NCBI RefSeq assembly: GCF_003287895.1
Contig: NZ_CP030280.1
Coordinates: 1,619,501-1,683,500 of the forward strand
DNA from: Blautia argi
GTDB taxonomy: Bacteria > Bacillota > Clostridia > Lachnospirales > Lachnospiraceae
Direction of reading: 5' to 3'
Length of the DNA stretch: 64,000 nucleotides
The notes under the pieces are model-generated. The model saw only the letters and a program-made list of their open reading frames with translations. It had not been told where the DNA came from and did not search any database. Below are positions 1-64,000 of this stretch, in pieces. Position 1 is the first letter of the stretch. Each line of letters begins with the position of its first letter. The translations under genes were made by a program, and so were the position numbers.

Positions 1-492
1 TTAGTTATTGTTGGTAAAGATTCAGAAGGTTTTATGCCCATTATAGTAATTTCAGTAATAACTCTATTTTGTATGATATACAATTGTTCGGTGAACAATA
101 TGTTAAAAAAAGAAATAGAAATAGGCTCTTCACAAATTAGTATATTATTTGACAAAAAAGATGCATTATTTTTTGTTTTTACTATAATGCAATCTTTATC
201 TGTCGGAATGCTTTACAGTGGTGCTTTAACCCAATTAGATGAAAAGGTGATAGCAATTCTTTTTATAGTAGAATTGTGTATACATTTATTGATATTTTTC
301 CAAAATTATAATAAGGGAGAGAAAATCAAAAGCGATATTTTGGGATTGTCCAAAGTAAACTATCCTAAATGGCAATTGTTTGTACCTAAAAAAGTGGGAT
401 TTGGTCTTACTTTAAATTTTTCTTGTCCATTGACATATGCTATACTTGCAATATTGGTTGTAGGAATTATAGTTATATTAATTTATTCTTAA
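1..492 (+). CDS. DUF5808-like membrane protein, 5' end missing
   Basis: The frame is open from base 1, so the protein begins upstream of the window; the first ATG inside is at 34. About 160 residues are visible, with hydrophobic segments near visible residues 15-30, 60-80, 85-105 and 145-165. The C-terminal part has the pattern LFVPKKVGFGLTLNF followed by a Pro and a final membrane helix, which resembles the DUF5808 signature (FVPKRxGxGWTxNF) found at the C-terminus of SdpI/DUF1648-type membrane proteins. I infer a small integral membrane protein of unknown function, possibly linked to the ABC exporter downstream. The base composition is clearly more AT-rich than the housekeeping part of the window. 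Confidence 0.5.
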   Translation, partial: LVIVGKDSEGFMPIIVISVITLFCMIYNCSVNNMLKKEIEIGSSQISILFDKKDALFFVFTIMQSLSVGMLYSGALTQLDEKVIAILFIVELCIHLLIFFQNYNKGEKIKSDILGLSKVNYPKWQLFVPKKVGFGLTLNFSCPLTYAILAILVVGIIVILIYS

Positions 493-608
493 TAATATAG
501 AATCTATGTAGATGGAGAGATTAGCAAGGTAGTATCAAACATATTATGAAAAAATCGAATCTATTTCTTTGGCATGAACCAATTTTATTTAAGGAAATTC
601 CTTCAATT

Positions 609-651
609 TTATATTAGGAAGTTGTAAACTTCCTAATATAAAAATTTTTTT
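609..651 (+). terminator. Rho-independent terminator
   Basis: A perfect 15-bp stem (609-623 with 627-641) with a 3-nt loop is followed by a T-rich tract at 645-651. It ends the transcript of the membrane protein gene. The rest of 493-778 holds only an 8-bp inverted repeat near 690-726 and the ribosome binding site GAGAGGGG before 779. Confidence 0.8.
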
Positions 652-778
652 GATGGGGCTAAGCCAAACAAACGGGATGTAAAAACTTTTAAAACTTAAA
701 ATCATTGATTTCATTGAGTTTAAGTTGATTTCAAGAATACGAAGTTGACACTACCATTCGCAACTGAGAGGGGTAATT

Positions 779-2385
779 ATGAAAAAAATTTTTAGATTAG
801 TTAATAAATATTTATATCAGCATTTTATTTCAATATGTATTCTCTTTGTTGCGATTATTTTGTCTAGTATATGTACCCTGATAATACCCATTATATCTGG
901 GAATTTTGTTGATTATTTAGTTGATGAAAAAAAACAACAAGGGATTATCTTTTTTTGCCTCCTATTTGCAATAGTTAGTATTGCTAATATTTTAATTGGT
1001 TTTTTGTCCAATAGAATTTATACAAAAGTAAATTTGCAAATATTATATGAAATGGGACAAAGCTATATTCAACATATGCAGAAAATGAATGTTTTATATT
1101 TTAGTAATAAAAATATATCCCAAATAACTCAACAAATAAGTGTTGATATAAAAAGCGTCGTTGATTTCTTTTTTGATTTTTTTAGTAACGCAAGTATTAA
1201 CTTTTTTAAGATTCTTATACCGGCATTACTGGTTTTTTAGAATAAGCAGGGGTATGTGTTTTCTAATGCTTCTTTTGATGTTGATTTATTTGATTTCCTA
1301 CATTTTTTTTAAACAAAAATTATATGCCACTAGTTATGAAACCAAAAAAAATCAAAATGTATATTTTGGAGATTTGTATGAACAATTGCTTAAAATAAAA
1401 TTTATAAAAATATACAGTATTATGGATTGGTTTAACCAAACAATTCAGAAAACTTTTGATCAGTTACTTAAAGTAACAATGAAATTCCAAGTGATTCAAT
1501 ATATTTATTCAGGTTTAGATACAGCGATAATGTTTATTGGACAGTTAGGTGTATTTATTATCGGTGGTAATATGGTAATAAAAGGAAGGATAAGTATTGG
1601 AGAATTTACAATTATTAATACATACTTTAATATGGGAATTACAGCAGTGCGATATTTTTTTGGATTAGGAAAGAAAAAACAGGAAACATTGGTAGCTTAT
1701 GATAGATTAAATAGAATCATGGAACAAGAAGAAGAACATTTTGGTGAAATGTTATCAGATACTATATCTGAAGTTCGACTTCACAAATTGGGATTTTCAA
1801 TTAACAATAAAATTATTTTGAAAGATATAGAATGTAAATTTGATAAAGGGAATTCATATGCAATTAGTTGGAAAAAATGGTACAGGAAAGACGACTCTAT
1901 GTAATGTGCTTACTGGATTATATCAGGATTATACAGGCGTACTGAAGTATAATGGCGTATCTGCCAAAAGATATGATATGGAAAAACTAAGGAAAAAACG
2001 AATTGCCTTGATAGAGCAAGAACCAGAAATGCTTCAGGATACCCTATATAAAAATATAGCCCTTGATTTAGATATTCCTAAATCTTTAGTACAACATCTT
2101 ATAAAAGAGTGGTTTGATGATACCTCATTTTATGATTTAGATATGAAGATTAAAGAAAGATCTAATAATTTATCTGGCGGTGAAAAAGAGAAAATTGCTA
2201 TTTTAAGAACCCTTGTTAGAAATCCAGATATAATAATCATGGATGAACCTACAGCATCTTTAGATCAAAATAGTTGTGATCGATTAGAAAGTCTAATTTT
2301 AGATAATTGGAAGGACAAAATTTTAATTATTATTACACATGATGAAAGAATGATACATATATGTGACTATAAAATTCAATTATAA
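779..2385 (+). pseudogene. ABC exporter (permease + ATPase), two frameshifts
   Basis: Three overlapping reading frames add up to one half-size ABC exporter of about 535 residues: an N-terminal membrane domain and a C-terminal nucleotide-binding domain. The ATPase has Walker A GKNGTGKTT, a Q-loop (IEQEP), the signature LSGGEKEK, Walker B IIIMDEP and an H-loop (ITHDE). The organisation resembles the peptide/bacteriocin exporter subfamily; the substrate is unknown. The first break is in T6 at 1233-1238: removing one T joins LVF to RISRG. The second is at 1862-1863: removing one A restores YALVGKNGTGKTT. Both are single-base insertions, so they may be sequencing errors; as written, the product is split before its Walker A. 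A start at 779 follows GAGAGGGG at good spacing. Confidence 0.75.
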
Positions 2386-2539
2386 CAAAATTAGGATAAA
2401 TAACGAGTTTTAAGAATATATGGCATGTTATATCGATTATTAAAGTATGGTTGATAATAATGGAATAGATATTCTAAATTTTACATTAATATTGACTTCA
2501 AATATTAATTGTGCTACCATGAATTTGTAATTCAGTTTT

Positions 2540-2571
2540 ATTCTTCATAAAGAAGAATTGCAATTTTTTTC
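2540..2571 (+). terminator. Terminator-like hairpin after the ABC exporter
   Basis: ATTCTTC (2540-2546) pairs with GAAGAAT (2552-2558) and is followed closely by a T7 run (2564-2570). Confidence 0.55.
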
Positions 2572-2637
2572 TGACCATAAGGTTAGAATGAAAATTTAAA
2601 GTATTGATACTTACTTAAATTAAAAAGTGTATATATC

Positions 2638-2675
2638 AAAAGCATTCAGGAAGATATTCTTTGAATGCTTTTTTT
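2638..2675 (+). terminator. Strong Rho-independent terminator
   Basis: An 11-bp stem (2638-2648 with 2662-2672) runs straight into T7 (2669-2675). It separates the AT-rich exporter region from the methyltransferase operon. It also shows that an ATG-like start near 2665 is not the real start of the methyltransferase. Confidence 0.75.
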
Positions 2676-2721
2676 ATTGCCTTTTGGAAAGGAGAAGAAA
2701 GAAAAAATAAAAAGCAGAGAG

Positions 2722-2787
2722 AACGATATGAAAACCAGAATGGATTTTTGTATCGTTTTTTGTATGTGCAGAAAGGAGTATGATAGT
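2722..2787 (+). promoter_or_regulatory. Leader peptide embedded in a terminator hairpin (copy 1)
   Basis: AACGATA (2722-2728) pairs with TATCGTT (2751-2757), extended by two G-U pairs and four A-T pairs, with a 10-nt loop and then a T run to 2761. The stem contains an ATG at 2728-2730 that opens a peptide beginning MKTRMDFCIVFCM. The frame is the same as that of the methyltransferase downstream, so translation could also run on as an N-terminal extension. The same layout occurs at 10107-10208 before dnaN with a related peptide and compensatory changes in the stem. I infer a transcription attenuator controlled by leader translation; the signal sensed is unknown. Confidence 0.6.
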
Positions 2788-3834
2788 GTGCAAGAAAGTG
2801 ATTTACAGCGTGCAAGTAAAATTTTACGCACAGAATTTGGTTCCGATTGGAAACAAATTGTACAGACGTTAGGGACAAAGGAACTTACACATTGCGTAGG
2901 ACAAGATCTGACTTCTTTTATGGCATTTCCGGAACGGGCAGAAGGAGGCAACAATCAGTGGAGAGGAAATTGTTCCCCACAGGTTGTAGCAAAACTCATT
3001 CAGTTTGTAAAAAAAAGCAGGCAGTATGAAAAGAAGAAGGATTTTTTGTTTCTGGATCCCATGAGCGGTTCCGGAACCAGCCAAGATGTGGCAGAGAAAT
3101 TGCATATTTCCTCTGTCTTATATGATTTAAACCCGCATCCGCCAAAGGGGCTTGGAAATTGGAATGCATTGAAAGATGAAGTAATGCATAGTGCAGATTT
3201 AATTTTTTTCCATCCTCCGTACCATGATATTATCCGGTATTCCGGAAATATGTGGGGGAGACCTCATAAAGATGATTTGAGCAGATGTGAAAACTATGAA
3301 GATTATATTGAAAAACTGAACTATGTGATCAAAAAACTATATTTTAGCCTAAGACACAATGGATATCTGGCAATCCTGGTAGGAGACATCCGGCAGAAAG
3401 GCATCTTCCATTCTATTGCAGCAGATATGCTCCATATTGGAAATATGAAGTCCTGGATTGTAAAGGGCCAGTTTCATTGCACTTCCAATAAGAAACAATA
3501 TTCAGGAAAACCTTTTATTCCTATTGTGACAGAAACATTGGTACTTTTTCAAAAAGAAGAAATTTTTCTTGTACCATTTTCAATCAGAAAGGAAGGGACA
3601 TTCCAGATACATGAACAGGATTCTATTGCACTGACGTGGTTTCATTTATTACGAATGACAATGGAACATCTAGATGGACATGCAACGCTAAAGCAGCTAT
3701 ATCAGGAATTAAGAGAGCACCCAAAAGCCAAGAAGAATAAAAACTATGAGGCGAGAATTCGGGCAACTTTATATGAACATGCCGATTGTTTTCTGCCTTT
3801 AGCAAGAGGAACTTTTCGGCTAAAGTACCGATAG
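2788..3834 (+). CDS. DNA N4/N6 methyltransferase-like protein
   Basis: The 348-residue product has a SAM-binding motif LDPMSGSGTS near residues 88-97 and a catalytic-type HPPY motif (FFHPPYHDII) near residues 135-145. The order SAM motif then catalytic motif is the reverse of the beta-class Mod enzymes. HPPY in place of DPPY/NPPY is known in some N4/N6-like methylases, so activity is plausible but not proven. GTG 2788 is chosen because AGGAG (2774-2778) sits 9 nt upstream; an in-frame ATG at 2728 belongs to the leader peptide. No restriction endonuclease gene is adjacent, so this may be a solitary methylase protecting the element, or a non-restriction role. It heads an operon that continues to 9074. 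Confidence 0.7.
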   Translation: MQESDLQRASKILRTEFGSDWKQIVQTLGTKELTHCVGQDLTSFMAFPERAEGGNNQWRGNCSPQVVAKLIQFVKKSRQYEKKKDFLFLDPMSGSGTSQDVAEKLHISSVLYDLNPHPPKGLGNWNALKDEVMHSADLIFFHPPYHDIIRYSGNMWGRPHKDDLSRCENYEDYIEKLNYVIKKLYFSLRHNGYLAILVGDIRQKGIFHSIAADMLHIGNMKSWIVKGQFHCTSNKKQYSGKPFIPIVTETLVLFQKEEIFLVPFSIRKEGTFQIHEQDSIALTWFHLLRMTMEHLDGHATLKQLYQELREHPKAKKNKNYEARIRATLYEHADCFLPLARGTFRLKYR

Positions 3835-3847
3835 GAAAGAGGTGTGC

Positions 3848-4090
3848 ATGAAAGATGAAACAATGGCAGGATATTATCAGTTACTGATTGCAATCTTTTG
3901 CAACCTGAATGCAAGAGAGGCAAGATATCTTTATGACTATGGACCGGCTCACCCTATTTGCAGAAGAATGATGTACAGAAAATTAAAGCATCAGAAACAG
4001 GGGGATTGTTTTTCAGAAAAAGAAATTTTAGACAGGCTGGAACAGTTGGAAAAGAATGGATATTTTTACAGAGAAAAGAAAGGTACATGA
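3848..4090 (+). CDS. Small hypothetical protein
   Basis: An 80-residue protein that I do not recognise. ATG 3848 follows AGGAAAGAGG at suitable spacing, while the GTG at 3842 overlaps the ribosome binding site. It is rich in charged residues at its C-terminus and shows no membrane segment. Its TGA (4088-4090) overlaps the ATG at 4087 of the next frame. A different frame opens at 4095 with a plausible-looking peptide (MYLHKLADFRSFQKMG), so a +1 error near 4075-4085 that shortens this protein cannot be excluded. Confidence 0.5.
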   Translation: MKDETMAGYYQLLIAIFCNLNAREARYLYDYGPAHPICRRMMYRKLKHQKQGDCFSEKEILDRLEQLEKNGYFYREKKGT

Positions 4091-4755
4091 GGATATGTAT
4101 CTTCATAAACTGGCGGATTTTCGATCATTTCAGAAGATGGGAGTTGGTAAATACTATGGAACAAATAGAGGAAAAGAGACCAGATTCTTTAAAAGAAGGA
4201 GAAGATGTTTGGCACAAGAAACTGTATGATTGGAAAAAGGTATATCAGTTTGGAGCAGAAGAACACCTAACCACAGACGGAGAAGTACTAAATCAAATCC
4301 GAAGGGAATTATTGCAGGTTTGCGAGAACTATTTTTCTGGTACAACTGCTTATGACGGGTATAAGAAGAAAATTCCGCATACTGTTAAAGAGGACTATAT
4401 GGCAGGAGAAACGGAAATTCTTGGAACTGCGCAAAGACTGGTAAAGAAATATACGCAGAGCCAGAAATTCCGATATATACTTGTGAAGCGTCCTTGGCTT
4501 AGAAGAGCAGACCGGAGAAAACTTCAGGTGGATCTTTTAGTAGGAAGAATCCGGAAATTAGAGATTTGCGTAAAAAGGAAAGATATTCTTGGAATGCGTA
4601 TCTTTTCAAAAGAAGATGAACTGGATAAAATGCTGACAGAAGTTTATCAAAAAATAAAAGAACTTCCCAGAACAAGTAACAGTGTAGAAGGCATCGGAAA
4701 TAAGAAACGGTCCAGTTGGAAAAATCAGATGACATTAGAAGAATTTATTTGTTAA
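4087..4755 (+). CDS. Hypothetical protein of the island
   Basis: A 222-residue basic protein, not recognised. The ATG at 4087 overlaps the upstream stop (ATGA), which would give coupled translation; an in-frame ATG at 4156 with GGGAG 12 nt upstream is an alternative start and removes a hydrophobic, less convincing N-terminus. The middle is rich in Lys/Arg (KRPWLRRADRRKLQ), which would suit nucleic-acid binding, but no known motif is seen. It lies in the methyltransferase operon. Confidence 0.5.
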   Translation: MRICIFINWRIFDHFRRWELVNTMEQIEEKRPDSLKEGEDVWHKKLYDWKKVYQFGAEEHLTTDGEVLNQIRRELLQVCENYFSGTTAYDGYKKKIPHTVKEDYMAGETEILGTAQRLVKKYTQSQKFRYILVKRPWLRRADRRKLQVDLLVGRIRKLEICVKRKDILGMRIFSKEDELDKMLTEVYQKIKELPRTSNSVEGIGNKKRSSWKNQMTLEEFIC

Positions 4756-4773
4756 TTGAAAGGAGGAAACAGG

Positions 4774-5160
4774 GTGACAGATCAAAAAATGATTGCAAGT
4801 ATGGTAGGTGACTTTTATGGCGTATATCTTGGAAAATCCATGTTGGGAATTCAGGGACTTCTAAAGAAATACCATAACCATAAATTTATTATTACCTTGA
4901 TTTCTAATTTGGAAACTACAGTAGAAATTGATATGCATAAGGCAATGCATGAAATTTATGATTTCTATAAGAAACATAGAGGAAAAGGACAAAGAGCGGA
5001 CAGCGAATGGGAACAGATCATTGAAGAAGCAGGTAAGATAGGAAAGAAGTATGAAGGAAATACTTGGTGTAAGCAATTCCTGATTCAAATGATCAGTATT
5101 ATTGAGGAAGAGGACAAGGAAATTAGAGAAAAAAGAGAGGAATTAAAAAGAGCAGCATAA
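4774..5160 (+). CDS. Hypothetical protein of the island
   Basis: A 128-residue, mostly helical and highly charged protein with no recognised domain. GTG 4774 is preferred because AAAGGAGG lies at 4759-4766; the in-frame TTG at 4756 lies before that site. It ends in a Lys/Glu-rich helix. It sits between the preceding unknown gene and the PcfK-like gene and is followed by a hairpin. Confidence 0.6.
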   Translation: MTDQKMIASMVGDFYGVYLGKSMLGIQGLLKKYHNHKFIITLISNLETTVEIDMHKAMHEIYDFYKKHRGKGQRADSEWEQIIEEAGKIGKKYEGNTWCKQFLIQMISIIEEEDKEIREKREELKRAA

Positions 5161-5162
5161 CG

Positions 5163-5189
5163 GGAAGGGGGTAACCCCTTCCTGATTTT
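5163..5189 (+). terminator. GC-rich hairpin between genes
   Basis: GGAAGGGG (5163-5170) pairs with CCCCTTCC (5175-5182) across a 4-nt loop, followed by a short weak T stretch (5186-5189). It may act as a partial terminator or an mRNA-stabilising hairpin within the operon. Confidence 0.5.
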
Positions 5190-5205
5190 ATAGGAGGAAA
5201 TAAGA

Positions 5206-5872
5206 ATGCTTGAGACAATGATAGAAAATACGAAAGATTTGAATATGGTTGCAGACCGTTTAAGAGCAAGAGGTGAAATTTCACGTTTGCAGGAACTTTG
5301 CAGAGAAAGGCTGATACCAGAAAATGATATGCAGGATTTTTTTGCAGGGAAAAAGACTTCGGCTGGCAGAAGTGCCGTTGGAAGAAAAGAAATTTTCTAC
5401 TGCTTCTGAAAAGATTGCGGAAGAAATGTATCAGTTTGAAGGACCAGGGCTGACAGTGGCTTTAGGGCAGTATCTCTTGGAACGCTGCGAAAATGAAATC
5501 CTTAGTGCACAGATACTGCTGCCTCATAAATCTTTGGAAAAAGGAATCAATTTCATTCTGCAAAGAGTATATGAAGAGTCAAAAGACTACTTGCAACAGA
5601 ATCGAAATGGACAAAATGGTGCAGGAGTCGCAGTTAGTTCAGAAAAAGTGTACCATTGGTTGGAGGAATACTATGCATTAGATGATGCTGAGGAAGAAAG
5701 AAAAAAGAAAGAGGAAGAACGGGAAAGAAAAAGAAAAGCACAAGAAAAAACTGCTGTAAAAGGCGTGAAGACTTCTGTAAAGGAAAGCAAGACCAAAAAA
5801 GACAGTCAGATTTCTCTTTTTGATATGCTGGAAGATGGAGAAAAAATGGAGGAAAAAAATGATTGCGTATAA
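5206..5872 (+). pseudogene. PcfK-like protein, one frameshift
   Basis: Two frames join into a protein of about 221 residues: the first from ATG 5206 (good site AGGAGG upstream), the second ending at 5872. Removing one A from A5 at 5350-5354 joins FFAGK to RLRLAEVP without loss. The C-terminal half has the PcfK-like pattern: a helical segment ending in LEKGINFILQRVYEE, then VYHWLEEYYALDD and a long Lys/Glu coiled tail. PcfK-like proteins are encoded next to PcfJ in pCF10 and many Gram-positive elements; their biochemical role is unknown. Given the other +1 breaks in this window, a sequencing error is quite possible and the gene may be intact. It overlaps the next start by 14 nt. Confidence 0.6.
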
Positions 5873-6398
5873 AGCGTTTCAGAAGAATTTGAGTTGTTTG
5901 GGGTTTCAATATAAAGAAGCAGAATGGAATTATACAGAAAAGGCTGCCTGCAGGAAAACGGGGTTTCATTGTGCAGAAAACCCGCTGGACTGTCTGATTT
6001 ACTATAGCAATCCGGATTTAGCGCAGTATTGTGTGGTTGAAGTTGCCGGAGAACGCCAGGAAGAGGGCGATGACAGCAAAATTGCCTGCACACAGCTTCG
6101 GATTGTTAGAAGACTGACGTTATTGGAACTTTTAATAGAAGGGGTTGCATATATGCTCCAGTATCCACACAGAAGGCTGAGTAAAATCATACAGACAGAA
6201 AAAGGAAGTCCCATGGGTGGATTTACAGTGGTGCGTGGGAAACATCCCATCGGAAAAGGGAGGAAAGATACAATCCTTCTTCTCATCAGGGAAGATATTA
6301 AGGGAAATATCGTTAATTTTTCAGTCATCATAATTGACGGAAAAGAATATGTTCCAAATGTTTATTATGATTTTGATGGAAGAAAGGCAGAAGAATAA
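5859..6398 (+). CDS. DUF7666-like protein
   Basis: A 179-residue protein starting AYKAF and containing LGFQYKE, then TGFHCAENPLDCL and QYCVVEV, and then DDSKIACTQL. This order matches the N-terminal signature (TGFHACENPxD) of DUF7666 proteins, which are frequent in phages and mobile elements and whose function is unknown. The second half has a basic, Gly-rich stretch (GKHPIGKGRK) and beta-strand-like ends. ATG 5859 lies 6 nt after GGAGG (5848-5852) and overlaps the end of the PcfK-like gene, so the two are translationally linked. Its stop abuts the next start (TAAATG). Confidence 0.6.
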   Translation: MIAYKAFQKNLSCLGFQYKEAEWNYTEKAACRKTGFHCAENPLDCLIYYSNPDLAQYCVVEVAGERQEEGDDSKIACTQLRIVRRLTLLELLIEGVAYMLQYPHRRLSKIIQTEKGSPMGGFTVVRGKHPIGKGRKDTILLLIREDIKGNIVNFSVIIIDGKEYVPNVYYDFDGRKAEE

Positions 6399-8555
6399 AT
6401 GAGAAAAACAGAATTATTGGAAATCGGCTGTTTAGAGGCAACAAAAAAGATGTTAAAGTTTTCCAAAAAGGAAGAAAAAAAATCCAGAAAACAGAGATTA
6501 CAAAAGAAAATGAAAATGAGGAAGTTTGAATATGAAGTATCTGTAAAGATTTGTAAAAAAGGGGAGATTTTGGCAGTTTCATTTTTCAGGATAAAAGAAA
6601 TGCTTGCCGGACAAGTGCAGCCGGAGATAGTTGTATTCTTAAATAAAAAGGAGCGTACCTATCTTTCGTACCTTCCAAGAGAAGCAAAGTGGAGAACAGC
6701 CACAATTATAAAGATTATGGGCTATTTTTATGGGAGTTTTTATCACTGTACCAAAAGAGATTGGGCATTATTCCGGAAATATTTTGACACAGAATGTAGC
6801 AGATGGACACCTTTAAAAGTTAGTTCTATCAGAAGTATTATAGAAGAGTTTCAAACGGATATTTTATGGGATAGGATAGAGGAAAGGCGCAGACAAGAAA
6901 CCAATGAATGGGATCAGGTAATGTCCCAAATTCCGCTACTTCCAAAGGATTGGGAAAGGTGGTGCAGAAAATCGGCCATTACGCAGCACTATATTTTCTA
7001 CAAACCGGAAAGAAAAGGAGAAGGCTATTGCAGCAGATGCAACACGAGAGTGCAGGGGATTTTACCAAAACATAATCAATATGGTATCTGCCCGAAGTGT
7101 AGACAGCGAATACAATATAAATCCAAGAAAATGCAAAAAAGGATTATTCACAAAGCAGAGTGCACCTATTTGTTGCAGAAGTTCGGAACTAATCAAATGG
7201 TGATTCGGAAGTTTAACGTCTATGCAAAATTTCATCAAAAGCGTGACTTTGTTCCGGAAATAAGCTGGTTTGAAACCAGAAGGGTAATCGTAGAAAAAGA
7301 TTTTTCCCAGACAGCATATTATTATGGACAATATAAGGATGGCTCCTATCGGTGGAGAGAGTCTTTATATGCAGAGTACCATTATGATTTTGAAGGGAAT
7401 AAAGGCACGCTATATCAGAGAACCTTATTTTCTTTGAACCAGGGAATTTTGAAGACTTCCGGGTTATACGAACTTCAAAAGAACATGAAAATGGTAGAAC
7501 CGGAAACGTATTTATTATACCGTTATCATTGTCCGGCTATTGAGAAAGCTGCAAAGGCGGGATTGAAAAAGTTTGTGATCCAAAGCATCCATAAAAAGAG
7601 CCGACTTCCAAATCACAGAAAACTGATAGAAATTTTGGGAATCAATAGTTGCCTGCTAAAGCAGTTGGTGAAAATGGACGGCGGAATAGCTGGTTTATCC
7701 TGGCTGCAAAAGATGAAGAATACACAAAAGTGGATTTCAGAGGATATACTTCGTTATTTTGAAAAACATAATATTTCCACAATAGATGTTGCCTTTATTG
7801 AAAATCAAATGTCGCCACAGCAGATTTACCATTATTTAAGAAGAATGGAAAAGGAAAGCGGGCTGCCCGTAGAGAAGATTTTGACGATATGGAGAGATTA
7901 TCTGTCCATGGCAAAAAAAATAGGAGAAAATCTAAAGGACTCCATCGTTTATAGACCACGGGAGTTAGAAAGAAGGCATGATGAGGCGGTAATAGCCCTG
8001 CAGGAAATAGACACAAAGCAGAGAGCAGAGGAACTACGGGGGAAATTTCCAAATCTGGAAAAGGTTTGTAGGGAAATCACGCCCATCTATCAGTCACTGA
8101 AAGATGAAAAATATGCAGTGCTGGTTCCTCAAAAGATTGAAGATATTATAAAAGAAGGAAAAGCATTGCATCATTGTGTAGGTACTCAGGAATGCTATTT
8201 TGACCGGATCAGCAGAAAAACCTCTTATATTGTTTTCTTACGCAGACAGGAAGAATTGGAAAAGGAATTTTATACGATGGAAATTGAACCAGATGGAAAC
8301 ATTGTACAAAAAAGTAAGGACTATAACAGAACGGGAGAGGACTATGAAGAGGCAGAACCATTTTTAAAGAAATGGGAAAAGAATGTATTGAAAAAGATAA
8401 GGAACCAGGAAAAAGATCCTACAAAAACGCAGGTTACACTATGGACTGCGGAGCTTTCTGCTGCTTATAAGGATCATGTGGTGATGAAAGGTGGAAAATA
8501 TCAGGGCCAGTATCTGTCAGATGTGCTGAAAGCAGAACAGGAAGCAGCTGCTTAG
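6399..8555 (+). CDS. PcfJ-like protein 1
   Basis: A 718-residue protein with the PcfJ layout. A zinc ribbon is near residues 210-235 (CSRCN and CPKCR, two CxxC pairs), then a long helical middle, and the hallmark segment KALHHCVGTQE near residues 587-597 followed by a mixed beta region. PcfJ was named from conjugative plasmid pCF10 and the family is common in integrative elements, but no activity is established. The zinc ribbon suggests nucleic-acid binding. The gene follows the DUF7666 gene without a gap and precedes an unknown gene by 15 nt. A second, divergent PcfJ-like protein is encoded at 12004-14079. Confidence 0.75.
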   Translation: MRKTELLEIGCLEATKKMLKFSKKEEKKSRKQRLQKKMKMRKFEYEVSVKICKKGEILAVSFFRIKEMLAGQVQPEIVVFLNKKERTYLSYLPREAKWRTATIIKIMGYFYGSFYHCTKRDWALFRKYFDTECSRWTPLKVSSIRSIIEEFQTDILWDRIEERRRQETNEWDQVMSQIPLLPKDWERWCRKSAITQHYIFYKPERKGEGYCSRCNTRVQGILPKHNQYGICPKCRQRIQYKSKKMQKRIIHKAECTYLLQKFGTNQMVIRKFNVYAKFHQKRDFVPEISWFETRRVIVEKDFSQTAYYYGQYKDGSYRWRESLYAEYHYDFEGNKGTLYQRTLFSLNQGILKTSGLYELQKNMKMVEPETYLLYRYHCPAIEKAAKAGLKKFVIQSIHKKSRLPNHRKLIEILGINSCLLKQLVKMDGGIAGLSWLQKMKNTQKWISEDILRYFEKHNISTIDVAFIENQMSPQQIYHYLRRMEKESGLPVEKILTIWRDYLSMAKKIGENLKDSIVYRPRELERRHDEAVIALQEIDTKQRAEELRGKFPNLEKVCREITPIYQSLKDEKYAVLVPQKIEDIIKEGKALHHCVGTQECYFDRISRKTSYIVFLRRQEELEKEFYTMEIEPDGNIVQKSKDYNRTGEDYEEAEPFLKKWEKNVLKKIRNQEKDPTKTQVTLWTAELSAAYKDHVVMKGGKYQGQYLSDVLKAEQEAAA

Positions 8556-8570
8556 AAGAAAAGGAGAAAT

Positions 8571-9074
8571 ATGGAAAAAGAATATCAAATAGTGACAAAA
8601 AATATACCGGATAAGAATTTGCAGAAATTAAAACATATCCGGCAGAAAAACCAGTATGGTTGTTATGAGGAGAACCTGGAAGGAATGTATACAGAAAGAG
8701 GGGTATACAGACTGTTTCGCAAATATGTTAATAAACAGGAATATCCTTTCTATCAGGACTGGAAACAGGATATGCTGAAAATGGGCATTTTACTAAAAGG
8801 CCCTAAAACAGAGCTGGCAGTAAAAAGAAAGGGTGAGCATATAGTGGAAGAAATCTGTATTACGGTGAAGACGATAGAAGATGCCTGTAACCTTGTACGG
8901 CAAGCATATAGAGATTCCGATGTATGTTTGGGAGAGCTTTTTCGAAACATAGAAATTCAAGGATTGAGCATTCAGGAAGTAGTGGAAGTATTTTCCATAC
9001 TGTATCGTGAACTGGAAAATGACAGAGTCTGTCGTGTGAATGTGGAAGAAAAATTTTTCACATTTGTAGCATAG
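8571..9074 (+). CDS. Hypothetical protein of the island
   Basis: A 167-residue protein not recognised. ATG 8571 follows AAAAGGAG. It is soluble, with alternating charged and aromatic residues and no cysteine cluster or membrane segment. It is the last gene of the first operon. The 9075-9225 gap holds a GC-rich hairpin (about 9091-9114) with no T tract after it. Confidence 0.55.
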   Translation: MEKEYQIVTKNIPDKNLQKLKHIRQKNQYGCYEENLEGMYTERGVYRLFRKYVNKQEYPFYQDWKQDMLKMGILLKGPKTELAVKRKGEHIVEEICITVKTIEDACNLVRQAYRDSDVCLGELFRNIEIQGLSIQEVVEVFSILYRELENDRVCRVNVEEKFFTFVA

Positions 9075-9225
9075 AAATTTGATGATGGCGGGGGTGTGTC
9101 GGTGACATGCCCCCTAAAAAATACCATGAACAGCCAATTACGCAATAAAAAAGGCAATTTAAACAAAGAACCTTGTGGTTTTACCGGAGCATGCTATTCT
9201 AAAAGAAAAAGGGGAGGGAATACAA

Positions 9226-9939
9226 ATGATGAAAATTGCGATATTTTACCAGAAAGAAAGTAAGCTTTTGGATGATATACGAAAGAAGATCCGAAAGGAA
9301 GCGTGTCAGCTAGATAACATATATGCGATTTATGAATATTCTACGATAAAGGCTTTGCGCAAAGCAAATGAACAAAGTCCTATGGATATCGTGTTTTTGG
9401 AAGATACGATAGATAATTGTGGACTGACAGCCGCCAAATATATCCGGGAAACAGGACAAAAAACTTCTCTTTACTTTTTCGGAACGTCTACGAATCGGGC
9501 TTTTTATGGATATGAATATAAGGCAGCACATTATTTGACGGAAAAAGAACAGGTAGAAAGTTTAAATATCTACCAGCATTTTTTCAGAAAGTATTTTCCA
9601 AAGAAAACGATTTTCCTGTTTGATCAAAGCATGGATTCTGCATGGGCTATGTGTTTATCCGAAGTTGTTTATATTGATTTAAAAACCGGGGATATTTGTA
9701 CAGAAAAAGGAGAGAAAAAATCGGGTTATATACTGACAGAGAAAGTATTGGAAACAATACGAAAAAAGACCTCTTTTCTGAACGTTTCCGGAGAATATCT
9801 TGTCAATCAGGATTTTATAACAGATGTGACTGGGCAGATGATTTACCTATATCAGAATAAAAGCATTTTATGTAAAGAAAAGGAGATGGATACGATTAAA
9901 GAGTTCCTTTGGAACATGGGACAAAAAAAGTTTTTATAA
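9226..9939 (+). CDS. LytTR-type response-regulator-like protein
   Basis: A 237-residue protein with an AgrA-like two-part plan. The N-terminal half resembles a receiver domain (MKIAIFYQ, then DIVFLED near residues 50-56, then AAHYLTEK). The C-terminal half has the LytTR-like strand pattern EVVYIDLKTGDI and ends in a helix. In AgrA-type receivers the FLD aspartate is the phosphoacceptor; here the aligned residue is Glu (FLE), so the protein may be phosphorylation-independent. ATG 9226 follows GGGGAGGG by 7 nt. No histidine kinase is adjacent. Its position directly before the dnaN leader, next to a perfect inverted repeat, makes it a candidate regulator of that operon. That link is inference. 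Confidence 0.55.
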   Translation: MMKIAIFYQKESKLLDDIRKKIRKEACQLDNIYAIYEYSTIKALRKANEQSPMDIVFLEDTIDNCGLTAAKYIRETGQKTSLYFFGTSTNRAFYGYEYKAAHYLTEKEQVESLNIYQHFFRKYFPKKTIFLFDQSMDSAWAMCLSEVVYIDLKTGDICTEKGEKKSGYILTEKVLETIRKKTSFLNVSGEYLVNQDFITDVTGQMIYLYQNKSILCKEKEMDTIKEFLWNMGQKKFL

Positions 9940-9954
9940 GGGAATATTATACAT

Positions 9955-10004
9955 ACAATATATAGGAAAAATGGATTGTAAAAAACTATATATTGTGTTA
10001 TTAT
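9955..10004 (+). promoter_or_regulatory. Promoter with operator-like inverted repeat before dnaN
   Basis: A -35-like TTGTAA (9976-9981) and a -10-like TATTAT (9999-10004) are 17 bp apart. A perfect 11-bp inverted repeat, ACAATATATAG (9955-9965) and CTATATATTGT (9986-9996), surrounds the -35. This suits a dimeric regulator. The rest of the 284-bp gap is AT-rich leader up to the attenuator at 10107. Confidence 0.5.
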
Positions 10005-10106
10005 ATTGTTGAATATATTTTTACAAATGGAAAAATTTGTAGTTAGTATTTCATTTTGGCAGAAGCCAAAAGCAGTATTTTAAGGAATATCCTGAGAAAT
10101 AGAAAG

Positions 10107-10208
10107 AAAGACATGAAGAATCGTATGGTTTTTTGTGTCTTTTTTTGTATGCAGAAATGGAAAGGAGGACAAATTCAGTTTTTAAAAGCAGACATTATCG
10201 TTGTATGA
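10107..10208 (+). promoter_or_regulatory. Leader peptide embedded in a terminator hairpin (copy 2, before dnaN)
   Basis: AAAGACA (10107-10113) pairs with TGTCTTT (10136-10142), extended by two G-U pairs at the start codon and further A-T pairs; a T7 run (10140-10146) follows. ATG 10113 opens a 31-codon peptide beginning MKNRMVFCVFFCM and ending at TGA 10206-10208. Compared with copy 1 at 2722, two stem positions differ on both sides in a way that keeps pairing (C-G to A-T, and T-A to C-G). dnaN starts 15 nt after the peptide stop. Confidence 0.6.
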
Positions 10209-10223
10209 AAGGAGAACTATTTT

Positions 10224-11333
10224 ATGAAAATTATTTGTAAAAAGACAGATTTAGCAAAGGCAGTTCAGACTGTAGCAAAGGCAGTTCCTGCAAAAGCAAC
10301 CACCTCTATTTTGGAGTGTCTTTTGCTCCGGGCAGAAAAAGAGGAGATTACCCTTACCGGGAATAACCTGGAATTGGGGATTGAAACAGTAATGCCGGGA
10401 AACATTGAAGAGGAAGGCAGTATTGCAATCCAGGCAAAAGTATTTGGGGAGATTGTAAGAAAACTTCCAGAGGGAGATGTCGTACTGGAAACAGGGGAAA
10501 AAGATCAGGCGACTGTACGCTGTAAGAAGACGAAGTATAATCTTTCTGTAAAGTCAGCAGAAGAGTACACCTGTATTCCCGATATGGAACGGAAGAATCA
10601 TGTCACGATTTCAGAGTTTGACTTAAAAGAGGCAATCCGGCAAACGATTTTTTCAGTAGCAGATACTTCCTCAAAGAAGGCAATGACAGGAGAACTGTGG
10701 GAAATTAATGGAAAAGAACTGAAAATTGTAGCGCTGGACGGACACCGTATTTCACTTAGAAAAATCAAACTGAAAAAAGAATATGAACCGCGAAAGGTCA
10801 TTGTTCCAGGAAAAACACTGGCAGAAATCATCAAGATTATTGGCGGAGATCCGGAGAAGGAAATTGCAGTTTACTTTACAGAGAACCATATTCAGTTTGA
10901 GATAGAAAATACCAGAGCAATCTCCCGGTTGATTGAGGGAGAATATTTAAAAGTGGAGCAGTTATTATCAAAAGATTATGGAACAAAAATCAAAGTTCAG
11001 AAAAAGGAATTACAGGAATGTATTGACAGAGCAAGTTTGTTATTGAAGGACGATGCAAAAAAGCCAATTATTCTAAATATTGAAGAAAATATTTTGTCAT
11101 TGGAAGCAGTATCAAACATGGGCTCTATGAATGAAAGTATGTTCGTTGTAAAAGAGGGAGAGAAATTACGAATTGGGTTTAATCCCAAATTCTTATTGGA
11201 GATGCTGCGGGTGATTGATGATGAGGAAGTCTTCATGTATTTTACGAGTGCAAAAACGCCATGTACTGTAAGAGATGAAAAAGACAGTTATGTATATCTG
11301 GTTCTTCCGGTCAACCTTAGTGCCGCAGCGTAA
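10224..11333 (+). CDS. dnaN: DNA polymerase III sliding clamp (beta subunit) on a mobile island
   Basis: At 369 residues this has the usual clamp length, with the expected three-domain pattern: KAVQTVAKAVPAKATTSILEC near the N-terminus, VALDGHRISLRKI in the middle, and the C-terminal YLVLPVNL matching the clamp ending (YLxLPVRL) that forms the peptide-binding groove. The clamp tethers polymerase and other factors to DNA. The chromosome must have its own dnaN near oriC, so this is an accessory copy. It starts the second operon of the island behind the leader peptide, with AAAGGAG 9 nt before ATG 10224. A role in replicating the excised element or in diverting the host replisome is inference. 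Confidence 0.85.
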   Translation: MKIICKKTDLAKAVQTVAKAVPAKATTSILECLLLRAEKEEITLTGNNLELGIETVMPGNIEEEGSIAIQAKVFGEIVRKLPEGDVVLETGEKDQATVRCKKTKYNLSVKSAEEYTCIPDMERKNHVTISEFDLKEAIRQTIFSVADTSSKKAMTGELWEINGKELKIVALDGHRISLRKIKLKKEYEPRKVIVPGKTLAEIIKIIGGDPEKEIAVYFTENHIQFEIENTRAISRLIEGEYLKVEQLLSKDYGTKIKVQKKELQECIDRASLLLKDDAKKPIILNIEENILSLEAVSNMGSMNESMFVVKEGEKLRIGFNPKFLLEMLRVIDDEEVFMYFTSAKTPCTVRDEKDSYVYLVLPVNLSAAA

Positions 11334-11361
11334 AGTGAGAGAAGAGGGTGAATAAGAAGGT

Positions 11362-11685
11362 ATGGAAATTGTTCGAAATGGGCAGAAAATTCTGTTGACA
11401 GAGTGGGAATTATTTCAGGCGTATGAAGAACAGAAGTATTTGTACTTAAAAGAAAGCGTTCTGGAAAATATGGAAGACTGTCTTCCAAAAGAGATGTATA
11501 GCAAATTGAAAGCAAATGAAGATTACAAGGAAAGAAGCATCACTTTATTCCAAAAATATTATGAGGATTATCATATGGAATATGATGTGGCACTAAAAGA
11601 GGCAATCCGCGATTCTGCGAAAAAGTTTCTTGATGCAGAAAAAGCAGAACTTGTAGAAGAAAAAGGAAGGAACAGTAAAGGATGA
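11362..11685 (+). CDS. Hypothetical protein of the dnaN operon
   Basis: A 107-residue, helical and acidic protein that begins MEIVRNGQKILLTEWELFQAY. This start resembles small island-encoded proteins whose first strand-turn reads 'NGxxIxLTxxEL'; the function is unknown. It lies 28 nt after dnaN, and its stop overlaps the next start (ATGA, 11682-11685), so the two are likely co-translated. Confidence 0.55.
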   Translation: MEIVRNGQKILLTEWELFQAYEEQKYLYLKESVLENMEDCLPKEMYSKLKANEDYKERSITLFQKYYEDYHMEYDVALKEAIRDSAKKFLDAEKAELVEEKGRNSKG

Positions 11686-12023
11686 AAAGAGAAAATTATA
11701 TTATTACGGTAAAAAGCATTTATATACGTAATGCGGAGATGTTTTGCCCGGAAAGCATGACGAAACAGGAAATTTTGAACTTAGATGATATCGATATTTT
11801 TCAGTCCTGTGAGTTTGAAAGATACTGGAAAAATGCAGAAGTTTCTGCTTACTTATGTCAGATGGCTTGTGCAGAAGAAGAATTAAAAAGGGAACTTCAG
11901 AAAATTGCAGAATATTTCAAGATACCAGCCTGTTTTTTAGAAGCAATTCCTGTAAAAAAAGATTTGGAAGATGATATATTTCATAATAATGGAGAGAAGG
12001 AAAATGAAGAAAGCACTACTTAA
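11682..12023 (+). CDS. Hypothetical protein of the dnaN operon
   Basis: A 113-residue acidic protein, not recognised. It shares ATGA with the upstream gene and overlaps the start of the second PcfJ-like gene by 20 nt. Such nested overlaps suggest fixed stoichiometry or coupled translation with PcfJ-like protein 2. Confidence 0.5.
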   Translation: MKRENYIITVKSIYIRNAEMFCPESMTKQEILNLDDIDIFQSCEFERYWKNAEVSAYLCQMACAEEELKRELQKIAEYFKIPACFLEAIPVKKDLEDDIFHNNGEKENEESTT

Positions 12024-14079
12024 AAAGATACCTGTTGTGGAAGCCGGTATTAAGGATAAACAATATATGGAACTTTGCAGACAAAACTATCTGATGAAGG
12101 TACAAAAGGCTACGGTAGCACATAAACGGACTTTAATCCTAAATCTTTATGACGCGGAAAACATTATAAAGGAGCAATATCAGCCGTTCTGTCGCATCTT
12201 TTTTTCTAATAGAGACTTTATTACATATTTTATAAAAGAAAACCGTTGGTCTATAAAAACTTTGGATATCTTGGAAGCTGAAAAGGGGAAATTTATATCT
12301 CAGATTGCGATACGAACATATAAGGAAAAAAGGAGTATTCAACAGTTTTTTCATTGTACAGATGATGCCGTAGACAGTATACAACTGATACAAATAGAAC
12401 AGCAGAAAAGAAAAGCAGAAAAGTCGTTAAAAAGAAAAAAAAGAAGGATAAAAGATATAGAGTCTCTATTTCGCAGTGTGAAACCAGTGACTGGGAGATT
12501 TGAAAAATGGCTGGAATACGAGGTGTTAAAAGAAAGTCAATATATTTTCTATCAGTATTCCAGAAGAAAGATGATAGATTGCACATGTAGTCATTGTAAA
12601 TCGGAATATCAATTGGAGAGATCTATACCAAGGCATAACAAAGAATATGTGTGTCCCATTTGCAAGCGGAAATCAATTTTTAAAGCAAAAGGAAAATCAG
12701 GATATTTTTCTGATTATTCAGAAGCAGTTAAAATTGAAAAAGCATCAGATAGAATCATACTACGTCATTTTGAAGTTAGAAAATCTTATGCTGCGCATGG
12801 TACGGGAGAATATACATTATCCTATCATGAAGACTATCGGGCTGTATTTCAGGAAAAATTCCATTTTTATTACCCGGTTTATAGCTGTTTGGCTCATAAG
12901 AATGTATGGAAAGAGAAATATATAGATCCGTATTTTCACTACAGATATCATTTGAATTATACGATAAAAGCATATCAGACGATAACCCAAATGCCTGGAA
13001 TGGTGTATCCATATAATTTGAAAAATGTTTTTAAAGGAACACCATTTGAATATTGCTCCTTAGATTATTTTGTCAAAAATAATCGTTTTGTAGAGCTGCC
13101 GGTTGTATATTATCTGAAGACATATTTAAAATTCCCATTGCTTGAACAGTTCGTGAAGCAGAATATGTTTTATATCGCTTTGGAATGCCTATATCAGCTT
13201 CCAAACGAATGGGAAGAAACAAAGGAAACGAATACAAGACATTTCTTAGGAATAAATTCACGATATTGCTCTATCCTAAGTAAGTATAATATGGGGATAA
13301 GAGAATGGGGCGTTTTACAGAAAATGGAAAAACTAAAAATCCATTTGTCGGAACAGGAAATTTTTGCATATTGTAAAATTTTTGAGAGTAATAGAGATTT
13401 CTTGGAATTAAACCAGTATGCATCTATTCGGAAAATTGTGAATTATCTGGCAAAGCAGATTGAAAAAGAAGAAAAAGGAAAGGCATATAAGTTGTCCGGT
13501 GATGTATCTGGTATCAGTCATGTGGAAATGAAATGTTATCAGACGTATATAAGAAGCTGGAAAGATTATATTGAGTGGGCAGAAAAATTGGAATATGATC
13601 TGAAAAGCCGATACGTTCTGTTTCCAAAAAACTTTAAAGATGTTCACGACAAGACTTTCCTGGAGTATCAAAAACAACAAGATAAGATGGAAAGAAGAAA
13701 ACAGGCAAAAGAAAGAAGAACCGTGAACCAACTTTTAAAGAAAGATATAAAACTACTGGATACCAAAATTCAGGATAAGGATTATCTTTTAAAAGTTCCT
13801 GAAAATTGTCAGGAAATCCGAAAAGAAGGGCAGGCGTTAGGACATTGTGTAGGAAGTTATATCCCTCATATTGCCAATCGGGAATGTGATGTGTATTTTA
13901 TCCGGAAAAAGACCGACCCAGATAAGCCTTTTTTTACGGTTGACTGGAGAAGAGGGAAGATTGTGCAATGTCAGGGGAAAGGGCGGATTCGTTATCCGCA
14001 GGAAATGGTAGAATTTGTTCATTATGCAGAAGAAAAATTAAGGCTTCTAAAAGGAGAAGAAGAAAAAAAGGCTGCATAG
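12004..14079 (+). CDS. PcfJ-like protein 2
   Basis: A 691-residue protein with the same plan as the one at 6399: a zinc ribbon near residues 195-220 (CSHCK and CPICK), a long helical middle, and QALGHCVGSYI near residues 607-617 followed by the short beta-rich PcfJ end (FFTVDWRRGKIVQC). Start ATG 12004 follows GAGAAGGAAA and lies inside the preceding gene; the frame is open to 11971 but lacks a site there. The two PcfJ-like proteins are strongly diverged, so this is not a recent duplication. Its Lys-rich tail and zinc ribbon suit nucleic-acid binding. The activity is unknown. Confidence 0.75.
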   Translation: MKKALLKKIPVVEAGIKDKQYMELCRQNYLMKVQKATVAHKRTLILNLYDAENIIKEQYQPFCRIFFSNRDFITYFIKENRWSIKTLDILEAEKGKFISQIAIRTYKEKRSIQQFFHCTDDAVDSIQLIQIEQQKRKAEKSLKRKKRRIKDIESLFRSVKPVTGRFEKWLEYEVLKESQYIFYQYSRRKMIDCTCSHCKSEYQLERSIPRHNKEYVCPICKRKSIFKAKGKSGYFSDYSEAVKIEKASDRIILRHFEVRKSYAAHGTGEYTLSYHEDYRAVFQEKFHFYYPVYSCLAHKNVWKEKYIDPYFHYRYHLNYTIKAYQTITQMPGMVYPYNLKNVFKGTPFEYCSLDYFVKNNRFVELPVVYYLKTYLKFPLLEQFVKQNMFYIALECLYQLPNEWEETKETNTRHFLGINSRYCSILSKYNMGIREWGVLQKMEKLKIHLSEQEIFAYCKIFESNRDFLELNQYASIRKIVNYLAKQIEKEEKGKAYKLSGDVSGISHVEMKCYQTYIRSWKDYIEWAEKLEYDLKSRYVLFPKNFKDVHDKTFLEYQKQQDKMERRKQAKERRTVNQLLKKDIKLLDTKIQDKDYLLKVPENCQEIRKEGQALGHCVGSYIPHIANRECDVYFIRKKTDPDKPFFTVDWRRGKIVQCQGKGRIRYPQEMVEFVHYAEEKLRLLKGEEEKKAA

Positions 14080-14110
14080 AAATATAAAAATTTTAAGAGA
14101 ATAGAAACAC

Positions 14111-14146
14111 AGGCAGAAGGATTAGAACATTCTTCTGCCTTTTCTT
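14111..14146 (+). terminator. Rho-independent terminator after PcfJ-like 2
   Basis: AGGCAGAAG (14111-14119) pairs with CTTCTGCCT (14132-14140), followed by TTTTCTT. It divides the dnaN operon from the methylase-helicase pair. Confidence 0.75.
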
Positions 14147-14168
14147 ATGAAGAGAAAGGAACAGAGAT

Positions 14169-15143
14169 ATGAATGATGTATTGGAAAAATTACAACGTGT
14201 CAAAATCCAAAATAAGACCAGGCTGTCCAAAGAAGACCAGCAATTTTGTCAGATACAGCAAAAATTATATGACAGTACCAGAAATCATTTTTTAAGTATG
14301 TTTGTAGATATGGAAACACTGCACCAGCAGGAACTGACCTTTTATGGAAAGGTACAGAAATATGCAGACAGGGTGTACCAACAGAACCTGATTTGTATGG
14401 ATAAAAAGAAACAAACAGAACTGATGGAAAAGGTACATAATCATTTTATCAGAACCATTATTTCCTTCTTTAACCGGAAATATGGTCTTGCCATACAGAA
14501 ACATTCGTATGAACGCTATATTTCCCTGCAGACTCTGGCAGAACCCGTATTACATAAGCGGATTTCTTCTTTAACAGAAGAAGAGAAGCAAATTTATCGG
14601 GAAGAAAGGAAGAAATGCTGTAAACAGAAAGAAGAAAATCTTCATGAAGTTTTGTTTGCCAGAATTGAGTATCCGTTGATTTTGGATGATATTTTTTCTT
14701 ATCTGGGCGGTTTTAGTTTTCAGGAGAAAGTGGAGCAGGAGATTAAAACAGATGCAAAAGCAGGAGTGACCTATGCAAAATATAAATTGCAAAGTAAAAA
14801 ACTGTCCATTCAAAACCTGTTATGCAGCAAAACAGATCTTTGGGGAGAATACGAAATCTGTCTGGATAGTGAAAAATATAAAGCACTTTTACGGGCATTG
14901 ACTTTTTTTGACTCCAGTAAAGAACAGGTTTCTATTTATGATGGCTGGCTGGAAAGATTTGTAAGTTTTTCATATAGCGGGAAAAAGGAGAAAGAAGGGA
15001 TTTTTGATGAACACCCTGCGCTTGGAAAGAAAGTTGTTAAATTTAAGTATTTTAAAAATGGCAGATGGGATATTGTTTTTGCCAGTGGTGTACATGCATT
15101 GTCTTTTGCCAAAGAGTATCTCGGCTATAAGGAGGCGGCCTAA
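14169..15143 (+). CDS. DUF4942-like protein
   Basis: A 324-residue protein. The C-terminal segment VVKFKYFKNGRWDIVFASG resembles the DUF4942 ending, in which a short 'KYFKNGNxHIxF' stretch is typical; DUF4942 is often linked or fused to DNA methyltransferases in mobile elements. The N-terminal half is helical and charged. Its TAA overlaps the next ATG (TAATG at 15141-15145), so it is translationally coupled to the methylase-helicase, which supports a joint role. The family match is from the local pattern only. Confidence 0.55.
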   Translation: MNDVLEKLQRVKIQNKTRLSKEDQQFCQIQQKLYDSTRNHFLSMFVDMETLHQQELTFYGKVQKYADRVYQQNLICMDKKKQTELMEKVHNHFIRTIISFFNRKYGLAIQKHSYERYISLQTLAEPVLHKRISSLTEEEKQIYREERKKCCKQKEENLHEVLFARIEYPLILDDIFSYLGGFSFQEKVEQEIKTDAKAGVTYAKYKLQSKKLSIQNLLCSKTDLWGEYEICLDSEKYKALLRALTFFDSSKEQVSIYDGWLERFVSFSYSGKKEKEGIFDEHPALGKKVVKFKYFKNGRWDIVFASGVHALSFAKEYLGYKEAA

Positions 15144-18136
15144 TGGGAAAATACAAAAGAGATAAGGGACTTCAAATACCAATGGAGCAAAGACAAAACT
15201 TGAATGCGAAAATTTTGTATCTAGTGGAAAATCATGAAACAGAACTATATGGGATCACACCAGAGGATATTTTTAATGTGTATATGGGAAATGGTGGGCT
15301 GCATGGACTGGACAGGAAAGACTTTCAAAATTTTCATGCTTATACAGAAGCGAAAAAAGAAATAGAGCAGGGACAGTTTTTTACACCAGCGGAAATATGT
15401 GAATTTCTTGTTGCCTGCGTCAAACCGGAACCGAAGGATATAATTTATGATTTGACTTATGGTAAAGGAGATTTTTTTAATTATCTTCCTACAGAAAGTA
15501 ATATCTATGGAACAGAAATTGATATGAAAGCGGTGAAGATTGCCCAGTACCTCTACCCGAAGGCAAACCTGCAATATGGCGATATCCGGCAGTATTCCCC
15601 TGTTTTAAGCGGGGATATTGTGTTTGGAAATCCGCCCTTTCATCTGGAATGGGGAACAAAAGAAGCACCGGTATCTTCCCAGATGTATTACTGCAAAAAA
15701 GCATATCAGGTACTGAAAAACGGGGGTCTTTTGGTTTTGCTGGTCTCGGAAAGTTTCCTTTCAGATGATTTTTCAAATAAAGGGGATATTGAAGAAATCA
15801 ATCACATGTTTAATTTGATTGTACAATTTTCTTTGCCGGCAGATGCATTCAAAGAGTATGGTGTGACATCTTTTCGGACAAAAGCAATGATTTTGCAGAA
15901 AAAGAGTCAGTATGTAACAGAAAGACCATACACTACAGAGTTGGAAGTTCTGAAGCGGCCACAGGAAATTTATCAAACTTATGTGTTACCGGTTCTTCAG
16001 GAACGAAGAAAAAATGCTGCAAATATTTATTTTGAATGTCAGAATACAGATTTAGAGGCAAAGCAGAAACAGGTATTTCAGGAAAAAACGGTGAAACTTT
16101 TGTTTGATATCAAAAGAAATCGAAATATCGCTCATAAAGCTGGACTGGCAGAAGCGATTTTGCAGAAATACCTGAAGCAGACGAAACCGGAGGAACTTTC
16201 CTGGCAGGAGTGGGAAAAAATTAAAATACAGCCGGAAGATGTTTTACGGAAATTAAAGGGGATTTTATCTTCTGCGAATAAGACATACAGGAATGAAATC
16301 CGGATTGTAAAGACAACTTATGGATTTAAAGAAAAGGATTATCGGGAAAATGGGACCGATATGAATTTGGGTTCTATCAATTCTTTTGTATTATCCAAAA
16401 GAGAAGTTCCTGGATTTGAGCAGTTCTTAAAGAAGAAACGGCGAGAATTTGCATTGCAGGAAACATCTTTTGAGAAAATGAAGCAGGATGACAAAATTGC
16501 AGAATATCTGGAAAATTGGCATGTAACAAGTCAAATGACAGGGGAGGTCAAATATCTGAATGCTGTACAGAAAAAAGAAGTGAATAAACTGCTGCAGAAA
16601 CGATACGCTGCCCTACAGTTTTCTATGGGAACTGGAAAAAGCCTTTGTACACTGGCAATGGCGCAGTACAGAATGAAATATAATCCTGTCCGGAATATAT
16701 TCATTGTCGGCACAGCCCTGGCAATCAATAATACATGGGAAGAAATATTGGAAGACTATCAGATTGATTTTTACCGTATTCGGAAGAGGGAGGACATAAA
16801 AAGGGTACAGAGAGGACAGATTGTGCTCTTGACTATCAATCTGCTTACGGAATTAAAAAGGGAGATGAAAAAACTGTTACGTATCCGCTGTCAGAAAGTC
16901 ATGTTGATTTTTGATGAAAGTGATGCAATTACCAACGGAAGTTCAAAACGTACAAAAGCAATGCTTTCTGTTTTTCGAAAATGCAGATATAAAGTGCTGG
17001 CAACAGGAACACTGACAAGAAATAACGTGGTAGAAGCAGCACCTCAATTAGAACTGCTTTATAACAACTCTATTCATTATCTGGCAAAGAATGAATGGAT
17101 CTACCGATTCAAAAACGGACAGATGGAAAAAAATAGGAACTTCTTTTTGAATCAGCCATTTCCAGCTTATAAAAGAGGGTATGAACTGTTTTCTTATTCC
17201 TATTTACCAAAGAAGATTACAGTGTTTGGTCTGGAGAAGGCAAATCAGGATATTTATAATGCATCATTTTTAGATGAATTATTAGAAAAAACAGTCATAA
17301 CAAAAAATTTTGAAGAAGTGGTAGGAAGGAAAATTTATAAGATTTACCAGGGAACCTGTTCTTTTAGCGAAAGGGAAAAAGAAGTGTATCGAATAGCAGT
17401 AAAAGAGTTTGATAAAATCCGCAGGAAGTATTTTGCAGCTTACGGCAATGCACGAAAGGATTCCATGTTTCGGATTTTGCAGCAACTGCTGCTCCTTCTG
17501 AAGATATGTGCAGATCCTTCTCTTGCATACGAATACGATAGCAATGAAGTACCTACGAAGGTAAAAAAAGCAATCCGTCTTTTGCAGATGTGGAAGTATG
17601 AGAAGGTTGCGATTGGAGTACGCAGAATAGAAGTGGCAGATTCCTATTACCGATATTTAAAGCAGGCATTTCCAGAAAGGCAGATCTTTTATATCACAGG
17701 GGATAAAGTTCCATGCAAGCAGCGGCAGAGGATTGTAGAAAAACTAAGAAAGACAGAAAATGGGATATTACTTTCTACGCAGCAAAGCTTGTCAGAATCT
17801 ATGAATATAGATGATGTGGATAAAATTATCCTACCAGAGCTTCATTACAATCATGCGGCTATGGAACAGTATTATTTTCGGTTTATCCGGTATACGTCCA
17901 GAAATTTTAAGCAGGTGGTATTTTTAATTTATGAAAATTCCATTGAAGTGAACCTGCTAAAGATGATACTGGCGAAGGAGAAACTTAACCTGTTTATGAA
18001 AAATCAATTGCTAGAAAACGGAGAACTATATGAAAGATTCGGCATCAATCCCCAGATATTTTCCCTTTTGATGACAACCAGTGTGGATCAGGAAGGAAAA
18101 CTTCAGATTCAATGGGGCGAACAAAAAATTAGTTAG
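15143..18136 (+). CDS. DNA methyltransferase-SF2 helicase fusion
   Basis: A 997-residue two-part enzyme. The N-terminal half has GQFFTPAEI, a SAM-like motif DLTYGKGDFF near residues 95-105 and a catalytic NPPF (FGNPPFHLEW) near residues 160-170, as in N6-adenine methylases. The C-terminal half is an SF2/SNF2-like motor: Walker A MGTGKS near residue 495, Walker B LIFDESD near 588, ATGT near 620 (motif III-like), and a C-terminal LLSTQQSLSESMN region. No nuclease motif is recognised, unlike type ISP restriction enzymes. Larger methylase-helicase proteins with this arrangement are common in conjugative elements and phages, where anti-restriction or element maintenance has been proposed. The function here is inference. 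Confidence 0.7.
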   Translation: MGKYKRDKGLQIPMEQRQNLNAKILYLVENHETELYGITPEDIFNVYMGNGGLHGLDRKDFQNFHAYTEAKKEIEQGQFFTPAEICEFLVACVKPEPKDIIYDLTYGKGDFFNYLPTESNIYGTEIDMKAVKIAQYLYPKANLQYGDIRQYSPVLSGDIVFGNPPFHLEWGTKEAPVSSQMYYCKKAYQVLKNGGLLVLLVSESFLSDDFSNKGDIEEINHMFNLIVQFSLPADAFKEYGVTSFRTKAMILQKKSQYVTERPYTTELEVLKRPQEIYQTYVLPVLQERRKNAANIYFECQNTDLEAKQKQVFQEKTVKLLFDIKRNRNIAHKAGLAEAILQKYLKQTKPEELSWQEWEKIKIQPEDVLRKLKGILSSANKTYRNEIRIVKTTYGFKEKDYRENGTDMNLGSINSFVLSKREVPGFEQFLKKKRREFALQETSFEKMKQDDKIAEYLENWHVTSQMTGEVKYLNAVQKKEVNKLLQKRYAALQFSMGTGKSLCTLAMAQYRMKYNPVRNIFIVGTALAINNTWEEILEDYQIDFYRIRKREDIKRVQRGQIVLLTINLLTELKREMKKLLRIRCQKVMLIFDESDAITNGSSKRTKAMLSVFRKCRYKVLATGTLTRNNVVEAAPQLELLYNNSIHYLAKNEWIYRFKNGQMEKNRNFFLNQPFPAYKRGYELFSYSYLPKKITVFGLEKANQDIYNASFLDELLEKTVITKNFEEVVGRKIYKIYQGTCSFSEREKEVYRIAVKEFDKIRRKYFAAYGNARKDSMFRILQQLLLLLKICADPSLAYEYDSNEVPTKVKKAIRLLQMWKYEKVAIGVRRIEVADSYYRYLKQAFPERQIFYITGDKVPCKQRQRIVEKLRKTENGILLSTQQSLSESMNIDDVDKIILPELHYNHAAMEQYYFRFIRYTSRNFKQVVFLIYENSIEVNLLKMILAKEKLNLFMKNQLLENGELYERFGINPQIFSLLMTTSVDQEGKLQIQWGEQKIS

Positions 18137-18437
18137 AGTGTTTGAAAAAGAAACATACGTAATGATAATTTATGGCAGAATTTTTACTCAAAGAAATTCA
18201 AACTACGATACTTTTACTCTGCTTATAGCAGAACAATATATATTTTGAGAAAGTATTGAAAAGTTTATTAGAAAATACAGAATAGGCTTAAAAGTCTGTT
18301 TATATTTAGTGTAGAACTTAGCACAATAGTACGCAAAGTCTCCCTAGCGTGGCAATGACAGATATAAAAAATACTTGTTTTTCTGGTTCTTGTATTTTGA
18401 GGATTTGTCAGTAGAGATTTATAGGAAAGGAGGATGT
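18137..18437 (+). other. Gene-free stretch before xis
   Basis: About 300 bp of AT-rich DNA with a weak inverted repeat at 18370-18400 and the xis ribosome binding site AAAGGAGG (18425-18432). I see no gene or clear promoter. In Tn916 the xis-int region is separately controlled, and this gap may serve that purpose. Confidence 0.4.
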
Positions 18438-18644
18438 ATGAACCAGAAACATCAAAATGTTCCAATTTGGGAAAAAGCAAACCTTACTTTGGAAGAAGCG
18501 GCAGCTTTTACTAATATAGGAATAAACAAATTGAGGCAGTTAACAGACGAAGATGGATGTGAATATGTTCTTTGGATAGGTTCTAAAAGATTAATAAAAC
18601 GTAAGAAGCTAGAAGAATTTTTAGAACATGCAGAAAGTTTATAA
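18438..18644 (+). CDS. xis: Excisionase, Tn916 Xis-like
   Basis: A 68-residue basic protein. It contains VPIWEKANLTLEEAAAF and IGINKLRQL and ends with a KRLIKRKKLEEFLE helix; Tn916 Xis has the corresponding IPIWERYTLTIEEAS, IGENKLRRL and IKRKQFEK. Xis is a winged-helix DNA-bending factor that directs the integrase toward excision. ATG 18438 follows AAAGGAGG. It lies directly upstream of int, as in Tn916. Confidence 0.85.
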   Translation: MNQKHQNVPIWEKANLTLEEAAAFTNIGINKLRQLTDEDGCEYVLWIGSKRLIKRKKLEEFLEHAESL

Positions 18645-18659
18645 GAGTCATTGAAACAA

Positions 18660-18704
18660 GGGGCTTTGATATGATAATATTTGAATATCATTTCAAGGCT
18701 CTTT
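18660..18704 (+). terminator. Imperfect hairpin between xis and int
   Basis: GGGGCTTTGATATGAT (18660-18675) pairs imperfectly with ATATCATTTCAAGGCTC (18685-18699), followed by T5. It may lower int expression relative to xis. Confidence 0.5.
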
Positions 18705-18726
18705 TTGGATTATGAAAGGAGAATAT

Positions 18727-19929
18727 ATGTCCGAAAAGAGAAGAGATAATAAAGGAAGAATTCTGAAAACAGGAGAAAGCCAAAAGAAAAATGGGCAATA
18801 CATTTACCAGTATACGAATTCATTTGGGGAGAGAAAGGTAATCTATAGCTGGAAATTGGTAACAACAGATAAAGTTCCAGCGGGAAAGAGAGAGGATGTT
18901 TCACTTAGAGAAAAAATAAAAGAAATTGAGCGAAAATTAGAACAAGAGCTCATTATTACAGGGCAGAATATGACGGTTCTACAGCTAGTACAAAAATATA
19001 TAGGACAGAAAACAGGTGTTAAAGATAATACCAGAAATAACTATAATTTTGTAATAAATATCATAAAAAAGGAGCCTTTTGGACAACTGAAAATAAATGA
19101 GGTAAAAAAGTCAGATGCAAAAGCATGGTTAATCAAGCTTCAGCAGGTAGATGGCAGAGGATATAGTACGATACATTCAGTGCGTGGAGTTGTTCGACCT
19201 GCTTTTCAAATGGCAGTAGACGATGATATTTTATTAAAAAACCCTTTTGAATTTCAGTTGGCGACGGTAGTTGTTAATGATAGCGTTACCCGAGATGCCA
19301 TAACAAGAAAGCAGCAAAAAAAATTCTTAGAATTCATCAAGAATGATAAACATTTTTCGCGTTATTATGAAGGGATATATATTTTATTCCATACAGGAAT
19401 GAGAATCAGCGAATTTGTAGGATTGACGCTGTCAGATATCAACTTGAGAGACAGAACCATTACTATAGATCATCAGTTGCAAAGAAATAGCCAGATGGTA
19501 TATAAGGTTATCAATACAAAGACTACAGCGGGTGAAAGAACGATACCTATGACTGACGATGTATATGAATGCTTTAAAAAAATAGTAGAAATGCGGAAAA
19601 AAGTAAAGGTAGAACCCGTTATAGATGGTAAACTTGGATTTTTATATTTAGACAAAAATAATAAACCGATGGTTGCATTACACTGGGAGAAATATTTTCA
19701 ACATATCCGAGAAAAATACAATCGCATTTATAAGGAACAGATGCCTATTATTACACCGCATGTTTGCCGTCATACTTACTGCTCTAATATGGCTAAGAGT
19801 GGAATGAACCCAAAAACGTTACAGTATTTGATGGGACATTCTGATATATCCGTAACTCTGAATACATATACTCACTTAAAATTTGAGGATGCGAGAGCAG
19901 AAGTAAAAAGAATTACGAAGCTCAATTGA
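18727..19929 (+). CDS. int: Tyrosine recombinase, Tn916/Tn1545 family integrase
   Basis: A 400-residue integrase close to the Tn916 Int length (405). The N-terminus MSEKRRDNKGRILKTGESQ is nearly the Tn916 arm-binding start. The catalytic domain shows HTGMRISEF (first Arg), a Lys-bearing strand near INTKTTAGER, HVCRHTYCS (HxxR), and LMGHSDISVTLNTYTH (last His and the nucleophile Tyr). It integrates and excises the element by a covalent phosphotyrosine mechanism. ATG 18727 follows AAAGGAG. All catalytic residues are present, so the protein looks functional. Confidence 0.95.
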   Translation: MSEKRRDNKGRILKTGESQKKNGQYIYQYTNSFGERKVIYSWKLVTTDKVPAGKREDVSLREKIKEIERKLEQELIITGQNMTVLQLVQKYIGQKTGVKDNTRNNYNFVINIIKKEPFGQLKINEVKKSDAKAWLIKLQQVDGRGYSTIHSVRGVVRPAFQMAVDDDILLKNPFEFQLATVVVNDSVTRDAITRKQQKKFLEFIKNDKHFSRYYEGIYILFHTGMRISEFVGLTLSDINLRDRTITIDHQLQRNSQMVYKVINTKTTAGERTIPMTDDVYECFKKIVEMRKKVKVEPVIDGKLGFLYLDKNNKPMVALHWEKYFQHIREKYNRIYKEQMPIITPHVCRHTYCSNMAKSGMNPKTLQYLMGHSDISVTLNTYTHLKFEDARAEVKRITKLN

Positions 19930-19943
19930 TGTATTTTGAACAA

Positions 19944-20226
19944 TTTACATCATTTGAATTTGCATCAGATTTTTTGAGGATTAATATTAAATGTATGGTA
20001 TAATTATCAAGAAGCCCATAAATATGAGAAATTTGAGTAAATATGTATAGAAACAAGTTCAAAAAGCGATGATGTAAAATGCAAAAATAGAAATTGATTT
20101 ACATCACATTTTACATCATTTGGCGAAAAAAATATGTAGATTTACATAGGATTATAAAGACTTGTATAAGGACCAAACAAAAATATAAACTCTGTAAAGT
20201 CTTGAAAACATAGGGCTTTACAGGGT
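19944..20226. repeat. Integrase arm-site-like repeats and right end of the element
   Basis: TTTACATCA or a one-mismatch form occurs five times in this gap: 19944-19952, 19959-19967 (TTTGCATCA), 20070-20078 (reverse), 20098-20106 and 20110-20118. They occur as two close pairs plus one reversed copy, the arrangement expected for arm-binding sites of a tyrosine integrase. Just right of them lies an inverted repeat CTGTAAAG (20192-20199) / CTTTACAG (20216-20223), possibly at the element-chromosome junction. The exact crossover point cannot be set without the empty site. Confidence 0.5.
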
Positions 20227-20246
20227 TATGAAGGGATTTGAAGAGT

Positions 20247-20721
20247 ATGATAAAAGTACTATTTGTTTGCCACGGCAATATCTGCCGCAGCCCCATGGCA
20301 GAATTCATTTTAAAAGACATGGTGCAATCCCGGGGTATTGCATCTGAATTTCAAATTGCCTCTGCCGCCACCAGCACAGAAGAAATCTGGAACGGCATAG
20401 GAAATCCGGTATATCCTCCTGCAAAGGAGGAGTTGGCACGTCACGGCATATCCTGCGAAGAAAAGCGCGCCGTTCAACTGAAAAAAGTCAGATTATGATA
20501 AATATGATTATCTGATTGGTATGGACACCATGAATATCCGCAACATAGAAAAAATCACAGGACACAAAGGTGGAAAAATAAAAATGTTGCTGGAATACGC
20601 AGGCAGTTTAGCTTCTGTTATTGATCCCTGGTACAGCAGAAGATTTGACGATACCTACCGTGATATTGTCACAGGCTGTACCGCTTTTATGGAATACCTG
20701 AAAAAAGAGGGAAAGATATAA
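20247..20721 (+). pseudogene. Low-molecular-weight protein tyrosine phosphatase, one frameshift
   Basis: The first part has the P-loop VCHGNICRSPMAE (CX5R-S) right after the start, the second has the acid loop DPWYSRRFDDTY. Together they give a protein of about 158 residues, the normal family length. The frames join if one A is removed from A6 at 20481-20486 (LKKS-DYDKYDYLIGMD). This family removes phosphate from protein tyrosines, sometimes in capsule regulation. As written the protein ends before the acid loop and would be inactive; a sequencing error is equally likely. ATG 20247 is the likely start. It is the first chromosomal gene right of the integrase island. Confidence 0.75.
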
Positions 20722-20804
20722 AAGCTTTTTTGAATAACTGAACCAGACAGAAAAAATTTAGCAGATTACCCGGAAAAGTTGGACATAGGATTATCCGGCA
20801 GTCT

Positions 20805-21507
20805 TTAGCGATTTTGCTGTATTGCTTCACAGGCGAGCTGTGCAATCAATTCCGCGCCGTGAGAATCCGGGTGCACGCCGTCCAGAAGAAAATATTCCGG
20901 GTGGATTCTTGTATATTCATGTACATCAATTACAGGAAGCTGTTTTTGCTCTCCCAGCTCTTTTATGGCGCTGGATAGGGTATCTGCCACATTCGTCTGC
21001 ATTTTATAGTGGTTGGCAGGCTTAAAGCTTTCCGGAAAAATGGCGGCAGGAGTCATAAGGAATATTTGGGGCTTACTGTCAAGGGAACAGTAATGAGAAA
21101 TCAATTCCTTATAGTCTTTCAGAAACTTTTCTGTTCCTGTCCAGTTATAGGGCTTGGTATCATTGGTACCCAGCATAATTAGCACAATATCCGGGTTAAA
21201 ATCACCGCTTTCCTGAAAGGCAGGATTATCCCAGTAAGGGAAGTTGCCGCTTTTTTGAAGCGTATATCCGCTGGCACCGAAATTTTTGACCAGATAGCGG
21301 CTCCCCAGCATTTGCTGCAGGCGCGCCAGGATAGGAATGAATAAAACGATCCTCTATTTTTGCGCCATAGGTAATGCTGTCACCTACGCAGGCAATTCGG
21401 GTGGCAAAGCTTTTTTGCACAGCAATGAGCAGAGCAGGCGAGGTAATAATGAGGAAAAGGACGAAAAAAAGGAAAAGGGACTTTATTTTTCGATTTTTAG
21501 CTTTCAT
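20805..21507 (-). pseudogene. Secreted SGNH/GDSL hydrolase, one frameshift
   Basis: On the minus strand the N-terminal part begins MKAKNRKIKSLFLFF, a signal anchor or signal peptide, followed by IACVGDSITYG (the GDS nucleophile block). The second part carries VLIMLGTND (the GxND block) and LLDGVHPDSHG (the DxxH block). The two frames join as HSYPARLQQMLGSRYL if one base is removed from CC at 21326-21327. The complete protein would be about 233 residues, with all four SGNH blocks. It is probably an extracytoplasmic esterase acting on acylated carbohydrate or cell-wall material. ATG 21507 follows an AAAGGAG site. Confidence 0.75.
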
Positions 21508-21585
21508 AAAAAACTCCTTTGGTGTATGCTGTAATATAGAGATATTGTAAAAGGTATTGGCGAAAAATACAAGGCAGGGATAAAA

Positions 21586-22254
21586 ATGAACGAGAAGAAA
21601 GAAGAAATTTTGCAGAAACGACCCTTCTGGGAGCATTTAACAAAAATTCAGAAGGAATTATTATTAAGAGAGGCCCGGATTGTCCGGTACCAGGCAGGAA
21701 ACAGTATTTATTCCAGTGTAAGAGAGTGTCTGGGCGCTGTTTTTATTCTGGAAGGAATCATGCGCACTTATCTGCTTTCAGATGAAGGGAAAGAAGTTAC
21801 CATGTACCGGCTGCGTGAGGGAGATTGCTGTGTTCTGGCAGCTTCCTGTATTCTTTCTGCAATCACTTTTGATGTGGAAATTGAGGCTCAGACAGACTGT
21901 GTTGCTCTTGTAATTCCGGCAGGACTTCTGGCAGCAGTTTCCAGAGAAAATGTATATATGGATAATTTTATGTATAAGGAAACAGCGAAACGGTTTTCTG
22001 ATGTAGTGGAGGCTTTGCAGCAGATGATTTTTCTGAGTCTGACCCAGCGAGTAGTATCCTTTTTGCTGGACGAGTCATCGAAAAGTGGTTCTTCCACCAT
22101 TACTATGACCCATGAAGAAATTGCAAAAATCATAGGAAGCGCAAGAGAAGCAGTAAGCCGAACGTTGAAGCAACTGGCAAAAAACGGCTGCATTGCTTTA
22201 AATCGAGGAGAAATTATCCTGAAGAAAAAAGAAGAACTCTATCGGCTTTTATAA
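21586..22254 (+). CDS. Crp/Fnr family transcriptional regulator
   Basis: A 222-residue regulator. It has an N-terminal cyclic-nucleotide-binding-type beta roll (FILEGIMRTYLLSDEGKEVTMY), a dimerisation helix, and a C-terminal winged helix (MTHEEIAKIIGSAREAVSRTLKQL). No N-terminal cysteine cluster is present, so it is not an iron-sulphur Fnr of the classical type. Two Cys residues in GDCCVLA are notable, because related regulators in Clostridia react to redox state. Its position convergent with trxA-trxB is consistent with, but does not prove, a redox role. Confidence 0.85.
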   Translation: MNEKKEEILQKRPFWEHLTKIQKELLLREARIVRYQAGNSIYSSVRECLGAVFILEGIMRTYLLSDEGKEVTMYRLREGDCCVLAASCILSAITFDVEIEAQTDCVALVIPAGLLAAVSRENVYMDNFMYKETAKRFSDVVEALQQMIFLSLTQRVVSFLLDESSKSGSSTITMTHEEIAKIIGSAREAVSRTLKQLAKNGCIALNRGEIILKKKEELYRLL

Positions 22255-22277
22255 AGAGCCATAGAGTTCTTCTTCCC
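22232..22277. terminator. Convergent terminator between crp/fnr-like gene and trxA
   Basis: AAGAACTCTAT (22232-22242) pairs with ATAGAGTTCTT (22261-22271), with an inner GGCT/AGCC pairing. The 5' arm overlaps the end of the regulator gene. It is followed by a pyrimidine-rich tract. Confidence 0.65.
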
Positions 22278-22295
22278 TTCCTGTAAAATTTTGTT

Positions 22296-22604
22296 TTACT
22301 GCAAAAGCTCCAACAGCTTGCTCTTTGGCACAGCGCCCACAGATTTTCCAGCTACCTGTCCGTTTTTAAAAACCAGAACGGTTGGAATATTCATAATACC
22401 AAACTGTCCTGCCAGAGCAGGGGAAGCGTCTACATCAATCTTTCCCACTTTATACATACCGTGAGCCTCTTCTGCCAGCTCTTCAATTACAGGCGCCAGC
22501 ATTTTGCAGGGCATACACCAGGTAGCCCAGAAGTCTACCAGAACAGGAACATCAGAATTTAAAACCTCCTGTTCAAAATTTTCTGTTGTAAATTCCATTG
22601 CCAT
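22296..22604 (-). CDS. trxA: Thioredoxin
   Basis: A 102-residue thioredoxin fold protein: FWATWCMPCKMLAPV holds the CxxC dithiol, DVDASPALAGQFGIMNIPTV contains the cis-Pro loop. It reduces disulphides in cytosolic proteins and is itself reduced by the TrxB encoded upstream. The active site is WCMPC rather than the usual WCGPC, which may alter its redox potential. It is transcribed with trxB, 87 nt downstream. Confidence 0.95.
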   Translation of the reverse strand: MAMEFTTENFEQEVLNSDVPVLVDFWATWCMPCKMLAPVIEELAEEAHGMYKVGKIDVDASPALAGQFGIMNIPTVLVFKNGQVAGKSVGAVPKSKLLELLQ

Positions 22605-22691
22605 AGTTTTAATCTCCTTTTCCTCTTTTTAATGCTTTTGTATCTTGTGTTCCTATTTTACCACAGAAAATTCCTTTCGTCTGTGATAAGC

Positions 22692-23603
22692 TTACATTTC
22701 TTTTTCTCTTTTTTGCTGCTGCAGATATTCTACAGCCTTAGTTCCTGCCAAAGCGCCTTCATACACAGCCTTTGAAATCTGCAAAAGACCTCCTGTACAA
22801 TCTCCGGCAGCAAAAAGTCCGGGAAGGGCTGTGCTGGTATCCGGTTCAATTAAAATGTGATTGTCTTCCATAAAAAGTCCCAGTTTTCTGGCAATGTCTG
22901 TGCTGTCTGCAGTTCCAAGAGCCACAAAAAGTCCGTCCAGTGGGAAAAGAGTGCGATCCTCCAGTTCCAGGTTAGAGAGAGAGGTATCGCCTTTGGCAGA
23001 AACAATTTTTCGTTTTTCTATAGAAATGCTCCCCAACTCGGAAACAGAAAATTCAGGATTTTTCCCATTTGTAAGAATCGTAACCTTTTTTGCCAGAGGC
23101 TCTAAAACTTTTGCCTCATGGAGCGCATAAGGACCATTCCCCAGAACAGCCACTTCCTTTTGGCGGTAAAAGAAGCCATCGCAAATGGCGCAGTAGCTGA
23201 TATTGTTTTCCTCGTATTTTTTCAATTCCTTTAAAGAAAGTGTATTCCTTTTTGTTCCGGTTGCCAGAATCACTGCCTTTGCATGAAAATTATGAAAAGC
23301 AGTGCGAACCAGATACTCTCCGTTGTATTCTATGGATAAAAGCTCTTCCTGCAGAGCAGGAACAGACAGTGCCTGTATTTGTACCAGTCCGTTTTCATAA
23401 AGTTGCTTTCCGGAAATTGGTGCAGGAAAACCGTAATAGTTTTCAATTTCCTTTGCCTTTTCCAGGGCTCCGCCGTCCTTGTAGAGTATGAGAGGGGTGA
23501 TACCTGCCCGGACAGCATACAGGGCTGCAGATATGCCCGCCGGACCTGCGCCGGCAATAATCAGCTCCGTGTTTTGCTCTGGGTTTTTCAGTGTTTGTTC
23601 CAT
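22692..23603 (-). CDS. trxB: Thioredoxin reductase (FAD/pyridine nucleotide)
   Basis: A 303-residue low-molecular-weight TrxR. It has FAD-binding IIAGAGPAGISAALYAVRAG near the N-terminus, the redox-active CAICDG near residues 140-145, a second dinucleotide region VAVLGNGPYALHEA, and GLFAAGDCTGG near the C-terminus. The second nucleotide-binding motif is GNGPYA rather than the canonical GGGDSA. Some clostridial enzymes with altered NADPH motifs use ferredoxin or flavin instead, so the electron donor is uncertain. It forms an operon with trxA. Confidence 0.9.
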   Translation of the reverse strand: MEQTLKNPEQNTELIIAGAGPAGISAALYAVRAGITPLILYKDGGALEKAKEIENYYGFPAPISGKQLYENGLVQIQALSVPALQEELLSIEYNGEYLVRTAFHNFHAKAVILATGTKRNTLSLKELKKYEENNISYCAICDGFFYRQKEVAVLGNGPYALHEAKVLEPLAKKVTILTNGKNPEFSVSELGSISIEKRKIVSAKGDTSLSNLELEDRTLFPLDGLFVALGTADSTDIARKLGLFMEDNHILIEPDTSTALPGLFAAGDCTGGLLQISKAVYEGALAGTKAVEYLQQQKREKEM

Positions 23604-24112
23604 AAAGCTCTGTACCTCCTTTTATTATTAAGAATAGCACAATTCGCAGAAGAAGCAAAGCTTTTGAGAGAGGCGCAGCAGATGCATATTGAAAATGTAC
23701 AGCTCTTCGCAGAAATAACCAAAGAAAGATAATTTTATTAGACAATTAAAACAGGTTTTCTTTTTTTATCTATAGAGAAATAGTGAAAAATAATAAAATT
23801 TTATAATCAAACTCTAAAGAAATTGTGAAAAAAGCAAGTGGTAGAACCAGTGTATACCAAACGGTATAGAAAAACCATGGAATATCTTACAAAAAGAGCA
23901 GAAAACTTTAAAAAACTACATGAAAAAATGACGAAATTTCCGGCATTTTGCGGGAAGAAAGGAAAGATTGACAAATCAATTAATTAGCAGTAATGTGTTA
24001 AAAGCAATTAATAAGAAGACACAAAAACAAGTGCCATATCTGTTTTATTGCCACAGCAACAATAGAAAATGGAAAGGAGAAAGTGAAGAATTCATTAACA
24101 CAGAAAGGGGAG
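23604..24112 (+). promoter_or_regulatory. Intergenic region with candidate atp operon promoter
   Basis: This 509-bp gap between divergent trxB and atpB has no gene. A -35 TTGACA (23968-23973) and a -10-like TAATGT (23991-23996) are separated by 17 bp, leaving a leader of about 110 nt before atpB. The ribosome binding site AAAGGGGAG is at 24104-24112. Confidence 0.5.
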
Positions 24113-24809
24113 ATGTCCTACGAATAACATAGCGGAAAGAATTACGGAAGAGTTAAATTGCGAAACCGTATTCAATATTCCCATCTTCGGCGGGATTCCG
24201 ATAGGAGAATCTGTAGTGGTTACCTGGATTATCATGGCGGTGCTTACCCTTCTGGCTATTGTGTTTGTCCGAAATCTGAAAGTGGAAAATCCGGGAAAGA
24301 AGCAGTTGGCGCTGGAAGCTTTTATAAGTTTTCTGGATAATTTCTTTACAGACATTCTGGGCAAAGAGGGCAGAAGATATATTCCTTATCTGATTTCCAC
24401 AGCTCTTTATATCGGAGTGGCGAACCTTATCGGTTTGCTTGGCTTTAAGCCCCCTACTAAGGATTTGAACGTAACGGCAGCTTTGTCACTTATGAGTCTT
24501 TTCCTGATTTATTATTCCGGCTTCCATAAAAAAGGTATGAAAGGATTTCTAAAAAGTTTTGCAGAACCTATGCCTTTGGTTACACCAATTAACATTATGG
24601 AAATTGCAATCCGTCCCATATCTTTGTGTATGCGGCTTTTTGGTAATGTAATTGGTTCCTTTGTTATTATGGAATTGCTGAAAACGGTAATGCCGGCGAT
24701 TTTGCCCATTCCGTTCAGTTTGTATTTTGATGTTTTTGACGGTCTGATTCAGACCTATGTATTTGTTTTTTTAACGTCCCTCTTTATAAAAGAGCAGATA
24801 GAAGAGTAA
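24113..24809 (+). CDS. atpB: ATP synthase Fo subunit a (frameshift right after the start as written)
   Basis: The Fo a-subunit has several membrane helices and the conserved half-channel region: PISLCMRLFGNVIGS holds the essential Arg near the C-terminal third, and the last helix ends in TYVFVFLTSLFI. The good ribosome binding site leads to ATG 24113, but that frame stops after four codons. Removing one C from CC at 24117-24118 gives M-S-T-NNIAERITEELNCETVFNIP, the expected N-terminus for this family. The frame from 24120 onward is intact. Because the operon is otherwise complete, a sequencing error is the simplest explanation. An internal GTG at 24216 has no ribosome binding site. Confidence 0.85.
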
Positions 24810-24836
24810 ATTCAAGAAGAAAAGGAGAAATGAATT

Positions 24837-25049
24837 ATGACAGCAGCAATCGGAGCAGCTATTGCAGTATTAACAGGTATTGGAGCAGGTATTGGTATCG
24901 GTATGGCAACCTCTAAGGCAGTAGAGGCTATTGCAAGACAGCCGGAGGCAGAGAGCAAAATCAGTAAAGCCCTTCTTTTAGGCTGTGCTCTTGCAGAGGC
25001 AACAGCCATTTACGGTTTCGTTATCGGTCTGTTAATTTTATTCTTATAA
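24837..25049 (+). CDS. atpE: ATP synthase Fo subunit c
   Basis: A 70-residue two-helix hairpin protein with a Gly-rich first helix ([17 protein letters not shown]), the polar loop ARQPEAE and the ion-binding Glu in [10 protein letters not shown]. The rotor ring translocates the coupling ion. The sodium-type ligands known from Ilyobacter (Gln in the first helix, Ser after the Glu) are replaced by Ile and Ala here, which argues for proton coupling; the Thr two residues after the Glu is kept. ATG 24837 follows AAAGGAG. Confidence 0.95.
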
Positions 25050-25082
25050 TTCATCAATGAGAGAAAGGCAGGTGCAGGAAAG

Positions 25083-25583
25083 GTGCTGAAATTAGGTTGG
25101 GACCTTGTCTGGACGATTATAAACCTGATTGTTCTTTATCTTTTGATGAAAAAATTCCTTATCGGACCAGTTCTGGGAATTATGGAAAAAAGAAAGGCAC
25201 TCATTGAAAGCCAGCTTGACAATGCAAAGACCGTTCAGGAAAAGGCAGAGGAGTTAAAAGGGCAGTACGAACAGGCGCTTTCTTCTGCAAAAGAAGAATC
25301 TGTACAGATTATTGAAGATGCGAAGGCAGACGCAAGGCAGATGAGTGAGGGCATTGTGAAGAATGCAAATCTGCAGGCAGCAAAAATCATAGAAACAGCA
25401 AAGAATACTGCAGAGCAGGAAAGAGAAAATGCCATGCAGGGTGCAAAAGCGGAAATCGCAGGTTTGGCTATGGAAGCGGCAAAAAAGCTGCTTTTAGATG
25501 GCAGCAGCGAAAATGGAAACCGCATGCTCTATGATGAATTTTTAGCAAAAGCAGGTGATGCACATGACACAGACCTCCATTAA
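25083..25583 (+). CDS. atpF: ATP synthase Fo subunit b
   Basis: A 166-residue protein with one N-terminal membrane helix (LVWTIINLIVLYLLMKKFL) and a long charged coiled coil that forms the peripheral stalk. The start is GTG 25083, with AGG-type sequences just upstream. Its 3' end overlaps atpH. Confidence 0.95.
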   Translation: MLKLGWDLVWTIINLIVLYLLMKKFLIGPVLGIMEKRKALIESQLDNAKTVQEKAEELKGQYEQALSSAKEESVQIIEDAKADARQMSEGIVKNANLQAAKIIETAKNTAEQERENAMQGAKAEIAGLAMEAAKKLLLDGSSENGNRMLYDEFLAKAGDAHDTDLH

Positions 25584-26067
25584 TTACGCAAGAGTGCTTT
25601 ACGGGCTTTCCGTTTCTCCGGAGAGTATCAAAGAGGCAAAGGAAATTTTTGAAAAGACACCACAGCTTTTCCCTGTGCTGGAAAGCCCGGTGGTGCCCGT
25701 TTCACAGAAGGAAAAAGCCATAAAGAGAATTTTTGAGAAAAAGGTGGCGGATGTTATCTGTGTTCTTTGCAGACATCATCACGCAGAACTTTTATATGAG
25801 ATTTTTCAGGCATATCAGGAATATTATAACGAACAGAATCAGATTTTAAACGCAGAGCTTTCCTATGTGGTTCCGCCGTCCAAAGAGCAGTTGGAGGGAA
25901 TCGAGGCATTTTTAAATAAGAAATACGGAGCAAAGGCAGTGGCGTTTACATTAAAAGAAGAGAAAAGCCTGGTGGGAGGATTTGTCCTTCGGGTAAAAGA
26001 CCAGGAATTTGATTACAGCTTAAAAGGCCGTATCAATGCATTACAACAAAAATTAATCTGGAGGTGA
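25564..26067 (+). CDS. atpH: ATP synthase F1 subunit delta
   Basis: A 167-residue delta subunit: N-terminal helical bundle beginning [12 protein letters not shown] and a C-terminal segment with [21 protein letters not shown], the characteristic delta ending. It links the peripheral stalk to the top of F1. ATG 25564 (or 25558) lies inside atpF, giving coupled translation. Its stop at 26065-26067 overlaps the ribosome binding site of atpA. Confidence 0.95.
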
Positions 26068-26072
26068 ACGGT

Positions 26073-27581
26073 TTGAGTTCAATCAATTCAGAAGAAATTA
26101 TTTCTATTCTGAAAGAAGAAATTGAAAATTTCGATACCAAAGCTGGCGTCCGGGAAGTAGGAAACGTCATCTGGGTAGGCGACGGAATTGCGACTGTTTA
26201 CGGGATTGACCATGCCATGTACGGCGAAATTGTAACCTTTGAAAATGGTGTTAAGGGAATGGTGCAGGATATCAAAAGAAATGAAATCGGTGTTATCATT
26301 TTCGGCAAGGACACAGGTATTAAGGAAGGTACAAAGGTTGCCCGTACTAAGAAAAAAGCAGGTATTCCTGTAGGAGAGGGATTTATCGGAAGAATCGTCG
26401 ATGCTCTGGGCGCTCCTATTGACGGCAAGGGTGAAATCAAGGCCCAGGACTACCGTCCAATCGAGCAGGAGGCGCCAGGAATTATTGACCGTAAGTCTGT
26501 ATCTGTGCCAATGGAAACCGGTATTCTTGCCATTGATTCCATGTTCCCAATCGGACGCGGACAGCGTGAGTTGATTATCGGTGACCGTCAGACAGGTAAA
26601 ACTTCTATTGCTGTAGATACAATTTTAAACCAGAAAGGCAAAAATGTGATTTGTATCTATGTAGCTATTGGTCAGAAGGCTTCTACAGTAGCTAAGTTGG
26701 TGGGAACTTTGGAAAAATACGGCGCTATGGAATATACCACGGTATTTTCCGCAACAGCAAGTGACTGTGCGCCTTTGCAGTACATTGTACCATATTCCGG
26801 TACAGCTCTTGCAGAATACTTTATGTATCATGGTAAAGACGTACTGATTGTATATGATGATTTATCCAAGCATGCAGTGGCTTACCGTGCGCTGTCCCTG
26901 CTTTTAGAGCGTTCTCCGGGACGTGAGGCTTATCCCGGCGATGTTTTCTATCTTCATTCCAGACTGCTGGAGCGTTCCAGCCGTTTGAGCGAGGAGGCAG
27001 GAGGTGGTTCCATTACAGCGCTGCCTATTATTGAAACACAGGCAGGAGATGTATCTGCTTACATTCCTACCAACGTTATTTCCATTACAGACGGACAGAT
27101 TTTCCTGGAAAGTGATTTATTTAACGCGGGTGTGCGTCCGGCAGTAAACGTAGGTCTTTCTGTATCCCGTGTAGGCGGTGCGGCACAGACAAAGGCAATG
27201 AAAAAAGCATCAGGAAGCATGCGTATTGATTTGGCACAGTACCGGGAAATGGAAGTATTTACCCAGTTTTCCTCTGACCTGGATGATGCAACAAAGGCAC
27301 AGCTTGATTATGGAAAATGTTTAATGGAGCTTTTAAAGCAGCCTCTTTGCAGACCTCTTGCTTCTCATGAACAGGTGATTACCCTGTGGGCAGTGACTCA
27401 TAAGGTTCTTACCGATATTCCGATAAAAGAGGTGAAGAAGTTCCAGATGGATATGCTGGAATATTTTGATACCAAATATCCGGAAATCAGAGAGGAAATC
27501 AATGGAAAGAAGGTGCTTTCCGAGGAACTTGGTAAGAAAATTTTGAAGGTAGCAGAGGAATTTAAGGACAGGAACAGGTGA
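26073..27581 (+). CDS. atpA: ATP synthase F1 subunit alpha
   Basis: A 502-residue alpha subunit with the P-loop GDRQTGKTS near residue 170 and the family signature [14 protein letters not shown] near residues 362-375. It binds non-catalytic nucleotide and forms the hexamer with beta. TTG 26073 is chosen as start because GGAGG (26060-26064) lies 8 nt upstream; the frame's GTG at 26064 overlaps that site. Confidence 0.97.
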
Positions 27582-27585
27582 TAAA

Positions 27586-28479
27586 ATGGCAAGTGCAAAA
27601 GAGATACAAAGCCGTATGAAAAGTATCCAGGATACAATGAAAATTACCAGTGCCATGTACATGATTTCTTCATCAAAATTAAAAAGAGCCAGAAAAACTC
27701 TGGCAGATACAGAGCCTTATTTTTATTCTCTTCAGTCTGCCATAGGACGTGTTCTGCGTCATATGGATGATACAGAGCATAAATATTTTGATGAAAGATT
27801 GGAAATTGCGCCGGAGGATAAGAAAATCGGATACATTGTCGTTTCTGCAGATAAGGGGCTGGCAGGAGCCTATAACCACAATGTCTTTAAAATCGCAGAA
27901 GAATGTATGGAAAAAAATCACCATACCCAGCTTTTTGTTCTGGGTGAGGTGGGAAGACAGTATTTCTTTAAAAAAGACGTGGACGTGGATACGAATTTCC
28001 GTTTTACGGTGCAGAAGCCTACCATGCACAGAGCCAGGGTGATTTCCGAAAAGATGATTGCCATGTACCTGGAGGGTGAACTGGACGAGGTTCACATTAT
28101 CTATACCCGTATGGCAAATGCAGCCACCATGGTAGCTGAAAAGAAGCAGCTTTTGCCGCTGAAAAAAGCAGCCTTCAATACGTCCCTGCAGCAGCTTGTA
28201 GATATTCACCAGGAGGAAATCGAAATGGTTCCTTCTGCGGAAGAGGTGTTAAACAGCATTGTACCAAACTACCTGCGCGGTATGATTTACGGCTGTCTGG
28301 TAGAATCCTATGCCAGTGAACACAATTCCCGTATGATGGCCATGGACGCGGCAACTTCCAGTGCCAGGGACATGCTGAAGGATTTATCAATAAAATACAA
28401 CCGTGTGCGGCAAGCTGCCATAACCCAGGAAATTACAGAGGTTATCAGCGGCGCCAAAGCACAGAAAAAGAAACTGTAA
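27586..28479 (+). CDS. atpG: ATP synthase F1 subunit gamma
   Basis: A 297-residue central-stalk subunit: N-terminal helix with KSIQDTMKITSAMYMISSSKL and the C-terminal signature NSRMMAMDAATSSARDML and YNRVRQAAITQEITEV. It rotates within the alpha-beta hexamer. It starts 5 nt after atpA. Confidence 0.97.
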   Translation: MASAKEIQSRMKSIQDTMKITSAMYMISSSKLKRARKTLADTEPYFYSLQSAIGRVLRHMDDTEHKYFDERLEIAPEDKKIGYIVVSADKGLAGAYNHNVFKIAEECMEKNHHTQLFVLGEVGRQYFFKKDVDVDTNFRFTVQKPTMHRARVISEKMIAMYLEGELDEVHIIYTRMANAATMVAEKKQLLPLKKAAFNTSLQQLVDIHQEEIEMVPSAEEVLNSIVPNYLRGMIYGCLVESYASEHNSRMMAMDAATSSARDMLKDLSIKYNRVRQAAITQEITEVISGAKAQKKKL

Positions 28480-29886
<1,407 letters not shown>

Positions 29887-29915
29887 GAACGAGAAACAGT
29901 AAGGAGTGAAGGCAT

Positions 29916-30326
29916 ATGAATACATTTGGTTTAAATGTCATTGCCAGTGATAAGGATTTTTATCACGGCAGAGGAAAATCTATCTCACTCCCTGCAAAAG
30001 ATGGCGCTATCACCATACTGGCGCATCATGCAGATATGATGGTTGCCATTGTTCCGGGAGAAATGCGTATTCAGACAGAGGACGATACCTGGTATACAGC
30101 CATTGTAGGCGGCGGTTTTGCACAGATTATCAACAACCGTGTTACTGTGCTGGCAGACAGTATTGAAAGACCGGAGGATATTGACTTAAAACGTGCCCGC
30201 GATGCAAAGGAACGTGCAGAAGAGCAGCTTCGCCAGAAACAGAGTCTGCAGGAATATTATGTTTCTAAGGCCTCCCTGGCAAGAGCTATGGCTCGTATGA
30301 AGGCAGCAAGGGATAAAGGAATCTGA
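29916..30326 (+). CDS. atpC: ATP synthase F1 subunit epsilon
   Basis: A 136-residue epsilon subunit with an N-terminal beta sandwich (GAITILAHHADMMVAIVPG, the common LxxH motif) and a C-terminal two-helix domain that can inhibit ATP hydrolysis. It is the last gene of the operon. Confidence 0.95.
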   Translation: MNTFGLNVIASDKDFYHGRGKSISLPAKDGAITILAHHADMMVAIVPGEMRIQTEDDTWYTAIVGGGFAQIINNRVTVLADSIERPEDIDLKRARDAKERAEEQLRQKQSLQEYYVSKASLARAMARMKAARDKGI

Positions 30327-30365
30327 GAAGATTACAGCAGAATAAATAGAATCTGAAATAAGAAA

Positions 30366-30412
30366 AGACAGAGTCGTGCAAAAGCAGTGTGCGGCTCTAT
30401 CTTTCTACTTTT
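30366..30412 (+). terminator. Terminator of the atp operon
   Basis: AGACAGAGTCGTGC (30366-30379) pairs, partly by G-U, with GTGCGGCTCTATCT (30389-30402), followed by a T-rich stretch. Confidence 0.55.
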
Positions 30413-30491
30413 TGTGGGAGTGCGCTGTCACGGAATGCTATTACTCTGAATTATGCATTACATAGTAATTAGTTATAACGCCCTGTATGCA

Positions 30492-30520
30492 TTGACAAAG
30501 CCGGAAATAGTTGGTAGAAT
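30492..30520 (+). promoter_or_regulatory. Sigma-A promoter for ilvN-ilvC
   Basis: Consensus TTGACA (30492-30497) and TAGAAT (30515-30520) with exactly 17 bp between them. The ilvN start is 41 nt downstream. Confidence 0.7.
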
Positions 30521-30561
30521 GTCAACAAAAGTTAGCCAAAAAGCATGGAAGAAGGTGCTGT

Positions 30562-31080
30562 ATGAATAAAAGGATATTGTCCATTCTGGTTGAAAATACA
30601 GCCGGTGTACTGAGCCGGGTTTCCGGATTGTTCAGCCGCCGGGGATACAACATAGACAGTCTGTCAGCCGGTATTACCACGGATCCAAACTACACTCGTA
30701 TGACAGTGGTGTGCAAGGGAGATGAGCTGATTCTGGAGCAGATTACCAGACAGGTGGAGAAGTTGGAAGACGTACTTTCCGTAAAAGTCTTAAAGGACGG
30801 ACAGAGCGTAACCAGAGAGCTGATGCTGGTAAAGGTAAAGGTAACGCCTGAGCAGAGAGCCGGGGTTTCTGCCATTGTGGATATTTTCAGAGCCAATATT
30901 ATTGATGTGGGCAAAGAGTCCATGATTATCGAGCTTACAGGAAACAAATCAAAGCTGGAGGCATTTATTGATCTGCTGGACGGCTATGAGATTCTCGAAC
31001 TGGCAAGAACCGGTATTGCAGGTCTTTCCAGAGGGGCAGATGATATTTTTTATCCTTCCGATGAGGAGGAAGATTTTTAA
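30562..31080 (+). CDS. ilvN: Acetolactate synthase small (regulatory) subunit
   Basis: A 172-residue protein with an N-terminal ACT domain (ILVENTAGVLSRVSGLFSRRGYNIDSL) and the second conserved block (ELTGNKSKLEAFIDLLDGYEILELARTGIAGLSRG). It confers valine feedback control on the large subunit. No large-subunit gene (ilvB) is next to it, so its partner is encoded elsewhere. ATG 30562 is chosen over the longer frame because the upstream part overlaps the promoter. Confidence 0.95.
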   Translation: MNKRILSILVENTAGVLSRVSGLFSRRGYNIDSLSAGITTDPNYTRMTVVCKGDELILEQITRQVEKLEDVLSVKVLKDGQSVTRELMLVKVKVTPEQRAGVSAIVDIFRANIIDVGKESMIIELTGNKSKLEAFIDLLDGYEILELARTGIAGLSRGADDIFYPSDEEEDF

Positions 31081-31148
31081 CTTTATAGGAAAATTCGTTT
31101 ACAACCCGTTGCAGGCGGAAAATCTCGTAGCGAGATTATTTAACTTAG

Positions 31149-32216
<1,068 letters not shown>

Positions 32217-32244
32217 TTGGATTTTTGAGAAAATTGTGTAAAAG

Positions 32245-32294
32245 AACAGAGCTGCCGCAGAACCCCATAGATGGGCTGTGACAGCTCTGTTTTT
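32245..32294. terminator. Terminator between ilvC and the convergent lysR
   Basis: AACAGAGCTG (32245-32254) pairs with CAGCTCTGTT (32282-32291), followed by T5 on the plus strand. Confidence 0.7.
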
Positions 32295-33186
32295 AAGCAT
32301 TTTTTTTGCAAAAGTCTATAAATTCCTGAATAACAGGATTGGTCTGAGTATCTGCCAGATGGACAAAACCGATTTCCCGTTTGTGGATAGGAGCGGGAAG
32401 GGGGATTTCTACCAGTGTGCCCTCCTGCAGTTCTTTTTCCACGAACTGGCGGATTACGCAGGCAACCCCCAGTCCAATTTTGGTAAATTCAATAAGCAGA
32501 TCCATGGCAGAAACTTCCAGGACATTGCTGTTTTCAATGTGATGAAAAGCCAGATAATCATCAATATACTGTCGGGTGATGTTTTCCTTATCCATAAGCA
32601 TCAGGGCCGCAGTTCTTAAAATATCCTCCTTGGAATCTGTTCGCAGTGCCAGATTTTCCAGATAGCTGTTAGTGCTGACAAAAATATCTTCGATTTCTCC
32701 CAGAGTTTCAAAAGGAATATGATGCAGTCTTTCCGGTTTTCCGATAAGCCCCAGGTCGATTTTGTTTTCTTTCAGAAGCTGGAGCGTGTGGTTGGTGGAC
32801 TGACATTCAATAGTAATACGGATATGAGGGTGGGCGGCAATAAAGTCCTTTAAATAATCCAGAAGTACGTATTTGCAGAGGGTGGTGGATACACCAATGC
32901 GTAAATGTCCGATGCCCAGTTCATTGATTTTCTTAAGCTGCATTTCTCCAAGCTGAAGGGAATAAAAGGCCTTCTGCACATAGTCATAGAGAACCTCTCC
33001 TTCCTCTGTGAGATGTACCCCTCTGGAATTTCGGGAAAACAGAGTGACCTCCAGATTTTGTTCCAGTTTACGAATGGATTTGCTGATGGCAGGCTGGCTG
33101 ATATAAAGCTCTGCTGCGGCTTTTGAAATGTTTCCGGTATTTGCAACCGTGTAGAAAACTTTGTATAGGGAAAGATTCTGATCCAT
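32293..33186 (-). CDS. LysR-type regulator, probable regulator of leu genes
   Basis: A 297-residue LTTR with an N-terminal winged helix (FYTVANTGNISKAAAELYISQPAISKSIRKLE) and a C-terminal effector domain (HLRIGVSTTLCKY, DLGLIGKP). It is divergent from leuC with 125 bp between them, the standard arrangement for an LTTR controlling its neighbour. The ligand is unknown; a branched-chain intermediate such as isopropylmalate is a reasonable guess from context. Confidence 0.9.
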   Translation of the reverse strand: MDQNLSLYKVFYTVANTGNISKAAAELYISQPAISKSIRKLEQNLEVTLFSRNSRGVHLTEEGEVLYDYVQKAFYSLQLGEMQLKKINELGIGHLRIGVSTTLCKYVLLDYLKDFIAAHPHIRITIECQSTNHTLQLLKENKIDLGLIGKPERLHHIPFETLGEIEDIFVSTNSYLENLALRTDSKEDILRTAALMLMDKENITRQYIDDYLAFHHIENSNVLEVSAMDLLIEFTKIGLGVACVIRQFVEKELQEGTLVEIPLPAPIHKREIGFVHLADTQTNPVIQEFIDFCKKNA

Positions 33187-33311
33187 AAAAGTCTATCCTT
33201 TCTGTTGTGTTTATAAATTAAAGTTATGTCTGTCATGTTTTATATGTATTTCTATTATAGCAAAATATATGATAAAATGGCAATAGCAAAAACAGCAGGA
33301 GGTAAAGCTAT
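33187..33311. promoter_or_regulatory. Divergent lysR/leuC control region
   Basis: ATAAATTAAAGTTAT (33213-33227) is an inverted repeat of the T-N11-A type bound by LysR proteins, located close to the lysR start. The leuC site AGGAGG is at 33297-33302. Confidence 0.45.
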
Positions 33312-34580
33312 ATGGGAATGACAATGACACAAAAAATTCTGGCAGCCCATGCCGGATTAGATAAAGTAGAAGCAGGACAGTTAATAGAAGCAAATTTGGA
33401 TTTGGTGCTGGGAAATGATATTACTTCCCCGGTAGCCATTCATGAAATGGATAAAATGACAGTAGATACCGTGTTTGATAAGGACAAGGTGGCTTTGGTT
33501 ATGGATCACTTTATTCCGAATAAGGATATTAAATCAGCAGAACACTGCAAATGTGTGAGGGAATTTGCATGCCGCCACGAGATTACCAATTATTTTGATG
33601 TAGGGGAAATGGGAATTGAGCATGCTCTCCTTCCTGAAAAGGGATTGACTGTTGCAGGCGATGTGATTATCGGTGCAGATTCCCATACCTGTACTTATGG
33701 CGCTTTGGGTGCATTTTCCACAGGAGTGGGAAGCACGGATATGGCAGCAGGCATGGCAACCGGAAAAGCATGGTTTAAGGTTCCTTCTGCCATTAGGTTT
33801 AATCTGGTGGGAAAACCTGCGAAGTGGGTCAGCGGAAAAGATGTGATTTTACACATTATCGGTATGATTGGCGTAGACGGTGCGCTTTATAAATCTATGG
33901 AGTTTGTGGGGGAGGGCATTCAGAATTTGTCTATGGATGACCGTTTTACCATTGCAAATATGGCAATTGAGGCAGGAGGAAAAAATGGAATTTTCCCGGT
34001 CGATGATGTTGCTATTGAATACATGAAGGAACATTCCATGCGCCCATATACTGTATACGAGGCTGATGAGGATGCTGTATACGACGAGGAATACACCATT
34101 GATTTAAGTGCCTTGAAATCCACGGTGTCCTTTCCTCATCTTCCTTCAAATACCAGAGTGGTGGAAGAGCTTTCCGAAGAAGTAGCCATTGACCAGTCAG
34201 TCATTGGTTCCTGTACAAACGGCAGGATTGATGACCTGAGATGTGCTGCGGAAATTTTGAAGGGACGTAAGGTGAAAAAGGGCGTTCGCTGTATTGTGAT
34301 TCCGGCAACGCAGAAAATTTATCTTCAGGCAATGGAAGAGGGGCTTTTAAAAATCTTTATTGAGGCAGGTGCTGTGGTAAGTACTCCGACCTGCGGTCCG
34401 TGTCTGGGTGGTTATATGGGGATTCTGGCAGAGGGAGAGCGTTGTATTTCCACTACAAACCGGAATTTTGTAGGCCGCATGGGACATATAAAATCAGAGG
34501 TCTATCTGGCAAGCCCTGCAGTGGCAGCAGCCAGTGCCGTGACAGGGAAAATTTCTGTTCCGGAAGAATTAGGGTTATAA
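33312..34580 (+). CDS. leuC: 3-isopropylmalate dehydratase large subunit
   Basis: A 422-residue aconitase-family protein with the iron-sulphur ligands in the blocks GSCTNGR (Cys near residue 300) and [10 protein letters not shown] (two Cys near residues 360-363), plus [13 protein letters not shown]. With LeuD it isomerises 2- to 3-isopropylmalate. The 422-residue length fits the separate-subunit archaeal/clostridial type. It starts at ATG 33312, with AGGAGG upstream. Confidence 0.97.
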
Positions 34581-34593
34581 GGAGGAGAGAAAG

Positions 34594-35082
34594 ATGAAGG
34601 CAAGCGGAAGTGTTTTTAAATATGGAGATAATGTAGATACTGATGTGATTATTCCTGCCAGATATCTGAATTCGTCAGACCCGGCAGAACTGGCAGAGCA
34701 TTGCATGGAGGATATTGACAGGGATTTTGTAAAAAAAGTAAAAAAAGGCGATATCATTGTGGCAGACAAAAACTTTGGCTGCGGCTCTTCCAGAGAACAT
34801 GCTCCGATTGCGATTAAGGCAGCAGGGGTAAGCTGTGTGATTGCAGAAACCTTTGCCAGAATTTTTTATCGCAATGCTATTAATATCGGTCTTCCTATTG
34901 TGGAGTGTCCGGAGGCGGCAAAAGGAATTCAAGCCGGAGATGAGGTAGAGGTGGATTTTGACAGTGGTATAATTACTAATAAGACCAGGGGGACTTCTTT
35001 TCAGGGACAGGCGTTCCCGGAATTTATGCAGAAAATTATTAAGGCGGAAGGTCTGGTAAATTATATTAATGGACAGAAGTAA
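34594..35082 (+). CDS. leuD: 3-isopropylmalate dehydratase small subunit
   Basis: A 162-residue swivel-domain subunit with [13 protein letters not shown] near the N-terminus and [19 protein letters not shown] in the middle, both diagnostic of LeuD. It lies 13 nt after leuC behind AAGGAGGAG. Confidence 0.97.
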
Positions 35083-35108
35083 GAAAAAACTTTAGAATTT
35101 ATAAAACA

Positions 35109-35147
35109 AGGGGATTGCTGTACAGAAACACAGCAGTCCTTTTTGTG
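35109..35147 (+). terminator. Terminator of leuCD
   Basis: AGGGGATTGCTGT pairs with ACAGCAGTCCT, followed by T5. The rest of the 371-bp gap from 35083 to 35453 holds the tRNA-Pro gene and the GntR promoter. Confidence 0.7.
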
Positions 35148-35175
35148 CTGGAATTTTTAAGAGGGATTTTGTAAC

Positions 35176-35207
35176 ATAAAAAGGTATCTGCATTTACAGA
35201 TACCTTT
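35176..35207 (-). terminator. Terminator of tRNA-Pro
   Basis: On the minus strand AAGGTATCTG and CAGATACCTT form a 10-bp stem with a short loop, followed by a T-rich tract. Confidence 0.75.
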
Positions 35208-35209
35208 AG

Positions 35210-35283
35210 TCGGGGCAACAGGATTTGAACCTGCGACCTCACGGCCCCCAGCCGTGCGCGCTACCAAGCTACGCCATACCCCG
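35210..35283 (-). tRNA. tRNA-Pro (GGG)
   Basis: The minus strand folds into a full cloverleaf of 74 nt. The acceptor CGGGGTA pairs with TGCCCCG, the anticodon stem CACGG/CCGTG encloses CTGGGGG (anticodon GGG), and the T arm carries GGTTCAAATCC. The CCA end is not encoded. Confidence 0.95.
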
Positions 35284-35356
35284 GAACGAATTATATTCTA
35301 TCAGATTTCATTGGAAAAATCAAGAACTTTTTTGGTGAAAATAAGTAGGATAGAAC

Positions 35357-35416
35357 TTGACATTTTGCCTGTGCGGTAATATGGTTAATTATATAAGTAA
35401 TGAACTATATAAGTAA
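35357..35416 (+). promoter_or_regulatory. Promoter and direct-repeat operator of the GntR/ABC operon
   Basis: TTGACA (35357-35362) and TATGGT (35380-35385) have a 17-bp spacing. Immediately downstream TATATAAGTAA occurs twice (35390-35400 and 35406-35416), 16 bp apart, a likely site for self-repression by the GntR protein. Confidence 0.55.
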
Positions 35417-35453
35417 CTGCATGAGAGTTTTAAAAGGCAGGAGGTGAGAAGTT

Positions 35454-35825
35454 GTGCAGGAATTGCTCAGTCAGGAAAAATCAATTTATATACAAATTAA
35501 AGAAATGATAGAAACCGATATTTTGAGAGATATTCTGCTGGAAGAGGAGCGGGTACCAAGTACCAATGAACTGGCAAAGCTCTATGCCATTAATCCGGCA
35601 ACAGCAGCAAAGGGGGTAAATTTGTTAGTGGACGAGGGAATTTTGTACAAAAAAAGAGGAATCGGCATGTTTGTGGCAGAAGGGGCAAAGAAAGCCATAC
35701 AAAAGAGAAGAAAAGAGAATTTTTTTAAAACTTATGTTCAGGGCATGCTGATAGAGGCAGCAAGTCTTGGCATTACAAAGGAAGACTTAATTGACATGAT
35801 CACAACAGAAATTGGGGAGGTTTAA
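35454..35825 (+). CDS. YtrA-type GntR regulator
   Basis: A 123-residue short GntR protein: winged helix with VPSTNELAKLYAINPATAAKGVNLLVDEG and only a short C-terminal tail, as in the YtrA subfamily. Such regulators usually repress the ABC transporter operon they head. GTG 35454 lies 8 nt after AGGAGG. It overlaps or abuts the ATPase gene. Confidence 0.9.
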   Translation: MQELLSQEKSIYIQIKEMIETDILRDILLEEERVPSTNELAKLYAINPATAAKGVNLLVDEGILYKKRGIGMFVAEGAKKAIQKRRKENFFKTYVQGMLIEAASLGITKEDLIDMITTEIGEV

Positions 35826-35829
35826 GTTT

Positions 35830-36705
35830 ATGAAAATCGAATGCAGGAATCTGAAGAAAAATTATAAAGCAAAAGAAGTTTTACAAGGGGTCAATTTAAC
35901 CCTGGAAAAAGGAAAGATATATGGACTTATCGGAAGAAACGGTGCAGGAAAGACAATGCTTTTGTCTATTCTGTCTGCACAGAATCCTGTATCTTCCGGG
36001 CAGCTTCTTTTAGACGGAGAACCCATATGGGAAAATGCAGAGGCTTTAAGCCATATTTATTTTGCCAGAGAGATTATCACCAGTGCAAACAGTAATTCCG
36101 GCGGTTTAAAAGTAAAAGAATACTTAAATATGGCTGCCTCTTATCTGCCTCACTGGGATAAGGAGATGGCAGAACGTCTGGTAAAACTATTTCATCTGGA
36201 ACCAAAACAGCGACTCATAAAGCTTTCCAAAGGTATGGTATCCATGCTGGGTGCAGTGACAGCCCTGGCAAGCAAAGCAGATTTCACATTTTTGGACGAA
36301 CCAGTATCTGGTCTGGATGTGGTGGCAAGAGAACAGTTTTATCAGCTTTTGCTGGAAGAATTTACGGAAACGGGAAGAACTTTTGTGATTTCCACACACA
36401 TTATAGAAGAGGCAGCTGATATTTTTGAAGAAGTGATTTTCCTGCATCACGGAAAAATTATTTTGAAAGAAAATACACAGGAACTTTTAGAAGAAACAGT
36501 TTATGTCAGTGGAAGGGCAGAAACGGTAGACGCAGTAATACAGGGAAAAGAAATATACAAACCAAAAACACTTGGAAGAAGTAAAAGCGTACTGGTGCGG
36601 TTACAGGAGGGCGAAATCCTGAATCAGAAGGAAGGAATTACCATACAGCCTGTGAATCTCCAGAAAATTTTTGTAAGCCTTTGCAGGGAGGAGGAAAACG
36701 TATGA
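35830..36705 (+). CDS. ABC transporter ATP-binding protein
   Basis: A 291-residue ATPase with Walker A GRNGAGKTM, signature LSKGMVS (a degenerate LSxGM form, common in YtrB-like proteins), Walker B FTFLDEP and a His in the switch region (STHI). ATG 35830 follows GGGGAGG. It would power the membrane partners encoded directly downstream. The 3' end overlaps the permease gene by 4 nt. Confidence 0.9.
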   Translation: MKIECRNLKKNYKAKEVLQGVNLTLEKGKIYGLIGRNGAGKTMLLSILSAQNPVSSGQLLLDGEPIWENAEALSHIYFAREIITSANSNSGGLKVKEYLNMAASYLPHWDKEMAERLVKLFHLEPKQRLIKLSKGMVSMLGAVTALASKADFTFLDEPVSGLDVVAREQFYQLLLEEFTETGRTFVISTHIIEEAADIFEEVIFLHHGKIILKENTQELLEETVYVSGRAETVDAVIQGKEIYKPKTLGRSKSVLVRLQEGEILNQKEGITIQPVNLQKIFVSLCREEENV

Positions 36706-37367
36706 ATATAAAAAAGAAATATTCCTGTTTCTCTTATGCAGGAGGAAACATAGGCAGTGCAGTTTTACTGCTGGGTGCTATGATAGCGCTTTTTCTTTTG
36801 AGGGGAAAAGGCGTTTCCTGGTCAGCAACAGTCAATATAATTGAAAAATACTGCGATGCGCCTTTAATTTTGATTGCAGGGCTGTTAGGCGCTTTGACTC
36901 TGATTTTTTATTATGAAACCCTAGAACCTCTGAAAATCAGCTTTGGCTGTACCAGAAAAAAGTGTTTTTGGAATATGCAGGCAGGAAAAATGCTCACTAT
37001 GCTGAGCGCAGGCCTGATTTCTTTTCTTTTGACAGGAAAACAGCGAAACGGAATGTTTTTCATGGAATTGTTTTTTCTGCTCATGGGTTCTCTGTTTGCG
37101 CTGGGTTTTTGTGAATGCATGGCAGTTCTGCATCTGAGATATCGGCAGCTTATACTGATTCCCATTGTATGTGTCAGTGGTATGATGGGCTTTGTAGTTG
37201 CCTATATGGTGGTAGGAATTTTGAAAAAGGGCGAAATTACGATGAATTTACAAATGCAGTCTTCCATTGGTCTTCTGGGCCTTTGGACAGTAATTTTGGC
37301 TGGTGGTACGTTGCTTTTGACGCTTTTGGCATGGAAACTTTTCAGAAAGGCAGAGATACATATTTAG
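36702..37367 (+). CDS. ABC transporter membrane protein
   Basis: A 221-residue protein with about six hydrophobic segments (near residues 17-35, 50-70, 95-110, 120-140, 150-175, 190-215). It is coupled to the ATPase gene (ATGA overlap). The substrate is unknown; GntR/YtrA-linked systems often respond to cell-envelope stress or antibiotics. Confidence 0.75.
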   Translation: MNIKKKYSCFSYAGGNIGSAVLLLGAMIALFLLRGKGVSWSATVNIIEKYCDAPLILIAGLLGALTLIFYYETLEPLKISFGCTRKKCFWNMQAGKMLTMLSAGLISFLLTGKQRNGMFFMELFFLLMGSLFALGFCECMAVLHLRYRQLILIPIVCVSGMMGFVVAYMVVGILKKGEITMNLQMQSSIGLLGLWTVILAGGTLLLTLLAWKLFRKAEIHI

Positions 37368-37431
37368 ATGTTTGGGTGAGAACATGAAAAAAAGAAAATG
37401 GATTGAATAGAAATTAAAAAAGTGCGACCTG

Positions 37432-38073
37432 ATGACCATGGGAGGCGTAATTTTTGCAATCTTTGCGGTAGTTTTGGCAGTGCAGTGTCTTTTGCATCAT
37501 TACTTTGACAGTATGTTTCCTTTGGGGTCTGGTATAGATGGACAGGTTCTTGTAAAAGCGCCCTGGATTTTAGCCGGTTTCCTGGCAGTTTCGTGGGTTG
37601 CACTGGATTTATACATGAGCTTTGACTGGGCAATTGGTTTTGGAAGAACCAGAAAGGAATTTTTAAGAAACAGCAGCCTGGTATATCTTACGGGAACTTT
37701 TCTTCTGCTTTTGGAGAGCGCTCTTTTGACACACTGCGGTGCACTTTTGCTGCAAAAGTTTTATGGAACAGATAAGTCTGCCGGATTCGGAATAGATACG
37801 CTTTTAGAGCTTGCGGCGTGGTCTGTTCTGTTTACTGCAGCAGGGGGCATTGCTGCCTGGGTTGTCCGCCGCTTTGGCGTAAAAGGCGGTGTAGGGCTGA
37901 TGATTCTCTTCTTTTTTGGAATGGGACTTTTCAGAGGTGAAGTTGTTCTTCCCTTTAATTTTCCGGGATTGTTTGAAACATTTTTCCTGATCCCAGAGTT
38001 GTTAAAAATTCTCATAGGAATAGCCGGGTGTGAATTTTGGATTTTTAAATTCAAAAAAATGCAGGCGAATTAG
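37432..38073 (+). CDS. Second ABC transporter membrane protein, upstream amber codon
   Basis: A 213-residue protein with six likely membrane segments and the motif FDWAIGFGRTRKEFL, which is similar in position to ISFGCTRKKCFW in the preceding permease; the two are diverged paralogues. The start is doubtful: ATG 37432 lacks a ribosome binding site. The same frame has ATG 37384 preceded by GGGTGAG, reading MKKRKWIE, then TAG (37408-37410), then KLKKCDLMTMGG. A CAG-to-TAG change would explain this. The gene is therefore either translated from an internal start or interrupted by a nonsense codon. Confidence 0.65.
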   Translation: MTMGGVIFAIFAVVLAVQCLLHHYFDSMFPLGSGIDGQVLVKAPWILAGFLAVSWVALDLYMSFDWAIGFGRTRKEFLRNSSLVYLTGTFLLLLESALLTHCGALLLQKFYGTDKSAGFGIDTLLELAAWSVLFTAAGGIAAWVVRRFGVKGGVGLMILFFFGMGLFRGEVVLPFNFPGLFETFFLIPELLKILIGIAGCEFWIFKFKKMQAN

Positions 38074-38117
38074 AAAAGTCAAATAAGCGAAAAATCTAAT
38101 TTTGGTGGAATTTATAA

Positions 38118-38146
38118 TTGACGTTTATACTTTAAAATGGTATCGT
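38118..38146 (+). promoter_or_regulatory. Candidate leuA promoter
   Basis: TTGACG (38118-38123) and TATCGT (38141-38146) with 17-bp spacing. The leuA site GGGAGGAG is at 38170-38177. Confidence 0.5.
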
Positions 38147-38184
38147 AATAAGAAATTATTTATGAAAATGGGAGGAGTTAGAAA

Positions 38185-39840
38185 GTGAAAAACAGCAGCA
38201 AATACAAAAGACAGTATTTCCTTCCGCCAGTAGAGTGTATGGACTGGGCAAAGAAGGACTATGTAGAGAAGGCGCCTGTGTGGTGCAGTGTGGATTTGAG
38301 AGATGGAAATCAGGCATTGGTGATTCCTATGAATCTGGAACAGAAGATAGAGTTTTTTAAGCTTCTGGTGAAAATCGGATTTAAGGAAATTGAGGTTGGA
38401 TTTCCCGCAGCATCTGAAACAGAATATACCTTTCTTCGTACACTGATTGAGGAAAATCTCATTCCTGATGATGTCACCATTCAGGTGCTCACCCAGGCAA
38501 GAGAACATATTATCAAGAAAACCTTTGAGGCAGTAAAAGGCGCAAAAAACGTCATTGTGCATGTATATAATTCGACCTCTCTTTCCCAGAGAGAGCAAGT
38601 ATTTAGAAAATCAAAGGAAGAGATTCTGCAGATTGCAGTAGAAGGAGCAAAGCTGTTAAAGGAGCTTACTGAGGAAGCAGGAGAGAGCTACCGCTTTGAG
38701 TATAGCCCGGAAAGCTTTACCGGAACAGAGCCGGAATATGCCCTTGAGGTGTGTAATGCGGTTTTGGAGGTTTGGAAGCCAACGAAAGAGAGAAAAGCCA
38801 TTATCAATCTTCCGGTTACGGTACAACATTCCATGCCCCATGTGTATGCAAGCCAGGTTGAGTACATGTGCAAAAATCTGAAATACAGAGAAAACGTTGT
38901 GGTTTCTTTACACCCTCATAATGACAGAGGCTGCGGCGTGGCAGATTCTGAAATGGGACTGCTGGCAGGTGCCGATCGTATTGAGGGAACCCTTTTCGGA
39001 AACGGAGAGCGTACTGGAAATGTAGATATTGTGACACTGGCATTAAATATGTATTCTCAAGGCGTAGAACCAAATCTGGACTTTACTCATATGACAGATA
39101 TCTGTGAGCAGTACGAATCTTTTACAGGCATGAAAATCAACGAGAGGAGTCCTTACAGCGGCGCGTTGGTCTTTGCAGCTTTTTCAGGCTCTCATCAGGA
39201 CGCTATTGCTAAAGGCATGCACTGGCTGGAGGAGAAAAAGCCGGAGCACTGGACCGTGCCGTATCTTCCTATTGACCCTACAGATTTGGGAAGAAATTAC
39301 GATGCAGATGTGATCCGTATTAACAGCCAGTCCGGAAAAGGTGGTGTAGGTTATATTCTGGAAACCCGGTTTGGTCTGAATCTTCCGGCAAAAATGCGGG
39401 AAGCTATGGGCTATACGGCAAAGGCTGTTTCCGACCATACACAGAAAGAGCTTCTGCCGGAAGAAATCTTTGAGCTGTTTAAGAAAACTTTTGAAAACAA
39501 AGTGACGCCCCTTTCTGTCTGTGAAGTGCATTTTACACAGACAGAACACGGTATGGATACAGAGGTAACTTCTTCCTTTAATGGAAAAACCGTGACTACT
39601 CATGCATCAGGAAACGGACGCTTAGACGCAGTTAGCAATGCTTTGAAGCAGGCATATGACCTGCAGTTTGAACTGGTAACGTATCAGGAGCATGCTCTGG
39701 AAAAAAGCTCCAGTTCCAGAGCGATTGCCTATGTGGGAATCCAGAAGCCGGACAAAACGCTGGCATGGGGCGCAGGTATTCACGCAGATATTATTCACGC
39801 TTCCATTGATGCTTTGGTCACTGCCATCAATAATCGGTAG
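38185..39840 (+). CDS. leuA: 2-isopropylmalate synthase
   Basis: A 551-residue enzyme with the TIM-barrel motif VDLRDGNQAL near residue 36, LHPHNDRGCGVADSE with the metal-binding HxH-type histidines near 235-245, and a C-terminal LeuA dimer/allosteric domain. The length and sequence style fit the LeuA2-type enzyme. It condenses acetyl-CoA with 2-oxoisovalerate, the first step of leucine synthesis. The start is GTG 38185, 7 nt after GGGAGGAG. It is separated from leuCD by the tRNA and the ABC operon. Confidence 0.95.
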   Translation: MKNSSKYKRQYFLPPVECMDWAKKDYVEKAPVWCSVDLRDGNQALVIPMNLEQKIEFFKLLVKIGFKEIEVGFPAASETEYTFLRTLIEENLIPDDVTIQVLTQAREHIIKKTFEAVKGAKNVIVHVYNSTSLSQREQVFRKSKEEILQIAVEGAKLLKELTEEAGESYRFEYSPESFTGTEPEYALEVCNAVLEVWKPTKERKAIINLPVTVQHSMPHVYASQVEYMCKNLKYRENVVVSLHPHNDRGCGVADSEMGLLAGADRIEGTLFGNGERTGNVDIVTLALNMYSQGVEPNLDFTHMTDICEQYESFTGMKINERSPYSGALVFAAFSGSHQDAIAKGMHWLEEKKPEHWTVPYLPIDPTDLGRNYDADVIRINSQSGKGGVGYILETRFGLNLPAKMREAMGYTAKAVSDHTQKELLPEEIFELFKKTFENKVTPLSVCEVHFTQTEHGMDTEVTSSFNGKTVTTHASGNGRLDAVSNALKQAYDLQFELVTYQEHALEKSSSSRAIAYVGIQKPDKTLAWGAGIHADIIHASIDALVTAINNR

Positions 39841-39905
39841 ACAGAGAATATTATACGAAAAACAGAAATGAAATTGTGCATAGTGCCTAAAAAACAGGTA
39901 TCGAC

Positions 39906-39935
39906 TTGACTTTATCAGCAGAAGTCCTTTATAAT
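39906..39935 (+). promoter_or_regulatory. Promoter of the SleB-like hydrolase gene
   Basis: TTGACT (39906-39911) and TATAAT (39930-39935), spacing 18 bp. Its presence shows that the longer reading frame starting at 39906 is not used. Confidence 0.6.
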
Positions 39936-39983
39936 TTCAGAAAATCAGTATTAGAGCTTAAAGACAGACTAAAGGAAAAAAGT

Positions 39984-40826
39984 ATGGACATTATATGTGC
40001 AATTCTAACAGGCTTTCATTACCTTGTAGAGAGAACAAAAAGGCTGGCAGAAAGAGTAAAAATCTCAAAAAAAAGCAGACGGGAGAAGGCGGTCTTTGTA
40101 ATAGGAGCCATAGCTGTGGCGGCCGTGGATTTTTCCTTTCATGGCGTACACGCCGCAGGATTTTACGAAGTTTATGCTGCCGTAGGAGATGAAGAGTCAG
40201 AGACGGAAACAGAGGAAAACAGTACCTTTGGGTTAGATTCCATTATTGAAGGCGTTTATCTCAGCCAGAATCAGGACGAAGCAGAGCGAATTGGAACTTC
40301 TTTTGAGGTTGTTTTAGTCGGACAGCGTATAGGACCAAGAGAGTTGGCTTCAGATTTGGATTTTGGTACGGAGGGAGCCAGAAAAGTGGAGTTGCTTCGG
40401 GAAAAATCCATTGGAATTTCAGAAGAGCAGCTTACCATGTCAGATGAGGATTATAATACGCTGCTGAAAATTGTGGAGGCAGAAGCCGGAGGCGAGGATA
40501 TGAAGGGAAAGATTCTGGTGGCGAATGTTATTTTTAACCGTATGAAAAGCCCTGAATTTCCTTCCACAGTCACAGAAGTAGTCTGGGAAAACGTAGCAGG
40601 AAGTCCTCAGTTTTCCCCCACAGCAGACGGCAGAATCCATACGGTAACGGTTTCGGCGGAAACCAGAGAGGCAGTAAACCGTGCCATTGACGGAGAAAAT
40701 TATTCCAAAGGCGCCCTGTTTTTTGTAGAAGAAGAATACGCGGACAAAAGCAATGTTGCGTGGTTTAAAAAGGATTTGAAGTTTTTGTTTCAATACGGAG
40801 TGCATGATTTTTATACATATCCGTAA
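39984..40826 (+). CDS. Cell-wall hydrolase, SleB/CwlJ type
   Basis: A 280-residue protein with an N-terminal basic stretch and a hydrophobic segment near residues 35-60 (export signal or anchor), an acidic low-complexity linker (ESETETEENS), and a C-terminal Hydrolase_2 domain. This domain starts at LLKIVEAEAGGEDMKGKILVANVIFNRM and includes VTEVVWENVAGSPQFSP. Such enzymes cleave peptidoglycan, in spores or during growth. It starts at ATG 39984 after AAAGGAAAA. It is probably cotranscribed with thrC, 15 nt downstream, although functions differ. Confidence 0.85.
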   Translation: MDIICAILTGFHYLVERTKRLAERVKISKKSRREKAVFVIGAIAVAAVDFSFHGVHAAGFYEVYAAVGDEESETETEENSTFGLDSIIEGVYLSQNQDEAERIGTSFEVVLVGQRIGPRELASDLDFGTEGARKVELLREKSIGISEEQLTMSDEDYNTLLKIVEAEAGGEDMKGKILVANVIFNRMKSPEFPSTVTEVVWENVAGSPQFSPTADGRIHTVTVSAETREAVNRAIDGENYSKGALFFVEEEYADKSNVAWFKKDLKFLFQYGVHDFYTYP

Positions 40827-40840
40827 GAAAGGATTAAAGT

Positions 40841-42328
40841 ATGCAGGTATTATACAAAAGTACAAGAGGAACAAAAAGAGCATATACAGCCTCAGAGGCA
40901 ATTTTAAAAGGACTTTCAGAGGACGGAGGACTGTTTGTGCCGGATAAAATTCCGGCCTTAGATATTCCACTTTCCAGACTGGCAGAGATGTCTTATCAGG
41001 AAACAGCTTATGAGGTTATGAGCCGATTTTTGACAGATTTTACAGAGGAAGAACTGAAAAACTGCATTGCAAATGCCTATGATGATAAATTCGATACAGA
41101 AAAAATTGCACCTCTGGTTGAGAAAAACGGCGCGTTCTATCTGGAGCTGTTTCACGGAGCAACTATTGCTTTTAAGGATATGGCGCTTTCGATTCTGCCC
41201 CATCTGATGACAACAGCGGCAAGAAAAAATCGGGTGAAGAATGAGATTGTGATTTTGACTGCGACTTCAGGAGATACGGGAAAGGCAGCAATGGCAGGTT
41301 TTGCAGATGTGCCGGGTACCAGAATTATTGTCTTTTATCCCAAAAACGGCGTAAGCCCTGTGCAGGAAAAACAGATGATAACCCAGAAGGGAAAGAATAC
41401 CTATGTGGTGGGAATTACCGGAAATTTTGACGATGCACAAAGCGGCGTAAAGAAAATATTTAATGACAGGGAACTGGCAGAACAGCTGGATAAGGCAGGT
41501 TTTCAGTTTTCTTCTGCAAACTCCATCAATATCGGTCGTCTGGTTCCCCAGGTTGTCTATTATGTCTATGCTTACGGACAGCTTCTGGCACAGGGGAGAA
41601 TCCGTGAGGGTGAGCAGATTAATGTAGTGGTTCCTACCGGAAACTTCGGAAATATTCTGGCAGCATACTATGCAAAGCTTATGGGACTGCCCCTTGGAAA
41701 ATTTATCTGTGCGTCCAATGAAAATAAGGTGTTGTATGATTTCTTTTCCACTGGCTGCTATGACAGAAACAGGAAATTTCTCCTTACCACTTCCCCGTCC
41801 ATGGATATCCTTATTTCCAGCAATCTGGAAAGACTGATCTACCGTATTGCGGGAAATGACCCGGAAAAAACAAGAGAACTGATGCATGGACTTTCCGAAA
41901 CCGGAAAGTATCAAATTACAGAAGACATGCAGAAAAATCTTCAGGAGTTTTATGGAAATTATGCCACAGAGGAAGAAACTGCAGCCGCAATTTCAGAACT
42001 GTATAAAACAGCCGGATATGTGATGGATACTCATACAGCCGTAGCCGCAGCCGTATATGCAAAATACAAAGCAGAAACAAAGGATTCCGCAAAGACGGTG
42101 ATTGCATCTACTGCAAGTCCTTTTAAATTTACCAGAAGCGTTATGCATGCCATTGATAAAACATATGATACCATGTCTGATTTTGAACTGGCAGAGGAAC
42201 TTTCCCGTATCGCAGCTGTTCAGATTCCTGCAGCAATCGAGGAAATCCGCACAGCACCTGTGCTTCATGACCGTGTGATTTCAGCAGAGGAGATGCCTGA
42301 AACCGTAAAAGAAATTTTAGGTGTATAA
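40841..42328 (+). CDS. thrC: Threonine synthase
   Basis: A 495-residue PLP enzyme of the long ThrC type. FHGATIAFKDMALS contains the PLP lysine near residue 112, and TATSGDTGKAAMAGF and PTGNFGNILAAYYAK hold phosphate-binding loops. It converts O-phosphohomoserine to threonine. Confidence 0.96.
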   Translation: MQVLYKSTRGTKRAYTASEAILKGLSEDGGLFVPDKIPALDIPLSRLAEMSYQETAYEVMSRFLTDFTEEELKNCIANAYDDKFDTEKIAPLVEKNGAFYLELFHGATIAFKDMALSILPHLMTTAARKNRVKNEIVILTATSGDTGKAAMAGFADVPGTRIIVFYPKNGVSPVQEKQMITQKGKNTYVVGITGNFDDAQSGVKKIFNDRELAEQLDKAGFQFSSANSINIGRLVPQVVYYVYAYGQLLAQGRIREGEQINVVVPTGNFGNILAAYYAKLMGLPLGKFICASNENKVLYDFFSTGCYDRNRKFLLTTSPSMDILISSNLERLIYRIAGNDPEKTRELMHGLSETGKYQITEDMQKNLQEFYGNYATEEETAAAISELYKTAGYVMDTHTAVAAAVYAKYKAETKDSAKTVIASTASPFKFTRSVMHAIDKTYDTMSDFELAEELSRIAAVQIPAAIEEIRTAPVLHDRVISAEEMPETVKEILGV

Positions 42329-42355
42329 TGGTTTGCAGCGGAAAGAGGAGAGAAT

Positions 42356-43135
42356 ATGGGAAAAATTGACCTGGAGTATGCAAAGAAAAATTTTCGGGAT
42401 TACTTGAAAGCCTATGACCAGCAAGATGAGAAAATCAAATTAAAGCGGATTCATACTTTTTGTGTGGTTGATGCAGCAGGTTATATCTGCAGACGGGAAG
42501 GATTTTCCCAGGAGGATACAAGTCTGGCGCTGCTTATTGCCCTGCTTCACGATATCGGAAGATTTGAGCAGCTGAAAAAATACAACAGCTATGATGATAA
42601 TATTATGAATCATGCGGATTTCGGTGTGCAGGTGCTTTTTGAAGAGGGTATGATTCGCAGATTTATAGAAACAGAAGAATATGATGAGATAATCCGCAGT
42701 GCTATTGCATATCATTCTCTATATGCCCTGCCTGAAATTGCAGATAAAAGAATTTTGCTGCACTGTCAAATTATCCGGGATGCAGATAAGCTGGATAATT
42801 TCCGAGTAAAGGCAACCGAGAGTCTGGAGGCTCACTTTGATGTATCAAAGGAGGTTGTGGAGCAGGAAACAGTTTCTGAGAACATTTTGGAGGCTGTCAG
42901 AGCCCATCGCTGCATTTTACGTGGGGAGAGAACCACACACCTGGATATGTGGATTTCCTATCTTGCGTTTCTTTTTGATTTGAATTTTCCTTCCAGCTTT
43001 TGTTTTATCAAAGAGCATGATTATATTAATCATAATATTGACCGTATGGAATATGCACAACAGGAAACCAGAGTACGCATGGAAGAAATCAGAAAATTGT
43101 GCCTGGATTATCTGGAGGAGAAAAGCAGAGCATAA
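42356..43135 (+). CDS. HD-domain phosphohydrolase
   Basis: A 259-residue protein with the HD order of metal ligands: His in RIHTFCV (residue about 36), LLHDIGR (HD near 63), further His residues in AYHSLYALPE, and RDADKLDNF (Asp near 144). The substrate is unknown; nucleotides are likely. ATG 42356 follows AAAGAGGAG. Confidence 0.85.
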   Translation: MGKIDLEYAKKNFRDYLKAYDQQDEKIKLKRIHTFCVVDAAGYICRREGFSQEDTSLALLIALLHDIGRFEQLKKYNSYDDNIMNHADFGVQVLFEEGMIRRFIETEEYDEIIRSAIAYHSLYALPEIADKRILLHCQIIRDADKLDNFRVKATESLEAHFDVSKEVVEQETVSENILEAVRAHRCILRGERTTHLDMWISYLAFLFDLNFPSSFCFIKEHDYINHNIDRMEYAQQETRVRMEEIRKLCLDYLEEKSRA

Positions 43136-43173
43136 AAATGTTAAATTTTTCTGTGATATTCCTCGTATTTTTG

Positions 43174-43202
43174 TTGAAATATTTCATATACTAGAGTATA
43201 AT
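43174..43202 (+). promoter_or_regulatory. Promoter of the 6S-like RNA
   Basis: TTGAAA (43174-43179) and consensus TATAAT (43197-43202), exactly 17 bp apart, ending about 7 nt before the RNA. Confidence 0.75.
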
Positions 43203-43208
43203 AACAAT

Positions 43209-43427
43209 ATGAAAAAAGTCCTGGGGTGTTCGAGGCTCCCATTTATTTTGAACCTACATTACTTTAAACGGGATTCCTACATTGCTGTCTTAGATGTCAG
43301 GCCGTCATTATGCAGCGGAAGACAGAAGAGCAGCTGCGGTTGCCCACCTAGCATAAGCTAGGAGTCAGAAGATGGGAAACGGCACTCTGGGATAAATAAA
43401 AAGAGAACCCTGAAAAGGGTTTTTTTC
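43209..43427 (+). ncRNA. ssrS: 6S RNA
   Basis: This gene-free region has a strong promoter, a transcript of about 190-220 nt and a terminator (AACCC / GGGTT then T7, to 43427). The ends GTCCTGGGGTG (about 43218) and CACTCTGGGAT (about 43383) pair over 10 or more bases with G-U pairs, closing a long rod-like structure with a large central bubble, as in 6S RNA. 6S RNA mimics an open promoter and binds the sigma-70-type RNA polymerase holoenzyme. No signature of SRP RNA, tmRNA or RNase P is seen. The identification rests on structure and layout. Confidence 0.7.
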
Positions 43428-43492
43428 ATTTCGTAGGAAAATGCAGCCTATGAGAACTATAGAAAATACAGCAGGAAAGCAGGTAGAGAAGT

Positions 43493-44557
43493 ATGGGGAT
43501 TCAGAAACAGTTATTCGGAAAAAGCCTGGACAACCGGGAGGTTTTTTTATATGAAATGACGAATAAAAATCGGATGAGTATTGCAGTCACAGATTTTGGG
43601 GCAACGCTGGTAAAGGTATTGGTACCGGACAGGCAGGGAGTGAGAAGAGATGTGGTACTGGGTTATGACGATGCAGAAGGCTATTACAATAATCCGGGAC
43701 ATTTTGGTGCTGTTGTGGGAAGAAACGGAAACCGTATTAAGGACGCCAAATTTACCATTAATGGAAAAGAATATCAGCTTGCAGTAAATGACAATAAGAA
43801 TAATTTACATAGCGGCCCGAATTGGTATCGCACCCGTGTATGGAATGTTACAGAAATCAAGGAAGAGAAAAACAGTATAACTTTTGGTCTTTTAAGTCCG
43901 GACGGGGATCAGGGCTTTCCAGGCAATTATACCTGTTATGTCACTTATGAGCTGACAGATGAAAATGAAATTGTACTGCATTATGAGGGAAGTGCAGATG
44001 CAGATACAGTCGTCAACATGACAAACCATTCCTATTTCAATCTGGCAGGACATGCAGCAGGAAGAGAGGCCATGCTGAAGCATGTAGTAGAGATTTACGC
44101 ACCGGAATACACACCGGTTAAAGACAGTGAAGCCATTCCCACAGGAGAACTTCTTTCTGTAGTGGGAACCCCTATGGATTTTACCAGCCCTAAGACCATC
44201 GGACAGGATGTGGAGGCTGACTTCGAGCAGTTGAAGCTTTTGGGAGGTTATGACCATAACTATGCGCTCTGCCGTGAAAAAGGCGAGCTGAAAAAAGCGG
44301 CAAAGGTTGTCTGCCAGGAATCCGGCATTGAGATGGAGGTCTTTACAGACCTTCCGGGCATGCAGTTTTATATCGGCAATTTTATTGAAAAAGAAAGCGG
44401 TAAGGAAGGCTGCGTCTATGAAAAACGCGGAGGCTTCTGTATGGAAACCCAGTACTATCCAGACGCCTGCAACCAGCCGTCTTTCCAGACTTCCGTATTA
44501 AAAGCAGGAGATAAGTATGACACGGTAACCGTATATAAATTTTCAACAGAAAAATAA
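43493..44557 (+). CDS. galM: Aldose 1-epimerase
   Basis: A 354-residue mutarotase with GAVVGRNGNRI, NLHSGPNWYRTRVW (His near 107), VNMTNHSYFNLAG (catalytic His near 180) and CMETQYYPDACNQPSF (catalytic Glu near 318). It interconverts alpha and beta anomers of hexoses. ATG 43493 follows AGGTAGAGA. Confidence 0.95.
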   Translation: MGIQKQLFGKSLDNREVFLYEMTNKNRMSIAVTDFGATLVKVLVPDRQGVRRDVVLGYDDAEGYYNNPGHFGAVVGRNGNRIKDAKFTINGKEYQLAVNDNKNNLHSGPNWYRTRVWNVTEIKEEKNSITFGLLSPDGDQGFPGNYTCYVTYELTDENEIVLHYEGSADADTVVNMTNHSYFNLAGHAAGREAMLKHVVEIYAPEYTPVKDSEAIPTGELLSVVGTPMDFTSPKTIGQDVEADFEQLKLLGGYDHNYALCREKGELKKAAKVVCQESGIEMEVFTDLPGMQFYIGNFIEKESGKEGCVYEKRGGFCMETQYYPDACNQPSFQTSVLKAGDKYDTVTVYKFSTEK

Positions 44558-44630
44558 GTGATAGAAGAAAGCTGTTTCGTGGAAAGCAGAGCATATTTTG
44601 CAGGCTTTTTCCGGAACAGCTTCTTTGTGT

Positions 44631-46169
44631 ATGGAAAAGAAAATCCGGGCATATATTATAATTATGAATTGGAAAGAAAAATTAAAATGGAAGCTCCTGA
44701 TTATTGCAGCAGCTCTGGCAGGGATTTTGATTGTGTGGTGTGCAGGAAAGGCGGGAGAGAGAAAGGCAGATGCCAGAAAAGAAGTCCTGAAGGAGTATGC
44801 CAAAAAGGAGAATGAATGGGCAAGCGCAGGTGTGAAATTTCAGCCTCCAAGGTTTGAAAATGCAGAAGAAAAAATGGATCAAACGGATATTACAGATAAA
44901 AAAAACGAAGAAGAGCCAAAAAAAGGTGAGGTTTCTGCAACAAAAGCTGTGGAAGCAGTATCAGAAACGCAGACAGATAAGAACCAGGAATCCTACGGAT
45001 CAGGACCTGTGATTCAGGTGTTGCTTATGACAGACGGATATAAAAGCTATTATCATGAAAAAGTTTCCTTGAAGGTGCAGGGAGCTTATGAGTTGCAGGG
45101 AGCAGAAAAGCGGCAAATGGCAGACCGGGAAACTTTGAATCTTCAGGCAGACAGCCCGGAGCTTGCAAAAGGCAGTCTAAGCCTGATGCCGTTAGAGGCG
45201 GACTGCCGGATTCAGGTGCTGTCCCTGAACAGGGGGCAGGGAAATCCTCTGTATCGCGGCAGTCTTACCGTATACAGGGACAAGGAGGGACTTCGTCTGG
45301 TAAATACCCTGCCCCTGGAGAATTATCTCTGCGGGGTAGTTCCAAGCGAAATGCCGGCGTCTTATCCGGAAGAGGCATTAAAAGCCCAGGCAGTCTGTGC
45401 CAGAACGTATGCCAGTGTGCAGATGCAGGAAAGCAAGCTGGCGGATTTAGGGGCACAGGTAGATGATAGTGTGGGATTTCAGGTATACCAGAACAGCCCG
45501 GAAGCAGAGAGCAGCAGTAGGGCAGTAAGAGATACGGCAGGAAAAATTTTATTGAATAACGGCGCTCCTATCTGTGCCTATTATTTTTCTACTTCTCATG
45601 GGAAAACCAGTACAGACGAGGTCTGGGAAGCATCAGCCCCTTCTTCTTATCTTCAAAGTGTGGAATGTAGTTATGATGCAGAAGAACCCTGGTATCAGTG
45701 GACAGTTTCTGTGAAAAGAGAATCCATTCTGGAACATATACAGCAGACCTATCCGGGGGTTCAGACAGTGGAAAAACTGGAAATACAGGAAAAGGGAGAA
45801 GGAGAAGCTGTACAGAGGCTGGCTGTGTATACAGATAAAGGGGTAAAAGTCTACAGCAGTGAATATGACATACGTACCCTTCTGGCTCCTGTGGGCGAAA
45901 CGATTGTTCGCCAGGACGGCTCTGAAGTAAAAGGGAGCGCTCTTTTGCCTAGCGCCTATTTTGACATGAAGGAGGAACGCGGCACAGACAACACGCTTTT
46001 AGGCTGGCGAATAGAAGGGGGAGGCTATGGGCACGGAGTGGGCATGAGTCAGAACGGCGCCAGAGGCATGGCGAAATCTGGAAAAAGCTGGGAGGAAATT
46101 CTCACTTATTTTTATAAAGACATAGAGATAGGAAATCTGGCGCAGGTTGTCAAGCAGGGAAATTCATGA
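44631..46169 (+). CDS. SpoIID/LytB-like secreted protein
   Basis: A protein of about 512 residues with an N-terminal membrane helix (LLIIAAALAGILIVW), a charged linker rich in Lys/Glu, and a C-terminal SpoIID domain: LENYLCGVVPSEMPASYPEEALKAQAV, then YFSTSHGKTSTDEVWEAS, then GGGYGHGVGMSQNGARGMA. SpoIID cleaves peptidoglycan glycan strands as a lytic transglycosylase. Unlike sporulation SpoIID, it has an extra beta-rich middle (residues about 125-220). The start is uncertain: ATG 44631 or 44664, neither with a strong ribosome binding site. Confidence 0.85.
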   Translation: MEKKIRAYIIIMNWKEKLKWKLLIIAAALAGILIVWCAGKAGERKADARKEVLKEYAKKENEWASAGVKFQPPRFENAEEKMDQTDITDKKNEEEPKKGEVSATKAVEAVSETQTDKNQESYGSGPVIQVLLMTDGYKSYYHEKVSLKVQGAYELQGAEKRQMADRETLNLQADSPELAKGSLSLMPLEADCRIQVLSLNRGQGNPLYRGSLTVYRDKEGLRLVNTLPLENYLCGVVPSEMPASYPEEALKAQAVCARTYASVQMQESKLADLGAQVDDSVGFQVYQNSPEAESSSRAVRDTAGKILLNNGAPICAYYFSTSHGKTSTDEVWEASAPSSYLQSVECSYDAEEPWYQWTVSVKRESILEHIQQTYPGVQTVEKLEIQEKGEGEAVQRLAVYTDKGVKVYSSEYDIRTLLAPVGETIVRQDGSEVKGSALLPSAYFDMKEERGTDNTLLGWRIEGGGYGHGVGMSQNGARGMAKSGKSWEEILTYFYKDIEIGNLAQVVKQGNS

Positions 46170-46216
46170 TATAATTGGCGAAATTGTGCAGGAATGAGAA
46201 ACAGAGAGGAGCCGTT

Positions 46217-47146
46217 ATGAAGGGTTTCAGAAAAGTAGTGGAAACCATAAAAGGTTTCATAAACAGTATGAACAAAAATCATACCACAGCCTATGCCGCC
46301 CAGGCTGCTTATTTTCTTATACTTTCCTTTATTCCCTTTATGCTTCTTTTGATGACCTCTGTAAAATACACGCCTCTTACAAGAGATGAGGTGATTCAGG
46401 CTGTGATGCAGGTCTGCCCTGAAAACTTTGACAGCTTTATTCGGGGGATTGTCAATGAGGTATATGAAAAATCTCTGGGTGTTGTGCCGGTTTCTGCAGT
46501 GATTGCCATGTGGTCTGCCGGAAAAGGAATACAGGCATTAACTAATGGCTTTAACTGTATTTATCAGGTAGAGGAAACCCGTAATTATCTGATGACGAGA
46601 ATCCGGTCGGTATTTTATACACTGGCGTTTATGCTTGCCATTGTACTGACACTGACTTTGCAGGTATTTGGAAACAGTCTGCAAAGGGAACTGAGCAGGC
46701 ATTTGCCGTTTCTGGATAGGCTGGTATCCATGATTATCGGCATGCGTGTGGTGATTACCCTGCTTACTCTGTGTATGGTATTTTTACTTTTGTATAAATT
46801 TATTCCTAATAGAAAAGCCACCTTTTGGAGCCAGTTTCCAGGGGCAGTATTATCTTCTCTTTTCTGGTCCGGGTTTTCCTTTTGCTTTTCTATTTATATT
46901 GATGTTTACAACGGAGCAGCCAATATGTACGGGAGCATGACTACTATTGTTTTAGTGCTTTTGTGGCTTTATTTTTGTATGATGTTCGTTATGATGGGTG
47001 CACAGGTCAACCATTATTTTGAAGAAAAGTTCCGTTGGATTCATGATACAGCCAAAGAAGCTGTGAGAAGGGAATATTATCAGCTTACAAGACCGGAAGT
47101 TGAGGAGGAAGACGCAGAGGAGGAAAAAGAAAAAAGAAATTCTTGA
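46217..47146 (+). CDS. YihY/BrkB family membrane protein
   Basis: A 309-residue protein with about six membrane helices, beginning with TTAYAAQAAYFLILSFIPFMLLL and containing the family segments VSAVIAMWSAGKGIQALTNGFN and IPNRKATFWSQFPGAVLSSLFW. The acidic tail (VEEEDAEEEKEK) is likely cytosolic. The function of the family is unsettled; the old RNase BN label is wrong. ATG 46217 follows GAGAGGAG. Confidence 0.9.
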   Translation: MKGFRKVVETIKGFINSMNKNHTTAYAAQAAYFLILSFIPFMLLLMTSVKYTPLTRDEVIQAVMQVCPENFDSFIRGIVNEVYEKSLGVVPVSAVIAMWSAGKGIQALTNGFNCIYQVEETRNYLMTRIRSVFYTLAFMLAIVLTLTLQVFGNSLQRELSRHLPFLDRLVSMIIGMRVVITLLTLCMVFLLLYKFIPNRKATFWSQFPGAVLSSLFWSGFSFCFSIYIDVYNGAANMYGSMTTIVLVLLWLYFCMMFVMMGAQVNHYFEEKFRWIHDTAKEAVRREYYQLTRPEVEEEDAEEEKEKRNS

Positions 47147-47169
47147 CAGAGGAGAGGAAAGTAGATACA

Positions 47170-47455
47170 ATATAGGACAGATATGAAAAAGACAAGGAAA
47201 GTGTAAGTAGATATTTGTTTCCTGCCAGAGAGGAAGAGTCATCGGTTGAAAGCTCTTCTCAGTTCAGACAGATATTGAAGTTCCCACCGGAGTTGCATTT
47301 CTGAAACCCGCATCTGCAAGAGCAGAGGAGAAAGTAAGAGATGACGTGACTGTGCGTTAAACAGATTTGAGTGCCTGCTTTATCTATGGCAGGAACAAGG
47401 GTGGTACCACGGAAATCTGCTTCGTCCCTTTTGGGGACGGGGCTTTTTTACTTTA
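47170..47455 (+). promoter_or_regulatory. T-box leader of pheS-pheT
   Basis: The hallmark AGGGTGGTACCACGG lies at about 47397-47411, in a structure closed by CAGATTT and AAATCTG, and is followed by a competing terminator GTCCC/GGGGAC with GGGGC and T6 (to about 47451). A stem I-like region starts near 47228; a candidate Phe specifier TTC is at 47281-47283. Uncharged tRNA-Phe should stabilise the antiterminator and raise synthetase expression. Confidence 0.93.
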
Positions 47456-47499
47456 TAGGAAATTTCTTTGTTTTTTACCAGAAAGAAAAGGAGAATATC

Positions 47500-48519
47500 A
47501 TGAAAGAAAAATTACAGCGTATTCAGGCTGATGCCCGCCAGCGTATTCAGGAATCTGACAGTCTTGACAAATTGAATGAAGTGCGCGTTGCATTTTTAGG
47601 AAAAAAAGGAGAGCTGACAGCCGTATTAAAAGGTATGAAAGATGTTGCTGCGGAAGACAGACCAAAGGTTGGACAGTGGGTAAATGAGGCAAGAGCAGAA
47701 ATCGAGCAGCTTTTAGAAGACAGCAAAAAGAAACTGGAAGCAGCGGCCTTAGAACAGAAATTGAAAGATGAGGTCATTGACGTTACTCTTCCTGCAAAAA
47801 AAATGGAAGTTGGACACAGACACCCCAATACCATTGCCCTTGAAGAAGTGGAAAGAATTTTTATTGGCATGGGCTATGAAGTTGTGGAAGGACCGGAAGT
47901 GGAATATGATCTGTACAACTTTGAGAAGCTGAATATTCCGGAAGGACACCCGGCAAAGGACGAGCAGGATACCTTTTATATCAACAAGAACATTGTGCTT
48001 CGTACCCAGACTTCTCCGGTACAGGCTCGTGTGATGGAAGAAGGAAAACTGCCTATCCGTATGATTGCACCGGGAAGGGTATTCCGTTCTGACGAGGTAG
48101 ATGCAACCCATTCTCCTTCTTTCCACCAGATTGAAGGACTTGTGATTGACAAACACATTACTTTTGCAGATTTAAAGGGAACTCTGGAAGAATTTGCCAA
48201 AGAACTGTTCGGACCGGAAACAAAGACCAAATTCCGTCCTCATCATTTCCCGTTTACAGAGCCAAGTGCAGAAGTCGATGTTTCCTGTTTTAAATGTGGC
48301 GGAAAGGGCTGTCGTTTCTGTAAAGGTTCCGGCTGGATTGAAATTCTGGGCTGTGGTATGGTACACCCTCATGTACTGGAAATGTGCGGCATTGACCCGG
48401 AAGAATACACAGGTTTTGCCTTTGGTGTGGGACTGGAGCGTATCGCACTGTTGAAATATGAAATTGACGATATGCGTCTGCTGTATGAAAATGACACAAG
48501 ATTCTTACGTCAGTTCTAG
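47500..48519 (+). CDS. pheS: Phenylalanyl-tRNA synthetase alpha subunit
   Basis: A 339-residue class II catalytic subunit with an N-terminal coiled coil and the motifs [37 protein letters not shown] (motif 2) and [19 protein letters not shown] (motif 3). ATG 47500 follows AAAAGGAGA. The open frame upstream overlaps the T-box and is not used. Confidence 0.97.
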
Positions 48520-48533
48520 GAGGAGAGAGAAGA

Positions 48534-50951
48534 ATGAATACATCTTTATCATGGATTAAAAAATATGTACCTGATTTGGACGTGACTGCTCAGGAATACA
48601 CTGATGCAATGACTTTATCAGGAACAAAGGTGGAAGGCTTTGAAGAGCTGGACGCAGATTTGGAAAAAATTGTAATCGGACAGATTGGGAAAATCGAACG
48701 ACACCCAGACGCAGATAAACTGATTATCTGTCAGGTAAATATCGGGACAGAAACCATTCAGATTGTTACCGGTGCGCCAAATGTAAAAGAAGGGGACAAG
48801 GTTCCGGTTGTGTTGGACGGCGGACGTGTAGCTGGCGGTCATGACGGCAAAAAAACACCTGGTGGTATTAAAATCAAAACAGGAAAATTAAGAGGCATAG
48901 AATCTTGTGGTATGATGTGCTCCATTGAAGAGTTGGGTTCCACCACAGAGTTTTATCCTGAAGCTCCGGAAAACGGAATCTATATTTTTCCGGAAGATGC
49001 AGAGGTGGGAAGCAGCGCCATTCATGCCCTTGGCTTAGATGACGTAGTTTTTGAATATGAAATCACTTCAAACCGTGTAGACTGCTACAGTGTCATTGGT
49101 ATTGCAAGAGAGGCAGCAGCTACTTTCGGAAAGAAATTCTGTCCTCCTGTTGTAGAGGTAAAAGGAAACAGTGAAGATGCCCATGATTACATTAAAGTTC
49201 GCGTGGAGGATACAGACTTATGTTCCCGTTACTGCGCAAGAGTGGTGAAAAACGTAAAAATCGGACCTTCTCCGAAATGGCTGCAGAGATGTCTGGCTGT
49301 CAATGGAATCCGCCCGATTAATAATTTTGTGGATATTACCAATTACGTTATGGAAGAATTCGGACAGCCTATGCATGCCTATGATATGGCAACCATTGAA
49401 GGGCAGGAAATCGTAGTACGCCGTGCCGAAAAAGATGAGAAATTCGTGACCCTGGACGGCCAGGAAAGAACCTTAGATGATTCTGTTCTGATGATTTGCG
49501 ACGGAAAGAAACCGGTAGGGATTGCGGGAATCATGGGTGGTGAAAATTCCATGATTACAGAAAATGCTTCTACCGTTCTTCTGGAAGCTGCCTGCTTTGA
49601 TGGTGTAAACATTCGTCTTTCCAGCAAAAAGGTGGGACTTCGTACAGATGCTTCCGGCAAATTTGAAAAAGGTTTAGACCCCAACAATGCCCAGGCTGCC
49701 ATTGACAGAGCCTGTCAGTTAATTGAAGAGCTTGGCTGCGGTGAAGTTGTAGGCGGTATGGTTGATGTCTATTCCAAGAAAAAAGAGCCTGTAAGAGTGG
49801 CTTTTGAACCTGAAAAAATCAATGACCTTCTGGGAACAGATTTGACAAAAGAGCAGATGTTAGACTATCTGGCAAAAGTGGAACTTGCTTATGATGAAGC
49901 GACTAATGAAATTGTTGCGCCAACCTTCCGTCATGATATTTTCCGCATGGCAGATATTGCAGAGGAAGTAGCTCGTTTCTACGGCTATGATAACATTCCT
50001 ACCACCCTGCCAAAAGGAGAAGCAACCACAGGAAAACTTCCGTTTAAGCTGCGTATTGAGCAGGTAGCAAGAGATATGGCGGAATTTAACGGTTTTTCAC
50101 AGGGATATTGCTATTCCTTTGAAAGTCCCAAGGTATTTGACAAACTGCTGATTCCGGAAAATGACGGTCTGAGAAACGCTATTGTAATTTCCAATCCTCT
50201 GGGTGAGGACTTCAGCATTATGAGAACCATTTCCTTAAACGGTATGCTGACTTCTCTGGGAACCAATTATAAGAGAAGAAATAAAGACGTGCGTTTGTAT
50301 GAACTGGGGAATATTTATCTTCCAAAGAGCCTTCCTCTTACTGAGCTGCCGGAGGAACGCATGATGTTCACTCTGGGTATGTATGGCGCAGGCGATTTCT
50401 TCTCCATGAAAGGTGTGGTAGAAGAATTCCTGGATAAAATCGGTATGCACAAAAAAGAAGAATACAATCCAAACGCAGGCAAACCGTTCCTGCACCCAGG
50501 ACGCCAGGCAGAAATTCTCTATGATGGAACCGTGATTGGTTACATGGGAGAGGTTCACCCAACTGTAGCAGCTTCTTACGGCATCGGAGAAAAGGCTTAT
50601 GTTGCGGTGCTGGATATTCCGGCGATTCTGGAATATGCAACCTTTGACCGGAAATATGAAGGCATTGCCAAATTCCCGGCAGTCAGCCGTGACATCAGTA
50701 TGGTTGTGCCAAAAGAAATTCTGGCAGGACAGATTGAACAGATTATTGCCCAGAGAGGCGGCAAGATTCTGGAAAGCTATCAGCTCTTCGATATTTATGA
50801 GGGAAGTCAGATTAAGAGTGGATACAAGTCCATTGCTTATTCAGTAACCTTCCGTGCAAAGGACAGAACACTGGAAGACGCAGATGTAAATGCAGCTATG
50901 AAAAAAATTCTCAACGGTCTGGAAGGACTGGGAATCGAACTGCGTAAATAA
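48534..50951 (+). CDS. pheT: Phenylalanyl-tRNA synthetase beta subunit
   Basis: An 805-residue subunit with an N-terminal tRNA-binding OB domain (IGQIGKIERHPDADKLIICQVNIG), B3/B4 editing domain, B5 domain and C-terminal anticodon-binding (FDX-ACB) domain (FPAVSRDISMVVPKEI). It pairs with PheS as an alpha2-beta2 enzyme and edits mischarged Tyr. It lies 14 nt after pheS. Confidence 0.97.
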   Translation: MNTSLSWIKKYVPDLDVTAQEYTDAMTLSGTKVEGFEELDADLEKIVIGQIGKIERHPDADKLIICQVNIGTETIQIVTGAPNVKEGDKVPVVLDGGRVAGGHDGKKTPGGIKIKTGKLRGIESCGMMCSIEELGSTTEFYPEAPENGIYIFPEDAEVGSSAIHALGLDDVVFEYEITSNRVDCYSVIGIAREAAATFGKKFCPPVVEVKGNSEDAHDYIKVRVEDTDLCSRYCARVVKNVKIGPSPKWLQRCLAVNGIRPINNFVDITNYVMEEFGQPMHAYDMATIEGQEIVVRRAEKDEKFVTLDGQERTLDDSVLMICDGKKPVGIAGIMGGENSMITENASTVLLEAACFDGVNIRLSSKKVGLRTDASGKFEKGLDPNNAQAAIDRACQLIEELGCGEVVGGMVDVYSKKKEPVRVAFEPEKINDLLGTDLTKEQMLDYLAKVELAYDEATNEIVAPTFRHDIFRMADIAEEVARFYGYDNIPTTLPKGEATTGKLPFKLRIEQVARDMAEFNGFSQGYCYSFESPKVFDKLLIPENDGLRNAIVISNPLGEDFSIMRTISLNGMLTSLGTNYKRRNKDVRLYELGNIYLPKSLPLTELPEERMMFTLGMYGAGDFFSMKGVVEEFLDKIGMHKKEEYNPNAGKPFLHPGRQAEILYDGTVIGYMGEVHPTVAASYGIGEKAYVAVLDIPAILEYATFDRKYEGIAKFPAVSRDISMVVPKEILAGQIEQIIAQRGGKILESYQLFDIYEGSQIKSGYKSIAYSVTFRAKDRTLEDADVNAAMKKILNGLEGLGIELRK

Positions 50952-50964
50952 AAGGAGCAAGTCC

Positions 50965-51576
50965 ATGAAAGTATATATAATCCGCCATGGAGAAACAGCG
51001 TGGAATGTACAGAAAAGGTTGCAGGGAGTGTCGGATACAGAATTAAATGAAAAAGGAATCCAAATGGCAAAGCTTACGGCAGAGGCTTTAAAAGATGTCC
51101 CTTTTGACTGTTGCTTTACCAGTCCCTTAAAACGGGCAAAGGACACGGCTCTTTACATTTTGAAAGACCGTCAGGTGCCGATTTATGAGGACGCAAGAAT
51201 TCGTGAAATCTCTTTTGGAGAGTGGGAGGGCAGAGAATCTGCTCTTCTGCCTCAGGAGATGCTGAACAATTTCTTTCACCATACAGAGCAGTATCGCGCG
51301 CCAGAAGGAGGAGAGGAATTAACAGAAGCCTGTGAACGGGCAAGAGATTTCTGGGAAGAGTTTTCCGCCAGAGAGGATTTGCAGGAGAAAACTATTTTAG
51401 TCACAGCCCATGGCTGTATAGTTCGGGCGCTTTTGCAGAATGTATACAAAGATACCAGTCTGAAAAACTTCTGGCATGGCTGTGTACCTCCCAATTGCTG
51501 TGTGAATATCGTAGAGATAAAAGAAAACAAGGCTATACTTCTAGCTGAAGATGTGGTATATTATAATATGTTTTAA
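50965..51576 (+). CDS. Histidine phosphatase (phosphoglycerate mutase-like)
   Basis: A 203-residue protein with the catalytic IIRHGETAWN near residue 5 (phospho-His), EISFGEWEGRE (Glu near residue 82) and VTAHGCIVRALL (second His near residue 150). The substrate is not predictable. It is 13 nt after pheT and probably cotranscribed. Confidence 0.9.
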   Translation: MKVYIIRHGETAWNVQKRLQGVSDTELNEKGIQMAKLTAEALKDVPFDCCFTSPLKRAKDTALYILKDRQVPIYEDARIREISFGEWEGRESALLPQEMLNNFFHHTEQYRAPEGGEELTEACERARDFWEEFSAREDLQEKTILVTAHGCIVRALLQNVYKDTSLKNFWHGCVPPNCCVNIVEIKENKAILLAEDVVYYNMF

Positions 51577-51587
51577 GCGAGATTCAG

Positions 51588-51616
51588 AAAAGACTGCAGT
51601 GTAGCAGTCTTTTCTT
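51588..51616 (+). terminator. Terminator after the pheST operon
   Basis: AAAAGACTGC (51588-51597) pairs with GCAGTCTTTT (51604-51613), followed by CTT. Confidence 0.8.
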
Positions 51617-51640
51617 ATGATAAAAGAAGGGAAGTACATT

Positions 51641-52666
51641 ATGAGAACAGCAGATTTTTACTATGATTTACCGGAAGAACTGATTGCACAGGACCCTCTT
51701 TTGGACAGGTCTTCTTCCAGATTAATGCATTTGGATAAAAAAACAGGAAAGACAGAGCATACAGATTTTAAGCATATTTTGAAATACTTAAAACCAGGAG
51801 ATTGTCTGGTTATTAACGACACCAGGGTAATTCCTGCCCGTCTTTACGGACGCAAGGTGGGGACAGATGCTGGAATTGAGATTCTTTTACTGAAAAGAAA
51901 AGAAAATAATGTCTGGGAAACTCTGGTAAAGCCCGGAAAAAAAGCAAAACCGGGGACCAAAATCAGCTTCGGAGATGGACTTCTGATAGGGGAGGTTCTG
52001 GATATTGTAGAAGAAGGGAACCGTTTGATTCAGTTTTCTTATGAGGGCATTTTTGAAGAAATTTTAGATAAGCTGGGCGAAATGCCCCTGCCTCCTTACA
52101 TTACCCATAAACTTCAGGACAAGGAACGCTATCAGACTGTGTATGCCAAAAACGAAGGGAGTGCAGCAGCGCCTACAGCGGGTCTGCATTTTACAAAGGA
52201 GTTGTTGGGGCAGATCCGGGATATGGGTGTAAATATTGCACATGTAACCCTTCACGTGGGTCTTGGAACCTTCCGTCCAGTGAAGGTTGATGATGTGGAG
52301 AAGCACCATATGCATTCGGAATTTTATGTGGTAGAGGAAGACCAGGCAAAGCTTATTAATGATACAAAGAAAAACGGCGGAAGAGTGATTTCAGTGGGAA
52401 CTACAAGCTGCCGGACTTTAGAATCAGCAACAGATGAAAACGGTATACTCCAGGCAAAGAGCGGCTGGACAGAAATTTTCATTTATCCGGGATATCAGTT
52501 TAAGATGATTGACGCATTGATTACAAATTTCCATTTGCCGGAATCTACCTTGCTGATGCTGGTTTCAGCCTTGGCAGGGAAAGAGCATATTATGGCAGCA
52601 TATGAGGAAGCAGTGAAGGAAAAATATCGCTTTTTCAGCTTTGGCGATGCCATGATGATAGAATAA
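51641..52666 (+). CDS. queA: S-adenosylmethionine:tRNA ribosyltransferase-isomerase
   Basis: A 341-residue QueA with [15 protein letters not shown] at the start, [29 protein letters not shown] near residues 165-178 and [18 protein letters not shown] near the end. It adds the epoxycyclopentane ring to preQ1 in tRNA, the penultimate step of queuosine synthesis. ATG 51641 follows GAAGGGAAG. Confidence 0.96.
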
Positions 52667-52673
52667 TAAAGGT

Positions 52674-52712
52674 AAAAAGGGGTCGCTTTTTGGAATCCGA
52701 ACTAAGGGATTT
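52674..52712 (+). repeat. Left inverted repeat of the island
   Basis: Begins AAAAAGGGGTCGC and ends AACTAAGGGATT. It starts 8 nt after the queA stop. Read from the outside, it matches the right repeat at 11 of the first 12 positions and again at the final AGGGATT. Confidence 0.6.
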
Positions 52713-52725
52713 TAGTGACCTGTAA

Positions 52726-52764
52726 AAAAACGGCATAGTCGTTAATAGCGGCTATGCCGTTTTT
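52726..52764. terminator. Bidirectional terminator
   Basis: AAAAACGGCATAG (52726-52738) pairs with CTATGCCGTTTTT (52752-52764). A/T tracts on both sides let it end both queA transcription and the minus-strand recombinase remnant, whose stop codon lies in the stem. Confidence 0.75.
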
Positions 52765-53048
52765 ACGTTAGATGGGATTTCTAATTCTCCAATAAAATTG
52801 AATACGATTTTTAGTTTCTTAGTATTGCGTGACCATAACTTTTCTGATTGATACACATATACCTTTTCAATAAAGGTTCTGATGATTTCTGCATTTAGCT
52901 CCTGAATATCAGTGTAGGTATGTACGATTTCAAGAAAACTATCAACATTCGCTGATTTTTCTTTGGCGGCAGTAATAATCGCTTCAAGTTCTGCTATACG
53001 TTCTTTTAATTGATTCTGTTCAGCTTCATATGTAGCTGTCATTTTCAT
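52752..53048 (-). pseudogene. C-terminal fragment of a large serine recombinase
   Basis: A 98-residue piece: MTATYEAEQNQLKERIAELEAII followed by VHTYTDIQELNAEIIRTFIEKVYVY. This is the coiled-coil and C-terminal part of TnpX/Tn4451-type large serine recombinases. Reading a little further upstream in this frame gives [11 protein letters not shown], the expected preceding residues, but the upstream part is in the other frame (53045-54064). Comparison with the family order indicates that about 60-80 residues are missing between IQQVTA and GKISDDRF, so this is a deletion and not a simple one-base slip. Confidence 0.65.
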
Positions 53049-54064
53049 AAAACGGTCATCGCTGATTTTACCTTTGCAGTAACTTGTTGGATGGTATAAA
53101 GCAGTGCAGCTTCAATTTCTACATTCCTAATTTGATGAGAGGTACAAGTCTCTTTCCCTTTTTTACGATACTTTGAACACACCATGTATTCCTTTTCGTG
53201 TGGACAACCTTTACATCTGACCTGATACAATTTAGAACCACAATCTGCACAATATACCATTCCGGATAATATAGGCATTTCACCTAACGGCGTAGGTCTT
53301 CGTCTACCATCACGAATACGCTGTACTGTATCAAAAGTGTCTTGACTTATAATTGCCTCATGTGTATTTTCGAATATCTGCCACTGTGAAGGATCATTTT
53401 TAATTTTTTTCTTTGATTTAAATGACTTTGTCCTAGTTTTGAAATTCACAGTGTGTCCAAGATATTCTCTTCTGGATAGGATAGATGAAACTGTTCTTTC
53501 TTCTGTTTGTTTGATGGAGTTCTTGGGACTCTTTCGTTTCATATATTTTTCTAAAAGCCACTTTAGAGCATCCATATCCTCTGTGATTTCGTTTTTGAAA
53601 TATGCATCACCTGTAATAGTTACAAAACGATTAGTAGCACCGGACACATAGACTTCAACATTGCCTTTTTTGATGTAATAGGTATTCTTGTCATAGGTGT
53701 ATCCGTCAGCCACAAAAAGAATGATTCGAAGTCCTGTACCACTGGGACTTTTTTCTATATATGTACTTCTAAAACGAGATACGATTTCCGATGCCCACGA
53801 TTTAACTTTTCCTTTTTCAATACAGTGATCTAAGTCAATAGCGATAATCTTTCCATCTACACGAATGCCGATTCCATCGTAGTTATCCATTACAACCACA
53901 GCAGTATTAAAATCTATGAAGGTATTTGGATTTTTAACCGATGCATAATTACCGGTTTTAGGGTTGTATGGGACTTTGGTCATACTGGATTTTCTTTTCT
54001 CATATTTCCAGTTACACCAAGAACCATGTTCTTTTAGATATGTGGGTATGTTTTCTAAATTCAT
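53045..54064 (-). pseudogene. Primase-like N-terminus fused to serine-recombinase middle part
   Basis: A 339-residue open frame joins two unrelated parts. Residues 1 to about 188 ([39 protein letters not shown]) are a primase-polymerase-like N-terminal domain of plasmid/phage replication proteins. From about residue 190 ([20 protein letters not shown]) it follows a large serine recombinase: the recombinase domain, a zinc ribbon (CADCGSKL and [12 protein letters not shown]), ending at [10 protein letters not shown] before a frameshift. The catalytic serine domain and the helicase part of the replication protein are both absent. I infer a deletion that fused two genes of an integrative element. 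ATG 54064 has GGAGG 11 nt upstream on the minus strand. Confidence 0.7.
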
Positions 54065-54311
54065 TGGTTTTGAGTCCTCCTTTATTTTCGTTGGTGAAAG
54101 GACGCCTGTTCTTGCCTTACACCTTCCCACTGGAGATAGTTTTAAGGTTTGAGCGGATATTTTTTCTGTCCTTCTAACTTACTAAGGGGATTTGAAGACT
54201 TAAATTCCGGCTTTTTTAAAATTCTTTTTCCCTTACAAGTAACAGGCAAAGAAAAGACCTCGAATTTTACCCCCCCCCTTAACAAAAAACTTTTATTAGG
54301 CAAAAAAGAAA

Positions 54312-54346
54312 TAAAAAAATCCCACCTGCGATGCTACAGATGGGAT
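54312..54346 (-). terminator. Minus-strand terminator
   Basis: ATCCCACCTG (54319-54328) pairs with CAGATGGGAT (54337-54346); on the minus strand it is followed by T7. No minus-strand gene lies to its right now, so it may be left from a lost neighbour. Confidence 0.6.
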
Positions 54347-54373
54347 ACAAGAGTAGAAAAACTTGTTAAGATA

Positions 54374-54401
54374 TGTTATAATAACGCTATATTAATGTTA
54401 T
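54374..54401 (+). promoter_or_regulatory. Promoter and palindromes before the XRE regulator
   Basis: An extended -10 (TG-T-TATAAT, 54374-54382) overlaps the palindrome GTTATAATAAC (54375-54385); a second pairing ATAAC (54381-54385) / GTTAT (54397-54401) follows. This suits autoregulation by the small XRE protein. Confidence 0.5.
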
Positions 54402-54423
54402 ATTTTAGAAAAGGAGATGCTAT

Positions 54424-54654
54424 ATGGGATTCCCAGAAGAAATAAAGAAACTAAGACAACGATGTTTCCTGACACAAAGTGAATTTGCTAAAGAAGTTCA
54501 GGTGGCATTTTCTACTGTAAATAGATGGGAAGGCGGTAGAGCTAAACCGAATCTTACTGCAATGAAGAATATAAAAGAGTTTTGTCTTAGAAATGATATT
54601 GAATATCAAGATTTAGAAGAAGCATGGCTTGACTACACAGTGGAGGTTAAATAA
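54424..54654 (+). CDS. XRE family regulator (controller-like)
   Basis: A 76-residue helix-turn-helix protein: IKKLRQRCFLTQSEFAKEVQVAFSTVNRWEGGRAKPNLTAMKNI. Size and position directly before the RM genes recall C (controller) proteins that time restriction after methylation. AAAGGAG precedes ATG 54424. Confidence 0.85.
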   Translation: MGFPEEIKKLRQRCFLTQSEFAKEVQVAFSTVNRWEGGRAKPNLTAMKNIKEFCLRNDIEYQDLEEAWLDYTVEVK

Positions 54655-54657
54655 AAA

Positions 54658-56626
54658 ATGATTAAAGATATAATGAATTCAAATGATGCCATTCTACCTA
54701 ACACAAAACAAATGGAAGTATTGAAAGAAAATTTTCCTGCTTGTTTTAATGTAGATGGTAGTTTTGATATCGATAGATTTAAAGAATATTTGAGTGATAA
54801 ACTTACTATAAGCAATGAGGGTTATGAGTTAAAATTCCTTGGAAAAAATTATGCTCGTTTACTAGCATCAGTGGACACAACTACTGTTATCGTTCCAGAC
54901 GAAGAACACAATAATAAAACCTGAAAATAAAAATAGTGAAAACATCTATATCTCTGGAGATAATCTAGATGGTCTAAAACAATTATTGAAAAGTTATCAA
55001 GGAGCAGTGAAGTGTATTTACATTGATCCGCCATATAATACAGGTTCTGACGGATTTGTATATAATGACAATTTCAATTTTACAACAGAAGAACTGGCAA
55101 TAAAACTAAGTATTGATGAAGAATAAGCAAAGAGAATTCTAGACTTGACAAAAAGAGGTTCTGCATCACATTCTGCATGGCTTATGTTTATGTATCCAAG
55201 ATTGCAGTTAGCTAGAGAGCTACTTGCTAAAGATGGCGCTATATTTATATCTATAGATGATAACGAATGTCACAATCTTAAACTGCTATGTGACGATATT
55301 TTCGGTGAAGAAAACTTTATTGCAGAATTTCCACGCATCACCAAACGTGGTGGAAAGTCCTCTGATATCGTAGCAAAGAACCATGATTACTTGTTGATGT
55401 ATACGAAGACGAATTCGCCTAAATTATATGCAATTGAACATAATGATACCGCTTTTAAGTATCAAGATGAATTCTTTGAAGAACGTGGCTATTATAAACT
55501 TAATCAGACTTTGGACTATGATAGCCTTCAGTATAGTTCTAGCCTTGACTATCCTCTTGAAATCGATGGCGAGGTTTTTTACCCAGGGCAATCAGAGGAA
55601 GCATATAATGAACGTCAAAGCGGAAATCATGATACTGCAGATTGGGCATGGAGATGGAGTAAAGAAAAATTTAAATTTGGTTATGAAAATGGATTTGTTG
55701 TTGTAAAAACAGGCAGAAATGGAAAAAGAATCTATACTAAAACTTATCAAAAAGCCACTATCGAAGATGGTGATACTGGATATTATGTTGATTATTCTGA
55801 TAGAACAAAATCACTTTCAACATTAGAAACGACAGAAAATCCTTATTCTAATGATAATGCAACAAAGGATGTTGCGAAGACGATTGGAAAAAAAATATTC
55901 GATCACACAAAGCCACTTGAACTTATGACTTTGATTGGACGCTTATGTACACGAAATGATGATATTATTCTTGATTTCTTCTCTGGTTCCGCTGCAACGG
56001 CTGAAGCCATTATGAAACTAAATTGTGAAGACTCTGAAAATCATAGAAAATACATTTTGATTCAGTTGCCAGAAGAATGTAAAGAGGGGTCATCTGCTTA
56101 TAAAGCTGGTTATAGAACAATTTGTGATATTGGAATGGATAGGATTATAAAATCAAAAAAACTGTATAATCAAGAATTTCCAACTAGCACTGCAGACCTT
56201 GGCTTTAAACATTACACATTAGCAGAGGTAAGTCAGACTACGCTGGATAAGATTGAAAAGTTTGACAACAGTGGATTTATTACCGATACAACTGTATATG
56301 ATGAATTCGGTATTGAAACTGTGCTTACAACTTGGTTGATACACGACAATTATGGATTTGTAAACAATTGTGAAATGGTAGACCTCGCAGGATACACAGC
56401 ATACTGGTGTGAAAATCACTTATACCTTATCAATCCGGGACTTACGGAAGAAGCAATTAAGTCTCTTGTTGAGAAATATAATATTGAAGGCGCATTTAAC
56501 CCTCAAAATATTGTTCTTTTCGGCTATAGCTTTAATTATGTAGAAATGGAGAACTTGAAAACAAATGTAAAGATTCTTCGTGATTCTGAAAAGAATTTAA
56601 AAATCAATCTGGATATCAGATATTAA
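54658..56626 (+). pseudogene. mod: Type III restriction-modification methyltransferase (Mod), two lesions
   Basis: The first frame (54658 to about 54919) gives the N-terminus; removing one A from A4 at 54916-54919 continues as NNKPENKNSENIYISGDNLDGL and on to CIYIDPPYNTG, the catalytic DPPY motif. A TAA at 55124-55126 then interrupts the same frame between SIDEE and AKRILDL, where relatives usually have Gln (CAA). The rest (to 56626) holds KRGSASHSAWLMFMYPRL and the SAM motif DFFSGSAATAEAIM. The beta-class order fits a type III Mod, which supplies target recognition for Res. The DPPY block lies between the two lesions, so no single open frame contains a full enzyme. The TAA is not a homopolymer error. 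Confidence 0.8.
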
Positions 56627-56640
56627 AGGAGGTGCAGGTT

Positions 56641-59592
56641 TTGGAACTAATACTAGAAAGAGAATTAGAACATCAACAGAAAGCTGTTGATGCCATAATA
56701 TCTGCCCTTGATGGGATTACAATGATTAAGCCTCGTCTTGCTTATGAAAATCCTTCATTTGATAAAAAAGAACTTCGTCTTATTCATAATTTAATCGAAA
56801 TTCAAAAGAATATCCGTGCGGACTATCGAGGTTGTCGTGATGATGGGGATTATCTGAACCTTGATATAAAGATGGAAACAGGAACTGGTAAAACCTATGT
56901 ATATACTCAAACCATCTATGAGATGCATAAAAAGTTTGGCTTTAACAAGTTCATTATTGCTGTACCATCTCTTCCTATCAAAGCAGGCACATCTCAGTTT
57001 ATTGATGACAGCTACGTAAAACATCATTTTTCTGATGCGTGTGGATATAACTGTGATATTGAGTTAGGTGTATTAGAAAGTCCAAAGAAAAAGAAAAAAG
57101 GGTTTTTAGCTATGCCTCCTGCTGTTCGTGATTTTGTAACTGGCTCATGTCAGAATTCAAACAAGATATATGTTTTGCTTGTTAATATGCAGTTGTTGAC
57201 GAATGGTAATATGCTTACACGATCAGATTATGATTATTGGGTTGAGGGTTTTTACAGACCGTTTGATGCATTAAAAGCAACAAAGCCGGTTGTAATTATT
57301 GATGAGCCACATAGATTTTCTCGTGACCAAAAAGCATATAAAGCTATTGTAGAGGAACTATGTCCACAGATGATTATCCGTTATGGTGCAACCTTCCCGG
57401 ATGTAACTGTTGGCAAAGGAAGAAACAAAGAAATTTTCAAGGATTTTAATAACCTTGTGTATGAGTTAAATGCTTGTGATTCCTTTAACCTCAACTTGAT
57501 TAAAGGCATTGCAAAGGAACATTTTGAACCTCTATCTAAAAAAGAAGAAAAAGTTAAACTTTTGTCCGTTATGTCAAAAACTTCTGCCACATTCCAGTTT
57601 AAGAAGCGTGGCGAGGAAACAAAAACCTATACTCTTACGCCAGGGGATTCGCTGTCTCTGATTGACTCTTCTTTCGAGGGGTTAACAATAAGTGCTATAG
57701 GTAAAAACTTTATTGAATTGATAAATGGGCAAGTAAAATTTCAGGGTGAAGAATTTAATACCGATATATATTCTTCATCTTACCAAGAGCAAATGTTGAA
57801 GTTGGCAATTCAGCGACATTTTGAAACAGAGCGTCAAAATTTCTCTGGCAGACAATTCAAAATTAAAACTCTAGCATTATTTTTTATAGATGACATCACC
57901 TCTTATCGTGACTCTGATGATGGCAAAGAAGCATATTTGAAAGTGATGTTTGAAAAACTTTTACTTGAAAAAATTGATGAATTATTACGAACACTTCCTG
58001 ATAGCGAGCAGGAATATAGAAACTACCTCGAAGCCAGTAAAGCTGATATATCTGCTTGCCACGCAGGTTATTTCGCACAGGACAATAGTAATTCAGATGA
58101 AGCTATTGCAAATGAAGTAGCCGACATTCTTCACAACAAGAAAGGACTTATTTCATTGCGTAAAGAAGATGGTTCCTTCAACACAAGAAGATTCTTGTTC
58201 TCTAAATGGACACTTAAAGAAGGTTGGGATAATCCTAACGTATTTACAATTGCGAAATTACGTTCTAGTGGAAGTGATAATAGCAAACTACAAGAAGTAG
58301 GTCGTGGACTTCGTCTTCCTGTTGATGAAAATGGTAATCGAATCTCTAATGAAGAATTCAAGCTTAATTATATTGTGGACTTCACAGAAGCAGATTTTGC
58401 TCAAAAACTTGTTGACGAAATAAACGGTGAATTACCAGAGGCACATACTATTACAGATGGCATTCTTAAAGGTGTTGCTGAAAAACGAGGTGTAGATCCT
58501 AACGCTTTGTTCTTTGAATTGGGAGCAAAGGGCTATATTAATATGAATCGTGAAATTATCGCAGATAAGAGAGAGGTTTTCTTCGCTGATTATCCTGAAT
58601 TTGCTACAGGTGTGGATAGTAACAAGGTTACTGATGTCAACAAAAATAAGAAAGAAGAAATCCATGTAAGAAAAGCAGTATACTCTGAACTAAAGGATTT
58701 ATGGGAACGTATCAACCATAAATATTATTTGTTTTATGATGCAGACTTATCTGATGAAATACCACAAGCACTTCATGACATTTTGAAAAAGTCCGGAATA
58801 TTCGGTAATGTCACTTTGTATAGCCATAGAGATCAAGTTGCAACAGAAGGAAACGCTATGATTGTAAGAGAGGACTCTGGCGTATCATATTCCATAAAAC
58901 GCCCTATCCTTTATAATGAATTCTTAAAGAGAATCAGCCAACAGACAAGCATTCCTATTAGAGAACTCCACAAAGCTATGTGTGAGCTTTCTAAGGAAAA
59001 AGATATTCCAGATGAATACATCAATGAATACTCTGTTGCTAATATTGTTTCAGCTTTTACTGATTGGCGTATAGAAAAAATGCAAACTAGATTTAAGTAT
59101 AAACGTTCTTCACAACCTGTGACTGAAACAACCTTAACTTATAAAGATGGTTCGCCTAGAGATGTTATCAAACAGGGAAATGTTGGTACTAAATTTGTTG
59201 AAGGTACACCTTCTGATAAATATTTATATGACAAGATTGTGTTTGATTCACCTCTTGAAAAAGCCAATATCATGACCGATATAGACGAAGTTGTGGTATA
59301 CGGAAAAATTCCAAAATCCAGTGTTGCAATCCCTACGATAGTTGGAGAAAACTATAGTCCAGACTTTATGTATGTTGTAAAGCATAAGGACGGAACTAAG
59401 GAATTGAATATTGTTGTTGAAACAAAATTGGTAGAAAACAAATCCACACTTCGCGGAATTGAAGATGCTAAGATAAAATGTGCTGAGGCTTTCTTCAAGC
59501 AGCTCACTATTGATGGATATACTGTTTCATTCCATACACAATTAAGTAATAAGAAAGTTAAGCAGATTATCGATGATGTAATAGCAGGATAG
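56641..59592 (+). CDS. res: Type III restriction endonuclease subunit (Res)
   Basis: A 983-residue protein with SF2 helicase motifs: Walker A METGTGKTY near residue 80, VVIIDEPHRF near residue 222, SKWTLKEGWDNPNV and QEVGRGLRLPV (motif VI) near 520-560. A C-terminal PD-(D/E)xK nuclease follows: SPDFMYVV and IVVETKLVENK near 905-935. Res moves along or signals through DNA and cleaves between convergent sites, but needs Mod for recognition. TTG 56641 is preferred, 8 nt after AGGAGG; GTG 56632 overlaps that site. The gene is intact although mod is broken. Confidence 0.9.
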   Translation: MELILERELEHQQKAVDAIISALDGITMIKPRLAYENPSFDKKELRLIHNLIEIQKNIRADYRGCRDDGDYLNLDIKMETGTGKTYVYTQTIYEMHKKFGFNKFIIAVPSLPIKAGTSQFIDDSYVKHHFSDACGYNCDIELGVLESPKKKKKGFLAMPPAVRDFVTGSCQNSNKIYVLLVNMQLLTNGNMLTRSDYDYWVEGFYRPFDALKATKPVVIIDEPHRFSRDQKAYKAIVEELCPQMIIRYGATFPDVTVGKGRNKEIFKDFNNLVYELNACDSFNLNLIKGIAKEHFEPLSKKEEKVKLLSVMSKTSATFQFKKRGEETKTYTLTPGDSLSLIDSSFEGLTISAIGKNFIELINGQVKFQGEEFNTDIYSSSYQEQMLKLAIQRHFETERQNFSGRQFKIKTLALFFIDDITSYRDSDDGKEAYLKVMFEKLLLEKIDELLRTLPDSEQEYRNYLEASKADISACHAGYFAQDNSNSDEAIANEVADILHNKKGLISLRKEDGSFNTRRFLFSKWTLKEGWDNPNVFTIAKLRSSGSDNSKLQEVGRGLRLPVDENGNRISNEEFKLNYIVDFTEADFAQKLVDEINGELPEAHTITDGILKGVAEKRGVDPNALFFELGAKGYINMNREIIADKREVFFADYPEFATGVDSNKVTDVNKNKKEEIHVRKAVYSELKDLWERINHKYYLFYDADLSDEIPQALHDILKKSGIFGNVTLYSHRDQVATEGNAMIVREDSGVSYSIKRPILYNEFLKRISQQTSIPIRELHKAMCELSKEKDIPDEYINEYSVANIVSAFTDWRIEKMQTRFKYKRSSQPVTETTLTYKDGSPRDVIKQGNVGTKFVEGTPSDKYLYDKIVFDSPLEKANIMTDIDEVVVYGKIPKSSVAIPTIVGENYSPDFMYVVKHKDGTKELNIVVETKLVENKSTLRGIEDAKIKCAEAFFKQLTIDGYTVSFHTQLSNKKVKQIIDDVIAG

Positions 59593-59638
59593 TTAGTAAT
59601 ATAAATGTTATATGCATGTAGTAGGAGGTGCGTATTTT

Positions 59639-60775
59639 GTGAATAAAAATGAAATTAAAGATTTAATTTTACTTAAGCAAGAAGGCTCCTATTGGGACTT
59701 TAAAAGAGAATGGTATTCTCAAGATAAAAAGGCAGATTTACTTCATGATATTATATGCATGGCAAATAATCTATCTAATAAAGATGCTTATATTATCATT
59801 GGCGTTGATGAGGAAAATGATTATTCATTTTCCTCAGTAAAAAACGATCCAAATAGAAAAAATACACAGCAATTGGTCGATTTTATGAGAGAAAAGAATT
59901 TTGCTGGTGGTGTCAGACCGATTGTCAGTGTTGAAAATTTTAACTTTGGCGAAATTGAGATAGATATAATTGTTATACATAACAGTAATACAACACCATT
60001 TTATTTAACTGAACGCTTTCGATCTGTAATGTCTAATAACATTTATACACGAGTAATGGATTCTAATACGCCGAAGAATAAATCCGCTGATATATCTCAT
60101 ATTGAAATGTTATGGAAAAAACGTTTTGGATTACTTTCATCGCCGTTAGATAGGATGCTTATATATTTAAAAAACTCTATTTTATGGGATTCATCCCCGA
60201 GTAGTTTTAAAGAAAAAAAGTACTATAGATTTTCGCCTGAATACACAATAGAAACAGTGATGGATGAAAGTAAAAATGGATATCAATACTACTTATTTAA
60301 TCAAACCAATATTCATCCAAGATGGTATGATATTAATCTATATTATCATCAAACAATGCTTGTTTCATTAGAAGGACTGTCACTTGATGGAGGACGTTAT
60401 TTTACACCATCTCCAAGAACAGATGGTGTATCATTAACACAATATTATCATTGGGATATTACTTTTAAGTATTATATCAAAAATTCTATTGAATATATTG
60501 TTCATGAGTTTTACTATCATCCAGATGGTGATGATGAAACAATTGCGCATGACAAGTTTATGGAATGCATTTTGGTGTTTGATACTGATTTTGAAAAAGA
60601 GAATTTCAAAGAATATATTAAACGTAATTGGAAAAACAAGCAAATCTATAGTGACAACATATGGCTACCCTATTTTGAAGAAATCAAGGGCTACAATATG
60701 GATGCAATTAAGGAAGAATATATGAATTCTCAGATATTACAGAAAATGCTAGTTGCGTTCCGCAACATAAAATAA
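59639..60775 (+). CDS. AlbA_2 (Schlafen-type) domain protein
   Basis: A 378-residue protein. Residues 10-150 match the AlbA_2 pattern: EGSYWDFKREWY, ADLLHDIICMANNLSNKDAYIIIGVDE, and a later VSVENFNFGEIEIDIIVI and PFYLTERF. The AlbA_2 fold occurs in DNA-binding regulators and in Schlafen-like nucleases. The C-terminal 200 residues are not recognised and are rich in Tyr/His. GTG 59639 follows AGGAGGT by 9-10 nt. It follows res by 46 nt, which suggests a third component of the defence cassette, possibly with an independent anti-phage role. Confidence 0.7.
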   Translation: MNKNEIKDLILLKQEGSYWDFKREWYSQDKKADLLHDIICMANNLSNKDAYIIIGVDEENDYSFSSVKNDPNRKNTQQLVDFMREKNFAGGVRPIVSVENFNFGEIEIDIIVIHNSNTTPFYLTERFRSVMSNNIYTRVMDSNTPKNKSADISHIEMLWKKRFGLLSSPLDRMLIYLKNSILWDSSPSSFKEKKYYRFSPEYTIETVMDESKNGYQYYLFNQTNIHPRWYDINLYYHQTMLVSLEGLSLDGGRYFTPSPRTDGVSLTQYYHWDITFKYYIKNSIEYIVHEFYYHPDGDDETIAHDKFMECILVFDTDFEKENFKEYIKRNWKNKQIYSDNIWLPYFEEIKGYNMDAIKEEYMNSQILQKMLVAFRNIK

Positions 60776-60823
60776 ATAATAAGCAAGTGATTCTTATATA
60801 GAAGATTTTTAGGAGGTGATAAT

Positions 60824-61744
60824 TTGAAAGCTAAAAAATGGCTAATTATAATCACGTTAATTGTTTCAATAGTTTCTTTTATAATAGCATTTGTAATTGG
60901 CAAAAAAAGTACTTGCATATATTATGATGTTTCTATGGCTCTCTTTGGTAGTGCCGCCCTTGGCTTTATAATGTCAATAACAGAATATTATGTTGAAAGA
61001 AGAAAAGCTATGGAAGAGTTTTGGATTCAGGCAGTCAATGTATTAAAAGAATTGAAAAAAATTAAGCATTTAGATCTGGATGCTCCACTTGATTTGATTA
61101 TAGAAGCATTTGGAGAAGAACGTTCAAATGAATGGAATCAAATGTTTGCTATGTTGTCTGAAGACAAAGAAATTCATCACGATGCTAAAAACAACTTAAT
61201 TTCTTGGTATGAAGCGAATATTCCACTTCCTTTTGATGAGAATACTGATACCGACAAAGAGCTAGAGGAACTCTATAAGACCAAACTGGAAAGTTACAAA
61301 AAATCTTTTATGTACTGCATGGACAGCTATCAGATTGCTTCATCAGTAGAACTAGGATTATTAGATAACGCCTATGGTAACTTGGATTTCATCTTTGCTA
61401 ATAGATGCATTCGCAAGAAGGCATATGATTCAATTTATGATAAAATCAGGAAGAGTGTTATTCAATTCAAAACAGAGGTATATCATTTCAATTTATTAAA
61501 AGACGGCAAAGGTAATTTTCCAGTGTGTGCAACAAAAGTTTCTGACTTAGACAAAGATTATTTTTGGTCAAACGAAGAAACTGTTCATGGTTATACCAAT
61601 ACTTTGATATACCAAAATATTTTTGATGATATTGATGCATCACTAGAGGAATTTAGATGCAAAATATATAGAACCAAATATGAAGCACCTAAAAGGGAGC
61701 CGATTTCGGGTAAGATGATATATTTTGGTGAAGATAAAGAATAA
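60824..61744 (+). CDS. Two-TM protein with cytosolic helical domain
   Basis: A 306-residue protein with two N-terminal membrane helices (LIIITLIVSIVSFIIAFVIG and the segment around VSMALFGSAALGFIMSI) and a charged, mostly helical soluble domain of about 250 residues. I do not recognise the family. This type of membrane-anchored partner occurs beside restriction or abortive-infection genes. TTG 60824 follows AGGAGG (60811-60816) by 7 nt. It is the last gene of the cassette. Confidence 0.65.
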   Translation: MKAKKWLIIITLIVSIVSFIIAFVIGKKSTCIYYDVSMALFGSAALGFIMSITEYYVERRKAMEEFWIQAVNVLKELKKIKHLDLDAPLDLIIEAFGEERSNEWNQMFAMLSEDKEIHHDAKNNLISWYEANIPLPFDENTDTDKELEELYKTKLESYKKSFMYCMDSYQIASSVELGLLDNAYGNLDFIFANRCIRKKAYDSIYDKIRKSVIQFKTEVYHFNLLKDGKGNFPVCATKVSDLDKDYFWSNEETVHGYTNTLIYQNIFDDIDASLEEFRCKIYRTKYEAPKREPISGKMIYFGEDKE

Positions 61745-61781
61745 TAACCTTACATACCATTTCGACACTTGAGTATAAGAA

Positions 61782-61831
61782 AATGACCACACCGGAGTAA
61801 GCTAATACTCTAGTGTGGTCATTCTGTTTTT
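61782..61831 (+). terminator. Terminator of the defence cassette
   Basis: AATGACCACAC (61782-61792) pairs with GTGTGGTCATT (61813-61823), with an inner GAGTA/TACTC pairing, followed by CTGTTTTT. Confidence 0.8.
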
Positions 61832-61871
61832 AAGAGTTCCGATTGAAGGCTTCATTAACTGTGATTTTGTT

Positions 61872-61909
61872 AATCCCTAATTACGAACCCTTTTTCGCGA
61901 CCTCTTTTT
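61872..61909 (-). repeat. Right inverted repeat of the island
   Basis: On the minus strand it begins AAAAAGAGGTCGCG and ends GTAATTAGGGATT, mirroring the left repeat. It abuts the aroA stop codon (61910-61912). Confidence 0.6.
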
Positions 61910-63187
61910 CTACTTTTTCAGTTTTTCTAAATCTTTATAAAAGTCTGGATAAGAAATATCCACGCAATCGGCTCTTGTAATTTCTGTTTCCCCCTCTGCC
62001 GCCATACCGGCAACAGCAAACGCCATGGCAATGCGGTGATCCAGATAACTGTCCAAAACCCCACCATGAAGAGGTTTACCGCCGGTGATAATCATACCGT
62101 CCTCCGTAGGTTCTACGTCAGCGCCCATGGCGGTGAGATGATGAACCATAATGTCCAGGCGGTTGGATTCCTTGACCTTTAATTCCTGGGCGTCCCGGAT
62201 AATAGTTGTTCCCTCAGCGAAGGCAGCAAGAACCGACAGTACAGGAAGCTCGTCAATCAATGTGGGAATGAGAGCGCCTTCTATAACAGTCCCTTTTAAG
62301 GAACTGTGTCTTACCAGAAGGTCAGCCACTTCTTCTCCGCAGCAGGTGTGGGAATTCAGAATTTCTATTTTGGCGCCCATGGAAGCGCAGACCTTTAAGA
62401 TACCGTCACGGGTGGGATTGATTCCCACATTCTGAATCAACAGCTCAGAGCCCGGTATCAGCAGCGCTGCAGCAATAAAATAAGCAGCAGATGAGATATC
62501 CCCTGGTACTTCTACCTTTTGTCCAATCAGTATTGGCTCCGGTTCCACCGTGGCTGTTGTTCCTTTACTGGATATCTTTGCTCCAAAGGAGCGAAGCATA
62601 AGTTCAGAATGATTTCTGGAAAGAAAGGGTTCTGTAACACTGGTTTGTCCGTCTGCATAAAGTCCTGCCAAAAGTACACAAGATTTTACCTGTGCAGAAC
62701 TGACGGGAGATTGGTAATGCATACCCTTTAAAGGTCTTCCTGTAATGCGAAGGGGTGCAAGTCCGTTTCCGGAAAGACTTTCCACACACCCGCCCATAAG
62801 GGAAAGCGGAGCGATAACCCGTGTCATGGGCCGTTTTCTGATAGAAGCATCTCCGGTAAGTTCGCTGCTAAAGCGCTGTCCTGCCAGAATACCGGATAAC
62901 AGTCGCATGGTTGTTCCGCTGTTTCCTACGTCCAGACAGGAAGAAGGAGCAGACAGACCATGCAGCCCCTTTCCGTGAATGAGGATTTCTTTTTCTGTCC
63001 GGGAAATATCAATTCCCATACTGCGAAAGCAGTTTATTGTAGACAGGCAGTCTGCCCCTTCCAGAAAATTGGTAACTGCTGTGGTTCCCTGAGCAAGAGA
63101 ACCCAACATAACACCCCGATGGGAAATCGATTTATCTCCCGGAACTCTAAGTTCGCCTTTTAAGGGTATTGATTTTGTGAATTTCAT
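61910..63187 (-). CDS. aroA: 3-phosphoshikimate 1-carboxyvinyltransferase (EPSP synthase)
   Basis: A 425-residue EPSP synthase: LRVPGDKSISHRGVMLGSLAQG near the N-terminus (substrate Lys/Ser/Arg), LDVGNSGTTMRLLSGIL near residue 85-100, and ESNRLDIMVHHLTAMGADVE and LDSYLDHRIAMAFAVAG near the end. It transfers enolpyruvate from PEP to shikimate 3-phosphate in aromatic amino acid synthesis. NSGTTMR has the Gly-free alanine-position variant seen in class II-like enzymes; I make no claim on inhibitor response. It lies 14 nt after tyrA. Confidence 0.96.
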   Translation of the reverse strand: MKFTKSIPLKGELRVPGDKSISHRGVMLGSLAQGTTAVTNFLEGADCLSTINCFRSMGIDISRTEKEILIHGKGLHGLSAPSSCLDVGNSGTTMRLLSGILAGQRFSSELTGDASIRKRPMTRVIAPLSLMGGCVESLSGNGLAPLRITGRPLKGMHYQSPVSSAQVKSCVLLAGLYADGQTSVTEPFLSRNHSELMLRSFGAKISSKGTTATVEPEPILIGQKVEVPGDISSAAYFIAAALLIPGSELLIQNVGINPTRDGILKVCASMGAKIEILNSHTCCGEEVADLLVRHSSLKGTVIEGALIPTLIDELPVLSVLAAFAEGTTIIRDAQELKVKESNRLDIMVHHLTAMGADVEPTEDGMIITGGKPLHGGVLDSYLDHRIAMAFAVAGMAAEGETEITRADCVDISYPDFYKDLEKLKK

Positions 63188-63201
63188 AGGACAGTTCCCC
63201 C

Positions 63202-64000
63202 TTATCTTTCATATATGATATAGTTTCGTTTCTTTAATTGTTCCGCTGCCTGTGCTAAAGCGTCTTCGTCATAAAATTCAATTTTTAATACTCCGTCCTC
63301 AAATTCCCGATTGTGGAGAATGCCGATGTTTTTCATACTGATTCCATTCATGGAAAGAATGGTGGCAATGGTAGCAATGGCACCGGTTTCGTCCACCACA
63401 TCGCAGTACAGAGTAAAAGATTTTTTTAAAGGTCCGCTGGGGGCATCACTGAAGGAATTGCGATAATCCCTGGAATTTACAAACATCTCATAAAGCCCGT
63501 TGGCATCTCTTTGATCTACCAGATATTTTGCCTGTACAATCAGGCGGATATATTCGTCCAGAACTTTAGAAATATGTTCCGGGTTTTCCAGACAGATTTG
63601 CTGCCACATATGAGGTGAAGAGGAAGCAATTCTGGTAATATCTTTAAAGCCTCCGGCAGCAATGGTTTTCATATGTTCCAGAGGGGAATCCAGCTTTTGA
63701 ACTACGTTGACAAGAGAGGCTGCCACAATATGAGGCAGATGGCTGACACATGCAGTAATATAGTCATGCTCCTCCCAGGTGAGAATCATTGGCAAAGCTC
63801 CTATGGAAGAAACCAATTCTGTATAGTTTCCGATTTTATCCAGTCCTACCTCTTCAGAAGGGGTCAGAATGTAGTAGGCATTTTCAATCAAATGGTCTGT
63901 GGAATGCTCATATCCCGTCTTTTCACTTCCTGCCATGGGGTGTCCGCCAATGAAATTTGCCGCCATATCAAGGGCTGTAATCTTTTTGTGAATTTCTCCT
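63202..64000 (-). CDS. tyrA: Prephenate dehydrogenase with ACT domain, 5' end outside the window
   Basis: The frame is open to the window edge; about 265 C-terminal residues are visible. FIGGHPMAGSEKTGYEHS carries the conserved substrate-binding His block, and DYITACVSHLPHIVAASLV the second; the C-terminus (TLYCDVVDETGAIATIATILSMNGISMKNIGI) is an ACT domain, usually for tyrosine feedback. It converts prephenate to 4-hydroxyphenylpyruvate. The NAD-binding Rossmann domain lies upstream, outside the window. Confidence 0.93.
   Translation of the reverse strand, partial: GEIHKKITALDMAANFIGGHPMAGSEKTGYEHSTDHLIENAYYILTPSEEVGLDKIGNYTELVSSIGALPMILTWEEHDYITACVSHLPHIVAASLVNVVQKLDSPLEHMKTIAAGGFKDITRIASSSPHMWQQICLENPEHISKVLDEYIRLIVQAKYLVDQRDANGLYEMFVNSRDYRNSFSDAPSGPLKKSFTLYCDVVDETGAIATIATILSMNGISMKNIGILHNREFEDGVLKIEFYDEDALAQAAEQLKKRNYIIYER

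Follow-up and report, generated by a model that had tools for sequence, protein, structure and literature searches.

The put RNA of phage HK022 has a two-hairpin form and the EAR element of Bacillus acts from within an operon; erm and tetM belong to the leader-peptide attenuator type and the prgQ region of plasmid pCF10 relies on a trans factor that binds the leader and decides termination. Antitermination is also known to gate the conjugation genes of some Gram-positive plasmids and of Tn916, and a short leader repeated at several promoters of integrative elements from gut Lachnospiraceae would be another form of such gating. In pLS20 and related conjugative plasmids, the conAn system consists of a protein, ConAn1, and an RNA, conAn2 (PMC8955417). 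In the accessible, mostly non-subscription literature on conjugative-element antitermination, LoaP, Tn916, PcfJ/PcfK and conAn, no title or opening of an abstract described the leader that is presented here.

Results

The window, meaning the whole stretch of 64,000 nucleotides that was analysed (positions 1619501-1683500 of contig C1 in the Blautia argi genome, G000), has its 5' end inside an integrative element with a Tn916-type Xis encoded at 18375 and an integrase at 18712 (families Tn916-Xis and Integrase_DNA). A T-run hairpin at 18658-18704 separates the excisionase and integrase genes. The element codes for an N6/N4 DNA methyltransferase (2788..3834, + strand, as are all leader features below; PF01555, E 6.5e-11; probable start GTG 2788), for PcfK (starting at 5324), two PcfJ proteins (6399 and 11971) and a methylase-helicase (15143), all three by Pfam, and for a homolog of the sliding clamp DnaN (10224..11333, + strand; PF00712, PF02767 and PF02768), whose gene is the first after leader B. 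Upstream of the window, it encodes SSB, RecD2, AAA and VWA proteins.

Contig C1 from about 1583904 to 1637747 (window 18247) aligns, with gaps, to the element found in Coprococcus catus VPIC661 and in the laboratory strain E. ramulus ATCC 29099, which has copies of the leaders A, B, C and E described below; these two species held the only close relatives in the genome contigs searched; further relatives, with a PcfJ 83-88% identical, were present as protein sequences. Viral contigs searched for the element gave no close relative, and no match was found among plasmids searched with the A region (window 2600-3900) or among phages searched with window 2500-18200. An ABC-transporter-like gene (by eye) is spread over three overlapping frames at window 779-2385, in a stretch without alignment to the E. 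ramulus element, and looks broken. The stretch of C1 at about 1593946-1601175 (loci L148/L149) is also missing from the E. ramulus element; it has similar short sequences at both ends and a recombinase-like gene inside (by eye), and is probably a nested mobile element. Elsewhere in the window, an ordinary T-box leader (RF00230, 47186-47432) lies upstream of a phenylalanyl-tRNA synthetase-like gene (by eye), and DNA methylase and large helicase/restriction-like genes at 55145-59592 resemble, by eye, a type III restriction-modification pair.

Two hairpins of this element, A before the methyltransferase (2716..2762, or more narrowly 2718-2761) and B before dnaN (10101..10147, or more narrowly 10103-10146), were defined by folding and alignment, and both carry an ATG in the 5' arm, at 2728 and 10113 respectively. 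The first-pass annotation had described an ATG in a stem followed by a T run at 2728 and the same architecture before dnaN, and folding agreed on both counts. Hairpin A has a predicted energy of -18.0 kcal/mol (z -5.5) and hairpin B of -21.3 kcal/mol (z -6.4), with 0/200 shuffles equal in either case; the strength of both far exceeds chance. Each combines a stable hairpin with an adjoining U tract, the two features of an intrinsic terminator. When A, its E. ramulus ortholog and B were aligned, 17/17 pairs were kept, both partners having changed in 2 of them and a single partner in 2; for this alignment of just three sequences, 55/500 shuffles were equal. The alignment also bears out that two stem pairs differ on both sides between A and B with pairing kept, and that the ATG falls at the same place of the stem with two G-U pairs; the E. 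ramulus ortholog has these same U-G and G-U pairs. Very probably the hairpin terminates transcription at the end of a leader RNA that is repeated ahead of several gene clusters of a mobile element of gut bacteria.

A covariance model, R1, trained on these three sequences (A, B and the E. ramulus ortholog of A) returned more copies with compensatory changes. Its matches lie inside the element (L149:13857), at 1516331 of the same genome in a sister element (L158), and in the distant elements L010, L014, L015, L020, L028 and L019, all with E <= 0.0066 (the value of L019), with weaker matches elsewhere such as L016 (E 0.13) and L027 (E 2.2). The copy in L010, L014, L015, L020 and L028 lies about 1.4 kb before a homolog of the gene at 3842, which is roughly the place of copy A; the intervening gene is not recognisable as a methyltransferase, and 3/5 have CAGAATGG in the loop, like A. 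L010 and L014 have a second, B-like copy before an excisionase-like gene and an integrase (by eye; the integrase by tblastn). The sister element (G000 C1 ~1516331) also has this promoter-P1-terminator leader, with GACACA replacing GACATG, and a copy of it is also found in G025 (L194).

Sixteen terminators were aligned, among them L016, L027 and L019 with their weak or moderate R1 scores, leaving out those of C, E, L009, L018 and L025, which differ in sequence or were added later. In this alignment 96.4% of cells are paired and 6/14 pairs are changed on both sides (13 cells), in a set of members mostly found via the stem model, which favours stems, and with cell counts inflated by related sequences. 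Its pairing was equalled by 0/500 shuffles, and slid versions reached 71% at most. These compensatory changes support the earlier proposal of a conserved RNA structure, of the attenuator kind, in an integrative element.

The terminator is the last part of a module ordered as promoter, hairpin P0, hairpin P1 and terminator, shortly upstream of a first gene. The module precedes four clusters of the window's element, A and B and, upstream of the window, C (AAA, VWA and following genes) and E (DUF4313, SSB and RecD2), and in distant elements it stands ahead of an excisionase-like gene and other first genes; its members were partly picked by eye and the majority were first located through the terminator. 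Module promoters often have CTATATATTGTGTTA in the spacer and, in several cases, inverted ACAATATATAG upstream. An Rfam 15 scan of the window found T-box, 6S and tRNA only, all elsewhere than the leaders, and permissive Rfam 15 scans of two leaders gave no match, the best reaching 22 bits, far below the gathering score.

In leader A, the promoter (2492..2520) consists of TTGACT, a 17-nt spacer, TG and TACCAT. It comes from a scan that found 57 promoter-like matches, promoters A and B among them, versus 50.7 expected by chance, and it gains support from the conservation of TTGACT...ATTGTGTTACCAT in the E. ramulus ortholog. P0 followed by T7 (2525..2570) is the first of three tandem T-run hairpins, with an outer stem that is weaker in the E. 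ramulus ortholog, and the second terminator-like hairpin (2638..2672) is kept, with changes, in the ortholog locus L005. Three such hairpins between promoter A and the methyltransferase (window 2525-2762) are more than we noticed in other leaders. P1 of leader A, TTCTGACC-ataa-GGTTAGAA (2569..2588), is a weak match of the P1 model R2 described below (2559-2600, 17.6 bits, E 0.43), and its stem is identical in L005. An earlier P1 candidate, an ATTCTTC/GAAGAAT hairpin, was dropped once R2 matched 2559-2600 instead. The likely methyltransferase start, GTG 2788, is preceded by AGAAAGGAG, and its Shine-Dalgarno sequence lies at 2770..2778 (duplex -8.5 kcal/mol).

In leader B, the promoter given by the scan (TTGTAA, 17 nt, TG, TATTAT; 9976..10004) is surrounded by an inverted repeat, ACAATATATAG...CTATATATTGTGT (9955..9998), that also occurs in L010, L014 and L020 and is likely an operator for a regulator of the element; the pattern is present in 4/200 family genomes, the context in the fourth (G107) not being leader-like. 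P0 (10022..10041) and a candidate P1, TTTTGGC-agaa-GCCAAAA (10054..10071), were both recognised by eye, the latter with no R2 match.

P1 follows the pattern U-rich, UUC, variable arm, loop, GAAG and A-rich. Across 18 members, with arms set by eye, 54/54 cells are paired, with 9 distinct arm pairs and both-sided changes at 4/6 pairs (0/5000 shuffles). The 11 P1 hairpins behind R2 come from other elements, among them the E. ramulus copy of E and the sister element; those of leaders A, B and C, and of E in this genome, were kept out of the model. For its training alignment, 0/500 shuffles reached the percentage paired, the cells changed on both sides or the covariation score; shuffles reached the pairs changed on both sides in 108/500 and the further types in 493/500. 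Over 204 kb, R2 matched this genome's E with an E-value of 0.0037 and, more weakly, C (0.32) and A (0.43), with no match to P1 of leader B; we infer that the hairpins of leaders B and C are true P1 members. A whole-genome search with R2 returned the sister element, E (0.059) and one further place (0.51) only.

In 48 related loci, 14/15 R2 matches had E < 0.01, and no match was found in 96 more distant loci. All 16/16 matches at E < 0.01, 14 from the related loci and 2 from the 204 kb, have a terminator within 230 nt, versus 22/400 random stretches, a count that is partly circular, with ten found via the terminator model, E via a T-run scan, and 11 being training members. Among 120 family genomes, 5 had a match at E <= 0.01, and the 10 matches comprise 3 that were known or orthologs and 7 new ones. 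Five of the seven new loci carry a terminator (L191, L192, L195, L196 and L197), versus 13/304 random stretches, and the place of the ATG reads ATC, ATT or ACT in these five (by eye). Of the remaining two, L193 shows no more than an imperfect T-run hairpin (by eye) and counts among the misses, and L198 matched by chance within a coding gene; the E terminator is present at L190.

T-run hairpins are also found inside clusters, close before the next gene, at L149:6470, L149:13857, L148:9874 and window 14111, the last being a terminator-like hairpin of the B cluster between the second PcfJ gene and the next gene (14111..14140). The promoter scan gave no promoter-like match between the 14111 hairpin and the next gene, nor before the next gene at L149:6470 and L149:13857 among the best 60 of 83 matches. 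Pairing between the 5' arm and the upstream leader, as expected of an antiterminator, did not go beyond shuffles in 12/12 leaders (lowest 7/60), so a two-state switch is not supported; the lack of such pairing favours a modular element over a simple switch.

The first-pass annotation had also proposed a conserved Phe/Cys leader peptide, with ribosome-dependent attenuation, opened by the stem ATG. The peptides read MKTRMDFCIVFCM in copy A and MKNRMVFCVFFCM in copy B, and their Phe and Cys codons spell TTTTTTGT from the 3' arm and the U tract. Before the methyltransferase, the ATG and the frame do exist; what copy A does not have is a separate, closed leader ORF, since no stop codon closes the frame before it enters the methyltransferase (ORF 2665-3834). 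In E. ramulus and C. catus, the copy-A ortholog retains both stem and ATG and has 7 T versus 6 here; the extra T shifts the frame and breaks the peptide, which in L005 and L006 (identical here) becomes MKIRRDFCIVFLYMQKGV and stops ahead of the methyltransferase. Nine methyltransferase homologs were fetched from the best 120 of 396. The three closest (P0165-P0167; 98, 94 and 92% identity) keep the reading through the hairpin, and the peptide is absent from the other 6/9: P0168 (81%) has an N-terminal extension with different residues, P0169 (72%) has a different N-terminus, and P0172, P0173, P0179 and P0191 (58-63% identity) start at the place of GTG 2788.

The ATG of copy B opens a 31-codon ORF (10113..10208) that closes just upstream of the dnaN Shine-Dalgarno sequence and is probably not a gene. 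The peptide pattern is present in 3/397 family genomes (G000, G025 and G159), of which G025 and G159 match via an identical copy B alone, an extra T hiding their copy A; with no difference among the three in copy B or its ORF, peptide B is uninformative in this comparison. Shine-Dalgarno duplexes at the two ATGs are weak, with -3.6 kcal/mol for A and -2.7 kcal/mol for B (values reached by 30% and 46%, respectively, of the 1500 ATGs sampled at random), compared with -9.0 kcal/mol for dnaN and the -8.5 kcal/mol of the methyltransferase GTG.

In the sequence gathered for the analysis, 54/429 terminator-like hairpins have an ATG in the 5' arm, and the same arms hold TGA 65, GAT 62, TAG 45, AGT 74 and GTA 50 times; ATG inside a terminator arm is no more frequent than chance. 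An ATG also occurs in the 5' arm of this genome's E terminator, at a different place. In the 16 related terminators, the codon at the ATG place is ATC in 10, ATG in 3, ACT in 2 and ACA in 1, and the pair that holds its third base is CG in 10, GU in 3, UG in 2 and AU in 1; with four pair types at this position, it is the stem that is kept and not the start codon. Neither a conserved peptide nor a ribosome-binding site of its own, as a leader-peptide attenuator would have, was found, and the frameshifted A ortholog, the homologs without the peptide and the lack of the ATG in most of the aligned relatives speak against both the peptide and the attenuation by Phe/Cys. The start codon and peptide inside the hairpin are most likely accidental; chance alone often places a start codon in a terminator arm, and comparison with relatives takes away the peptide here but makes the case for the RNA stronger.

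Discussion

The reading that we favour on balance is that terminators A and B end leaders, that polymerase from the element's own promoter is antiterminated via P0/P1, and that the ATG is accidental and the peptide without a role. Terminator A would close the leader of the methyltransferase-PcfK-PcfJ cluster and terminator B that of the dnaN-PcfJ-methylase/helicase cluster, and in the default state RNA polymerase would halt at the leader terminator. Polymerase from the element's own promoter, after transcribing P0/P1, would gain read-through of this terminator and also of further terminators within the cluster, with P0/P1 acting as RNA alone or with a bound factor. The stem ATG would be an accidental base change in this lineage. 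Termination, antitermination and the role of P0/P1 are what we infer from the sequences; since the terminators sit between the element's promoter and the first gene, expression needs some bypass of them.

That the bypass is an RNA element altering the polymerase, alone or with a factor, is a possibility that we put forward with some reserve. More tentatively still, P0-P1 may be a so far undescribed family of short antitermination RNAs, acting in cis, that co-switches several promoters of one integrative element. If true, passage of the leader and intracluster terminators would be reserved for polymerase that started at the element's own repressible promoters, which would explain terminators placed between promoter and first gene and would offer a compact RNA for testing. 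Against antitermination, the P1 match is weak for A and C and absent for B, and the three tandem T-run hairpins of leader A exceed a simple module.

A very similar sequence pattern would be expected from strong promoters combined with ordinary terminators that insulate. According to an explanation from such ordinary parts, the promoter is repressible, leaky terminators damp read-through from the host, and P0/P1 protect the end or serve as regulator sites. Operator-like repeats would account for regulation without any RNA, and terminators are established as insulators in Tn916 (PMC11658703). We consider this explanation unlikely, given that the terminator lies between the element's own promoter and the first gene (16/16 R2 matches at E < 0.01, the partly circular count above), where it would cut the element's own expression, and that P1 is conserved in sequence, pairing and place.

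The leader could instead be bound by an element-encoded protein or antisense RNA that decides termination at this one site, in the manner of pCF10 prgQ. The leader and terminator do precede the first gene, and a model of this sort comes naturally with the kinship of PcfJ and PcfK to genes of pCF10. We nevertheless think it improbable that a trans factor attenuates transcription here, as no antiterminator pairing was found in the 12 leaders and the intracluster T-run hairpins need bypass too. Prevention of the terminator by a ribosome that starts at the stem ATG or stalls at Phe/Cys codons is very improbable: A and B share the ATG, the start of the frame and the UG/GU wobbles, and the three closest homologs keep the frame, but the A ortholog is frameshifted, the A frame has no stop before the methyltransferase, the Shine-Dalgarno sequences are weak, the ATG is absent in 13/16 relatives and no commoner than other triplets, and the homologs at 81% and 72% lack the peptide.

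Returning to antitermination via P0/P1, described systems resemble the leader to different degrees. Leader-peptide attenuators of the erm and tetM type share a T-run hairpin before the gene and differ in that the present leaders have no conserved peptide, no antiterminator pairing and a start codon in just 3/16. Antitermination by LoaP and other NusG paralogs shares the leader hairpin and terminator. LoaP was set aside for G000, which has a single NusG-domain protein, presumably housekeeping; 8/9 genomes have one such protein and G400 has 11.

The put RNA and EAR are structured RNAs that act in cis on terminators, and P0-P1, two neighbouring hairpins directly after the promoter, resemble put in particular; both function in other hosts, the likeness drawn here is one of anatomy, and Rfam gave no match for two leaders. 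The canT region of Tn916 is a cis-acting antitermination RNA with a terminator between promoter and genes, as reported in PMC11658703, and Tn916 has the excisionase and integrase families of the window (Tn916-Xis and Integrase_DNA). The canT region spans 452 nt and is used post-circularization, whereas the leaders here are shorter, of about 100-260 nt, and belong to several promoters; the comparison is of anatomy only. With conAn, the leader shares an RNA near the start of a mobile-element cluster that has intrinsic terminators, and it would share the read-through only from the element's promoter that PMC8955417 presents for conAn; conAn serves one long conjugation operon, unlike the several clusters with short leaders here, and the two are likened by anatomy alone. 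An RNA element between promoter and terminators, common to conAn, canT and put, is present in the anatomy of these leaders, with P1 of leader B assigned by eye. Antitermination resembling that of conAn, canT or put would be the most likely function of the P0-P1 leader.
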